DNA of 64,000 bases, from assembly GCF_000002425.4 (NCBI RefSeq), contig NC_037254.1, positions 19,693,418 through 19,757,417 of the forward strand, given 5' to 3'. How positions within the stretch are numbered: the stretch's first letter is position 1; each line of letters begins with the position of its first letter. The notes below the pieces were generated by a model. It searched no databases. It had not been told where the DNA came from and was given only the letters and a program-made list of their open reading frames with translations. This document shows positions 1 to 64,000 of this stretch, one piece after another. Source of the DNA: Physcomitrium patens (lineage: Eukaryota; Streptophyta; Bryopsida; Funariales; Funariaceae). The translations under genes were made by a program, and so were the position numbers.

Positions 1-3000
1 TCGTTGATGGACTCTTGGATTGGTTGAATCTAAGTTGTACCCTGCAAATGAAAATTCCTCAGTAATCACACAATAATGCACTTCTAAAAATATGTTGAGA
101 TTCATCTTATTTGACAATTATTACCTTCCATCACTACATTCATTTTATCTATCGCATCTTCCTCAGTCTGCATCTATTCAACTTTCTCCTGTCGAGATGC
201 GGAGATTTTCAGCTGCAGGCCAGCATAGTGGAGATATCATACCGGCTTTCTAGACAAGATCCTGAGCTTATTTGCTCTATAAAAGACGAAACATATAAAT
301 GTGCACTTCAATCGTTACTTAAAGTAAGGCGACCAAATCTCTTGCCTGAAATTCGGAACCTCGTGATGCTGGTGAACAACAACACGAGGCAATTCCGAAG
401 GTCAGTCGTGGTTATTTCATGTACTTTGAATACTGTCGTTGTAAGTATTACTATCATCTGACCAGTGAATTGCAAATTTGTGGAACGAATACAGGCATGT
501 AACTGGGTTCCAAGAAGAATATGTAACAATTTTTCCTGAAAAACAGTTACTACCGTAGTGACTGAAACGAAGTGACGGGAGATCACATTACGATGGTCTA
601 TGAAAGCATCTGCTGAACTGTTAGATATCAGATTTTGGAACTAATAAGTGTGCATAAATTTGTGTATGTGATAGTGTCTACTCGCTCGAAAGTGAATGGG
701 TGAAAATAAACGGTCAAAATGTTACTACCGCAGAAGAAAGATGGGTTGACTTTGGGAAAACACACTTCAGCTTTCATGCTCTATCTAAGACTGGCTCAGC
801 TCAGGGTGCAGCAGCAGTAAGTCTCTCTCTCTCTCTCTGACACACACACACGCACACTCTTTCTTAAAGGTATATTTATAAATAATATCCTTAATTTTGT
901 TTCGTATTTAATGCAATAGTTTCTGCTTGCTCTTCGTCACAGATAGATGAATGTTCTCTTGAGGAACTGCTGCAGAGCTTCGATATTCTTGTGCAACCAC
1001 CTAGTTGTGCATTAAAAGATCTGTAACCTAATACATGAATTGATTGCACCAGTAGAGTTGATTATCTAACACTAATTTGTTTAGCATCAATGTTTTTGAT
1101 ATTCAACTGTTTGACGCTTAAGATGGTTTTGGGCTTCGCTATTGCATACAGCCGGACATGCTCGTGCCTTGTCAGGAGTATAGTTGCTCTGAAATCTTCG
1201 ATATACTGTATATTGATGTGGTGGGCGTTAGAGGTAAGTCCCATTCCAATCGACACTCCTGACTTTTTAGAGAATTTAGATCCTAACTTAAACATATCGA
1301 ATCTAGTAGAGTAAGCTCAAGGAACTCTTCATTTTTGTGGATCAGAATCATATAATGACTTTCATTTCGAATTTGGGAAGTAGCTCCTGTCCTTGTTCTA
1401 TTGTGTGAAGAACATTCTCTCAGAGAGTAGCAGTAATTGTTATTACCACTCAGTGCCTTTGGGACAGTCTCACTTGTTTTCATGGATACTATTGAAATAG
1501 GGTGCGGAAGCGTGGACTGTAACTATGCCCAACAGAATAATAGGACATTGCTTTGAGTACAACTTAATATTGACGATCTAGTGTGGATATTTATGGAGAA
1601 CGTGAACAATCATGACATTCTCAAGCTTGTGCATTGTTCGCTTTCAAAGCATCCGACCTAATCGTAAATTGATGAAGTTTGCTTCTGCAGAATCTACGCC
1701 CAAGCAGTTGGAGATAACCGTCAATGGGCAAACCAGTTTGCAGACATCTGTAAATGTGAGAAGATCAAGAAATATGTGCCTATTTTGAGTTGAAGTTGTC
1801 TTGACATTGTTTCTAAGCAGTTAGATATAATACACCGCAATTTATCTTCTCGTTGTCGTTTTAATATTACTGCCCAAACATGGAACCCTTCTCTGTAGGA
1901 ACAAGCGCTGCAAATCAAACGAACGCTTATCCAATTCTCGTTTGCAGAAGAAGGTATATAAGCAATGAATTTTCGCTTAAGGCAACCTTATAAATCTACG
2001 AGCAGTTGGGTTTGGGAATTTCAGTAGTCTAGGATAATGCCCAAACATGCTGAAGTATGCTGAGGGATTGTCAGATCCTGTTACAAGACTTTAGGGCGAA
2101 ATGCAAAATAAGATTTTCACTTTACATCCAGTAAGTGAATGACTGATGTGTTTGCACTTGGGTTGCAGACATTCTTTTACTGGGAAAACACGTCTTGCCC
2201 AGGATTCTTCCAATGAGGGTGAGTCTCAAAATGTTTTCTTAGTCGTATAAGATTGAATGCTATATTAAGGTAACTTGTAAAGAAGCTGGTACGCATGGAT
2301 ATTGTATTGACATGTTTTTGTTCTTTGTAGACCAAAGCAGCCAACATTAAACCCTGTAAGACGTCACAAGATATATCAAAGGGATGCATCATTCGGAAGT
2401 CTTCACAGGGCATTATCATTCCTACGCATGCGAGCAAGGATGACGTCCGAGCGCAAACTGAACCAAGTGTCCATTTACCATGTGTCACCAACTGTATGAA
2501 ACCAGCCTCTTGTTCTAACGAAGTTCCACCGAAAAATGCTTTAGAGGGAGAGAATGATGAGCCGAGGGCAAGTAATCTGCATCCGGAACAAACTTCTACT
2601 GTTGATTGGGAGACTAGAGTAGACGAAAACCCTACGAAGAAGCTTTCATCATGCGCACAGATAATTGAGGAAGCTTTATCATTATCATTGTTCAACAGAA
2701 TTTCACCCGACCTGCAATGCGAAGATGTAAAAGAAACTAGTGTGGAGCTTGCGACTAACATCAAAGGGCCGGCTGAATTTATATCAATGAATAGTGGCGA
2801 TATACTATCTGCAGCCGAACTATTACGAGAAGAAATTCCCTTTCGTATCTCACCCTCGAAGAAAGTGAATGTTCAACTGAAGGGGGCAGGACCGAGTGGC
2901 ACCTTGGACGTATGCCAACATCGTCGCTTGCGGATGAAACCAAGTTGCAATCCCCGACAAGGCAGCGAAGTCGGAAAATTTCAATCGCAAAACCAGGCTG

Positions 3001-6000
3001 TACCAGTAGTTCCTCAGAAAGGAGCCTATTTGCGAAGACGCAAGCGCAACATCGTTACCAGCACTGTTGATGTTAAATACTATCAAGAAGAGAAAAAGCC
3101 AAGAAACCTTGTAAAAAATAACGGCAATCATCATTCTAGTGGCGGAAGTGGATCAGAAATAGGTCTAGAATGTGAAGAGAAGAAATCGAAAAGTTTTAGT
3201 AGACTGACAAATAATCATCACGAATCAAACATTGAGAAGCTTGACGGGAGGGACGCTGTCAGTGTGCAGAAACTTGATGAAGCTGTCATATCGAATGTGA
3301 CACAGTTAGGTTGTAAGCGACTTCACAGACTTACAATGCACTCTCACAGTGTCGAGTCTGCCCAAAAGGGAAATTCGGTAACGTTGTGTCTACCTACTGT
3401 ACGTAACCAAACCAATACTCGCAGTGAATTCTCATTCTCCGAAGCTACGCTGGGCTTAGATTCACGAGGTGACAATCGCAAACGAAGACGGTCAGAAACA
3501 GAAGCGGTGGTAATAGGCCCCGAGAGAGAGCAATTTGTGCTCGATTCCTGTACCAGCATCCGGAGAGCAGATTTGTCCATAGTGAAGCGTCAAATAGGTA
3601 GGCCGAGAAAGGTAGATACCAGGGCTTTAAATCATCAAGCAATGGCAGACACTAAATCTCACCAAGTATATTCAAACCCCTCACCAGAGGTTCATCTAGA
3701 CCAGCAACTTGATGCAGCCGTAGCGAACGACATCCAGAAAATGAATCCGAAGCTTGCACGGAATTCAAATACAACCACTCGAGAACAAGATTTGATGGCT
3801 TCCGCAGAAAAGGTTCAAACCGTCAAGCGTCCAAGGGGTAGACCGAGGAAGGTACTGGACTCTACAGGTATGAGCCACCAAGCACTTCCAGACAGAAAAC
3901 ATGACACCGTGTGCTCGCCTCCCACATTGAAGGTTGCTCTAGATTTGCAATCGCACAGAGCAGTACTGGACAGAGATAAGCAGGGAATTAAGATGTCTCC
4001 AGATGCATCTGAGAAGAGAGAAATATTTCCTGCCGTCAGTTTAAGAGAGGAAAATCCAGCAGGCGAAATTCATGTTGTTGAACAATCGAAAGCGAGTTCC
4101 GATGAGGTAATCCGGACGACACTAAGCAGTGAAAATATGAGGATGTTTCAACGATCGGGAACTGAATGCGGAAAGAGAGCTGCATTATCAACAAGCGGAG
4201 GAACATTGAAACTGAAAGAGAATGAGAAAGTCTGCTCCAAATTCGAATCTCCAGTCATGAGTAAAGGTCCTGCACTACCTTCCACAGGAAATCCCGATAT
4301 CCACGTCTTAGAATCATCCGACCAAAGGAAGGGACTTTCCTCTCAGAGAAACACACTGACGTCCAGCAACACTTCCACGCGGCAGAATGAAGAGGTAACA
4401 ATTGACCACAGTTATATCCATTCAAATATTTTGCCCGATGATGGGAAAGCCCATGTCCATGCACCGAAACTTGTTCACGTTGATCAGGCAGATGTTAAAA
4501 ATGACTCTCCTCTCGTAGACAAAACTCATACAAGTGATTCGTATGACGAGGGGGACAGACCAATTAAAATACTGCAAGTAGAGCCTCCCGACGATAAGAA
4601 TCTGAGTCCAATCACAATGAGAGGATCAGGCCTCGTGTCATCGGAAGCTAAAGTCCACGACCCTTGCGCAATCACTCCACTTGTAGATGCAGAAGAGTTC
4701 GAATCTCCAGTTGCCGCCAGGGCATACAAACCACGTGATGGTTCGGAAACGATAGAAAAATCTCAGTTGCTCAGAGATGATGGACTGGGGTCATCAATCT
4801 GTACCCCTAACCTGAATAAAAACAATCCATCGGCGAAAGTGGTTGCCAAAGAGAAAAGTCCTTCATACTCGCTTGAAAGGTTGCCGGAAAAGAATGCGGG
4901 AAACAAATCGAAGGAAACCCACTTGTTGACGAAAGTAACAGAGAATTTTGACCTCAAGAACGAGTGCAAAGCGGCTGAGATGGAGAAAGATGTTGACCTA
5001 TACTATTCGACCCCTGTATCAGCTGCTCGAAAACGAAGAATTGCTGAACATTCACCACCTGACTTATCAAGCAGCAGCGGGTCATCATGCGGCATGGCTT
5101 ACAAAGGCAAAGCAGGTCGAAAACGAAGAACCTTTGCAGATCGTGACTCAGTCTCCGAATCTGAAGATTGGGAGCGAGTTTTTGTATCCTCATTGTTCTA
5201 TAACCGTTTCCATTCCTTCCACTTTTTCCTCTCACTTTTCTTTCTTCCTTCCTTTCTTCTTCTTTCGTGTAAAACAATCCAAATCATTTCTTCCTTCCTT
5301 CGATGTGCTATCTCCTTCATTACAATAACATTTGAAATTTCATGTATTTGTCACTGGGAAACCTGGGTACTAAGAGCTGTCCTTAACTATATGTGCTCTA
5401 AGATGAGTAATGCGCGATCCAGATCTGGGATGATTTCATGCCCGGGAAATGGAAACAAGATTAAGATTGCCGACTCCGTCTCACATGCCCATGATAAGTT
5501 GCTACCAAGGGGTGAGAAATACGATTTTGATGTTTCCATGAATCCCACATTGATGAATGTTGTGCAATATTTTTTGCAATTTTAGTGAATTTGAATCAGA
5601 TCCAACATCATTTATCTTTCACCCGAAAATAAACTAGTTTTTTCCGGTATGACAGAAAATATGGTACTTTTATTGGGCCTTCTATCAGCAAGAGCACATG
5701 ATCTTTTGCAATATTTTCCTCTTCGTTCTGAGAATTTTATGCTGAAACTTTGTATTCCAGGGGATCTGCCGAAGTCCAGGAATCAACCATCCAAGCGATC
5801 TAAAGGCCCTAAAGTGAAATTTACTATTCCTTTGGCAGCTCAGCACAATGACGGTGATGGCATGAATTGCGTCAGTCGAGGGAAACCCGACCCAATGTTC
5901 AGTTCAGAACTGTTTACCAGTGAGTTCACGAAGTTATTCGCTTAAGTGATCTTTTAACGACTAGTAGGAAATGACATTCGATAATGAACTAATTGCTTAA

Positions 6001-7636
6001 ATTCCGTACATATCATGAGCCACGCACACTTCAGCATCACCTTCTTCCTACAATACCGCTGTTTGCTGTAAATTCCTTGCAGGTATGATGTCTAAAGTTG
6101 CGGCCGGATCCGACTCGGAAAACGAGGATGAAGATGGATTAACTAGGTAGTTTATTCGATTTGATTACGATTTTTTTTTTTTTTTTTTTTTTAATTCTGC
6201 TAATCGCGCCGTTTACTTGCACAAGTATGTCTCTGAGTCGCCACGAATTTGTACACCTGAAAACATGAGGGAGTGATAAATAGCCAAAATTTCTTTCTAT
6301 AATCCTCCATCATGTATGCTCACAGAGAAGTATGTGGCATTCCAGAGGACGGCAGGCTGCATATAAGCTTACCTTCTTTGTTTACTATGTTGAAGTCCAG
6401 GTCGGTTAAGATGGTCGAAAAGATGCTGGAGAGTTTTCGGCGCAAGGTGGAGGTGCAAGTCAAGGAGAAGACGAACCAAGTCCTGGATAACGTGTTGCAG
6501 GATCTCAAGTCGGAAGTAGACTCTTTCAATTCTCAAGTTCAGCAAGATTTGTAAGTCATGTTTAGGGGCTCTCTTGCTTAGCTTGGTGGAATTGTATTCT
6601 CACGAATTCATCTGTCATGTGAGCTCGGCTCTCACAAAGTTGGTAGCTCCGACCTTCTTACTAGATCTCTGCAGGGATGATTTCGTGAATATCTGCACGA
6701 GAAAGTTTGAGAAGCTTGAGGCGAAAAGGCATGGTAAATCCTTCATCAAGAAAGCGTCTTGAATTGTTTTTTTTTTTATCAACTTCGTAACTTCACCATG
6801 AGGTTAAAAAGAAATTCTTGGATCCTCGTATGATGTTGAATGGTAGCTTGAGCATGAATTTCATATTGATTATCAGATGGTGCTATCCACACCATGAGTT
6901 TGAGCATATTTTTGTTGGTAATCAGCACATCTAGAGAAGGGAAGGATATGGCAAGAAAAGATCGCTCAAGAGCTCAAAATTCATGTTCAAGAATCGAAGG
7001 ACCTCTTCTGCGATGTAAAAATTACTGAGGCTGAGCTGAAGGCCATGGCCGAAAAGCGAAGTGAGATCTCTTAGCAGACTTGTGATAATGATATTAATTT
7101 CTTGAGTTGCATGAGTATGATTTTCTTTTACAGGAGCTCGAACAAATAGCTCAGACCCTCGTATAAACTACCTTCCACAGGATCAGGGCAAAAGAGTACA
7201 TTATGTCAGCTGCAAGAAAAATTCCAACAGAACGTTGAAAATGCCGGTAAAAAGATATGTGCAATCAAAAAGGTACACTCCAAATATCTTTTCAGCTTGA
7301 AGGGTCTGCATTATGATTAGTTGCGTCATGTTTAAATAGGTGTCGTGAAACAGGCGCAATTTGAATGTGTGGCAAACGACGTCGCGAGATTTTCAATTCA
7401 AATTCACAGAATGGTCATTTGCGAGTGGCAATGTTATTGGTGAATATGCTGCTCAATGCATGATTGTAGTGATAGCTTCTAGCGGTCGATCTGATGTACC
7501 TATTAGAATCCTGATGTTCTTGGAAACGAGTGAAGTATTTCTCTGTTTTGACACTTTAACACTGATGCTCTTCATACATGTGTAGAACGCCGAACAATTA
7601 CATGGATTGCGAGACATCTTGAAGGGTTGGGTGTAG
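1..7636 (+). CDS. ASY3: Meiotic chromosome-axis protein, Red1/SYCP2/ASY3 family (multi-exon, 5' partial)
   Basis: I read this as one spliced gene. The N-terminal exons at 213-400, 495-554, 741-816 and from 943 resemble the ARM-like and Spt16M-like domains of animal SYCP2. A single long exon (2331 to about 5180) is disordered, basic and Ser-rich, with two AT-hook cores. Small exons follow (about 5403-5505, 5761-5915, 6084-6147, 6311-6551, 6676-6731, 6932-7061, 7182-7273) and a last exon ends at TAG 7634-7636. The C-terminal exons splice in phase into a Lys/Glu/Gln-rich coiled coil, as in ASY3 and SYCP3-type axis proteins. Known role of the family: filamentous core of the meiotic axis that recruits HORMA proteins. 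The 5' end lies before position 1, and exons between 1024 and 2168 are only partly resolved. Family assignment rests on domain pattern, not on a search. Confidence 0.6.
213..1023 (+). other. SYCP2-like ARM / Spt16M-like exons of the axis gene
   Basis: Exon 213-400 reads LQASIVEISYRLSRQDPELI onward to NLVMLVNNNTRQF and ends phase 2 at an AG|GTCAGT donor. Exon 495-554 completes the codon and contains FQEEYVTIFPEKQLLP. Exon 741-816 continues in phase with WVDFGKTHFSFHAL. In vertebrate SYCP2 and SYCP2L an ARM-like domain ends in a 'fLnmVN' segment, followed by a short linker and a 'WiDFn.gs..lsF' strand that opens the Spt16M-like domain. The same order and spacing are seen here. Exon 943-1023 (IDECSLEELLQSFDILVQPP) should continue this domain. 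The acceptor at 740 is not a strong one but keeps the phase. Confidence 0.5.
2331..5180 (+). other. Large central exon with two AT-hook repeats
   Basis: The acceptor is TTTGTAG at 2330, and the open frame continues past the likely donor near 5180 into intron sequence with pyrimidine-rich runs. The protein is low-complexity and rich in Ser, Lys, Glu and Asp. Two diverged copies of one module, near 3590-3735 and 3815-3970, each contain an AT-hook core (QIGRPRKV and PRGRPRKV) followed by an 'H-Q-A' segment and a Pro/Val/Leu-rich tail. Basic patches (ARKRRI and GRKRRT, near 5025 and 5115) look like nuclear localisation signals. AT hooks bind the minor groove of AT-rich DNA, so direct DNA contact by the axis protein is an inference. 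Confidence 0.7.
6171..6192 (+). repeat. Poly-T tract in an intron
   Basis: An uninterrupted run of 22 T lies in the intron between exon 6084-6147 and the exon starting near 6311. It is a simple repeat. Confidence 0.9.
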
Positions 7637-7639
7637 GAG

Positions 7640-8787
7640 TATTCCCTTACAAACGGGCACAAGATTCTTTAGACCATGTCAGAGTTGGACTCGTCGACAA
7701 GAGCTGGTGCATAGAGGGAATGGGATCGGACAGGAAATCAGACGTTGTGAAAAGTTTCTAAGAGAAAAAATTGCTGCTCATATACAGCCGATTTTAGAAA
7801 CAAACAGTAGCTTTTAAGTATTTCCACATGTACAGTGCACAAGTACTTTGGTGAACACATTGCACACCAAAGTCTCAGACATTAGCAAAACTCATTGCTC
7901 ATGAACAACTGAGCAGTTTTTGAGCAATTTTTGAATTCCTGTTCATCAAGCCCACAATTACTTCCTCTCTGAGGATCTCAGTGTTAGAATATTCAGTCAA
8001 TGAAATCTGGTTAGGTCTTCGTCATAAGAGTTTTGTTAGGTTTCCATTTTTTTTCATTCATCACAAAGATTTGGAGGACCATCATTAAAAGTGCATATAT
8101 CCTAGTCATGTCTTATCTCCCGGTCTTGAATTACCTTTGTAACAAGGCTCAAAGCAATGTTAGGTCGTTTATTTTGTAAAATCTTTTGATTATCTCTTAA
8201 ATTCACTTCTCTTTTGATGGTTCAAAAGGATAGTGTTTAGATTTTAAAAACTATCAATGATATGCCTCTAGCAATTGGTACTGAATCAAATATAAGACAT
8301 GTTAGGAATATGAGAAGGAATGTCAAAAGATAGATATAGAGATTTTCTTTTTAGGATGATACTTAAAATCATAATTTATATAAAAAATAGTATAAATGGA
8401 TATAAGTTTTTTAGTAATCTTGATCTTTTTTGATTTCGAGACATTGAAAGTTTATTAAAAGGTCTTTTAAAATTTTAAGAAGGATCTATAGAAAGGTTTT
8501 TTTAGAACATATCATATTATATTAAAAAAATTAGAAATTAATATTCATAGAAGATATTCATATAAACTTTTTATTTGTATGAAAAGTGCACTAACTTTTG
8601 CTAGACAAGTAATAGAGTGGAGTTGTAAGTATGTAGAATATCAACTTCATCAGGTAAGGAAATAAAAAAATGCACAACCACATTAACAAGCTTTAAGACA
8701 AGAAGACCAATTTCTCTATAATGATTGGAAGTAAGATGATCTAGGTAATTGTCATCTCATTTGTGAATTTCTTTACATAACACATTG
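7640..8787. other. 3' flank of the axis gene grading into AT-rich DNA
   Basis: The first few hundred bases have gene-like composition and probably hold the 3' UTR. From about 8050 the composition becomes very AT-rich. I see no credible ORF or domain here. Confidence 0.5.
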
Positions 8788-10000
8788 TGTCACAAACATA
8801 CATAAATCAGATATGTTAAATAAAAGATAAATTTATATAGATTTGATAATAGCTTCTAGCAAAGCTTTTTAAAAGCTTCATAGATGCTGATTTGATTTAA
8901 TATATATTTGAAGTTGATAGTAGAGTATAAACTTGGCTAAGAAATTAGCTACATATTATAAATATTGGTGGCTTGTAATACAAGCTAATGCTCTGATATA
9001 CATGTAAGAAGCTTGTCTTGCAAGATAAACATGTCTCTTGTAAGTTGGATATATATTAGAGGTCCTATAGAACGTCACCATGTAATTCCTAATTAGATAG
9101 TATAAATAGAGGCAAGAATTAAGCATTTTTCACTCTTACCAATATTTTTATTGTTCTTAGACTTGTTTTAAGAGATTCATTTTTTTTTTTTTCTTTAGCA
9201 ATAGCTATTCTAATTCAATATTATACCATCTTTGAGTGATTATATATCCTATTTGAATAATAAAAGAGTATATTGACTCTTTGGTTCTTTAAAATTCATG
9301 TCCTTGATAATTTAATAAGAATGTTAACTTATTCTTATTGATTTTTTTTAGAAGTCAATAGATTACTTCACTTCTTTTGTTGTGTTTTGAAAGTTGTAGA
9401 CCACCCATCTTTAAATTAATGTTTTAGTTTTCTAACATTGATTTTTTTCTTAAAAGAATAGATTATTTTTCTTTTTAGAAATTTTTATTTGATATTAGAG
9501 GTTGTAAGTTATCTTCCTCAAATTTGACTTGTAGATTTTTTTGAGTTTTTGTATAAAAAAAATAAACTATGGATGTTATTCTTGCTAGAAGTGTTAATAG
9601 ATTTTGTAACTATTGCATATCTTTACAAGCTTGTCAACTCTCTTAGAGTGAAAATCTTACATATTTTTAACATCAACCATAGACATATTATTTTGTTGCC
9701 TATGGAAGAAATTAACAATGAAGTTGAAAGTCTAGGCCAAAAAATTTTGCAATTGAGAGAAGCAAGTAAATCAAACTCATAACTAAATCCAAAAAGCCTT
9801 CCTATTATAAATATGAAGGAGGTAAGGATAAATATATTGGAGAAGTTTAATGGAATAAGATCAAAGTTTTAAAGATTTTTACAACAAGTAAAGCTTTATC
9901 TAAGGTTTCATTCTTCTCAATACTCTAATGGATTTACTCAAGTTGGATTTAAAAGTGCACTTTTGTCTAGATTTGCTCTCTTTTAGTTTACACATTTGAT
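8788..10000 (+). mobile_element. LTR retrotransposon fragment: LTR, primer binding site and gag start
   Basis: The LTR starts with TGTCACAAACATAC at 8788. This matches, in reverse complement, the end of the minus-strand copy at 14034. A mutated initiator-tRNA-type primer binding site (GATATTAGAGG for TGGTATCAGAGC) lies near 9489-9502. A gag-like start (EEINNEVESLGQKI) lies near 9704, and the stretch 9806-9980 matches the reverse complement of 21590-21770, the gag start of the minus-strand Gypsy element. The two sequences therefore belong to one family in opposite orientation. Coding is destroyed by many stops. Confidence 0.6.
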
Positions 10001-10299
10001 GGAAAAAGATTTATGTCTTTTTTATGATCTTTATTCATTCTTAGAAGTATTTACAACCACTTTTTGTGTAATTTTAAGAGTCTCTAGTCATCTTGTCTTT
10101 GAAAAAAGTCTTTTGAGTTTTTTCATAAATATACATAATTTTTTAATTTTTTGAAATATTTTTTTCATATATATCTTATTTTTTTAATTTACATTCTTTT
10201 AATTCTTTTCTTTTATACCAAGTTTTAAAGATCTTTATAAACAAGTGGTTTTGTTATCTTTACATTCAACAATCAAACTCATAGCAATAATACTCACTA

Positions 10300-11240
10300 T
10301 TGTATTCTAATACAACTATTGGATGAAAGAAATTATATATGTATATATATACATATTATAGAAGATTTTATGTTAAAAAAATAGTAGAAAATTACTTTAA
10401 AAAATATAGGTAAAGGTTAGAGAGATAATAAATAACAATTTAGTATTAATTTTTTTATGTGAAAAAAATTCTATTTATTTTATAAGGCTATAAACAAGAC
10501 AATAGAAAGTAGGTTTATAAAAATAATATTATAGAAATATTTAGGTAAAATTAAAGAATAGATTTTATGAAAAATTGGCTAGATAAATCTTATATTGATA
10601 TCTAAAGAGAATTAATTTTGAACCAAGGTCAAAACTAGAGTGCAAGGTACAAAATCATGCACCTAGAACAAATGTAGGATTTTTTTATTAATTGGATATA
10701 GAAATTAGGCGGAAAACTTCATAGGATTTTTTCAAGTGTTTGATATATGGAATTCAAGTAAACATTGACTATTTGAAAGTTTTTCAAAGTCAAATTTTTT
10801 TTAGATAATTTTGTTTTTTTTTTGTTTTTATGGAATAAACCAGTTACATTTTTATAAATCGTATGGCTTTTGTAGCAAATCTACAAATAAAAAGTTGTGG
10901 ATATATGAATATAATTGTGCTAATTGTAAATTAAGTTTAATTAGATGGTTTTACTAAAGGTTTTTTTAAAATTTTAGTAGATTAAGGTCTCAAAAATTAG
11001 ATGTTAAAGGTTGGTGAAAGTTTCTATATTTTTGAGCTATTTTCTTATTGGATTGAAATGATTTTTTTTTTTTTGTGAGCTAATAGTTGATTTAATTTTT
11101 AATATTTATGAAAAATTTCAGATCAAGTGAATGGTGCAAAAATAATATCTTGACATTAGAAGATTGATATCATGGTTGAAAAAAGAAGATGGCTAACATT
11201 TTAAAAAAAATAAAACCTTTTTCTTTCAATTTGTAAGTTT
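10300..11240. repeat. Dispersed AT-rich repeat, copy 1
   Basis: Diverged direct match to 43470-44330 (shared order: a TA-rich run, 'agcaaattacttta', 'ataatattatag', 'gaatcaagattgaaacc', then 'agattgata' near the end). Both copies end near a reversed primer-binding-like sequence (GATTGATACCA at 44273; GATTGATATCA at 11161), which suggests LTR-retroelement interior on the minus strand. No ORF survives. Confidence 0.55.
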
Positions 11241-12589
11241 TTTTTTCTTCAGATATTGTGTATTTGTTGTTAAATAGCAGATTAGAAAGTTTAAAAATTT
11301 AAAAATAATATTGATGGTTAATTTAATAATTTATTTAATATTTATTTTTATAAATAATTTAAATAATAATATTTAATATTAAATAAACTTAATATCTATT
11401 ATTAGTAGCTTATCAATATTAATTTTTAATTATAAGCTATCCGTAGTTCCATGCTTAAAACTAAGAACTATACATAAATAAATAAAACTCAAACAATATC
11501 CATCTATTTTCATGTATTCTAAAGAATTTAAAACTATTCTTTAGCTTTATAATAAATTTTGATAAAATATATAATAAAAATAAAGAAAAAATTTGCTTCT
11601 ATTTAAAAAAAATTAAAAATAAAAAATGGGCACAAAATTAATTTGTTTATAAAACTTTGAATGTAATAGCAAGCAATAGAGTATCTATTGTCTATATAAA
11701 AATAAAATTTATTTCTATTACTTCTACTATCTTTATACTATCACCTATATTGTGAATCAGCTAAAAGCATAATTGATATTGTTAAAAAGCTATTAATTAA
11801 ATAGAAATACATTTGATATTGTTAATATATCCCAAGTTCTAAACCTAATACTATGTATTTTCAAAAAGTAATGTCTAATGATACATGTCATATTAGTCTA
11901 TATTATTAAACTTGATGTATATTTGTTTGTTGTTTATTTGATTTGTAGGAACTTTTTGATAACTTGTGACTTGAGCTATACTTAATATTGTTACAAAGTT
12001 CTTAGAGATCATGAGTGCATACAAATTTGATCTTGTATGATTCAAAGATATAATGATATAAAAGTTATTAAATTTTAAAATATTATCTAATTAAAAAATA
12101 AATAAAAAATAATTAAAATTATATTGGAATTACAATTTTGCCACTTCTAGCTTTAACAATCTTTGATCATGTACCACCAAATTATACAAATCATGATAAT
12201 TAATAACATTCATGCAACTAGCATCCAAATCATGAAATTGTAAACCATTTTTACAACAAGATAGAAAGACATCATAAAAAGCAAACCATGATTTATATGA
12301 ATATAAAGAACCTAAACATATTTACAACTTAGTAATCTTATCTATTTTATTTGAGACATACCATTTAGTAACTTGAGAGAAGTCTTTGCACAAAGTGTAC
12401 TATTTTAGCATATTTTGCATTCTTGAGGTATAACATATAATTGAGTATCATCTTTATGGCCTATCTTTATGATGAAAAATTATTCAAAATTTAATAGTTA
12501 AAAATACTAACTTAGTTGTTGAATATTCACCTTTTTCATAATTTTCTAGCTATTAGAAATCATAAATAAAATAAATAGATTATAAATCA

Positions 12590-12760
12590 CATTAAAAGCC
12601 ATACCTTATCAAAAAGGTGCAATTCTTTTGAATGTACATTCTTTAACAATATAAACTACATGTGTTAATACATACAATAACAATATTTATTATTCAATAT
12701 TAAATATAATATTTAATATAAATCCTGCTTTTAAATTCTAATATGGTATCAAAGATTCTT
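12590..12760 (+). mobile_element. Decayed Copia-type LTR end with primer binding site
   Basis: 'atgtgttaatacatacaata' and neighbouring bases match the better preserved Copia LTR at 36690-36930. It ends at 'atatggtatcaaagattc' (about 12743), a near-intact TGGTATCAGAGC primer binding site. Most differences from the 36.7-kb copy are C-to-T or G-to-A. Confidence 0.5.
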
Positions 12761-13255
12761 ATTTTAGAATTTTTAAATTCCAATGTGTTAGACACCATGC
12801 CCACTTTGTTTTTTGTTGTAGTGCTTTATGGATACTAATCCAAACAACATTCATTCAATTCTCATATTTCTATTCATATGATTGCTAGTACAAATCAATT
12901 AATTTTTTTAAAAAAAAATATGACAAATAAGCTCACTTTTGTCATTGCCATCTTAACCATATCAACACCTAAAAACAAAATCAATTCATAAAATATAAGG
13001 CACTTACAAGACTCTCTCTCAAACAAGTTTTCTCTCATGTTTACTTGATTTATCTTCACTGCAAATAAATTAATATCAAAATTTCAAAAATAGCCTTTAT
13101 TTGAGCTTACAATCACTTGAATTTGTTTATTTAGATCTCATTCATTAAGTAGCCATTCTAATATGTATTTTGTTATATCCATAGAGTCATATTATATGAA
13201 GTTTGCTTGAAATTGCACCTCTCATCTAAGAGTGGAAGGTAAAATAGAAATTACA

Positions 13256-13530
13256 ACAATAAGATCCTAACAACTCTAATATAATTTTAAATAAATTCTA
13301 ATTAAATCTTAATAATATTAATCAAAGTTATTTAAATCCAAAAGAATTTTAAAAAAATATTAAAAAATCATTAAAAATTTATAATTTTTTTAAAGAAATA
13401 ATAAAAAAAAAAATCTTAAAGAAATTAAAATAAATCTCTAAAGAATATATTAAAAATAAAAAATTAAATAAATCTCAAAAAAATCCTAAATAAATCCTAA
13501 TCAAATATCAAAAATATGAATCAAAACAAG
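13256..13530. repeat. Degenerate AAATCCTAA-type array
   Basis: Irregular tandem-like motif around AAAT(C/T)(C/T)TAA(T/A). The same low-complexity pattern recurs at 34930-35340 and 42350-42770, and reverse-complemented near 44400-44720. Confidence 0.5.
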
Positions 13531-13539
13531 AAGAACTTA

Positions 13540-14034
13540 AAAACTTTCTTATGTAACTCATGAAGAATAAATATTCACTCTAAAAGTAATTTAGTATTAA
13601 GACAAGAGTAACTATTGCCAAAGACATGAAGTATATAGACTCTTGAAACTAGACTAAAAACAAGAAAGGCATTGACAAGAATAAAGAAGGCTTCACTCTT
13701 GCCTCCATGTATACTATCTAACTAGGAGCTTTGTGGTGATGTTCTATAAGACGTCTAATACATGTTCAAATTGCAAGACACATGTCTTAACTTGTAAGGC
13801 AAGTTTTCTATATGTGCTCTATACAATTAGCTTGTTTCAAAAGCTATTAATATGAATGATACATGGCTAACTTGTTGACCAAGTTTTTAACCTACAAACA
13901 TTTGTAAAGTCAAAGTTGTATCCAAAAAACTTCTAGGAAGTTTTTCTAGAAGATATCATCAAATTAATCTATTTTTATCTATTTCTATCTCATTATATAG
14001 ATAATTATTGGAATAAATATGTATGTGTGTGACA
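13540..14034 (-). repeat. Gypsy LTR (probable 3' LTR of the minus-strand element)
   Basis: On the minus strand it begins TGTCACACACATACAT at 14034. It matches the plus-strand LTR at 8788 and the split LTR at 21780-21987, 23250-23400 and 34815-34920. Orientation and position below the chromodomain fit the 3' LTR of the element whose pol lies at 16-20.3 kb. Confidence 0.6.
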
Positions 14035-15105
14035 TTACCTTCTTTCTCTTTTAGAAATGAATTGCACATTGAGTAGTTATCATATGTTGAAGAAATCCAA
14101 GATGCGGAAAATTATGTTTGCTACATATTTTGAAGAAAATGGAAATAGATGATAAATGGAGATAGATGATGAAAATCTCTATTCTTATTAGCCAAAAATC
14201 ATATCTAATGGACTTTAAGGAGGCCTTATTAAGAATTATAATTATTATTTTGAAGATTTTTGAACATCAAAGGCTAGAATGAATAAGTTTAGAATTTTGG
14301 ATATAATTTTGATACAAATGTTGTGTAATTTGGAGTATTTATGAAGGAAATATAGGGGCTCAAAGTCAAGGTATTGATTTTGTATCTACTTTCATTCTTT
14401 GGAGTATAATGCAGGTATACAAAAAGTAATAAAGGTTTGGCAATTAGATATGGAAAAAATAATTTTTTGGCTGTACTTTATATATATATTTTTAATAAAT
14501 TCTAAATTAGAATAAATCATATATTAAAAGTTCACATCGGTGGTTGGAATCTAAAAGCAATAAGTAACTTGATATACTAGTAGTTGTGATTTGAGCTATA
14601 TTTCAAGCAATTTGATAAGATTTTGATTCAATTTTTTTGTAAATATATATATTATCATGTTATTAAGCTATATAAAAATTATTTTAATATTTAAATTTTA
14701 GGTTATTGAAATATGAAGAAAATAGTCTTTGGATACTTGTATATTGGAATGTAAATCACCTACTAGGATTTCTAAGATATCAGATAATTGGTAGTAAATT
14801 TATGGTAAAATTTAAGAATAAATTCTATATTATCTTGAAAATCCATAATCTCATCTCAAAATTTATCTTTATATCAAAATTTTATCATAGCTCCATATAT
14901 CCATTTTTAATATATATATAAAGTTTTAGCTCCTAAAAATCCCTTTATTTTGCATGAAATACTTAAATTATAGTAAAATTCCTTCAATTTTTTTATTTTT
15001 ATAAAATATATATATATATTTTTTCAAAATTTGAAATTTTATATCTCTTTATTCAACTATTTAGTTTTTCTCAAATGTCTTAAAGATTGTGACAATAACA
15101 ATGTT

Positions 15106-15800
15106 GTGATTGCTCGTTTTACTTATTCCGGAAGAAATCTTCCAGAATAAATCCGTATAGGGGGATTCGAATATGGGGAATGAGTAGTTGCTTAAGCGTT
15201 CACGTTAGGGTCACACAATCAATTACCTCTTGAATGTATCGTCTCTATTTTCAATATCTGAACACACCAGGAAACTACAATCTCCTCTTTCACCTTATCA
15301 GTCTCTTCCTTACAGCAATTCAGTCATACCAATAACTGTTATTTCCACCAATATATTCACCCTCATAATCTCCAACTCTAATACTGCGCCCTCATAGCTT
15401 TCAACACACAATTATCCTCGTTCCAATCACTGGAATTCTTTACATAGAACTGCCATTCACATTACAGTGTTTCACACAAACACAGACTCATTCTCTCTGC
15501 TGAACTATAATCAGATTTCAGCATTCAATCTTTCTTCTTCTCAAATAATACCAATCGCATTTCCATTCCATAATTCACTTCACAATATTCAGAAACTTTC
15601 AATCCTCTTATTCAAAGAAAATAACAAACAAAAGAAAAGAGGTAGCACCAAGCTTACCTCGGCTCACAACTCTCACAGTCTGGCATTTTCTTCCCCTCTC
15701 CCATCCTCCTTATACTACTCCGAGATACCAACTCCTATACTATAGATGATAATTACTTTTCCTGACTATTCATCCATTCTACCTGCTGAACCACCTTTTC
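15106..15800 (-). repeat. Dispersed repeat with tRNA-like B-box, copy 1
   Basis: A stretch of normal base composition inside AT-rich debris. It matches 63708-64000 in the same orientation ('gattcgaa' core preceded by 'cgtatagg' or 'tgtatagg', then 'ggtcacacaatcaatta' or 'gatcacacaattaat'). On the minus strand TTCGAATCC resembles a tRNA B-box or T-loop. It could be a tRNA-derived SINE or an LTR carrying a tRNA-like piece. A complete cloverleaf is not visible. Confidence 0.4.
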
Positions 15801-16082
15801 AGCAATTATCTATCCCTGTTTATATTATACACTAGGTATCTACATTTTGAAAATAACTACTTATTCTACAAATGCCTTATTTGATAAATTAACAAATGAT
15901 AGCTCTTGAATTGAATTTGCTTATTGTTGGTTCTCCATTTTTTTAGTATTACAAATATATAAGAACTACAAATAAAAATAGAAAGTAGAATGCTATCTTT
16001 TTCAAATCTTATTTTTTTTACAATAAAAATTTGCTATTATTTATCTTAAATTTTATAGATGTTGTTTATAAAAAGCATTAAT

Positions 16083-16209
16083 CTACTTTGCTAAATTTAC
16101 AAGATTCTTTACTAGCTCCCATGTGCATTCACTAATATCATATCTATGCCAATGAATAAGATATTTCAACCTATTTTGGTGCCACCTTGAATCTAAAACT
16201 TTTTCTATC
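16083..16209 (-). pseudogene. Gypsy chromodomain
   Basis: Minus-strand translation contains VLDSRWHQNRLKYLIHWHRY followed by ISECTWELVKNL and a stop. This is the chromodomain pattern at the end of chromovirus integrases: a 'yLVkW.gy' strand, then 'TWEp..nl'. It defines the 3' end of pol. Confidence 0.7.
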
Positions 16210-17803
16210 TTGAACTCTTAATTATTATCCACTTTTATGGGAGGCAGTGGCATCTGTCTTCTTTCCATGATATTCATTGTTTTATATGGCTCAAAAAGAG
16301 CCATGTGAAATATAGAATGGATCTTCATAGACTTTGGTAGATATAATCAATAAGCAATATAATTTACTTATTCACAAATAGGAAATGATTTAAGCTTATA
16401 ATAATCTATTTTGTCACAAATGCAGCTAGTCTTAATATTGTAATGAAATAACCATACTTTGTTGCCGATGTGGAATTGAGGTTGCTCTTTACAATAGGCA
16501 TCTACATTGGTCTTTTTTATTTTTGAGGTTCTTTTAATTATGCCTTTATTGTTGTATATAGCTTAGATAAATGATTTTTCAAATCTTCTATCACAAGTTT
16601 ATTAACTTTTAAGAAGTCAAAAGCATCAAGTTTTAGATAGTAATTATTATTAATAAAAAAATGTATTTATTATATAAAAAAATGTATCATATTATTAATA
16701 GTAAACTTTATCAATAATAAAAGAATTATGCAATCATCTTGTTGATAGTTGAAAGTATACCTTAAAAATTGGTACAAAATTTGATTTACGACTTTCATTT
16801 ATCCATCAATTTAAAGATAAATAGCCAAAGATAGCTTTATGTCTACTTTTAAAATATTAAAAAGAATTCCCTAAAAACTTGATACAAATTAAATCTTTCT
16901 ATCTGATATAATATCCTTGGACAATCCATAATAGCAATAAATGTTGTTAAGAAAAAATTTAATTTTTTCTTCACTTATGATAGATTTTGTACATGGTACA
17001 AAATATGCCATCTTAATAAAATGATCTACTATTAAAAATATAGAATTATACAAATTCAAGAATAGAAGATCGATGATAAAATCTATAGAAATAAAAGGCC
17101 ATGGTTATTTTAAAAATTGGTGCAAAACTTGATTTACGTCTATAAGATTAATAACAAGGGATTTTTTATTTTAAAAAATATCACATAATTGTACAAAGCC
17201 TTTGACTACCTTCTACATTTGAAGCCACCAAAAATCTCTAGATATTAGTTCCAAAGTCTTATTATATCCAAAATATTCAACTATTAAAAAATTATAATGA
17301 ACTTGAAGTATATATAATCATATTTTGTCTTTAAAAATATATAATCGTTTCTTGAAATAGAATAGGTTATTTTTGAACTCAAACTTAAAAGTATTATAAA
17401 ACTTAGAAGGATTAATCTTAATATTAAGAAAAAGAAGATCAGAGGTTATATTCAATTGAACTTGCTTAACAAAGATTGAATCAATAATCAATATTGATTT
17501 TATTGCTCAAAAATGAAAATACTCTTCCTTCAAGAGAATCATTCTTTCTTGATCAAAATTTGCATTTCTTTCTTTTGATATAAGATAAGAACATCTAACA
17601 AATCTTATTTTTTTTAAAATAGATAAGTGATTTTGAAAGAAAATCTTCATAAATATATGTTCCAATAAGCTTGATAATAATTCAAAATATTTATCAATAT
17701 GAAGTACTTAAGTTTCTTATGATGCATATATATTCAGTGGATTAGAAGTATTTTTTAGATAATGATGTCACTCTTAAAATAAATCCATAATTGCAAGAAG
17801 CTC

Positions 17804-18001
17804 TTAGTTATAGATCTTGTAGTTAATCTTGGCTGCTAAAAATTTCTTAGAATAAAAAGCTATTAAGTAGAGATTATCATCTACTCCCATTTGTAACAAA
17901 ACCACACTCATAGCAAAGTTTGATGCATCTATTTTTATAAAGAATGCATTAGAAAAGTCAATACAATACAAAATTGGTACAAAAATAAATGTTATCTTCA
18001 A
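17804..18001 (-). pseudogene. Gypsy RNase H region
   Basis: An open stretch reading ...FFIKIDASNFAMSVVLLQ... then LIAFYSKKF. The 'TDASn.aiGavL.Q' and 'pIayySrkl' motifs of Ty3/Gypsy RNase H are clear; the T of TDAS is I and the G is S here. It is a 65-codon fragment of an otherwise broken frame. Confidence 0.75.
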
Positions 18002-18159
18002 GGCTTTAAAAGATGCTTTAGCTTCTTTATTCCATTCAAATTTTTCTTTAGAAGTTAGATATATAAAAAGAGGTGCAACTTAAAAAATGTTCTTGATGAA
18101 AATTTGATAATATTTGACAAAATTAAAAAAATATTACATGATTTTAATTGTTTTTGAAA

Positions 18160-18590
18160 TCTTCTAGTCTATAATAATTTGAATCTTCATCAGATCTATT
18201 ATAAAGCCTTTATTAGAAATAATATATCCTTGAAAGTCAACTTAAGTAGTATGGAATATATACTTTTTGATCTTGGCATATAATCTTGAATTTTTAAATT
18301 TTTATAATATATGATATATAAAGCTCATATTCTTTTGTGTTCTTAGAATAGATTAAAATATCATCTAAATAATAAATAATGAAATCATGAAGAAATTCAC
18401 AAAAAATTTCATTTATGTGATGTTAAAAAATAGCTGATACATTTATAAGTCCAAAAGGTATGATATTATCTTCAAAATATCCATACCTAGTTCAAAAAGG
18501 AGTCTTCTATTCATCTCTTTTTTTGATGCAGATCAGTGTTGTAGCAAGAATCTACTTTGAGTAGATGCACAATTGCTCTTTGTATTTAAG
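18160..18590 (-). pseudogene. Gypsy reverse transcriptase, C-terminal part
   Basis: Minus-strand translation contains the catalytic YLDD box (codons at about 18359-18370, in IIYYLDDILIYSK). Upstream lies TRYGYFEDNIIPFGLINV, matching the 'fRTrYGhyEf.vmPFGLtNA' block. The frame is interrupted by stops. The upstream part of the domain is displaced to 19990-20300 by an insertion. Confidence 0.75.
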
Positions 18591-19990
18591 TTGGATCCAA
18601 TATGCACAAAACCTTCTTAAATTCCCTTTTGAGTATTTACAAAACTATGTTTGTAATAAATCAACAAACTTGAAGTTTAAAAATTCATAACCCAAGATCT
18701 AGCCATTCAAATAAGTTTAAAATTTAAGAGTATAGAATTTATACTTTTGATCATTATCACACAAATTCTTAGCTGCACATTTTTTACTAATCATCTGATA
18801 TCACCAAATCCTTGGAAGGTACTTTTGAAAGTCAAAACCAAACTGGAAACTTGAAAATTTATATTCCAAGATCCAGCCAATCAAATAAGCTCAAAATTTG
18901 GAAATACAAAAGTTACATCTTTAATCATCATTATACAAATTTTTAGCTACAAATTTTTTGCTGATCATTTGATATCACCAAAATCGTAGTAGGTACCTTT
19001 AAAAGTCAAAACCCTAGATACATAAGAACAAATTTTACTATTTCTTCCAAGTCAAAGCTTCAATTTATATGAAATTTTAGATATAGATTCTTTATATTAC
19101 AAGTAATATGTACACAAAAAATGAGATTCAAATTCATCTTGAAGCTCAAGTTCTAGCTTAAACCAAAATCCTCTATTTCTCTAATTTCTTCAAAATCCTA
19201 GTATTAGTTTATTGGTTTTAACCAACCCTATCTTACTCATTCTAGATTCAATTCTATCAATCTTTAAATATGAAATTTTTAGCTTGAATTCTAGTTTTAA
19301 ACTTAGTTCTTTGATTTCTTGATAGTATCTTAAAACTCCTAATATACATAGAAAAGTGACAATAGATATCAAATTAGTAGCCTAAGTTTGAATAAACATA
19401 ATTCTCTCATCTGAGCTCTAAGTTTTGCATTTATTCTACCTAAATTCATGCCAAGAAGATCCTCTCTTTGAATACTTCTCTTTAATTTTCAAAAAAGTCC
19501 TCTTCTTTATTTTTGAGCTCACCAAAAAAGTTGGAGCTAAGGCCTTTAAAGTCAAAGTCAAAAACTAATAGTTTAAAGTTAAACAAATATCAAATCTAAT
19601 CCTCTAAGTTAATTCTATTAATAGAAGCTAACTAATACTATTCAAACTCCTATTCATCTTTAATAAAAACCTAAATACAACCTCAAAGTCAAGATTCTTC
19701 TCATATCTATAAATATAACTTTGAATCTACTAAAACCAAAGATTAGAAAAAAAAATAAAAGAAATAAAAGAAAGCTTTAAGGCTAAATGAAAGATAAAGT
19801 TAAGATTAAAGATAAAATAAAATTTAGCCAAAATTTCATAAAAAAAAAATAAAAAATAAGAAAACTTCTCCAAAATTATAGAAAAATTAATTTGATAAGA
19901 AATAAAAAGAACTTAATAAAAATTCAAAGAAAAGTAAGTCAAGTAAGATTTTCATACATGAATGTGTTTACATCATGACATCGGGTTATA
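18590..19990. mobile_element. 1.4-kb insertion within the reverse transcriptase, with a 170-bp tandem repeat
   Basis: Reverse transcriptase coding homology stops near 18590 and resumes near 19990, so this segment is foreign to the Gypsy frame. It contains two diverged tandem copies of about 170 bp (about 18667-18838 and 18846-19015; shared 'caagatc.agcca.tcaaat', 'tgatatcaccaaa' and 'aaaagtcaaaacc'). No coding capacity was recognised. Confidence 0.5.
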
Positions 19991-20300
19991 TATTCCTCAT
20001 AGATCTATTTTTGTATAGATCTTTGCTTAATTGAATTGATAAAAAATTCTTAAAATCAAAAAATAATGATTATCTATTCTTGATGGTAATCTTGTTAAGT
20101 CCTTGATAGTCTGTGCATATTTGTATCTTCACAAATAAGATAGGAGTTCTTATTAGAGATTTTAAATATTATATGAAGTTTTTAACAAAATTCTTGTCAA
20201 TATATTCCTTTAATGCAGCCAAATCATTTTGAGATAAGTTATAGATCAATCCAAATAGCAATTGAATTTCTTCCTAAAGATCAGTTGAACAATTGTAAGG
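19990..20300 (-). pseudogene. Gypsy reverse transcriptase, N-terminal part
   Basis: Minus-strand translation reads KIQICTDYQGLNKITIKNR, the 'r.CiDYR.LNkvTikNryPlP' block of Gypsy reverse transcriptase. It lies 1.4 kb from the rest of the domain. Confidence 0.7.
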
Positions 20301-21779
20301 TTGATGTTCAAAAAGAATATATACATTTTTCATGTCAAAAACATCCTCAAATTCTTAATACTAATTAGAAATATTACTTAACATCTTTCTACTATAAAAA
20401 ATAGACACAGTGTATATAGCAAAAGATGATCCTTCTTTTGCTATATGCATAAAAGCTCTTGTATCTACCAATAAGGATTTGGATATATTAAACTTATGTA
20501 TTTTTACTTGACTAAAAAAATTTTGAATTAAACTATAAGAGAAGTCAAGGTTACAAGAAATCCAATCTATTTGAAGGTTATATATTTTTAACTAAAATAA
20601 TCCTAAAATAATTAGTTAGAGAGAATTCTTATCATATTAAATGTTATTATATTTTCATGAACTTTAATTGCTACATCTAAAGAAACAATCTCATGAATAA
20701 TATCTCCAAAAAAAAACTAATGACCATCTTTGACTTTTACATGTATGGATTTAATTTTCATGACTAAAAATATTTCTTATTTTTTGATAAAGTCTTTATT
20801 TATAATAAACTAAGGTTCTTGAATCTAATAATGAAAAGACTTTGTGATTTTTAGGTCCTAAACATATATCTATTATAAAACAAGTTGAAGGATTTGAGGA
20901 GAGAATAGAACCTTTATTAAGTATTGTATATGATTCTAGCAGCATAATCTCTATTATAAGAAAAAAAACTTATTTTTTTGACACATTCTCCTCTTAGGAA
21001 ACCATGCTCCTTATTTTGTGATTGCATTGCTTCTTTGGATAATATTAAGAAGTATGTTTAGCTTTTCTATAATATAAGCACAAACCTCTTCAATGATATT
21101 GAGTCTTGTTTTGCTCCATGAGATATTTAAAATATATTCTATTAATTTGCATTGGTTCTTGCCTTAATGAATAAGTTTTTGAAAACTTAAGAACTGCCGT
21201 CATTGCTTGAGTTGTTCTTTTTCAACCAAATCTTTATTTTTGATAAATTTTAAATAGTCAATTATTACATGTAATGGCTTGAACAATAAATTATTTCAAA
21301 GAACCTAATTTTGGCATTACTAATAATAAATCTTTGATATTATTCTTTAATCCATATTTAAATTAATGTATAAGGACTTTATCATTCTAGTCTACATTAT
21401 AAGCAAGGTTTTGGAATTCAATAGCATATATGGTGTCTGATCGTGATTTTTATCATAAAGATAAAAATTTAGCTTTGATACTCTTTTTCAATCATATTCT
21501 TCAAATATAGATATAAACACTTTTAGGAATAAATTCAAATTATAAAAGAGTAATAAATACTTTTTTATCAAAGATACAAATCAAAAGAGAGCACTTTAAA
21601 AAAAAAATACGCCTATGAATCTAACTTGAATAAATCCTTTAGGATGTAGAAAAAGATGCAATCTTAAATAGAACTTTACTTTTTGTAAAAATCTTTAAAA
21701 TTTTAATCTTGTTCCATCAAACTTTTTGAGCATACTAATCGTTGCCTCCCTCATACTTGTAGAAATAAAACAAAGAGAA

Positions 21780-21987
21780 TCTTAAAATAGTCTTATGTAA
21801 CTCAAGAAGAATAAATATTTATTTTAAAAATAATTTAATATTAAGACTAAAATAGCTATTGTAAAAGATAAGAAGTATATAGATTCTTGAAATTAGATCA
21901 AGAACAAGAAAGGCATTAATAAGAATGAAAAGGCTTTACTTTTGCCTCCATATATACTATCTAATTACAAGCTATGTGGTGATGTTG
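21780..21987 (-). repeat. Gypsy LTR, first segment (split 5' LTR)
   Basis: Matches 13545-13745 in the same orientation ('tcttatgtaactcaagaaga', 'aagaaaggcatt', 'gcctccatatatactatcta', ending 'tgtggtgatgtt'). The match breaks at 21987 and resumes at about 23250. Confidence 0.65.
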
Positions 21988-23249
21988 TCATATTATAATT
22001 GTTTATAGTATGTAAAAATTAACTAAAATATATAATATATTTATAAGTATTAATGTATATTAGAATGATTAGTAGATTAATTTAAAGAGAGTTAATATAA
22101 AAGAAATTATTTTGAGATTTATCTATGTTGATTATAATATTTAAATTATATAATATTTAGATATTTAGTATTAAATTTAAAAAGAAGATTGGAGTTCAAA
22201 AATGAAGATTCAAACCTCTAAGAAACTTATTTGGAGGAAAAAAAGTAAGATATGGATGGATGAAGGCAAAAGATAAAGAACTTCATCATTGTTGCTTGAA
22301 GGCTTTATCCAATAGGCATTCAATAAGCTATTGTCAACCATGATAAGGATTTTAGTGACTTCAAAAAGAGCATTTGAGAATCTAAAGTAATAATTATAAG
22401 GCTTAGGATTTAGACTATAATTTGTCTACTTATTTTAGAAGATTTAGAGTTAGAGTGATGAAATTATAGATGTTTGAAATTAAGGTGTTTTTTAAGATAT
22501 ACTATTGATCTTTTGAAGTTACAAGGAGTTTTATGACATATTTTCGAAATTAAAGAGATAGAATTACAAGGATGATTTTATGATCTACATCTTTTTTAAA
22601 AGAATTTTTACATTTGGAATTTGTATGAAGGAGTTATAGAGCATTGAAGACATCATATGTAATTCAAAAGAAGTGAGAGAGTCGTTTTGTTGATAGTAAT
22701 GGTTGGAGCCATATCTTGAGTTTTTGGACGAATTTTTTACTCAAATTTTTTAAATATGTATGTTATTAGGTTGAAAAGCTATATATCAAGAATTTATGGT
22801 ATTTAAGTACTTAGTTTGTGAGATATAAAGAAAATTATACACAGGTATATGTAAATAAGGGTTTGAAGCTACTATTAAGATTTTGGCAATATCTCAAGTT
22901 TTATAATGAATTTATAATTGAAATTTGTTGTGATAGTTGTTAAAAGTACATCAATACTTCATGTAAAATTTTAGTTTGTTTGGATAGTCCAATTGTGAGA
23001 TATGAGCTGTTGAAGTTAGAAAAAATTTACCTTAAGTATATACAAGGTTTTATAATATTTTTATTATATTTTTGATGATCTTTGGTACTTAGGGCTTATT
23101 TATTGATATAATTGTCTTTACATGAATAATTTTATATACAAATTTGATATTTTTTTTTTAATCTTGAGACTTGATTCAATAATTAATAACAACCAAAAGT
23201 CCAGTGCTTTCTTGAGGCAAATTCTCTCTACTCCAATAATATTCTATAG
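21988..23249 (-). repeat. Solo-LTR-like repeat B, copy 1, inserted in the Gypsy LTR
   Basis: A 1.26-kb unit whose reverse complement is found in two pieces, 23405-24296 and 34445-34812. Its ends on the minus strand are near TGTTGG...(here TATTGG) and ...TATGACAACA, suggestive of an LTR with TG...CA ends. A 5-bp flank (atgtt on the left, atatt on the right) may be the target duplication. No coding was seen; the open stretch at 23122-23370 is not a gene. Confidence 0.6.
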
Positions 23250-23404
23250 AATCTTTGACATATGTTTCAATTTCAAAATACATGTTTTAATTTGCAAGGT
23301 AAATTTTCTATATATGTATCACATAATTAGCTTATTTTATAAGCTATCAACATATGTGGCATATGGCTAATTTATTGATCAAATTTCTAACCTACAAACA
23401 TGTT
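23250..23404 (-). repeat. Gypsy LTR, middle segment
   Basis: Continues the LTR broken at 21987: 'ctatagaatctttgacatat', 'aatttgcaaggtaaattttc', 'acctacaaacat' match 13748-13908. It is bounded on both sides by oppositely oriented copies of repeat B. Confidence 0.65.
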
Positions 23405-24296
23405 GTTGGGGTTGAAAGAATTTACCTTAAGAAAGTGCTAGGCTTCCACCTATCACTCATTACTCAATCAAGTCAAAAAATAGAAAAGCACAAAGTTTAT
23501 ATATAAAATTATTTCTTTAGGGACAATTATATGAATACATAAGTCTTAAGTATTAAAGATTATCCAAAACGTAAGAAAAATATTATAAAACCTTATATAT
23601 CCTTAAGATGAAAGCTTCTCAAATTTCAATAGCTCATATTTCACAAACTATCTAAACAAACTAAAATTTTATATAAAGTACTGATATACTTTTAACAACT
23701 ATCATAGCAAGTTTCAACTACAAATTTGTTCAAATCTAAAGATATTAACAAAATTCTAATAATAGCTTCAAATCCTTATTTACATACACATGTATGTAAT
23801 TTTCTTTATATTTCACAAATTAAATATTCAAATACTATAAAATTATGATATATAGCTATTTAACCTAATAAAACACACTTTTAAAAATTTTGAGCCCAAA
23901 TTTGTCTAAAAACTCAAGATATGGCTCCAACCATTACTATCAACAAAATGATTCACTTACTACCTTTGAATTACAACTACTATCTTCAATACTTTATACT
24001 TCCTTTAAATAAATTCTAAATACAAAAATTCTTTTACAAAAGATGTAGGTCTTAATATCACCCTTGTGGTTGCACCTCTCAATGTCCAAAAGCTATCGTA
24101 AAACTCTTTGTAGCTTCAAAAGTGCAACTATATGACTTAAAAAGATACCTTAACTTCAAATGGCTATAACTTCATCACACTAACTTCAAATCTTCTAAAA
24201 TTTATACACAAATTATAGTTTAAATTCTAAATCTTACAACTCTTACTTTTGATTCTCAAATTCTATATTTGAAGTTATTAAAATCCTTGTTATGGT
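23405..24296 (+). repeat. Solo-LTR-like repeat B, copy 2, left part
   Basis: Reverse complement of about 22340-23245 (for example 'gaatttaccttaagaaagtgc' less its last base against 'gcactttcttaaggtaaatt' patterns, and 'atggctccaaccattacta'). It ends abruptly at 'ccttgttatggta' (24296), where the viral block starts. The remainder of this copy lies at 34445-34812. Confidence 0.65.
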
Positions 24297-24336
24297 ATAA
24301 AAAAATAAGAGTTTTTTATATAAAAATAAGAGTTTA

Positions 24337-25851
24337 TCATATATAAACCTGGTCTATACTTACAGATGGTACACACTTGTTATTCTTACTCGCAAGAGTT
24401 ACATGTCTATAAACATGTATTGACCTTTCTTCAATCTTTAAAAGGTCATGTGATTGACTCCTTACTGCTCTTCTAATTGCTTGTACTATTGTTGACTTTT
24501 TCTAATGAGAGGTAACAATAAGAACTTGCGTTACATTAGTTAAGCTTACATTCTCTCCACTGATTCTACTACCAAGCAATATCTTAACATGTTCTCCATA
24601 CTTGTTCTTTGGGGATCTAAATCCATCCAATCTCTTCTTAGGATTAGAATAAGCAATTATATCTCCTGTGTACAATGTATATGGCAAACCTTTATTGATC
24701 TCGTCAATGCTTTTGCCCTCATATAGTTGGTATCCAAAGAGTTTAAATATACAACTTATCTTAATTAATCCAGTTCTTTTAACTTCCTCACAAAATACAA
24801 ATGCTAGCATATCTATGTTGTTTTCTATTATGTCTAGCATCTTTGAATACTTACAAGAGTATAAGTACAAGTTGTCTCTTTTTAGTTGTTGTTTAATTTC
24901 TTCATTGAGTGTATACTTTATTTTGTTATCTTGTTTGATCCTTACTATCTTTGCAAATACTTTAGCACCATATGTTCCATCCCAGAATGTCATCAAAGAG
25001 TAGTATATAGAGTTTCTGTATACACTATCATTGAGATTATTGATATCTATCTTCTTATATGCTTCAAGTTGATATCCTTTCATATTAGATGGAACAACTT
25101 TGATCAAACAACCTTCTAGAGTTATTCCTTCTTCTATTACTTTTGCCATATGTTGGTTATTGTTAAGATATGATATTCTACCCATTATATGTTTTTTAAA
25201 GCTATCTTTAGTAGGAAAGAATGATGTATCAAATTGATAATTAGTATCAAGTATCAAATTAAAAATAGATAAGATTTCTTTGGTTTTATCTATCATAAGA
25301 GTTGAGCTTAAAAGAAGTGTCTTACAGTTCCTAACAAGGTGAGATAATCTCCACATTTGACCATATACAATCTCTGCATCGAGATCTGATATAGAATGTT
25401 TCAAATTATGAATTTCATCCATTATCATTATCTTGTTATTAAAGCTCGATATTACTTGATTATCATCTAATCTCTTTAGCTTATTTGTAAAAGAGATATA
25501 CTTTTTTATTTCATAATCTTTTACTTCTCCACTTGGCCACTTACAAATCTGGTCCTTAAAATTATCAATAGATGTTCTAACTGTTATGAGTACGAGTGCT
25601 CTTCCTTTGTAAGACTTATGAGATTTAACAACTGCTGTAGATGTAAATGTCTTTCCTGATTCAACATTGTGAAATAGTAGTAGGTTATTATATGGTGTTT
25701 GAGGTGACATGAATCTCCTTACGAACTCCTGATGAGGATATAGTCTTGACCTGTTTATTTTTCTTGTTTCATAAAACTCCTTTTTTCTCCATAGATTGTC
25801 AAAAAAATTATTATTTAGTACACTAGGATATGATGGAATAAACTCTTCCAT
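24337..25851 (-). pseudogene. NCLDV superfamily 2 helicase, D6/D11-like
   Basis: A 449-codon open frame runs from ATG 25851 to a TAG at 24502-24504. The same frame then continues 55 codons to a TGA at 24337, so the gene is nearly full length with one nonsense change. Residues about 58-70 hold the Walker A region (LLFHNVESGKT), the Walker B box is MIMDEIHNL, motif III is LLLSSTLMIDK, and the motif V region is ILLGSRISGENVSL. The motif VI arginine segment lies beyond the stop. The family acts as viral early-transcription ATPase or transcript-release factor (poxvirus D6/D11 lineage). The stop falls where a Trp is usual, consistent with TGG to TAG. The first Walker A glycine is not conserved. Confidence 0.8.
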
Positions 25852-25902
25852 AGTATTGTTATAAATGAATTAGCTAACAATGGTTCTTGTCAGAACATTT
25901 AA

Positions 25903-27902
25903 TTGTACCCTGTAAGAATATACATCATGGATTTTTTAACAGAGTTTATAAAGTCCAAGAAAGACTTAAGTTCTAAATCTCCTGAGGGATCCAAGTATGA
26001 GATTGAGATCAAATTGAAAGATATAACAGAGAAGGAATTCATGGCACTCTCAAAATTCAATAATATTATCACCACAGAAAAGATATTATATTCAATAAAA
26101 GGTAGTAGTACTGTTACAGTCAGAGAAATAAGCTTTGACTTCTTTATCAAGGAAAAGATATCATCAAAGACAATTCCCAAATTCAATGTAGAGGTTGTAC
26201 TATTTCTTGAGCGAAAGTATCATAAGAAAGAAGGAATGGCACTAACAATTAAAAGAAACAAAGAAAGAAGTACAATAAGCTATAACAAGTTCAAGTTCGA
26301 CTCAACAAGGATCATATCCAAAGCACATACTCATTACAAAATTGAACTTGAAGTCTTAGATGATGATTATGAGCCCAAGCTTTTGGAACTTGTGCTAGAA
26401 CATATCAAACCTTCTACGGTTCTACAAATATTCAAGCTAATCAACAAGCTTGTATTTAGTCTTGATCTTTGAAGTTACAAGTTTCTAAAGCCTGTTGATA
26501 TAACGGTAAGAGAGTTTACAAGGAACTATTCATCAGGAGGATCTGTATCTCTAAAGCTTGATAGTACAAGTTCATTCCTTGTATGCTATGAAGCAACTGT
26601 ATATGCCATATCAAGTAAAAGAAAAGAGATAGTTATCGATTCAAGTATTCGTGATTGTAGCTTACTTTTTCTTTTTGATACAAAAGTTGTTGATGGTATA
26701 TATTACGCATTTGATATCGTTATATTGGATGGAGTAGTGGTTGCTAATAAGACATTAATCGAGAGGATAAGAATGATACCTCAAACATGCTTAGCAATCA
26801 ACAATGCTATTCAGAAGAGATTGGTAGTTGCAAAGAGATATTTTATGTTTAAGACATTCTTTGCATTCTCTAGATAGCATCAGATACTAAAAAAGCAAAT
26901 CCAAGAGAGCAAGTATGATACTCTAATATATACACACTCTCAATCTTATCTTGATCATGTTATGAGATGGAAACATCAAAAGACTGTTGATCTATTATAT
27001 CAAAAAAAAACTTTAATGGCATATTATAAGAAAGAAAATATAGATTCTGGACTTGAGATATCACAAGATAGTACAAAACCAAAAGAAAATACTATTTCAG
27101 AGTTTGTTATAAATTCAAATGAAACTGTAACATTACTAAGAGAAAGAGAAGATAAGACGTTCCAAATTCTATTACAGTAGTAGAAAGAATTAAAAAGATA
27201 ACAAGAGAAGAAAAGAATATGTTTAATGTCTTTAAAGGATTAACATTGTCCATAATGAGATCCTATCACAATGAAGTTAAAAGATTTCTTTTAAAGAAGA
27301 GAACTAGTCATTTGTTAGACGTTGGATCAAGATTTCGAAGAGATATTATAAAGTAGGATCATTATAAGAGCATTACATGTGTAGATCCATCTCATAACAA
27401 TATCAAAGACCTTAAGAGAGGACTTGGTACTAACAAAAAATTAAGAGTGATACAAACAAGAATAGAACACTTAAGAGGATTTGAAAAGTCCATAACAACA
27501 TTATCATGCTTCTTTTATATTACTCTTATTGACATTGACAAGCTTATTAGAGTTGTTCAAAGGGTATTCTTTGACAAGCATAAATGCATATTCTTATGTA
27601 TTGTTATATCCAAGAAGTACATAATGGAATTCTTTGAAACAAGAAAAATAAAAGAATACACATGTAAAGCATATTCTATTAAATTACAAAGTAATAATAA
27701 GATACATATACATATTCTCAATACTATTGTGATAAATCAAACAGAAGATTTAATAGACGTAGATAAGTTGATCAAACAGTTTACTAGTATAGGATTCAAA
27801 TTAAAAATAAAAGATAGACTTAACAAGAACAAGTTTATATTTTCTAATGAGTATTTACTATCTTACATGTATGAGTCTCTAGTGATGATAAGAACAAAAT
27901 AA
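25903..27902 (+). pseudogene. Viral mRNA capping enzyme (triphosphatase, guanylyltransferase, N7-methyltransferase)
   Basis: Three capping activities follow each other, as in poxvirus D1 and mimivirus-type enzymes. The triphosphatase (25903-26470) has tunnel-fold Glu pairs (YEIEIKL near residue 33 and KIELEVLDD near residue 148). In the guanylyltransferase (about 26480-27030) the nucleotidyl-lysine motif reads SLKLDS, then FDTKVVDGIYYAFD and a motif V-like RWKHQKTVD. In the methyltransferase (about 27200-27902) motif I reads LLDVGS followed by RFRR in place of glycines. It is broken by TGA at 26470, TAG at 26875, a frameshift near 27150-27170 and TAG near 27352. The Gly-to-Ser and Gly-to-Arg changes fit G-to-A transitions. 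Confidence 0.75.
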
Positions 27903-27992
27903 AATTGACCCAATAGTGAACTAGTTGTAATATAATAGATTTTTTTTATCTATTAGTACCACTGATTTTTTTATACTTACAGATGAAATATA

Positions 27993-30437
27993 TTATCTAT
28001 GAATTTCAATATAGTATAGATAATCTATTTCAAGATTATAAAGCAATAGTAGATGAGGTGGACATATTTTAAACCCTTGCAGCTTAAATTTTTCTTTGGT
28101 CTTAACAAACACAAAATCAAGTTTATCACTAGGCTTAGCTTCAATACCTAGGTCTTTCAATCTATTGCTATATACTAGCAAAGGTGTACTAGCACTAGAA
28201 TATCCTTTTCCTAACATCTTTGTGATTATTAAGCTTTCTAAGAAAATAAGACCTCTTACTAAAGACAATAGCTCAGCTCTAATAAACTCCATTACATGTT
28301 CATATGGTGTTGAATTCATAATCATCTCTACTAATGACAAATACATGTCCTTCAAAAATATGCAACTATCTCTTCTCGACACAATAACTCTCTTGTATAT
28401 CATCTTATGTTCACCAGCTATAAGTCTTATGTATCTCTTCTTTGTGATTAAAAGAAACGTTTCAAACACCATTTCAAACTCAAGCTTTATAGATGTAGGA
28501 AATTCTCTTGATACTTCATTAGATATTTGTACAGCTAATACTTTAAAAGATTCATAATCCTGAGCAGTATCAGATGTAAATATACATGAATCGATATTGC
28601 CATATACCAACTGTACTAGATATCAAGATGATATTATGCTTGATGCATGTATAAGCATTCATCTACCTATTGTTGTTGTGGATTCTACACCTTTTATAAA
28701 GTATAAGTATGAAGAGTTACGAGTTCCATATGAACCATATACAAAATTAGCTGATAACTTTAGAGCAAGTTGTCTCTTTTCGAGAACTACCTTTTCTATT
28801 CCTATAATTGTACTAGATTGTATCTTAACTTTCTTTCTTTTTAATATTAATGCCTTCAGTAGAGATGGTACCAATCTTAAAGGCTCTTTAGCAAATATAT
28901 AAGACTTATTGTCATATACTTGTTTAATAAAGTAAGGTTGATTGAAATACTTCTTAATAAATGTTGAGTAGCATATATTATGACTTATTATAACAGAAGG
29001 ATACAAACTTAAAAAGTCAAGTAAAAAACACCATTTGTAAAGCCCAAGAATAGGATTTGATATTATAGCTCCTTCGTATTCAAATTTTTCAAGTAGAAAT
29101 TCTGTTCTGTCAAATACAACACCCTTATTATAGTACTCTTTGTATAGCTGATATTTCACTCTTATCTGCTGGCCTCTGGTGTAGAGATCTCTAATTCTTG
29201 TTCTTATAACAGTCAACATCTCTGTCACACTAATCCATATATTCATATTATTAAATAATACAATGGTTAGTAATGAATCTATTATGTAGTATCTTACAAT
29301 AGTTTCAATAGACTTCTTATCACCTTTCTTATACAAATTGAATACTTCTTTGTATGGTAAGTCTACTTTCTTATTTTCAATAAACTTCTCTAACACAGAA
29401 TACAAGCTATAGTTTTGCAGCTTATACTCCTTTGTAACATATTGGTAGATGTCTATAACAGTATGTCCTAGTAGATCGATAACTATATAGTCACTAAAGC
29501 TATAAGCTAAGCTGTTCCAATTAATATATATTCTTTCAGTACCAATACCTTGTATTTTGGAGCTTGAAGGTAAGTTAATAAGCTTTCTTCGTAGTCTAAT
29601 ATCAATGTATTTAAAATCAAACATGAATATATTATATCCTATTATAACATCCAGATTTATTTCTTTGATGAGAAAGAAATATGTTTCTATTAGATCCCTC
29701 TCTATTAAGAATACTCTTGCATCTGTCTCATCAACATCTATATTACATTGTCTAATATATAATATATACTTCTTAGATGTATGAGGCATAAAATACCTTT
29801 GAGATACTACAGATATCATGAACAACTTATCTTTTTCTATATAAGGATCTAGCATAACACTTGCATTAGATGAATATACTTCTATATCCATACACACTAT
29901 TAACGGCTTTGGAACATCTATTTGATCTATAATTCATATTGAACTCGAGCTACACGTATATTCTAGATTTGTAGAGCAGAATCGTATGTCATAATCTACA
30001 TCTGCACATAATGCCTTCTTCCATCCATAATAACTTATGTTTGTAGTAGTAATAAATATTTCTTTTATCTTCATATTACCTTCATAAACTTTTATATCCA
30101 TCTTCTTCATTAGATTAGAGAAATGGTTAAGTGTGCTTCTCTTATAGAAGTAATACTTAATAAATTTCTTGTCACCTTCAAGGTACGATCTTAGTAGTCT
30201 TTTAGTACATATTGTGGTCTTGGCAATATTCTTACAACCAACTAGCTCAGATATCTTGTTCATTCTCTCACATACTTTTATTCCCATAGCAGATATAAGT
30301 ACATAGCACTACAAAAGAAAATCATGTACTCTAATAGTTACGGACTCTTCAGTTATAAGATTTCCAAATCCATATAGTACAATTCTCTCATCATCTGCTC
30401 CAACTCTCCAATCGTACATCATACATGATACTTCCAT
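27993..30437 (-). pseudogene. NCLDV family B DNA polymerase
   Basis: The start is at 30437 (MEVSCM, then YDWRVG), and one reading frame is kept for 815 codons to 27993. It is interrupted only by a few stop codons, among them TGA near 29934, 28659 and 28626. The exonuclease motifs are present: DIEVYS (Exo I), NIFMFDFKY (Exo II) and YYIIDSLL (Exo III). Polymerase motif A is LDFLSLYPSVI and motif B is KLSANFVYGSYG. Motif C reads YGNIDS instead of YGDTDS, losing a catalytic Asp. The frame is short for an NCLDV PolB (usually over 900 residues) but holds the core domains. The polymerase would replicate the viral genome; here it is inactive. Confidence 0.88.
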
Positions 30438-30489
30438 TGTCCACAAAAAGATTCCAGTGCTATGTTGACACAATGTTGATGCTTGACTA

Positions 30490-32605
30490 GTACCACTCTC
30501 TTATAATTCAATTACCAATACCAATCTTTACTTGTTTATCATCTGTAGCACGTATCATACTAATCATGTTGTTCCTTCTTCTAGTGAATTTATTAGAAGA
30601 TACTACTAAAAGAAGTATTGTTGAACCTTCATAACATCTTCTTAACTTATTGTATGTTCCTTGGATAACTTTAAGAACACCACCACTAAACAACAAAGGA
30701 TACCTAAATGAGTAATAATCCACAAACTCTGTAGCTGTAGAAAAACGTCTCTCTAATTATCCTAAGATCAAAGAATATTTCACCTCTAATAATTCTAATG
30801 TTAATTACATTCCACCACTTACACATAAGTTATAAATCGTACACAAAGTAGGCTCTAAGTCTTTGAGCATGTACCAGAGCAGATTGTGATATCTCATCTG
30901 CTTCTACTCATTTTACATCTAATGGTCTCCAAAGACATTGAATCCATCTGCTTTTAGTTAATACAAATATGCATTTTTTATCTTTATTTATCTTTTGCTT
31001 TGTGTATTGCTTAGGTTTTAATGCATCCTTACAGATAGTTATTTGCATCTTGAATTGCTTCAATGCATCATTCCAATGACCTTTTACTTACTCGCATTGA
31101 GGATATGGAGAAATATTTCTACAGCACAAAAAAAATGATAGATTGATCATACTTATATTCTCAAATATATGATCTTTTAGTGTACGGTATGGACATTCTT
31201 ATACTTATATCATCAAATACATCAAGGACGTATATATTTATTGAAAAGATGTGTTCTAATACTCTATAATAAAGTGTTGGATCAAAAAATATATCTCTAT
31301 CTCAAGCATTGAGAAGTATTTCTTCCTCTGTCAAATACCACAGCTCGTAAAGACATATATGAGGACGAAAGCTTAGGCTCTTCCTTGGAATATAATATGG
31401 CATATAGTATAGTATAGAAGACTTATTTCTTTTGATACCTATCCTTACTAGATCCGTAGAACACATTATCTCCTGAAGCTCTTTTGGAGTCTTATCAACT
31501 ACACCATTTTTTAAGAGATGCAATGGCTTAAATTGCATTATCTTCTTATGATTTCTCTTTGCATCAAATATGTCATGCATATATTTATAATAGTTAGACT
31601 TTGGTCTCTTAGGATGATCTGTAGTATAACAACAGAGAAGGAACTCGAATATATCTTTATTAGGAAATGTGTTCTTTTCAAGTCTTGGAAATAATCCTAC
31701 ATCGTAAGTATATATTCATGAGTATGGACCATCCTTGGGATATCTCATAGTTGATCTTCCTTCAGACTTATACTTCTCCTCTTCTAATTCTGTAATTATT
31801 ATTGGTTTATTGGAATATTCTCTTGGATATCCAGATACAAACAACTCTGGAATTTCCTCTTTTAAAGTAAATGTCCACGTATGATGTTTAGATATCTTTT
31901 CTTCTTCAAATATAAAATTTTATAGCTTGTTAAATTCATCTTTTACTTCATTGTAGACCTTAAGTAAGAATAAGATCTGATCTATAATGTCATCCATATG
32001 CTCCTCATGCTTGACATTTCATACTGTGATGGTTTTGTTTTCTCCTCTTTTGAATGTTACTATTCCAAGCTTAGCATATAGAGAATACTTGACCTTTATA
32101 GATATTGGGATAGTCTTTTCTCTTAATAAAAAGATTTCTCATAATCTAGGCTCGTTCATTACAACATCACATAGTAGCTCTAAATCTGGCTTTGTTCTTG
32201 TTATGTTAGCAAGCAATTCTATGTTTGTGACTTCAACATCTTGTTGTATATCAAATAGTAGTACTAATCATACTAAAAAGTTCAACAATAGAAACAACAT
32301 ATGATGATACATGTCTCATCTTCATTATACCTCAGCTAAAGTCAAAGTATGCTTTTAAAGGTATTTTATTATTATCATATTTAAGAATTGGAATTATAAA
32401 CGTAATAAGAAGTACATTGTTACTTTTTAATATGTTATCGACTTCTATAGTAGGATGAAATTGTTTGTACCATTGATAGTCACCAATATATCATTCAACA
32501 AGAGGAACATCTTCGGACACACATATAGTATCAAAAAGTGTGTTTCCATCTGTGTTGCTAATGCGCTAGACTAAGGTTACTTCCCTTATCATATAGGAAT
32601 CCATG
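30490..32605 (-). pseudogene. Possible viral early transcription factor large subunit (VETF-L/A7-like) or other NCLDV core gene
   Basis: A continuous trail of coding sequence in broken frames: FLLCCYTTDHPKRPKS and YYKYMHDIF near 31580-31650, the open stretch 31302-31580 with STDLVRIGIKRNKSSIL, then FDPTLYYRVLEHIFSINIYV near 31250, and 30508-30723 (YPLLFSGGVLKVIQGTYNKL). The total of roughly 700 codons, the double-Cys segment followed by a 'K..SKyykY' region and the 'R.Gi.r..SS' block remind me of A7-like VETF large subunits, but I cannot confirm this. Several stops and at least one frameshift (near 32260) are present. Confidence 0.35.
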
Positions 32606-32681
32606 TCTCTTGATAGACATAAAAAAATAAAACTAGTGCAAAAAATATCTTTCAATATCAATATTTTTTACTTTTTTATAT

Positions 32682-33205
32682 TAATATCCTATAATAAACT
32701 TCGTTGCAATAATCTCTTTCTATTCTTATTGCATCACCTTTTCTAAATCCATACCACTTACATATTCAATTTCCAGCATATATCTTTGGCAAGCTATCAT
32801 GAGATATCCCCTTTTCTTCCATTTCTTGTAGTTCTGAACTTGAAGAAATACAGTGCTTTAGAACAAGTACATTATGTGTAGGATTGAACATAAGCTCCTC
32901 TTTGATGAACATCGTTATACCATACATAGATATATCACCTTCAAATATAGAAGCATCAAGAGTGTTTGATGGCATTATTATTATGGTAGCAAACTCTATG
33001 ATGTCCTCTTGTATAGATTTATAATATTCAAGCATAAAGTTTGATATATCTTTCTTTGTGAGAACAGTTGTATTTGCTCCAAAGGGATTCTTATCTATGA
33101 AGTTTCTTGCTATTAGTACCACAAGATCATTCTCTCGTCCTGTATATGGATCCATCCTTTCATCAGATTCAACGGTACTATCACTAACTATATATCCTCT
33201 ATCTC
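32682..33205 (-). pseudogene. Viral RNA polymerase subunit RPB5
   Basis: The open stretch 33155-32766 has the RPB5 layout: an N-terminal segment (here from RGYIV upstream of the first ATG), then FATIIIMPS, ITMFIKEELMFNP, and the assembly domain start THNVLVLKH. A TGA at 32766 interrupts it. The same frame continues as WYGFRKGDAIRI and ends near 32682, matching the RPB5/RpoH C-terminal 'r.yg...GDvi.I.R' motif. About 170 codons is normal for viral RPB5. It indicates the virus carried its own transcription machinery. The last few codons may include a one-base shift. Confidence 0.75.
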
Positions 33206-33235
33206 ATATTATTTTTTTTTATGATTGAAATCATG

Positions 33236-33607
33236 TTATTTAGATAATATAAATCTAGAATATTTAAGGATGTTCTTTTTGATTGTAGTCCTATGATAAA
33301 ACTTAGAACCACATATGTTTGGATCAGTATCAACAATGTCACTAATAACATCATTACAAAGCATAGAAAATCGTGTGTCTATTCTTTCTCCACACTTTAC
33401 TAATACAACAACTGCAGCAATAAGAAGCATTATGTTCATATTACAAACTTCAATACCACATAGTATCCTTTCAATAGTCCTTGCCATCTCTGAACCAATA
33501 TCGAAGTGCCTTATAGAGAATGCCAACACATCCGATGAAATATTATAATTTCATTATCCATTTCTCTCTTCAAGATAGTTACTATCTCATCCAGTTCATC
33601 TGCCATG
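33236..33607 (-). pseudogene. Unrecognised viral ORF
   Basis: Begins MADELDEIVTILKREMDNE at about 33607, shifts frame near 33530, and continues as 98 codons (33529-33236) with a hydrophobic stretch MNIMLLIAAVVVLVKCGE. It starts back to back with the TFIIS-like gene, the two start codons overlapping. I do not recognise the family. About 125 residues, possibly one membrane-associated or buried helix. Confidence 0.4.
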
Positions 33608-33930
33608 GAAACAATGAACCCCTTCCATCTAGAAGGTAGTGACAAGAACATGATTAAGTGGTATGAATTTAATGTTGAATGTATGATCAATAGAGGCATT
33701 AAAGTATCAAGTATCAAACGTTACGAGGACATCAATAACACCATCTTCTTCAATATAGATTCGAAGAAATCAACAATTCTTGTAAAAGAAGGTGTAGAGC
33801 ATTGTCTTAAATGTAAAAGCAAAAAGATAATATCTATTAATGTTTAGAAGAGATCAGCTAATGAAGGAATGCCTACAGTGTTTGAATGCTCCAAATATAA
33901 TATTAAGTGGCAAATATTAAAAAAAAAATT
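33605..33930 (+). pseudogene. Viral transcription elongation factor TFIIS-like
   Basis: An 80-codon open frame ends at a TAG (33845-33847). The frame continues as RSANEGMPTVFECSK. This is the TFIIS Zn-ribbon: first Cys pair as HCLKCKSKK, then the RSA(D)EGM hairpin (the D is N) that enters the polymerase active site, then Cys, with the final Cys replaced by Tyr (CSKY). The stop sits where Gln is usual (CAG to TAG). N-terminal part about 60 residues, short like other NCLDV TFIIS proteins. It would rescue stalled viral RNA polymerase. Confidence 0.72.
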
Positions 33931-33949
33931 ACATATTATTGTTGTCCAA

Positions 33950-34443
33950 ATTATCTCTTCCATAATAAAATTGTACAATGTCTATACCGTCTCTTACAGT
34001 GCCATTGTATTGTGTTGTTACATCTTACATAGACTTTGACATACATCTTTGTATATATCCAGCATCAAAAGTATTCACACGAGTATTAACTAGTCTTTTT
34101 CTACCCCTTGACAATAGAAGAAGTATTTGATAGGATTAAGTCCTTGTGAATATGAATTGTTAACAAATCCTTGTCCTTGTAATAAACTATCGTATGGACT
34201 GCACCATGCTAAAGCTCTATTACCTGGTAATACTCATGTTGGTATTTTTCCTCTTATCCATTGTTGACCTACTAGTGAAGATATTTGTCCTAGATTAACA
34301 AAGTTTTCCTTAGATCTACTCTTTATCATTGTAAAGAGTAAGTTATTTTTGTCGATAGATTCTACTACCAATCGTTGACTTATATTTCTAAAATTATTAA
34401 GAATGACATCTATGATAGCCTCATGAATATATGAAACTCTCAT
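33950..34443 (-). pseudogene. Viral RNA polymerase largest subunit (RPB1), internal fragment
   Basis: Open stretch 34443-34234 contains VVESIDKNNLLFTMIKSRSK, then NLGQISSLVGQQ and GKIPT. After a stop the frame goes on with GFVNNSYSQGLNPIKYFFYC. These correspond to the RPB1 segment before the bridge helix ('s.d.nl.qi...vGQQ...G.rip' and 'GFv.nSf..GL.p.Effffha'). Only about 160 codons remain. The fragment is cut at the right edge of the viral block and fades near 33950 into stop-rich sequence. Confidence 0.75.
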
Positions 34444-34444
34444 A

Positions 34445-34812
34445 TAGGTTACCTCATTGATAGCCTCCTAAGAGCCTATTAGGCATGGCTTTTGATCAAT
34501 GGAGATGAAGAACTTTACTTTTTGCCTTCATCTATCCATATCTTTCTTTTATTCCTCCAAATAAGTTTTTTAGAGGTTTGAATCTTCATCTTTGAACTCC
34601 AATATTCTTCTTAAATTTTATACTAAATATCTAAATCCGATGTAATTTAAAAAATGTAATCAAAATAGATAAATCTCAAAATAAATTTTCTTATATTAAC
34701 TCTCTTAAATTAATCTATTAACTACTCTAATACATATCAATACTTGTAAATATATTATATATTTTAGTTAATTTTTACATACTTTAAACAATTATAGTAT
34801 AATAACTTCTAA
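34445..34812 (+). repeat. Solo-LTR-like repeat B, copy 2, right part
   Basis: Reverse complement of about 21988-22335 (for example 'tttttgccttcatctatcca' and 'gaggtttgaatcttcatctt'). Together with 23405-24296 it makes one copy without overlap, showing the viral block lies inside it. Confidence 0.65.
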
Positions 34813-34920
34813 ACTTAAATCCACATCTAGGAAGCTTTTTTAGAAGATATTATGAAATTAATCTACTTTCAGTTATTTCTACCTAATTATACAAGTAATT
34901 ATTGGAATAAACATGTATAT
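34813..34920 (-). repeat. Gypsy LTR, last segment
   Basis: 'tctaggaagcttttttagaa' and 'attattggaataaacatgta' match 13930-14025. It carries the outer (5') end of the split LTR, with the last bases of TGTCACAC missing. Confidence 0.6.
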
Positions 34921-34929
34921 CCTTGATAC

Positions 34930-36170
34930 CAAATCTTAACTAAATATTAATCAAATCTTAAATTTTAAATCATATCTTAATCAAATTTTAATCAAATCCT
35001 AATTCCTAAATCAAACCCTAATTAAATTCTAAATCTTAAATCAAATCCCATTCAAATCTTTAAACCTAAATGTTAAAATAAATCTTAATTAAATCTCAAA
35101 ATAAATTCTAATTAAATCTTAAATCATAAATCAAATCATAATCAAAACTTTAAATTCTAAACTATGAAAAAAATCTTAATTGAACTCTAATAAAATTTTA
35201 ATTAAAATTTTAAATCTTAAATCTTAAACCAAATTAGAATGAAATCTTATTTGAATCTTAAATCTTTAATAAACTCTTAACTAATTCTATAATAGATTAT
35301 AATCTTAATAACTAATAATTTAATTATAAATTTTAACTCAAAATTTTTATACTTATTAATTATGAAGATGACAACGAGCACAAAAAATGTAAAGAAGATT
35401 GAACTTATTAAATACAAGATATTGTGTTTGAATTCCAATAAATTTTAAATAAATTGTTAGATTAAGCTAAAACTCATGACATAGATTAAAAACAACATCA
35501 AATACACAATTCCAAAATTTTACTTATATATCATTAATAAATCTTAAATAATTCTTAAAAGGATAAGTTCTTTATAATTTCCAAAATCCAAAGTAATTCT
35601 AAAACAACTTTAACTTTGCAAAGCCTTTACAAAATCAATACAAATTCAAATCACTCAAAATCAATGTCCAAAAAAGCTTTCATAAGTCAGCTATCAAATC
35701 CCACTCTTCAATCAACTTAAGTACTTTAAAATTGCCATAGGTAGACAATTTTGTGTGTTGGAGTATGATTTTGACCTTATTTATAACTAGTCCTTTCTAA
35801 GTATCAATTCTTGATTACTTAAATTAATTTTTTCTATAAATACTCTCAATTTATTTTTAAAGATATCTATACTAATTTTTTATCTATTTTAATTTATCTC
35901 ATTTATGACTCTCCAAAATAAATAGAAGTCTTTTTCACAAAAATGCAGTATTAGCACTTATTAATTTTTACTACCTCCTTGTCTATTATTTATATTTTTA
36001 CAATAATTTCCTAAAATATATTCATTTAAACTCCTTTATAATATAATCTTTCTTTTGCTCTTTTATCTAATGGCCATGATCTACATATTAAAATATAACA
36101 TGATCTGTAACATGACAATGGAACCATGACCTATGTACTGAAATGTCGCTAATCGACATCTACACTCTGT
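34930..36170. repeat. Degenerate AAATC(C/T)TAA array and AT-rich debris
   Basis: 34930-35340 is an irregular array around 'aaatcctaatcaaatcttaa', similar to 13256-13530 and 42350-42770. A few units read 'aaaccctaa' but no true telomere run exists. The remaining bases to 36170 are AT-rich with no ORF that I can support. Confidence 0.5.
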
Positions 36171-36199
36171 TCTCTTTTTCGTTAGAAGGAGGCCAAATA

Positions 36200-36660
36200 G
36201 ACTGAAATGGACGAATGACACTCTACCACTAACTATATATTCACTCTCTCTAAAAACGCCATCAGCTGGTGTTCAACGCACCAAAGGACTATGCCACTTT
36301 CCAACACAACAGTGAAATACATGGCCATAGCTACCTCCACCTCCGAGGCAATCTGGCTGCGCCATCTTCTTTACAATCTACATCAAGAAACAAACAAAAA
36401 TCAGGCAACCCTAATTCTTTGTGACAACCTATCAACCGTTGCCCTTGTGGATACAACCAAATTTTATTCGCTTCAATAACACAATGCAGTTTGTTATCAT
36501 TTTTACAACAACTTGCTGAAATTCAATAAAATTGATTCAAATATTGATCCACTAATGCAATTCAGGCTGATATTTCTACAAAATTGTGATCACGTCCAAA
36601 GCTCGCCACTCACTTACCACTGATTGCCGTTCTTGGAAGAGAACCCGACCTGTTCATCAA
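36200..36660 (+). pseudogene. Copia RNase H C-terminal fragment
   Basis: Translation gives AISWCSTHQRTMPLSNTTVK, YMAIATSTSEAIWLRHLLYN and ILCDNLSTVALV. These are the Ty1/Copia RNase H motifs 'vsWsSkkQ.tvalSstEAEY', 'EaiWLr.LL' and 'CDNqSai.la'. The catalytic Glu of 'EAEY' is V-K-Y here. A stop follows at about 36477 and the rest of the domain is out of frame. Composition is much less AT-biased than the surrounding elements, so this copy is younger or less mutated. Confidence 0.75.
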
Positions 36661-36689
36661 TTTGATTAACCGGGCGTATTAGAATTCAT

Positions 36690-36940
36690 ACATCAAATAA
36701 ACAAATTATGTTTAACATCAAAAGTCACATCCTGTCAAATAAACAAATTATGATAAACGTCCAAAGTCACACCCTATCAAAGAGGTGCAACCCGTTTAGG
36801 TGCACCTTCCTCGAAAGCATAACCACATGTGTTAACACACAGAACACAATAACAATGTTTATTACTCACTACTACACTTAACGATTAATATAAACCCTAC
36901 ATATAAGTTCCAATACCAGCTTCAAAGTCTTGCAATAGTC
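36690..36940 (+). repeat. Copia 3' LTR remnant with internal 43-bp tandem duplication
   Basis: Follows the RNase H fragment and matches the decayed LTR at 12590-12760. A unit of about 43 bp ('tcaaataaacaaattatg...' to '...aagtcaca.cct') is repeated at about 36692-36735 and 36737-36778. It ends at 'ttccaataccagcttcaaag', a mutated form of the same LTR-end sequence. Confidence 0.5.
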
Positions 36941-37079
36941 CTTACTTCACATGATTTGTCACCACTGTTACCTCTGTGTCATAGGTCGTATGTCAAACTG
37001 ATATTGTTTGACAATGATGAAGTTCAGCTAGGCTCCTCCGTGGCATTCAAAAATTTGCTTACATCCTCAATTGTTATCT

Positions 37080-38774
37080 CCTGATCTGGTTTGTGATCTG
37101 CAAATGAATATGTATGAACCTATGGATTAGTGCATTCTCCTTTGCATAAAAATCCACAAAGTGCATCAAATATGTAGATGTTGACTTCAACTCAAGCAAA
37201 TAATGGTGTAACCGAAATTTTACAAATATAATGAACTTGATCAAGTTGTCAGCTTGAAACGTACCTGGAGTTAGGCAGCTGCTAACGACAACCAAATACA
37301 AGAACACTGGTTCGCAGGCATCTGCTGGAGCCTACTGGATCCTCATCATATTGTTGTTTACAAGGAAAAACCCTTGCCCCACTCCTGCAATGACCAAGTA
37401 TGAATGTAGCCAGGTGTTAGTCAGATCAATAAGGCAAAATTTGCACTAGATTTGTCATTAGATTGCTTCCGAAGCTGTATATAATTGTAAGAGACTTGCC
37501 TGCGCGAGAAACAGTTCTCTGCTTCGCCGTCGTCCAGCATCACTAGAGGGTAAATGAGCTCTGGTTTGGAGCATTTCATCGATTCATCCACAGATATTAC
37601 AGAGAAGTATCTTGCCATGTCACTTCAATCGTAAGCCGGACGCTGGTGTCATTGTTCACCTCATAACCACCTACGACAATATTGCCTCGACCATCCAGGT
37701 CTGGTTCGAATGCCATGTCCAATGGCAGGTGCAAGGCCCACAACGACTCCCAGTCAATTCAGCAATCTCAACCTTCACTTTGCACTTCTTGTCGCGTCTA
37801 GTCTTCATGGAGAGACTCTTCAGTTTGGAGGCCAACGGGTCCTCTCTCAATATCTCAACGCCAGGCTGCCAAATGAAACAACCGAGTCTATATCTCCACT
37901 GAAGTCTTAAAATCCACAATGCAATGTATGATCTATCTTGCTGCAAATTCTACATTAACTTCACTTGTCTGTCAGCAATCTTTGATACCTAAGTGACAAA
38001 GCAATTCACTGGACTTCAAACGATCAACAACATTTAGTAAATTTGTGTTAGTCCTATATTCCAGATTTGATGATGCAAAAGATAATACACAAAGTCAGAT
38101 CAAAACATGACGCTTAACCTTTTCTCACTTACCGGATACGTTCGGTCATAAACAACCACATTCTTAGAACTGGCATGATCAACCAAGTCTGGAGGCAACA
38201 GGATACAAATGCTTTGCACTATCTCCTTTCTGTAAGCCACCTCCGTCGTTGAATGCTTGCCAAACACAATGCCATTCACAATGCCATTCACCTTTCGCAA
38301 CGCTCTCACAGCCTCACACCATTTTGCCACATCAATTCGTTTGTCCTCGCTCTCATATTCTTTCCATGTAGACATCCACCGCTCCTTGATAGCCTGATCA
38401 TCAAGATCGTGAACTGATGACTTGAAGAACAGTGGGAGCAAGTTCAACGCTTGGTTTCCTGCTTGTTCAGCAGCATGACACTCCGACAACTCTATCATTG
38501 GCCACTTAGAAATTAAGTAATCTTGAGACAACACTATAACAGCAACATGACAATGTTGGGCTGCCTTTAAAATCAGAGGCGCAAATTCCTTCCCTTTAGG
38601 CAAACTGTTGAGTCTTCCATCAAAGAATGGAGAATAACCTTGAGCTTCAAGATCCACACAGAGTTGCTCTACAAAATCCTTCTGCCCTCTGCTATGACTT
38701 AAAAATATGTCATGCTTGCTGAGACCAAGCTTGATACTTGGGCTGCAAACTATGCAAAACGGTGAAAACCCCAC
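37080..38774 (-). CDS. TIR-domain protein, C-terminal exons uncertain
   Basis: Exon 1 (38774-38133, 214 codons) ends in phase 0 at a consensus donor CCG|GTAAGT. It holds a TIR domain from about residue 20 (KHDIFLSHSRG) to about 160. The putative NADase glutamate is E95 (SKWPMIELSE, the 'SkWCl.El' position of plant TIRs). TIR domains signal in immunity by cleaving NAD+ or by self-association. Exon 2 starts at 37940 after TTTGCAG and reads in phase (QDRSYIALWILRLQWRY). Coding-like sequence follows in another frame (WALHLPLDMAFEPDLDG, near 37720) and near 37618-37500 and 37400-37280. No NB-ARC or LRR motif is visible, so this is a TIR-plus-unknown protein or a decaying gene. Confidence 0.6.
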
Positions 38775-40249
38775 AGCTTAGGGTGCAAAACCCAACAACA
38801 TAGTAGGTGAAGATTAAATCTCTGAAAGAATATTGCATGCTACACTAGTAAAATTGGATATTGCATCCAGTGTTGTCTCGAGAGTGCAATTCAACAGGGG
38901 TGTCACATTAACCCATCCTCTCAATTCCTCAAATTCCCCAAACTTGGGGACTGCTCATAATCCACCTACAGAGGTAGATCGTGAGTTGTTTCCGACTTAC
39001 AGGAATGGGCTATTCTGACCAATGGTATTCCTGCTCTGCTGCACTTTGAAATGCCACACGTAGGGGGTGTCACACTCGGACTTTCATTGAGTTTCATAAA
39101 AAAAGTCGAGGAATGCTCATTATCTATCTGCCCCTAATTCTATATGCACATTCTGTATCACAATTTACGGTCCCTGCGCAAGAGGTTCACCAGGCATGAG
39201 AGAGAGTTTATCTCGAGCCAGCCATGCCCTAAGCATACAGATGAACTCTACAACTCCTCGTCAGATGTGCTCGGGTTGGTATGATTGGAAACCACTGCCA
39301 ATTATAGGTATGCATCGGTAGTTTCTCCACAAAGGCTTGAAACTGCCCAAGTGAAACTAGTAATTCGACCTAAAACTTCTCGCACTTGACTTGTCCATCC
39401 GCATATATAAAACTCCCAACCGACTACTACATACCCTTGAATTCACAAATGTTTCAATACCCGTCTTTCTCAATTCAGATATCAAATTCAACTACAGAGC
39501 GGTTTGACGCACCCACAAGATGTGCACAGGACCACGACAGCCTCAAATAAACGGCCTCAAACCATAGTACCCAGCATTCTTCCAAAATCAATCCACGCTA
39601 GCCAATATCCTGTGTCAAGTACTTCAATTTCAGACTGTCGTGATCCTGAGCGACATTTTAGTTAGGTAACTTAACGCAGCACGTCTGAAACATTCGAAGA
39701 GTGAAGTATTGACTACAAAAATTGACTCTCTTTCCCGCCTGGACTGTTCAAAAGAGACACGAGAGAGGTATACCTAGTCTACCAACTGTGACGCAGTTGT
39801 ACATGAGGATATGGGTTCCTGCTCCGCTCGCTAATCGCTCACAATTCAGGAGCGCAGTCAGGTGCTGGTCGAGACCTATGTTGTGTGTACAAGATGTGTT
39901 GTTGGCGAGGACTTTTCACCGATTTACAAAGGGAGATGGTACCATGTTGTGCTACAGTGGGTTTTTGAGTTGCAATTTTGGGATTGATGGCCGCTGCGCT
40001 TTAGAGGCTTCTAAGTATTCTGGAGCCCGCAGAGATTGCTTTTTGGTAATCTCTTGGTTACATTTAATTTTGTAAGGTTCAAAGTTGAACAGCTGCAGCT
40101 GAGGTGCAGGGTGCGAGCTGAATCAGATTCTGCGGTGTCTTTGACGAATACATTTTGGGTGTGCAAATTGAGACTTGCCACCTTGCAGACGATTGGAGTG
40201 CCCAAGGCAGTTTTTATCAAGTTTGGAGTTTTTGAGTCCTCTGCTTCAG
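38775..40249. promoter_or_regulatory. Divergent intergenic region between the TIR and CHAT genes
   Basis: About 1.4 kb of balanced composition separates the TIR start (minus) from the first supported CHAT exon (plus). Short open stretches at 38833-39018 and 39722-40075 show no domain. It probably contains promoters, 5' UTR and any missing 5' exons of the CHAT gene. No specific element is identified. Confidence 0.4.
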
Positions 40250-41640
40250 GTACCTTCACTTGAACCTGAATCTTCCCATGGCCTGGACCAAGCCCATGAA
40301 TTTGATGGCCAGTTCCCGAGGAAGGTAGCTTTCATGGCCGGCAATCCCATGCCAATGGGACTTGGATGTAACCAGCTACCTGGTGCTGAGAAGGAAGCCA
40401 AGGACGTGGCAAGACTTTTCAGAATCAAGCCGTGTGTTGGGACAGATATGACCAAGCAAGCTGTCCTAGGTGAATATTCCAAACAAAAGAGGGTTGAAGA
40501 AACGCCCCAAATCCTCACCGCTGGGGAGATAACCGGTTTGGAAGGAGACATTTCTGCTGGACTGGTAGTGTTGAGTGCCTGTGAGTCAGGTTTGGGCGAA
40601 TCAACTTCCGGGGAGGGCCTGTTGGGATTGGGAAGGGCTCTTCTTCAAGCGGGAGGAGTAACTGCAATCCTCACTCTGTGGAAAGTGAATGATACGTTCA
40701 CTTGTGATTTTGTAACCAGTAAGTATCCATTCATGTCATGATCAGTCAAACATTCCAGTGGAAATTCTTTGGTTATAAATGTTCCAGCCTCAAATAATAC
40801 GACAGTAAATAATAAGCCAGTGCTTGATGCAACCGTTTTAACAAAATTTAGGGGACATCTTGAGTTTTTGAAGTGTTGTCTCTCCTGCTTTTTAGTGTGA
40901 TCATTATGATGATGAAAGCCAAGTCGTTGCTTGTCGTCTGCAGCAAATGCTTAGAAACAGTATGATATTACTAAGCGTCTAATTACCATCTAATTGTACA
41001 ACTAGCCAAGTTTACGACTTCTATGATGTTTATGTTAAAGTTCTCACCATCTTGTGCATTGTGCAGAACTGTTCAAAGAGTTGCTCAGTGTCGAGTCGGA
41101 GGGCAGGAGTGTGAGCGAATGTATGCGGACAGTGGTGCTCTTCATGATTCGCCATAACCACCCCGTTAAGCACTGGGCACCGTTCACAATAATGGGTTCT
41201 CCAACTCTGCAATTATTCAAGCCTGAAAAGAGCTTGTCATTCTCAGGCTTACATGGGTGTTCAACACCAATTTCAATGCACTTGGATTATTCGGCAATGT
41301 TGAGATGACAGAGTTATACGTTAAGTCCTCCCCCATCCCCAAAGATGAAAGTTTTGCAGAACAAACTTAGAGATTTGCTCAACACAATTTTTGCCACGAA
41401 AACGAACAATGCATTGTGTTTTCGATCAGCCAATAAGGTGCCCATGTGATGTCGGGATGTGATCAGAGAGCCTCAAACTTTGGACGTCCCCGAAGCTGGC
41501 CGAGCTCCTCCGAACCCACCCTTGGTTTGCCCAAGATGCTGAGTCCTTCTCCCAAGTCGGAAATGCTTTGGTGCTTGTGTATGAGATTGTCGAGGATTAC
41601 TATTTACAAGAAAACAAGAGGTGGGCGAGTTCAATAAACG
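40250..41640 (+). pseudogene. CHAT-fold (caspase-like) protein, probably truncated and inactive
   Basis: Exon 40250-40718 follows CTTCAG and splices in phase to 41067 (GTAAGT donor, GTGCAG acceptor). Motifs: VAFMAGNPMPMG, LPGAEKEAKDVARLF, catalytic-Cys block VVLSACESGLGE, then GEGLLGLGRALLQAGG and LTLWKVND. Exon 2 gives GRSVSECMRT and KHWAPFTIMG, the end of the fold. CHAT domains are C50/caspase-related proteases, often with TPR repeats upstream. Here the segment that should carry the catalytic His (usually 'ihfatHG') is missing between GEYSKQ and TAGEIT, and no TPR exons are seen. Coding-like sequence continues (MTELYVKSSPIPKDESFAEQ near 41307, and LKLWTSPKLAELLRTHPWFA near 41470, ending about 41640) with stops between. 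Confidence 0.65.
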
Positions 41641-41649
41641 GATAACTAT

Positions 41650-43460
41650 AATGAGACCTCCCTATTCTAAGAATATTATAGATATGGCATCTTGTGGTCT
41701 TATTTTATATATGAGTATAGGATGAAGATTCGTGAAAGAGTGTTTATTAGCCTTGCCTCTAAAAAAGATGTTTAGTGGCTAAGAAGTTAGACTAACTTTA
41801 TTTATCAAGGATTATTTTACAATCTTTTAAGGCCTTCATCACAACTATGTCAAGTTAGTTTATATTATATTCTTGAGCATGTTCTTTTGGATAAGATGAT
41901 TGTACATAAAATTGCTATCAAGTTGTGGTTTTTGGATTTGGAAAATACAATAAGATAATATTTTTAATATCCTAATAAATGATCATTATATTTTGATTTG
42001 CTCTTACCCATTAAAAATTTGATGCAAATTGTAAATATTTTCTTTGAAAAAGGCAAATGTAAAATTTAACTATTATGGATTTTTTGTCCTTGCAAATTAC
42101 AATGGATAGATATTGCACTTTATTACCAAAATGGTCAAAAAATACCTAATATTTATTTTAAGACATCCAAAAATATTAGAAAAATTGTATGGATTTTTTT
42201 AATATTATTAGTATTTTTTTGAGTAATTTTAAATTTTTAGATATTTCTATAAATAAAAAAATTGTAATAAATTTAAACATTTTAACTTGTAGTAATGTTG
42301 TATTGTGTGAAAAACAGCTTGCAAATGCACTCAATATTTGGTAGTAGAAATCAACCTAAGATAAATCCTAGGAACATCTTGTCACTCTCTATTCAATTCC
42401 AAATAAACCTTATTCAATCTTTAATGACCATAATTAAATCCTAAAGAATTCACAATCAATAAAAATAAATTATAGATAAATTATAACCAATGTTAGATAA
42501 ATCTTCTAAAAAATACTAAAACAATATAAGGAATCCTTAAAAAAAATCCTTTCAATATCTTTAATCAAGTTCTAATTAACCTCAAAAAAATCTTTAAGAA
42601 AATTTTAATAAATGCTAATTAATTATTAAGTAAATCCCAATAAATTCTAATCAAATTTTAGTAAAATCTAATGAAATCTTAGAGATATTCTATGTAAATT
42701 CTAATTAGATCCTAATCAAATTCTAATTAATCCTAATTTATCCAAATCAAGCTTTATAATTGATTTGAAACTTCAATAAGTATCAATTCAACATTTTGAT
42801 CTTGATTCAAAAGTTTCATATTTGTTTATAACAAGTGCACAAAATTTGAAGTAACCCAAATTTATAAATTGGGAGAAAAATCTTGTAATCCTCTCAAGTC
42901 TTGGCAATCATATTTTTCCAATCTTTATATCAATATTCCAGCATTAATTGCTCATACATAAATGGTTCACTTACTCTAAAACTTTGCATAAACTTTTAAA
43001 ATTAAGTCAACTATTAGCTTGCAAAAAAAATCATTTTAATTCAATGAGCAAATTACTTTAAAATATAGAACTCTTCATTAGCCTTCAAAATCTAATTTTT
43101 AAGATGCTACCTCATTTGTATTTCAAAAACCTTTAACCTAACTATCTAATTAATCTCATTTTAAAACATACATTTAGTACATTTATGTTTACAAATCTAC
43201 AAATTTTTACTTATCATTCTGCTATAAAATTCACATAATTCATCAAAATGTAACCCTTTATTGTGTTACAAAAAAATAATCATCTTTAACAATACAAACT
43301 TTGTAAGGCTCTTACAAATTTATCATCTACTCAAATTTTTTTAAAACCACACTTACAAAAATCTTATCAAGTTTACTACCTAACTCGTTTCACAATCAAG
43401 AAAAAATATTTACATTTATTTTGAGTATGCAAACTTGTGTATTGAGGTTTAGTTTACAAT
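41650..43460. other. AT-rich debris with AAATCCTAA-like array
   Basis: No ORF of note. 42350-42770 is another irregular 'aaatcctaatcaaattctaa' array. The remainder looks like decayed retroelement sequence. Confidence 0.45.
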
Positions 43461-43469
43461 CAATGTTAT

Positions 43470-44330
43470 ATTATAACATGACTAATGAATGAAAGAAAAA
43501 TATATATATATATATATATATATACTATAGAATAGCTTACTAAAAATATAGTAGCAAATTACTTTAGAAACATAGACAATTATTAGGAAGTTAGTAAAAA
43601 ATATTTAGTACTAATGTTATTTTTTGTTAAAAAATAGGTTAAAAAAATAATATTATAGGCATCTTTAGATAAAAGTAAAGACTAGCTTTTAGCAAAAGTT
43701 ACATATAAAACCTTAGATTAGTACTTAATAAGAACTGGTTGTGAATCAAGATTGAAACCAAATCTTAAGTCACAAGATTGTATGCCTATGATAGATAGGA
43801 TCTTCTTTTACTAATTAGAAAGTAGGATTTATAAACAAACTAAAAAGGGTTTTCTAAAGCATTTATTTAAAATAGAATTGAATAAATAATGACATTATAA
43901 GAGCTTTGCATAATTAGGATTATTTTTGGTAACTTTGTATTTTTCTACAATAAAAAAGAGATTACATTCTGATGAATTGTATGAATTTTGTACCATATCT
44001 ATAAGTAAAAATTTGTAAATATATAAATTTAGTTATGTTGGATGAATGTTGTAGTATTAAATTACATTAGAAGATCAAATCAAACAAAATTAAAATTGAA
44101 GAGAAATAAAGTCTTGAAAATTTATTTTTGAAGGTCATTGAGAGTTACTATTTTTTTTTTCAATTAGATTATTATTATTATTATTTATGCTAATGGCTTA
44201 ATTAGTTTTCAACATTTAGGAAATTTTTTAAAACAAGTAAATAGTTTTTAAAAGTTTTATTGTTGCTGAAAGATTGATACCAAGGTTGGAGAAGGAGGAC
44301 TAAAAAGGTTAGGAGTTTTTTCTCTCAATC
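43470..44330. repeat. Dispersed AT-rich repeat, copy 2
   Basis: Direct diverged match to 10300-11240. It includes a (TA)n run at 43501-43524 and ends at GATTGATACCAAGGTTGG, which on the minus strand resembles a tRNA-Met primer binding site (TTGGTATCAATC). This suggests the interior edge of a minus-strand LTR element. Confidence 0.55.
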
Positions 44331-46588
44331 TATAAGTTTAGTTGACTTCAAATTTTTTATGGTTTTTTTAAATAGTAAATTGAGAAGTGATTTTTTTTTG
44401 AATTTAAATCAACAAATAAAGTAAAAATTATTGAAGTTTTAAATCTACTACAAAGATTACTTAAGATTTTATTAATGTTTTTTAGAATTTATTTAAGATT
44501 TAGTTAAAATTTTATTATTTATAATATTTATTTATTTATTTAATTTTTAAAATAATTAATTAATATTTAATTATTAGATAATTAAGATTCAATAAGGATT
44601 TACTTATGATTTCTTTGGAATTGGCTAAGAGTTTAGCAAGATTTTTTGAAGTTTCTTTTACAAATTTTTTAAGGTATTTTTAGGATTGATTAGGATTTTT
44701 TCTTAACTTGAGAATATACTATGGTAATTATATTAGAATTAAGAATCAATATCATAGCATCTATGTAATTCTATAATAACAAAGTGAACTTTGAAGACTC
44801 AATTTGATGTAGAGTATCTTATAAATGATATAATAGTGCGGCTTAAGGAGATTTGTCATGATCAAAATTTATGCAAATTACATTCTTCATTAAGTTGAAT
44901 AGTTGCTACAAACAGCAAAGAATTATTGCCCAAAGGAGTCTTGTGTTTTGTTTAAAGATTGTAATCACTTGTCTGTTATTGATTTTGATTGGTTTGTCTA
45001 ATGTCACTCTTTTGTTATTCCAACATGTAATTTTAAATGTCTATATTAGAGTTTGTATTTTGCAAAGTTATTATGGTTGAGCATTACAAGGGGTAGGTGG
45101 GAGGAATTTGGTTTCTTTTGTTTTTCATATTGGACAATAAATTCCTTTATTATAAAGAAAAATAAGAATAAAAATAATGATATTTTTTTATAATTACATT
45201 TTCTATAAATGTGGTCAAGTCACAAGACATTTAATCAATATTATTACCACTAAATGGATGCATGATTCACATAGGAAGAATTAACTTACAAGTGAATCAA
45301 ACTATTTTTGATTGTGGAAATCTTTAAAATATGTCTACTAGGCCATATATTATATATATAATTAAGGTAATAAGGTATTAATGATTAGCACAAGTTGGTT
45401 TCCAGGAACATATTCAATGTGCATATTGCAATAATACAACACAGTTGTTAATCCAAATAATCTAAAGAAAACACATACATCTGCAAAATAATTAAAAACT
45501 GCATATACAAAAAACAATAAATGTATGTATGTATGTATGTATGTATGTATGCATCATAGTAAGGGATGTCAAATAAAGTTATATGACTTTTTGGGTTTGG
45601 TTTTTTGTTTTTTCTATATTTATTACATTCAAATTTTATTTATCAAATTTTTTTACTGATTTATAGTGAAGATTCAACTTTTTTAATAAAAAAAAACTAA
45701 AAAGATGATAATATTTTAAAATATCTTAAGGTCAATTGTCTTCTATGTGTATTTCTGATAATTATTTATCGTCCTAAAATTTTATCATCGTAATCAAAAT
45801 TTTGAAGGATTTAAAAAATATTAAAAAAAAAAAGTATGTAGAGAGAATACACCATTTTATTATCGATCAAACAAAAAATAATAGAGATTTGCAAACAATG
45901 TAATAAAAAGTGCCAAAAGAGTGTGGTTATAGTTTTTTTTGTTTTCTTTTTTTGGTTGAGATGCTCATTGTAAATAAGGATCAAAATTAGATTAATAGCT
46001 ATCTGTTCATAAATTGAAAATCTTTGATTTTAGAAAAATTGAAGATTACAACAAAGAAAAGTGGAGGAATGAAATTGTATATTTCAGAACTGATTGAATA
46101 TTTTTCAAGCAATTTGGATGAAAAATCAAATAACACTTGACAAATTGTTTTGTTGATGACATAATAATGCAATATGTACTTATTATTCCCACAACCCATC
46201 AACAACTTATATTTTCTGATAAAAAGATTAAACAACAAGTTTGGTCAACAAAAGAGAATAATACTATCCTAATACATAAAATACATATATACACGTAAAC
46301 AACTAGTGTAATGATACACATGCCACAAGAAGAAAAATAAAGTAAAATAAAATAAATACAAATAAGACAATGTTATCACAAATAGGTGCATAATCAAAGA
46401 CATCTATATATTAAGAAAGCTTAGATATAAAACAAAGACATAAAGAAACATTTGCATTGGTCAAAATCAAAGAAATTGTTGTTATGACCACCAACACAAA
46501 ACCTTGCATAACCTCCAGTTTATTATCTATAAATAACTATTGTGAGCCTTACATGTGTTTCCACTAGTAACATATAAATATAAATATA
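44331..46588. other. AT-rich intergenic DNA
   Basis: No supported gene. Contains a reverse-complement AAATCCTAA-like array (about 44400-44720) and an ATGT microsatellite. The short open stretches here have no domain or codon bias. Confidence 0.45.
45521..45553 (+). repeat. (ATGT)n microsatellite
   Basis: Eight perfect ATGT units in a row, ending ATGCATC. Spacers and palindromic repeats are absent, so it is not a CRISPR array. Confidence 0.9.
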
Positions 46589-46789
46589 GAGGAATGTTAA
46601 ATAGACCCATGCTTTTACTAAATAGATCCACTCTTAATGAAGAATATGTTAATCCTGATGAATGTGGTCAGTTTTTATTGGTTATAGATCTAATATTGGA
46701 GAAATGAAATTAGAAATCATTATTTTTTTCATGATGGTTAGAATGGGTGGATTGATTTAGAAAAAACATGGGTCTATTTAATATTCCCC
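46589..46789. mobile_element. Stowaway/Tc1-mariner-like MITE
   Basis: A 201-bp element with long terminal inverted repeats: left GAGGAATGTTAAATAGACCC, right end ...GGGTCTATTTAATATTCCCC. The match extends inward to about 45 bp ('ctaaatagatccac' against 'gtggattgatttag'). It is flanked by the dinucleotide TA on both sides (46587-46588 and 46790-46791), as expected for TA target duplication. It is non-coding. Confidence 0.85.
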
Positions 46790-46899
46790 TAAATATGTAT
46801 ACATTTAAAATTAAAATTAAAATAAATAAATAATATGCATATTTACACAAGTTTTTTTTATGAAAAATAATAGTACTATTATTTAGATAAATGTAAAAC

Positions 46900-48690
46900 T
46901 CTGTTAATTCACGTTATAAAATTGCGACGCACAAGATTCCGGTGGTGGTGCGGAGCTGGCTGCCGGGCGAGCAAGTTCTGGAGCGTCACCGCCGCGGCTG
47001 CTGCCGCGGCCCGATTGGGAAGAAGCAATGCGTCGATCGTGCGCCGTGACGAAATCCGCGCCACCTTCCAGCATAACAGAATCAATCCCGCGTTCGTTAT
47101 CAGATTCTGGATGCACTTTTGCAGCGCAACTCGCACATGAGAGAGGGTACAATCCCCACGCTGAGTGCACCCCACTCCCCAACGGTAAAAATGGAAAGGG
47201 AGGCTTGCACGCGCGTACAAAATCGGGGCTGGAGGTGAGTGTAATAATCTCTCGCGTGTCGCAGCAGCGTAGGAACCGTAATGGGCTATGGCGGCAGTAA
47301 AAGGGCCCACTCACTGCCAGAGAAAGGAACGAGAACTAGAGGCGAAGGAAACATACACAGGAAAGAAATCGGTTGAACGTGGCTATGGGCTGAGTGCTAG
47401 GCTTGCAAGCGGCCACCGTGTTGCCTGTGTCGTGGCCTTCTCCTTCCCAGTCTCTCGCCTTCCGTCTCTCGGTCAGACTCCATAAATTGCTCGTCCGCCT
47501 CTCCCCCACGATATCTCTGGCTCCCGTCATTGCTAAACTCCCCAATCAATCATCAACAAGCAGTCTTAGCCTGACTGTCTGGGATAGGGTGACGCCCACA
47601 AACGGTCAATTCAATCTTAGGATGTCGTGGCGGAGAGCCAGTGACGAGGAAAAAATTAGTAGTAGCAGGAGGTGATTGAATGTGGTAATCTGCGGTGAGT
47701 GACCGAGGATTGGAGGCTGGTGGAGCGGTTGGAGCGATCATTCGCGGGGAGAGTGGTGAAGGAATGGCTAGATTGAGTGCGCGTTGCTTGAGTCTGATTG
47801 ATAGTGGGGGCAGCAGGGACTCGCACTCAACTCGAGTGTAAATGTTTACTGATGTGTTTCTCCCAGACTCCACTGTTTGCATCCTCCCAAGTTGTCGCTC
47901 AGTTGTCATCAGGGGGCGTTGCCGGCGTCGGTGAGGCGCGCGGGGGGCGGTCGTGGTCGTCTCTGACACAGGGGAGAACAGATACTCTACCGAATTGAGC
48001 TAATGCGCTCAGTAATTGCTCACAATCAGTCGGACAACTGCGCTCTCTCGGGTTTTGCGAATTCCGTGGAGCAATAAGACGGGTTTTCAATGAGCATTGT
48101 GATGATTCAGTAGGAGCTAAAGGCTGGGATTGGGTAGAATACCTCATTCTGGATGTGAGCCAAGAAGGGAGTTGAATTCTGCATCGTCGAATTCGTGCTT
48201 ACTTGTGTGCTACTCATGATCGCCATCATCGGGGAAGGTCAGAAGGTGGCGGTTGAGTCCAATTCAAGATGTGGGACATCAGTATCGTGCTTGGGAGGAA
48301 GTTGTCGGGGAGAGATTGCAGTTCAAATCGTGGTATAGAAAGTTCTATCCTCTTCCTAGTGTATGACATATCTTCCGTCTCTTACCTCGCAGTGATGTAA
48401 CTATTTCTACAATCCAAGTTCGTTGAATCCTTTGCAATCTACTCAGAGTATCAAGAGATATGTAACAATTCTTGCAATAGCATATTCAACCTCCAGGTTG
48501 TTTAGCAAGCCCTTTCTCTAAGCAGGAGAGTAATCGTCCGTCTAGTTGAAGTCAACAGCTCTCGGAGTCACACGGAAGCAAACCTTGTCTTTCTTGTGAG
48601 AACCTATAAGAGAATTTTGAAGGTTGTTTTTGTGATTTTGTAATTTTGTGGGTAGTGGCTAAACCTTAGTTAGTTTCCTGTTACGTCCAG
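46900..48690 (+). promoter_or_regulatory. Upstream region and probable 5' UTR/intron of the RUP-like gene
   Basis: Composition jumps to GC-rich at about 46920 (CGCCGCGGCTGCTGCCGCGG near 46990). Overlapping open stretches on both strands reflect GC content and carry no domain. The main ORF has no in-frame ATG before residue about 124, and 48684-48690 reads CGTCCAG, a possible splice acceptor. An upstream coding exon in this region is therefore likely, but I could not fix it. Confidence 0.45.
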
Positions 48691-50637
48691 GCTTCAGGAG
48701 ATCATTTCTTCACGAACTCATCGTCAGGAGATGATGTGGTCAGCGCAACATCTTCATTCCTGGGTACTCCTCGACTACCCCTGTACGACTCCTTCAGGTC
48801 AAGCCTAAATAATCAGTGTCGCTTTTCCTTTAAGAGAACTCGACTTGGAGTTAGCTCTTCGGTGAACCGACACAAGCGTCGGAAAATTGAATTGGAAGAG
48901 AAGTCGGTGGGATTAACTTCTTCTGTTCACGATATCGAAGTGAAGGTTCCGGGTCTCAACATCCAGGATTTACATGATTATAAGAAGACGGCGCAGCAGA
49001 GTTCTGTATCTGAAGTTGTAGATAATGAGCTGACACATATATGTCCTCCGGAAGGCAGCAAAGATTCAGAAGGTACCACCGAGCAGGGGAAGGAATCCAA
49101 GTCTCTTATGCTTCCCGGGACCAGTCCTCTGTACGGGGACATCAAACACGAGGAGGGTCTCCTCACTAGGCCGGCTTCATTGCCGAATTTGCCTCATGAA
49201 GAGTTAAGGATAACACGGTCTTCCTCCGAACTTTCTCACGAAGCACAATCTGCAAAGGATATCAGTAGATACATACCTTTACATGATGAAGGCAACGATG
49301 CAGTCATGTCGAGTGCTTCAAATCCTGACGCGTCCATGTTTCCATTGAATTGTGGCTGCAATAAGGAGGAACCGGATGACGTGCCGAGTGAAGTGCATCA
49401 TGGGGAGGCCCGTGGAAGTTCGTGGGAGTTCAAAGTCGTCGCATCGATCAAAACCCAAAATCAGAATTTAACATCCACGGATATCATAGGCACTATTGCA
49501 TTTGAGAAAACACATGAGTACTTCGCGACTGGTGGAATCGCCCGGAAAATTCGTGTCTATGCTTATTCACCACTTGTGTCAGGGCTCAGTTCAGCTGATG
49601 AAGATGAAGACGATGACGAAGAGGAATCTGTGGAGTATTTGAAGCAGCGACGGCTTCGAAAATGGCGAGCTTCGGCAATTGACATCGACCATGCGCGGTG
49701 CTGTGTTCAGGAGGTTTGTACTCCTGCGAAGCTGAGCAGCTTGCAATGGCATCAGGAAAGGCCTAATGTCATCGCTTGCGGCGATTATGACGGTGTTGTT
49801 GCCGAGTGGGACGTGGAAAGAATGTGCGCCATTTGTGAGAGGGATGAGAACGGCGGCCAGAGAATATGGAGCATAGACTACAGCAAGGATTTTCCCGACC
49901 TCATCGCCTCTGCTTCCGATGACGGAACGGTTCGCATGTGGGACCAAAGCTCAGAACAGAGTGTGGCAATTATTTTCCATTCAACCTTCAGCCCTATCTG
50001 CTGCGCCGAATTCGGTCCGGCATCGTCCTCGCTCATTGCCCTGGCTTCCGCAGACAGCAATGTGTATCTCTACGACACCCGGTGGCTGTCAACCCCGCTT
50101 CTAACACTGGCTCACCACAAGCGCGCAACTAGCTACGTTAGATTCTTGGATAGCCACAGGTTGGTGTCTTCCTCCATCGACAGCTCTGTGAAGCTCTGGG
50201 ACGTGCAATCCATGAGCTGCTCATCCTGCAGAACTGCTCCCGTCGCTTCCCAACGTTGTAATGCGCCCGTCAAGTCGTTTGACAGCCACTATAATGTGCG
50301 GAACTTCACGGGGTTGTCTGTCAGAGGCGAAGACGGGCTCATCGCCTGTGGCTCGGAAACCAATCAAGCTTTCGTGTACGATAGCCAGAAGTGTAGTCCC
50401 ATCTTATCACACAGCTTTGATTATTACAATCCGGCTGTGTTGCGCCTGAACACTATTGGGAGCTCCTGGAGTGCCGACCGACTGGTTTCGAAGGGGAATT
50501 CGGAATTTTCTGAAGATGACTCGTCAAATAGCCTCATCGTAAGCGCGGTCTGTTGGAGAGCGAAGCCGGACGACTGTACATTGGTAGCTGCAAATTCCGA
50601 CGGCGTTCTTAGGTTGCTGTCCGGAAACCGCTGCTGA
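48691..50637 (+). CDS. RUP/COP1-SPA-like WD40 repeat protein (UV-B photomorphogenesis repressor family)
   Basis: One uninterrupted frame to TGA 50635-50637. Numbering residues from 48736, 1-225 are disordered and Ser-rich. A WD40 propeller spans 227-633: FATGGIARKIRVYAY, CTPAKLSSLQW, GDYDGVVAEWDVER, RDENGGQRIWSIDYS, SDDGTVRMWD, SADSNVYLYDTRWL, SIDSSVKLWDVQ, IACGSETNQAFVYDS and VSAVCWRAK. The 'ATGGIARKIRvY' and 'RDE.GG.R.WSvDYs' blocks fit RUP1/RUP2 better than COP1 or SPA. RUPs bind the UVR8 photoreceptor and drive its re-dimerisation, and associate with CUL4-DDB1. An acidic insert (ADEDEDDDEEE, about 287-297) lies in blade 1. No RING, coiled coil or kinase domain is present. The N-terminal extension is longer than in Arabidopsis RUPs. 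The start codon is unresolved. Confidence 0.8.
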   Translation, partial: ASGDHFFTNSSSGDDVVSATSSFLGTPRLPLYDSFRSSLNNQCRFSFKRTRLGVSSSVNRHKRRKIELEEKSVGLTSSVHDIEVKVPGLNIQDLHDYKKTAQQSSVSEVVDNELTHICPPEGSKDSEGTTEQGKESKSLMLPGTSPLYGDIKHEEGLLTRPASLPNLPHEELRITRSSSELSHEAQSAKDISRYIPLHDEGNDAVMSSASNPDASMFPLNCGCNKEEPDDVPSEVHHGEARGSSWEFKVVASIKTQNQNLTSTDIIGTIAFEKTHEYFATGGIARKIRVYAYSPLVSGLSSADEDEDDDEEESVEYLKQRRLRKWRASAIDIDHARCCVQEVCTPAKLSSLQWHQERPNVIACGDYDGVVAEWDVERMCAICERDENGGQRIWSIDYSKDFPDLIASASDDGTVRMWDQSSEQSVAIIFHSTFSPICCAEFGPASSSLIALASADSNVYLYDTRWLSTPLLTLAHHKRATSYVRFLDSHRLVSSSIDSSVKLWDVQSMSCSSCRTAPVASQRCNAPVKSFDSHYNVRNFTGLSVRGEDGLIACGSETNQAFVYDSQKCSPILSHSFDYYNPAVLRLNTIGSSWSADRLVSKGNSEFSEDDSSNSLIVSAVCWRAKPDDCTLVAANSDGVLRLLSGNRC

Positions 50638-51206
50638 TTCACCCATCGCCGTTTCCATTTTGGTATGTTCAGGATGCATCAGACGATGTAGACTACAGCG
50701 TGCGTGTGGTACGTAGTGGTGAATAGTAGACAACCGACATGGAAACTCCACATTGGAGCCGTTCCTGTCCGAGATAATTTGTCACAGATGTTGCAACGAG
50801 ATGTAGGAATTTGGACGAATGTCTGATCAAGTAATGGGGGCCGCTGCCCTTGCGGAGGCATCATCTGGGAGTTACATTCGAGTTTCTTTGCATATCATTG
50901 TCCAATAAACTGTGGACTCACTCTTTCTTCACTTCTTCTTCTCCTTCTTCTTCAATGCCCCAGATTCGTTCACGTTTCACAACCCAGCTCCGCCCCATGA
51001 GTCGAACCTCCTTGTGCGGAAAGCGAACACACAATTCACTGTGCAATCACTTCGTTGCGTTTCACTTTTAATTGCATCTCGATTCCTTCCCTGCGAGACA
51101 TCAAAAGAGTAAAGAATCCAATGAGGACTCAATAAGAATGTCTGTCCACAATAATACCTGTAGCCCTAACGGAAAATTATCATATTTCCATCTAGAAAAT
51201 TAAGAG

Positions 51207-51237
<31 letters not shown>

Positions 51238-52740
51238 TACAGCACAATCTGAGTCCAGTCAGTGCCAAACTCATTAATTTACTGTCAATGTGATCCTCTC
51301 ATTCAGCCACAATCACGAACACCATTCATTGTGGTCCCACACTATTTTTTTAATGCGTTATGTGGCGATGATTTTGCTCTTGTGAGGACATAGATTGAGG
51401 TAGACCCAGTTGCTGATACGTAAGGTTGGGCATAACTAAAGCTTGTGGGGGGAGGACAGCGTTGCGATGTTGTGAAGCACAAGTCTTTTTGGTAAGTAAG
51501 GTCAAAGTCTAAGCAAGAGACATCATCTTTCCTTTGTGTAATACTATAATGAATAGTATTGTTGAACTACGTCAAGTCTTTTCTGTACCAGGTACACTAT
51601 TCTGTATTAATCAAAGCAATTTCCGTTCCTTACAAGATTGCTTTGTGTTGCAAGACTTTCATTCAGTTGACTTGATTAAAATGTGAAAACATATGTATGT
51701 ACATGTATATACACAGACATTAACAGGTTGTAGAATCAAAAGGTTTATGGCCCACATTTGTCAAGTAAGGCATTAATACATTGTACTTCCTCTAATTAAA
51801 TTGTTGTATTATTTCTTCAAAATATATTAAAAAATATAAGATAATATGCTAGAAAGAGTTGGTTTAAGTTTGAATTAAAAAATATTTCGTTTTCCTTACT
51901 TGTTTAATTATGTTGGTTACACAAATAGTTGTCAGAAAGAAAGAAATATAAAATCAAAATAAAATTAAACTCCAATATATATATATATTACATCAAAAAA
52001 AATATTACACCAAAAAAAAAACTTGACTTTGTATGTAATAGCTATATATATATATATATATATATATAGCTGTAAATTATCCTTATTAGAAAAAACAATA
52101 TCATGAGTGCATAGTCTTGGATTTTTAAAACTCAAATGTTAAGAACAAAATTGCAAAAATTGTGTTAATTTTGTATATACAAGAACACACAAAACAAAGT
52201 TAATTTTTGACAAAAACCTTGGTAAAGATTTTTATTTTTATTTTTAAAAAGACCTTTCCTTATTGAAGCCTGTTTTTTTTATTGAGAGAAGACTTCTTAC
52301 TACAAACCTAGCATAATTTGGTTTAAGGCTCTTTCTTGTTGTAGTTGTCGAATTATTCACTTGGAATGAAAGTCAATGAAGAGAAAAATAAAGTTTAAAC
52401 CCAAATACAGAAAATCTGCTAAAAACTGGTGTTTCTATGAAGAAAGATTAGCAGAGACATCTAGGTAGGAATATATTACAAGAAGCCATAGAACTCCATT
52501 GCCTCTAACCCTATTATTCAACCCACTCTTCGAAGAAATTTCAACACTGGAGTTTACAAATACCAAACTATGCCAAGCACTTCCAGCTTGACTCAGTCCA
52601 AAAGGGGCCTAATGGGTGAAGAAGTCACCCACATCGTCTTTACAAAAAAGCAACCTCGTTAAGAGAACATTGGTATGCAGTCAATAAGAATGCAGAAAGA
52701 AATTGGCAGCTCGTCTCTACTCACACACAAGAACTGTGCA
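50638..52740. other. 3' UTR of the RUP-like gene and AT-rich spacer
   Basis: A possible polyadenylation signal AATAAA lies at 50905. A run of 29 A at 51207-51235 is followed by AT-rich spacer and a palindromic (TA)n run at 52043-52068 flanked by 'tagc' and 'gcta' type ends. No gene was recognised. Confidence 0.5.
51207..51235 (+). repeat. Poly-A tract (29 bp)
   Basis: Uninterrupted A run. It may be the tail of a retroposed sequence, but no upstream processed gene or LINE was recognised. Confidence 0.85.
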
Positions 52741-54400
52741 GTAAGTTAGAAAATTAGCGCAGTTTGTGTCTGTGTTTTCTCTTCTTTTAATTTGCTCTTG
52801 CTGGAACAGTGGAATTGTAAAAACCCCCAACGCTAGAAATTAGGGCAAGGATTTTGCTTTCAATCCTGGCTTTCAATTCTTCCCCAAAGGATTCGTGTTC
52901 TGGCGTAGATCGGTGCTCTGGGATGTTCCGTGCTTTATTGTCAGCTTCGCAATCGAGCACTGGCAATCCCAATCGTCGATTGGCTCGTCCTCTGACATCC
53001 CTTTACGCCGGGGTAACAATAGAGGGTGGAGTATGATTCCGGGAATACAATGTCCGCTACCGTGAAGGTGATTTTGGAACTCAGGGAGCCACGCAAACTT
53101 TGAGATGTCGCGCTTTTGGAAACGACAATCTAATTATAGACATGATAATCTGTTGGGTCTTGGTGGAAGATACCTCTCGTCACAGTTTCAAAATGTCCGA
53201 GCTTCGGTGTAGAACTGAACTGCCCGACCGCGGGAATCTGGCAAACTCTAGGTTATTGCACGACCACCGAGATGTGGACTCACCTACAAAATCAATTTTT
53301 TCGACTTTGGCGCTCCGTCTCCTGAGCATCAACTATAAGAAATCCTATGTGCTCCTCTTTTACAGCCTGTGGTCCAATTTGCAGCTTGAGGGAGCGTCCA
53401 AATCCGTGCCCCGGAAGCACCTCCAGGCAGGCCAGCTTGCTCGTTCAACATCTCATCGTGTACTTTACCCTTCCCTGCGGTACTGTTCATTTGACAGTCT
53501 GAACTCTCTTCACTCGCGCGAAAATTCTAGCTGGGAATATATTGTGTGCGAGATGCAGCGGAACTTTGGTCCGGTTTCCATTTGCGAAGTGATTTGGATG
53601 CACAGGAGCCGCACTATGGTTTCTTTCAAGAGGATGCGATGCTTGAGAAGAATGTCTGTCTGAGTGTCTTAGAGTTCGTCGTTTGTTGCGAATTTCACAG
53701 ATTTACAGTTAGCTTTTGAGGACCGAGTTGGGATTGCGGGGACGAGAGGCTGGTTCAGATTCGGAAGCTTGAAGCAGCTATGGCGATTTTGAGTGGTCCG
53801 ATCCTTGTGGCGCTAGCTGTGACCTGGCCCGGTAGATACATGAGTTGGGCGATGCTTGCGCCATGGCTGGATGTTTTGGAGCGTAGGGCTGCGGCAACAG
53901 CGAATCCTGTACTTCGAGCAACCATCGCCCTGTGCGGATTCCTGGTTCTGCTGTGTGTTCAAGGCCCTTGGGTGGGCTAAGTTTACGCTGCGCTTGCAGG
54001 TGCCGTGACTGTCTTCCCAGGTCTTCAAAAATCTCTTAACCCGTCACTTGTGACGTTTGTTGCATACTACTCTGCACTTCTACTCTCAACATTTGCAAAT
54101 GGTCTGAGGTTTTCTTCTTGTGCAGAGTGTAGAGATTTGAGAGATGCCGGCTCATGCGCCCCATGAAATGCCGTGTGTACCCAGCAGATTGGAAGGTAAT
54201 CCAAGTATTGTTTCTATATATCCTTTCCGACCACGACACGACGCAAAACACCGCAAATCGATGCGCGCAGCCACCGCTGACCGAAGCGCATCGGTGTTTT
54301 TTCCACAGTCGTTAGTCCAGACACGACGTTTAGGTTTTTGCTACGGCTCTTGGCTGTGAATCTTCAAGCAACGAAAGAGGATCTATTTTCCTCTATTCTT
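52740..54400 (+). other. Gene-like island without a recognised product
   Basis: Balanced composition, in contrast to both flanks. Open stretches include 53100-53663 (187 codons, basic, Ser/Arg-rich, no domain) and the opposite-strand 52787-52972. None shows a known motif. The island may be a transcribed non-coding locus, a long 5' leader for the small ORF at 53780, or a diverged gene with unrecognised exons. Confidence 0.35.
53780..53980 (+). CDS. Small putative membrane protein (66 aa)
   Basis: ATG in a good plant context (GCAGCTATGGCG). The product begins MAILSGPILVALAVTW, then a PGRYMSWAMLAPWLDVLERR linker, then a second hydrophobic stretch (ATIALCGFLVLLCVQG) and a stop. Two hydrophobic segments with basic residues between them suggest a hairpin membrane protein. 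I do not recognise a family. The composition and Kozak-like context are the only support, so chance is not excluded. Confidence 0.35.
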   Translation: MAILSGPILVALAVTWPGRYMSWAMLAPWLDVLERRAAATANPVLRATIALCGFLVLLCVQGPWVG

Positions 54401-54649
54401 TTTTGTATTATTACTGCAACAGTTTTCTTTTCACTCTGCTCATGCTCTTCTACTATTCATCTGTTATGATGTATTGGAGCATGTTGCAATTTAGGGGAAA
54501 CATGTACACGAGGATGTTGTGATAAATTTGTAATCTGGGGGCAAGGCGGTTTTGAGTAACGTAGCTTGGATTTGGAAATCAGTGATTTTCAAGTATTGCT
54601 GAACTTCTCCTATTGCAAAATGAAAGATTGTTTGTGTGTGTACTCTTTA

Positions 54650-56000
54650 GTTTTATCAAATGGTCTTGTTTAGTGCAATGTTTCTGTAATTTGTTTGTGA
54701 GTTTCACTCCAAAATATTCATCTAATTTCAAGAGAAGGAGTGTCACACACTGGCGATAATTTTGTTATCCATTATATCTTTTTTCAGATTTGAAAAACTC
54801 AAATGTTTCAGTTGTAAATAACTACAACTTTTTCATTATACAGGGAGAAATGTAGAGATCTCAGTTGAAAGTGGTTAAATTTTATTTTCTTTTCTTATTA
54901 TGTAAATCTTATAGGTCTTGATTTTTAACTTTTTACAATTATTACTTATTTAGTATGTCAGCTTTAATAATAGAAATTTAATACCTATCAAATTACTTAG
55001 CACATTTTAAACTATGGATTTCTTTAAATTTTTTACATAACTAAATATATCTTAAAATACATCATAAATATAAAAAAGAAATTCTAAATCAAAATTGTTT
55101 TTTTTTTCAAACTTGCAACTTCAATGAATATTGCAAACATAATTTAGTTTATACACTAGAAGGAGAGATTCTCATTATTAATGGTGCTAGATGGAGAAAT
55201 GTGGGTTGGAAATTAACAGAGGAGTTGGTTCTCATGCATGTGTTCTATAATCTTTTACTCAACTTCTTGGCTATATCACTTTGTAGCAATTGTCCTCCAT
55301 GACATAAAAATCATTGTCATTGGTAGTAATTCAAATGTTTGATATGAATTTAAGAATATGGAATATGAGAGTGAGCTTTGGATTGAAATATGTAGTCCAT
55401 ACTATATTGACAAGTTGTACAATATTTGGAGATCCATGATTGTCACATCACCTTGAACTTTAAATAACAATACTAGCTTCAACATTACCTTTACAATTCA
55501 TCAAAAACTATATTTGAACACCATTACATTGACCATGTTTTTCTGCACTAACCCAACTATGTTCTAATCAATCTTGCCAACTAAGCACTGTGTTTTTAAT
55601 TGACTCCACCATTGTACAATTGTTGTGTATCATAAGCCTCTTAAAAAGGCTTATATTACTTTGCTTGAAGTTTCACTACAAATTTATACAACCAAAAACT
55701 ATGTTGAAATCAAGATATTTGCAAATTTTGATTTCACAGGTATGATAGAGCTTGGACAAGACCACTCTACATGAAAGTTTTGAATCTAAAACTTGCATTA
55801 GTGATTTTGAATATGAAGTGTGGATAATTTTGGCATGGGATATTAGGCAATGAGATGTGGACGGGGTTTTTTGAGATGGAGAGGGCATCAAGCTTTGGTT
55901 TGCAGATTATAGACAAGCCAATTGAAGCACTAATATTAGGCTTGTGGACTAAAATCCTAGTTTGTAAAAGTAGACACTAGCACCACCTTGGTTTGCTGCT
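54650..56000. other. AT-rich debris
   Basis: No supported gene. Scattered short open stretches, probably old retroelement sequence, but no diagnostic motif was found. Confidence 0.4.
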
Positions 56001-56029
56001 AGGTGTCGTGAGAGCAACCCAAGAGTGAA

Positions 56030-56248
56030 GTGTGGTCCGCGGGCGCCTCAGAGAAGCCCGCAGTGCTGTTTCTTCATGACTTTTTGATAGATGGGACTTT
56101 TGGCTGGAACATGCAAATTGAATTTTTTACAAAGGAATCTAATGCTTTTATTCCCAATTTGGTGTTCTTTGATGGATTGTCGTTGACTTTAACGGAGAAG
56201 ACGGAGGCATTTCAAGCAGATTGCATGGTTAAGATGATTCACACTTAA
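56030..56248 (+). pseudogene. Alpha/beta-hydrolase gene fragment
   Basis: A 72-codon open stretch: EKPAVLFLHDFLIDGTFGWN, then QIEFFTKESNAFIPNLVFFD, ending FQADCMVKM. It matches the N-terminal strand-turn region of plant alpha/beta hydrolases (MEST/ABHD6-like: 'kP.lllLHGFg..g.w.W..qi..f...fnvyvPDLvfFG.s.t....rse.FQa.cv'). The oxyanion-hole HG is HD, and PDL is PNL. The nucleophile elbow GxSxG and everything downstream are missing. It is a stranded exon-sized remnant bordered by AT-rich debris. Confidence 0.65.
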
Positions 56249-56249
56249 G

Positions 56250-57390
56250 AGGTTTACAATGAGGTGAGTATGTGTGCACAAATGTTTATACTCACCTCAT
56301 TGTAAAAACCCCTCCGAGATATGTAGCGTCTTTATGAAGAACTCCCAACAATTGGATCCTAGTAAGTCAGCTGGTTACAAAATCTGAGCCAGCTACCCAA
56401 CAATTGTGTGTATAGACACACATGCACCACAAACAGAACGTAAAAAGGTCAGAGTTTGAGCTTGGTGCCTGTTTTGCGAAATGGGATAATCCCCCTTAGA
56501 TTAGAAACCCACGAATGAAATATGTGGAAAACCCTAGACAAAAATACTTTCACACTTAAAAGCGAGCATCATGCTTGTTTTAATGCAATAGATCTTGCGA
56601 GCTATGTTGGAATCAATCACTCGGATATACAAGAAACAGCATGGAAAACCATTCGCATCGGAAAGGTTTGTGTGCATATCTCGAATTCATTGCCTTAGAA
56701 GCAGCGACTTGAGCAGCCTTTAGCGTCTCCTCCTACGCAACCCTTCTCATGCCCAACTCCGGTATTGAGGAAATCTCTGTCTAGGTTCCGGATTTAGATC
56801 TGTTTCTTCACATCTTCTGTAAGATGAATGGTGAAGACGCGTGGAATCGAAGTTTCAAGATTGTGGTTTGTACTCTTCACACTTTGGAAGCGTGTCGAGA
56901 TGTAGCCCCATTTCTTCACCGTGAGATCGTTGCACAAGAGTAAAGGCCGTGCCGATCCATTGGCAAACTGTTGCAAGGATCATTATCAAGGAGAAAGTCT
57001 GACAGTGACAGTACTCACTGTTAAGGCGTGGAATATATCGTCGCAAATGTAACGGCAGCACAATTCGATACATGGAAAATTATCTCCCTTTCCTGGTCAC
57101 TCTTACATGTCCAGCATGTCCTTTGTGGCATAGAACTATGCTCCAAGCAGAAATGGGTGGTCAGAAAGGTTTTTAACTTTCAGTGAAAACTTAAGAAGTG
57201 TACATATTTTCCTCCTGCTGAACTTCAAGAGCAGGATTTTAACTACAATATACACACAGGAGCTGCTCTACGCCGCAGCATAAAAAGCACACCGAACTCG
57301 CCATGCCGAGCACTGACAACTATGTTGCACCTAGATTCCGATTTGTTACCAGATATGTACACCACCCCTCGCAAACAAGCCCATCGGTAT
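56250..57390. other. Spacer and 3' flank of the minus-strand seed-maturation-type gene
   Basis: Balanced composition from about 56450. 56794-57073 has short minus-strand open stretches without domains. It probably includes the 3' UTR of the gene that ends at 57391. Nothing else is recognised. Confidence 0.4.
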
Positions 57391-57639
57391 TTACTCGCCA
57401 GTGCCGGTGCCAGTCACACCCTTGTCAGCACCCTCGTTCCCACCGAAGACGGGACCGCCGAGACCAGCGGCCGCATTGGGCTTGGGAGCACTGTCTACAG
57501 CAAACTGATTGGGGATGCCCTTGTCGTCGTCAGTGGAATCGTTCTTGTGCTGTGTGGCATGTGTTTCTGCGACTGGCCCGCTGCTGTAAGTTGTGTCGGT
57601 GAAACTCCCTGGGGGATTCGCACCTTGCGCTCCAGACAT
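57391..57639 (-). CDS. Small seed-maturation/LEA-like disordered protein (82 aa)
   Basis: Starts MSGAQGANPPGSFTDTTYSS and ends GGPVFGGNEGADKGVTGTG-TGE with TAA at 57391-57393. The 'MSGAQGA' start and the 'GGPVFG...gVTGTG' end are the signature of a small plant-specific seed-maturation or LEA-like family, whose members are about 80-110 residues, hydrophilic and unstructured. Known members rise in seeds or under desiccation. An open frame extends 26 codons upstream, but the conserved start is this Met. Single exon. Family recall is from memory of the end motifs only. Confidence 0.6.
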   Translation of the reverse strand: MSGAQGANPPGSFTDTTYSSGPVAETHATQHKNDSTDDDKGIPNQFAVDSAPKPNAAAGLGGPVFGGNEGADKGVTGTGTGE

Positions 57640-58560
57640 CTTGATTGTAACGTGAACTCTTCGTAAACCTAACTTCTGAAAATTTCGAGTCTCTGGAATT
57701 CCAACTCTGAACAACAATATTACCCTTGAACATGTGAGGATTCAGCTATACCCACTGGCAGTTTCATGTCAGATGCATCGTCAACAACGAAACATAGTCG
57801 CATGTACAACCCGCGCTTATCCTTCCGGCTAGAAGAGCAAACTCGAAAAAGAATTGAAATGACCAGATTTACAATCAGTGGGATCGACCAGTTGATCCAC
57901 ATGCCCTACTTCACTATCACCTTCCTCATCCGAACCATAAGTTGTGACCAATACTACACAAACAAAGCAAATACACAAGTAATGAAACCACTTTTGAAAG
58001 ACACCATTTGCCGAACAACATACCTTGATGATCTGAATGAAATGGAGTTGAGCCAAGAAGGGGTTTGTAACAAGAGAGAAGAGCGAAGAAATTTGTAAAA
58101 CGAAGCTGCTTTGTGTACAGTCTGCCATTTGCCAACATCTAAATAACAAGTATCATGTATTTCCCACGTTCCGCTCCATGCAAACTGCTTCGCTGGCGTG
58201 CGTTTACACCGACGCCTCACGTCGTTCTAATCACAAACTGCATTGGTGGCGCAGTTTAATGCCGACAACTCACCTTTTCTCTTCATCTGCTGCACAGAAA
58301 ACGATAAACCCGAGTCAGTCTAGGACTGAAACCCGAGGCGCACAAGATTTTTATTTTTATTTTTATTTTTTTATTTTTATCGGTATGGGTTTCAGGATGC
58401 GGCCAATTGTCACCGATTTTTATAGAAGAATGCTGCAGAGATCGCGTCACCAAGATAGAGAGGCATTTTCCACTGTGTTGTCAGCAGGGTTCCATTGCGG
58501 GGTGTCTACAAAAGAGTGATGGGACCTAGATACATGCAGACAACTCGGGCATTAGAGAAT
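57640..58560 (-). promoter_or_regulatory. Upstream region of the LEA-like gene
   Basis: Balanced composition with many short open stretches and no domain. Probably promoter and 5' UTR (possibly with an intron). A low-complexity TTTTTA-type run lies at 58349-58380. No defined ABA or dehydration element is claimed. Confidence 0.4.
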
Positions 58561-61500
58561 GGGTGGGTGAAATTTTAAAAATAATTTATCAGAAAGATTG
58601 AGATATCAATATAAAGTGCCACAATAAATTGCTGAAAAATAAAGTTTTCTTTGTAGACAAGAAAAAGGTGGAGTATATTGTTTTGAGAATGTTACACGAA
58701 GGTATAAATGGTGAGCCAGAAAGTCATATGTTTTTATCAAAATTTACTTTCAAAGGTTGTTTTATATCATAATGTGGTAGAAAACAAATTTGAAGTAGAT
58801 AAGAACAAAAGTTTTAAAAATTACCTTTTATATTTTTTTAACAATTCTATAGCTTGCAAAGTCTTGTTAGGTCATTTAATCCATTTCAAGAATGATTTCT
58901 TAGTAATTCAATTAGTATCTTCCAAAAAATACTTATCCTTCAATGCATTTAAAAACACCTCCCATGAACTTCTAAACTGCCCCTTAATAGACCTTATATG
59001 CTCCTTTATCTCTAATACCATAGCAAGTTCAAATAAAAGAATCATCTTCTCTTCAAAAACATGATTCAATTCTATTTTTTACACATAACATCTTAAATAT
59101 TTGGAAATATCCCTCCCATCAAATTGGTCAATCTTGTTAACCACCACTTGCAATGTTTTAATTGCCAAAGCTTCTTTGTGATCATTGCCTTGTTACTGTT
59201 GTATAAATAATGTAAATACTTGAAATTTTTTGTAGTATTTGGATCACAATATATATTTTGTTCACCAATAGAAAATCCACTTGAAGCTCCACCCAAAACT
59301 CCATCAAAAATTCTACATTCAATCTTCTTGCTTTCTTGTGCCATTAATTTTAAATAACTATAAATTCAATCTAATACCTTCTACCTCAAACTTTTACATT
59401 GGATTCACCACTTATGTTGTATCGTGTGTCGTCCTGTTTGAGAATGTACCAAGATCTAGCTATAGAAGATAAGGTTGTATTTTACAAGTATCTAAAAATT
59501 CTAATAAGTTTTATCCTTATAAGAAGAATGCAATTTGAATTTTAATTCAAAAGTGCTCAAAAACACTCTTCTTAGTAATTTCAATCATACATAAACTCCA
59601 ATTGTCTTATTACTTTCATAGTTAGGCAATTTTGATTTTTCTTTGCAAGCCCTAATCTTAATCAACAAGATTTAGTAAGCTATAGTTCTTAATCTAAACA
59701 TCCACTTAGAGAAAATTTTTGCATACAAATGCCACTATAAGTCTTCTATGTATTCAAAAGAATTTATTTCAATCCAACTTACAAATCATGAAAAAATGCC
59801 CAAAAACCACATTGATTTTACTTAGCCACAAACTTGAAAGTTGATGCAAATGTTCCAGTAGTGATTTCTCCTTCTCTAATTGTAAACTTCAACTCAAAAT
59901 TGGTATGTAGCTTGATCTTTAAGACTTCTAATATCATGTCAAGTTTCACATTGATCCAATTGATAGATCTTCAGATATCATAGAAATCTTACCTAATCCC
60001 AAAGTGCCAACTTTCAATATGTCTATGGAACAAGTTCCAAGCTAGCTCTCCAACCTTAATTGCCAATCTTTGAATGCCCTCATATTTTGTTTGAGGTGGT
60101 CATTTTAATTGTTGGAGGTCTGATTTCAACCATGTCTCACAAACAGTCAACCCTTAGATATCAATCTAACCTATCTTAGGGATATTTTAGTCCAACTCTA
60201 TTTTCAACTTAATCCTAGTATCAATCATGCTAATTATTTACCTCTTCTAACCTGATTTTATCAATTTATGGTCTTTCTAAGGTAATAAAAAAGTCTTTAC
60301 ATCCTAGAAGGTAAAATTACTAGCTAACTTTTAACCTACTAACTATTAAGATAAGAAAATAAACTATGAGGCTTTTATAAAAGCCATGTTTAAATATCTT
60401 GAATTACTATGGAACTAAGATAATCACATATGAATTAGAAATTCATTTTTGATTATATTTTCACCATATAGTTGAATTATAATATGACATCAAGGTCATA
60501 AAACATTGTAAGTGCTTCTTGATAGAAAGTATTGTGGTGTAATATTTCTTTACTTTCTTATTCCTAATTCTATCTCTTTATATTCCTTCATCAAGTAATA
60601 CTCTGGAATGGATCTTATGTTTTTTTGTATTTATACCTATAAAGTGTAGCTACTATTTTTATCCAATAATTGTATCCAGAAGTACGGATTGTGCTCCCTT
60701 GTTGGATATTACTATGAAAAAATTCTTTCCATTTTTTCTATTGGTCGCTCGGTGAGTCAAGGCACAATATTAGAATTTATAAGTACTAAAGCGCTCATTG
60801 ATACTAAAGGTGGTATTAATAAAATTTGATAGTATCAATAAATAGATGTTTTTATTTTCTATAATGGTTATTCTAGGCAAATAGAAGGTATGACAATTAT
60901 ACTTCTTAGTAAATGCTATCCAACAGTGCTGGCAATTACATATTATTATTATTATTAAATTCAGTATTAGATATCTTTGTAAGGTGCCACAATGCATTCT
61001 AGTGCTAGATCTAGTTGCATTCTCTTCTTTGGTATCAATAGTAGTGCTACAATGAAGAGCTAAGATTGTGTGGCTATAGCAAGGGATATTAATCCTAATC
61101 TATTTTTTCTTGTTACTTCTTAATTCAATATGGCTATAAATTTTGCTACTAAACAAGGACGTGGCAAAGGTACCATAGTTGACTAATGGCACACTTTGAT
61201 TAATTAGTTGATTTTGTGGCATCAAAGGCAAGGATATTGAAGGATCTATTAACTACAAGTTCTCAATATGGTCAAGCCTTAATAGTAACCAACTTTCCAA
61301 CTGAATACATAAATCAAAGCAATGCAGTTTGTTCGATGGATGTTATAATTTATGTTAGCTAGCCATGGATATTCACAACCAAGTTCCTCTTTTGGAACAC
61401 ATCAAGAAGATATAGGATTGTTTTTAAATGCCATTAAAGATATGTTGAAGTTACGTATAATTGCAATGATCTTATGATAAAGAAGAGACTCTAGACTAGC

Positions 61501-62860
61501 TGATTTGGTGTTTAGGAAGAAAGTACATATATGTCACTTGTTGTTGCATCTCAATGTCGAAGTAGAGGTTGTATAGTTTAGACTTTCTTCTAATTGTCAA
61601 CTGCCACTATTTTGTAGCAAGGTCATCAAGGAGGAGTTGATTTTCTTCTATCAGCCATGATTATGGCCATAAGTAGTCAACTACCTATGTAGTAGTATTT
61701 CATTAATTTTTACAAGGAAATTAATATATGCTAAAGAAGTAATAAGCTTGTATCAGCAACAATGGTTAAAGATGATAGTGGAAGATGAACTCCAAGGTCA
61801 TACTATTAATATTGGTTGTTAAGTCAAAATATGGAAAGCAGTTGCATGGAAAGCAATTTGATCTTACAATAGATTTGCGGCTATAGATATGAATCGTAGA
61901 AGCCTTAAAAATTTGTGTGATTGAAAAAAATTTACCAAGAATGGAGGTCACTTAGGATTCATCAAGTAGTATAATGGTGGTGCTGGATTGAAATTTTGTC
62001 ACAACTAATTATGATGGATGGAGGCTTTGAGTTACTCTAAATATTTTAGCATTATTTAAGAAAGCATATTAGTAATTCAAGCAACATCCTTTACTAGTGG
62101 TGACTCTAAGCTGTGGAAGTACAATGGTAGAGGAGTAAGCTTGTCATATTGAGGCTCGGTAATCTTTGAGCTAGAATCACTTCTGTAAAGGTAGACGAAG
62201 GTAGTGCTACTAGGTAGAGAAGCTTGCTTCAAAACCAATTGATGGCCACATCTTTAATCTTCTCCATAAGAATTCAAAAAAGATTAATTAGGTTGATGAA
62301 TTATTGCCAAATCAATTCTAGTAATAGTAGATAAATTAAGATTAGGTTTAATAAGGTTAATTAGATGAATAATTAAATTGGATAAAATTATTTTAAGATG
62401 AATTCTTAAACCTAAATGAAATATGTGGATGAATTATTATTTAAGGATGATTTCTTATTAATAGATAAATTTTGACTTAAATAAAATAATAATAATAATA
62501 ATAATATAAAATAATTATATATATTAAAAATAAAATAAATATAAATATAAATATAAAATTAAGAAAAAATTAATAATAATTAATAATAATTATGGAATTA
62601 AATTGTTGGATGATTTAATATGATAAAGATAAATTAGTTGTAGGATTTTGGCTTAATTACTTAGATTGAATAAGTAGAATAAAGAGTGATTTGATTAAAA
62701 TTTAATTAATAGCTATAACTAGTAAAATTCATAAGATTAACTCACTCCTTGTAAATTAGAATAAACTTCCAACTAATGAAGATTTATTTCAGCTCTTAGC
62801 CTTGATCACTACACTAGAGGTCATTAGGCCAAAGCCACAACAAAGACTTTGGTGAAGATG
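58561..62860. other. AT-rich decayed retroelement DNA
   Basis: Long stop-rich region. 58708-59064 and 59093-59344 are the longest open stretches and have no clear motif. 61.2-62.2 kb has weak coding-like texture on the plus strand upstream of the protease fragment, as expected for gag. 62480-62600 is a simple AAT-rich run. Confidence 0.45.
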
Positions 62861-62869
62861 GAGGACTTG

Positions 62870-63240
62870 ATAGATCCAATAATTGTTCTTTTTGACCATA
62901 GATGTGAAATTAATATTATATCAAAAGAAATTTACAAATGCAGAAGGTAGTCTATTGACATTAAATATGGTTGAATGATTTGGATAGCAAATAATTTACA
63001 GAGAGACCTCTAAGGTGCTTGTTCTAATATAAAGGTGAAAATTAGAGATGTAACTATTCAACAAATTTTTTTAATTTAAGATATTACTTCATATGTAGTG
63101 ATTCTTGAACAACTATATATTATAATTGTAAAACACAAACTAAGGTGTTAGATGATGGATTTGCATGTGCATATATTAAAAGCTTGGATGGCAAGCAAGC
63201 AGTATAATTTCTAACTATACTTACTAATTATGAGCATAAT
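62870..63240 (+). pseudogene. Gypsy-type aspartic protease remnant
   Basis: Translation in one frame with stops: IIVLFDHRCEINIISKEIYK, then KVKIRDVTIQQIFLI and DITSYVVILEQLYI. It corresponds to retroelement protease ('alIDtGaevNimsk.vy', 'gv.vei.q.F.v.d....viLG.Py'). The catalytic D-S/T-G is D-H-R and the flap region has stops. An AT-rich tail follows to 63700. Confidence 0.6.
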
Positions 63241-63707
63241 TGAGATTATCTTCAAAGTAGTCCATTACCAGGGATTAATAAAGAATTTAAGGATTTTTAC
63301 AGAGTACCACTATAGAATAGGAATGTAGTCATACATAAAAAGAGGTATTTTCACATAGAAAAGAAAGTAATTTTGTATATGTATTGTAAAATTATCTAGA
63401 ATAGATTTGCTATATATACATGATTTAATGACTTATGAAAATAAAAATTAAAAGATGTAATTTTTTTTAAAAAAAAAAAGACTTAAAAAGAATGGGTGTA
63501 CTTGATAAAGATGATAAGATAGCAAGTATATATATGGAGATAGATTTAAAATATTTCTTGAAAGAACTTACAAAATTTAGAGAAGAAGATGAACATCAAG
63601 TAGTACAAATATATTCAAGAGAATTCTACTCAACTATACATGCATTTTAAGATTATGAAGTTAATTAAGACCGAGTAAAAGACTATGGAGAGAAAAATAA
63701 AGTATGT

Positions 63708-64000
63708 AGCTATATTGTAATTGTCATTTTACTTATTCTACAAATTCCTTTCAGTATTAACCTGTATAGGAGGATTCGAACGCATGGAAAGACTAAGTAC
63801 ATGAGTTCTATTTCTTAGGATCACACAATTAATCGTATTCTGAATCACTGAAATCACTAAAGAATACTACAATGCTTTCCACTTCCTAATAGTACTCTGC
63901 AATCATTGATAACAACAAAACACAATTCTCGTACTGTCTTAAAAGACCACTCCAAATACATAAATTCCATCCAACACCAAAAATAACAAACTTCCACTCC
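63708..64000 (-). repeat. Dispersed repeat with tRNA-like B-box, copy 2 (cut by window end)
   Basis: Matches 15106-15400: 'ttttacttattc', 'tgtataggaggattcgaac', 'gatcacacaattaat', 'actacaatg..ttccac'. On the minus strand GTTCGAATCCTCCTATAC resembles the 3' half of a tRNA. It continues beyond the window. Confidence 0.45.

Follow-up and report, generated by a model that had tools for sequence, protein, structure and literature searches.

Results

A block of decayed giant-virus genes in a moss chromosome

The window analysed here, a 64,000-nucleotide stretch of a Physcomitrium patens chromosome, contains decayed genes of nucleocytoplasmic large DNA viruses (NCLDV) at positions 24297-34459 (10,163 bp), together with non-viral genes such as a WD40 gene. 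The block comprises an NPH-I-like helicase, a likely capping enzyme, a family-B DNA polymerase (PolB), a DUF5757 protein, RPB5, a TFIIS-like motif and a partial RPB1, and it lies within a foldback repeat:

13523-14024, plus strand: second copy of the repeat family, with left flank, loop region and right flank together and without viral DNA
21981-23271, plus strand: left arm of the foldback, intact, the empty-site copy, with the insertion point between 22331 and 22337
23272-23373, no strand: foldback loop, as left by local alignment
23374-24296, minus strand: right arm, inner part, from local alignment
24297-34459, no strand: giant-virus segment, flanked on either side by one half of the interrupted right arm, with the tblastn matches of 10 viral queries inside
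24352-25851, minus strand: NPH-I/D11-like SNF2-family helicase, 5' part, with one in-frame stop
25927-27902, plus strand: likely capping enzyme in three parts (triphosphatase, guanylyltransferase and methyltransferase regions), with three stops and a frame change and weak single-piece profile matches
27993-30437, minus strand: PolB, exonuclease and polymerase domains, in a single frame that four in-frame stops interrupt between 28005 and 30437
31302-31919, minus strand: DUF5757 protein, a family of unknown function, in two pieces, the frame continuing with stops, and without an assignment, to about 32225
32766-33203, minus strand: RPB5-like RNA polymerase subunit piece (PDB RPB5, 1.5e-5; Pfam Rpb5_C, 0.044, below the cut-off)
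33797-33928, plus strand: TFIIS-like zinc-ribbon motif with one in-frame stop, identified by eye
33929-34459, minus strand: RPB1 piece, running from domain 4 until shortly after the bridge-helix region and broken by one stop and one frame change, the 5' part being absent at the right edge
34460-34809, minus strand: right arm, outer part, beyond the viral segment, from local alignment

When 14 viral query proteins (eight from the free viral contig L001 described below and six database relatives) were compared with the window by tblastn at E 0.05, 10 gave matches, every one of them within the block, and the same 14 queries reversed gave none. Rfam and tRNA scans of the whole window returned no matches, and an NCBIfam search returned general polymerase and helicase models only. 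An earlier note on this DNA had described an NCLDV gene block, closely packed on both strands without introns. Profile or PDB matches for the helicase, PolB, RPB5, RPB1 and DUF5757 confirm the block, and the packing is as described, its interruptions being stops and frame changes. The adjacent core genes (PolB, NPH-I-like helicase, RPB1 and RPB5, with the capping enzyme less firm) place the block among endogenous Nucleocytoviricota elements.

The left edge proposed in that note, 24297, is exact, while the right edge moves from 34444 to 34459 on the repeat-arm alignment. Both edges run through genes, with the 3' end of the helicase (about 400 codons, by comparison with L001) and the 5' end of RPB1 missing; the block is therefore a genome fragment cut at both ends rather than a whole provirus. 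Stops or frame changes are present in the helicase, capping, PolB, DUF5757 and RPB1 genes, and none of the large genes is predicted to yield a working viral enzyme.

Identity of the individual genes

In the PDB, a 455-residue helicase piece (24502-25869, minus strand) matched NPH-I of the vaccinia type at 1.4e-8. The piece also matched nine P. patens proteins at 75-100%, with 100% identity over 95% of its length to one of them, the UniRef protein P0017, which agrees with P. patens as the host. The helicase Walker A motif differs from that of the free viral relatives, a departure seen also in several further P. patens copies; the predicted fold was poor (mean pLDDT 50.6) and did not enter the analysis.

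The capping enzyme is a likely assignment and, on these sequence matches, is the weakest among the large genes. Single pieces reached capping or methyltransferase families in Pfam at E 0.018-0.071 only, and two of the pieces had a stronger match to an unrelated family (DUF2624, 0.047; Methyltransf_9, 0.0033, the latter for the guanylyltransferase piece). A capping relative in L001 aligned over 26335-27893 at 8e-19 (tblastn); this relative itself had no Pfam match at 0.01, and in the PDB it reached a cap methyltransferase at E 0.096 only.

Two PolB pieces matched PF00136/PF03104 at 9e-22 to 4e-32, and a PolB piece scored 451 bits to a metagenomic relative versus 140 bits to Pol delta, its best PDB match. 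In a quick tree of 60 rows that included no named virus family, the window piece grouped with three P. patens copies (SH-aLRT 99) and, beyond these, with the metagenomic protein P0001 (96); the piece was flagged for a letter composition unlike the rest of the alignment. Among the best 50 of 355 matches in a BFVD fold search with the PolB piece, Pithovirus LCPAC104 and then LCPAC302 came first, yet at only 27-30% identity, with Marseillevirus, Heterosigma akashiwo virus and Emiliania huxleyi virus close behind Pithovirus LCPAC104 (30% identity). Used singly as queries against viral contigs, the window PolB piece, P0001 and P0010 retrieved no relatives, and a mixed PolB alignment was too diverse to serve as a query.

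The two DUF5757 pieces matched that family in Pfam at 2e-9 and 1.1e-7. The RPB1 piece matched Pfam domain 4 at 6.5e-11; its matches to four longer RPB1 genes of viruses had E values from 8e-7 to 2e-16. A scan of viral contigs with the L001 RPB1 gave 15 loci, with L014-L017 left out of the comparison; the window RPB1 ends close to the end of the L001 gene, and six of the 10 other viral loci extend at least 590 residues further. The motif at 33797-33928, which we take to be TFIIS-like, had no TFIIS match in the Pfam scans. Of the genes named in the earlier note, the helicase, PolB, RPB5 and RPB1 stand, the capping enzyme is less secure, and TFIIS is a motif.

The block interrupts one arm of a foldback repeat

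When the two right-arm flanks of the block were joined, they aligned with the left arm (21981-23271) at 1028 of 1270 positions (80.9%, gaps not counted), with a score of 744 compared to 35.5-59.5 for 10 shuffles. The chromosomal location that had been proposed is supported, the foldback being interrupted on both sides of the viral genes, with an internal empty-site copy in the mirror arm and non-viral genes elsewhere in the window. Compared with the mirror arm, five bases are missing at the insertion site and none is duplicated, so the edges of the viral block carry no target-site duplication of the kind left by DNA transposons; the mirror arm is 19% diverged and this is one site, which leaves room for a subsequent deletion of the five bases. 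The second copy at 13523-14024 is 83% identical to 21767-21986, 74% to 23239-23406 and 84% to 34823-34918. This copy, the base composition and the lack of viral matches suggest that the foldback is moss DNA rather than viral non-coding DNA.

The K2P distance between the arms is 0.224. We give no age in years, since this distance sets an upper limit on the insertion only where the foldback predates it, and mutation is faster in methylated DNA.

Depletion of CpG and CHG sites in and around the block

The observed-to-expected ratios for CpG/CHG were 0.30/0.62 in the block, 0.15/0.13 in the foldback at 21981-24296 (only five CpG and four CHG sites) and 0.16/0.39 in the wider AT-rich flank (8000-21980), compared with 0.87/1.02 in L001 and 0.91/1.05 around the WD40 gene (47-51 kb). 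In 300 shuffles of the block, CpG never fell below 0.85 and CHG never below 0.76. Such depletion fits silencing by methylation, and the lesser depletion of the block than of the repeat is expected if the virus arrived later and then decayed under methylation. Three published studies report silencing of P. patens viral loci by methylation or small RNAs (PMC12344493, PMC12210455, PMC9405923).

A free viral relative and other endogenous loci

A viral-contig scan with the helicase alignment retrieved one useful contig, IMGVR_UViG_3300046454_001203 (L001/L002; 17,169 bp), which carries PolB, a capping relative, a helicase and RPB1; a further scan with its helicase returned only its own contig. The helicase and capping genes are divergent in both, 54 bp apart in L001 and 75 bp in the window, and the two RPB1 genes end at nearly the same place. 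In contrast, L001 has only about 26-33% amino-acid identity to the block (tblastn), its PolB lies on the opposite strand relative to the capping gene, and this PolB clusters, separately from the moss group, with records named Mortierella, Linnemannia, Podila and Bifiguratus. Relatives are found in Mucoromycota/Mortierellomycota genome records.

Endogenous giant-virus loci in P. patens are a kind already known since 2014, reportedly through Maumus in 2014 and Lang in 2018; what the present analysis adds is the anatomy of the insertion site. Other such loci of this species have helicase models 75-82% and PolB models 50-74% identical to the block. Statements in two papers, from 2017 and 2025, link P. 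patens viral sequences to Pithoviridae/Pimascovirales (PMC5294986, PMC12142844). As reported in the latter paper, two of three NCLDV genomes assembled from Sphagnum peat are related to the P. patens remnants and fall in Pimascovirales; these represent extant viral populations, unlike the P. patens remnant, and the likeness is one of published description (PMC12142844). Another paper describes an asfarvirus-like insertion in Rhizophagus (PMC10640383).

Discussion

We consider it very probable that the block is a giant-virus genome fragment lodged in a repeat arm of a P. patens chromosome, likely captured by end joining and then probably decayed under cytosine methylation. Viral DNA would have been present in a cell whose descendants became spores or gametes, and a double-strand break in the hairpin-prone repeat would have been mended with it, end joining being the putative route of capture; the locus may then have been silenced and its methylated cytosines lost by deamination. 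The viral origin proposed in the earlier note is upheld by the PolB scores and by the helicase-capping neighbourhood common to the block and the free viral contig. That the virus had its own RNA polymerase follows from the genes, while the accompanying capping system is less firm. Infection of the germ line in this plant lineage is a plausible reading; overall, the interpretation in the earlier note is supported in part. With an RNA polymerase and presumably a capping enzyme of its own, the virus may have belonged to a Pimascovirales/Pithovirus-like lineage, the Pithovirus kinship being suggested by the structure-library ranking and the published statements.

The outer arms, 21981-22331 and 34460-34809, are inverted around the block at 84% identity (295/350), as the terminal repeats of a transposon with acquired viral DNA would be. 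However, they are continuous with the 0.9-kb inner arms of a single foldback, of which the right arm alone is interrupted; no target-site duplication was seen by eye at the outer ends, and Pfam scans of 20 window ORFs, part of those present, found no transposase, so that carriage by a transposon appears improbable. The palindrome also abuts the first viral base at 24297, and inverted terminal repeats occur in some large DNA viruses; the AT-rich region and foldback could then have come from the virus, with the foldback marking a genome end or concatemer junction integrated with the genes. Unlike a genome end, though, the right arm resumes beyond the viral genes, the foldback flanks recur at 13.5 kb, and CpG/CHG depletion is stronger in the foldback than in the viral genes, which makes this slightly less probable still.

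An error of assembly, or the joining of free viral DNA to a moss contig, is hard to reconcile with the pseudogene decay and CpG/CHG depletion, with 12 further protein models from P. patens for the same helicase or PolB (eight and four; some may overlap) and with published reports of such loci; we regard it as very improbable. Cytoplasmic linear (killer-type) plasmids carry PolB, a capping enzyme, a helicase and polymerase subunits, a gene list that, like their inverted repeats, is similar to what is seen here. But the PolB pieces match PF00136 and PF03104, with no match to the protein-primed PF03175 at E 0.1, and for the NPH-I-like helicase, RPB5 and RPB1 pieces the matches are to proteins of giant-virus or eukaryote type, leaving an endogenous plasmid the most far-fetched of these explanations. 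Capture of a giant-virus fragment, one that contains no capsid or packaging gene, is thus the reading that we prefer. The capsid, ATPase and late-transcription genes, markers shared within Pithoviridae/Pimascovirales, fall outside that fragment.

A more speculative proposal, which we hold only tentatively and think rather unlikely, is that the moss virus and L001 represent a giant-virus lineage with RPB1 in two genes, split just behind the bridge helix; that, given the relatives in fungal records, one group may span mosses and their fungal partners; and that hairpin-prone host repeats trap its DNA. The largest subunit of archaeal RNA polymerase has a comparable two-gene split.

The order of events can be read from one sequence, the repeat first, the virus later and the decay after, as can the edges and the lack of duplication. 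The mirror arm provides the empty site without a second genome, making this a clean worked case of giant-virus entry into a land plant. If true, insertion spots in foldbacks elsewhere and a viral lineage touching fungi would be testable in public moss and fungal genomes.

Viral DNA splits one arm of a foldback repeat

Self-comparison of the window returned 22337-24296 as a single palindrome (76.7%) and an inverted match of 34504-34809 to 21981-22287. When the left arm was aligned to the joined right-arm flanks (23374-24296 and 34460-34809), one unbroken alignment spanned 21981-23271. In it 80.9% of aligned bases were identical (1028 of 1270, leaving out 24 gap positions), and it scored 744, compared to 35.5 to 59.5 in ten shuffles. 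Since this alignment is continuous, the repeat forms a foldback in which a loop of ~100 bases separates two arms of ~1.3 kb each, and its right arm alone is split by the viral segment (24297-34459). The outside flanks and loop region of the foldback recur at 13523-14024 without viral DNA.

Five mirror-arm bases (22332-22336) lack a counterpart at the junction, and these bases are not repeated at either block edge. End joining leaves blunt joints, with small loss and no duplication. Judging from this single site, the viral segment would have been joined into the repeat by end joining. The viral block opens at its left edge with 2.4 copies of a 21-base unit (24297-24347), perhaps filler from joining. 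Degenerate TAAATC-type unit arrays, telomere-like in look, lie just past the foldback's right flank (34930-35223). Elsewhere in the window, a 174-base unit occurs in two tandem copies of 78% identity (18665-19013).

Gene content and decay of the viral block

Pfam matches support pieces of the block, with additional PDB matches for three of them. Five genes are interrupted.

Genes of the viral block, left to right
Helicase, 24502-25869, minus strand: single in-frame stop; PDB match to NPH-I (1.4e-8)
Capping enzyme, plus strand: three stops and a frame change
PolB, minus strand: four stops, all within one frame
DUF5757 protein, minus strand: five stops across 31302-32220
RPB5, minus strand: open along its whole length; PDB match to RPB5 (1.5e-5)
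TFIIS-like motif, plus strand: identified by eye, profile match absent
RPB1, 33929-34459, minus strand: one stop and a frame change; PDB match to RPB1 (3h0g_A, 2.3e-4)

In tblastn searches of the window, 10 of 14 proteins (eight from the free viral contig L001 and six database relatives) matched, all inside the block, while none of the 14 reversed queries did. The capping call is a sum of weak matches: single pieces scored 0.018-0.071 with capping or methyltransferase families, and two scored better with an unrelated family. Its L001 relative, which has no Pfam match at 0.01, aligns to the window at 8e-19. Apart from this weaker call and the motif found by eye, these searches bear out the giant-virus gene block that an earlier note had read from sequence, and its left edge, 24297, was exact.

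The moss helicase ends at the left edge, at about residue 476 of L001's 874-aa helicase, and RPB1 homology starts at domain 4 at the right edge; therefore, both edges run through genes. Two P. patens models, P0021 and P0025, extend through the helicase part absent from the window copy.

Elsewhere in the window, a TIR-domain ORF (38100-38777, minus strand) and a CHAT-domain ORF (40172-40741, plus strand) lie within 2.7 kb and are possibly remnants of defence-type genes. A 1084-aa open frame (2331-5585, plus strand) gave only a weak AT-hook match. L001 carries a 1138-aa B-lectin-domain ORF (9523-12939) between its helicase and RPB1 genes.

RPB1 is short in both the moss remnant and L001

The L001 RPB1 ORF (13392-15281) is 629 residues long, and its stop corresponds to roughly residue 860 in a yeast-type RPB1. 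Window RPB1 homology ends at 33968 by tblastn, with ~12 more codons by eye to 33932, where it adjoins the TFIIS-like motif on the opposite strand. In both, RPB1 appears to be divided just behind the bridge-helix region.

Among ten other viral loci, RPB1 continues for at least 590 residues in six (L004, L007, L008, L009, L011 and L013), of which L004 is open at its contig end and L007 and L008 look near-identical. L006, L010 and L012 reach contig ends after 188, 30 and 35 residues and are uninformative on length; the L012 match stops early, at L001 residue 493. With L005 also short, ending 162 residues further on, there is less reason to see a trait confined to the L001-moss pair. N-terminal parts of the L004, L007, L009 and L011 proteins match both the window and the L001 contig, while their C-terminal halves, which match one another at 1e-20 or better, found no credible match in either (best E 0.25 and 0.58). 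A simple reading would be that RPB1 was encoded by two genes, from two cases, one decayed, with the second half not found in the window or the L001 contig. A search of literature titles for split RPB1 in a giant virus or pithovirus found none on the subject.

PolB affinity

The PolB piece matched the metagenomic protein P0001 at 451 bits (52% identity); its best PDB match was Pol delta (140 bits). A quick tree, built on 60 rows made up of the window piece, L001 and 58 of 147 proteins (P0002 and P0007 being among those omitted), holds no named virus family. At SH-aLRT 99 the window piece grouped with three P. patens copies that cover just 41-62% of columns. P0001 joined this group at 96. The long-branched P0006 joined at 95, a placement we do not trust, and the program flagged the window piece's composition. 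In a fold search with a model of the piece (mean pLDDT 85.9), the top two of 355 matches were Pithovirus LCPAC104 and LCPAC302; polymerases of Marseillevirus and of Heterosigma and Emiliania viruses came next. PMC5294986 enters P. patens as Pithoviridae-like, and PMC12142844 describes Pimascovirales associated with Sphagnum as kin to the P. patens remnants. Among the best 120 of 639 profile-search matches, L001 PolB (120-2525) has relatives at 50-61% identity in records named as the fungi Mortierella, Linnemannia, Podila and Bifiguratus (P0033, P0053, P0060, P0138), which may be insertions or contaminants.

Composition and order of events

For CpG and CHG, respectively, observed-to-expected ratios were 0.15 and 0.13 in the foldback (coarse values from 5 and 4 sites), 0.16 and 0.39 in the wider AT-rich flank (8000-21980), and 0.30 and 0.62 in the viral block. 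The ratios were 0.87 and 1.02 in L001, and 0.91 and 1.05 around the WD40 gene; shuffling the block 300 times gave no value below 0.85 for CpG or 0.76 for CHG. That gene is a 655-aa frame with WD40 repeats (48670-50637, plus strand), in CpG-normal DNA, which we take to be SPA/COP1-like. Between the two foldback arms there are 157 transitions and 85 transversions (K2P 0.224). The pattern fits a repeat that would be older than the viral insert, with both decaying through deamination of methylated cytosines. Methylation of P. patens giant-virus regions is described in PMC12344493 and PMC12210455, and siRNA from some such loci in PMC9405923.

Related copies in P. patens

The helicase piece is 100% identical, across 95% of its length, to the P. 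patens UniRef protein P0017, and on that basis the window is assigned to P. patens. The P0017 model starts with residues of an ORF antisense to the capping gene; on sequence grounds, this start is an annotation artefact. Eight more P. patens helicase models (P0018-P0025) share 75-82% identity with the piece, and four PolB models (P0003, P0004, P0005 and P0007) share 50-74%. P0003, P0004 and P0005 mutually differ by 26-33%, and P0023 and P0025 are 99.5% identical across 211 residues. These models show several related copies in the moss, though some of the models may overlap one locus. As the earlier note had stated, giant-virus pieces were reported before in Physcomitrium, according to PMC9405923 and PMC5294986. 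With the element class already reported in P. patens, the useful addition here is the anatomy of the insertion site.
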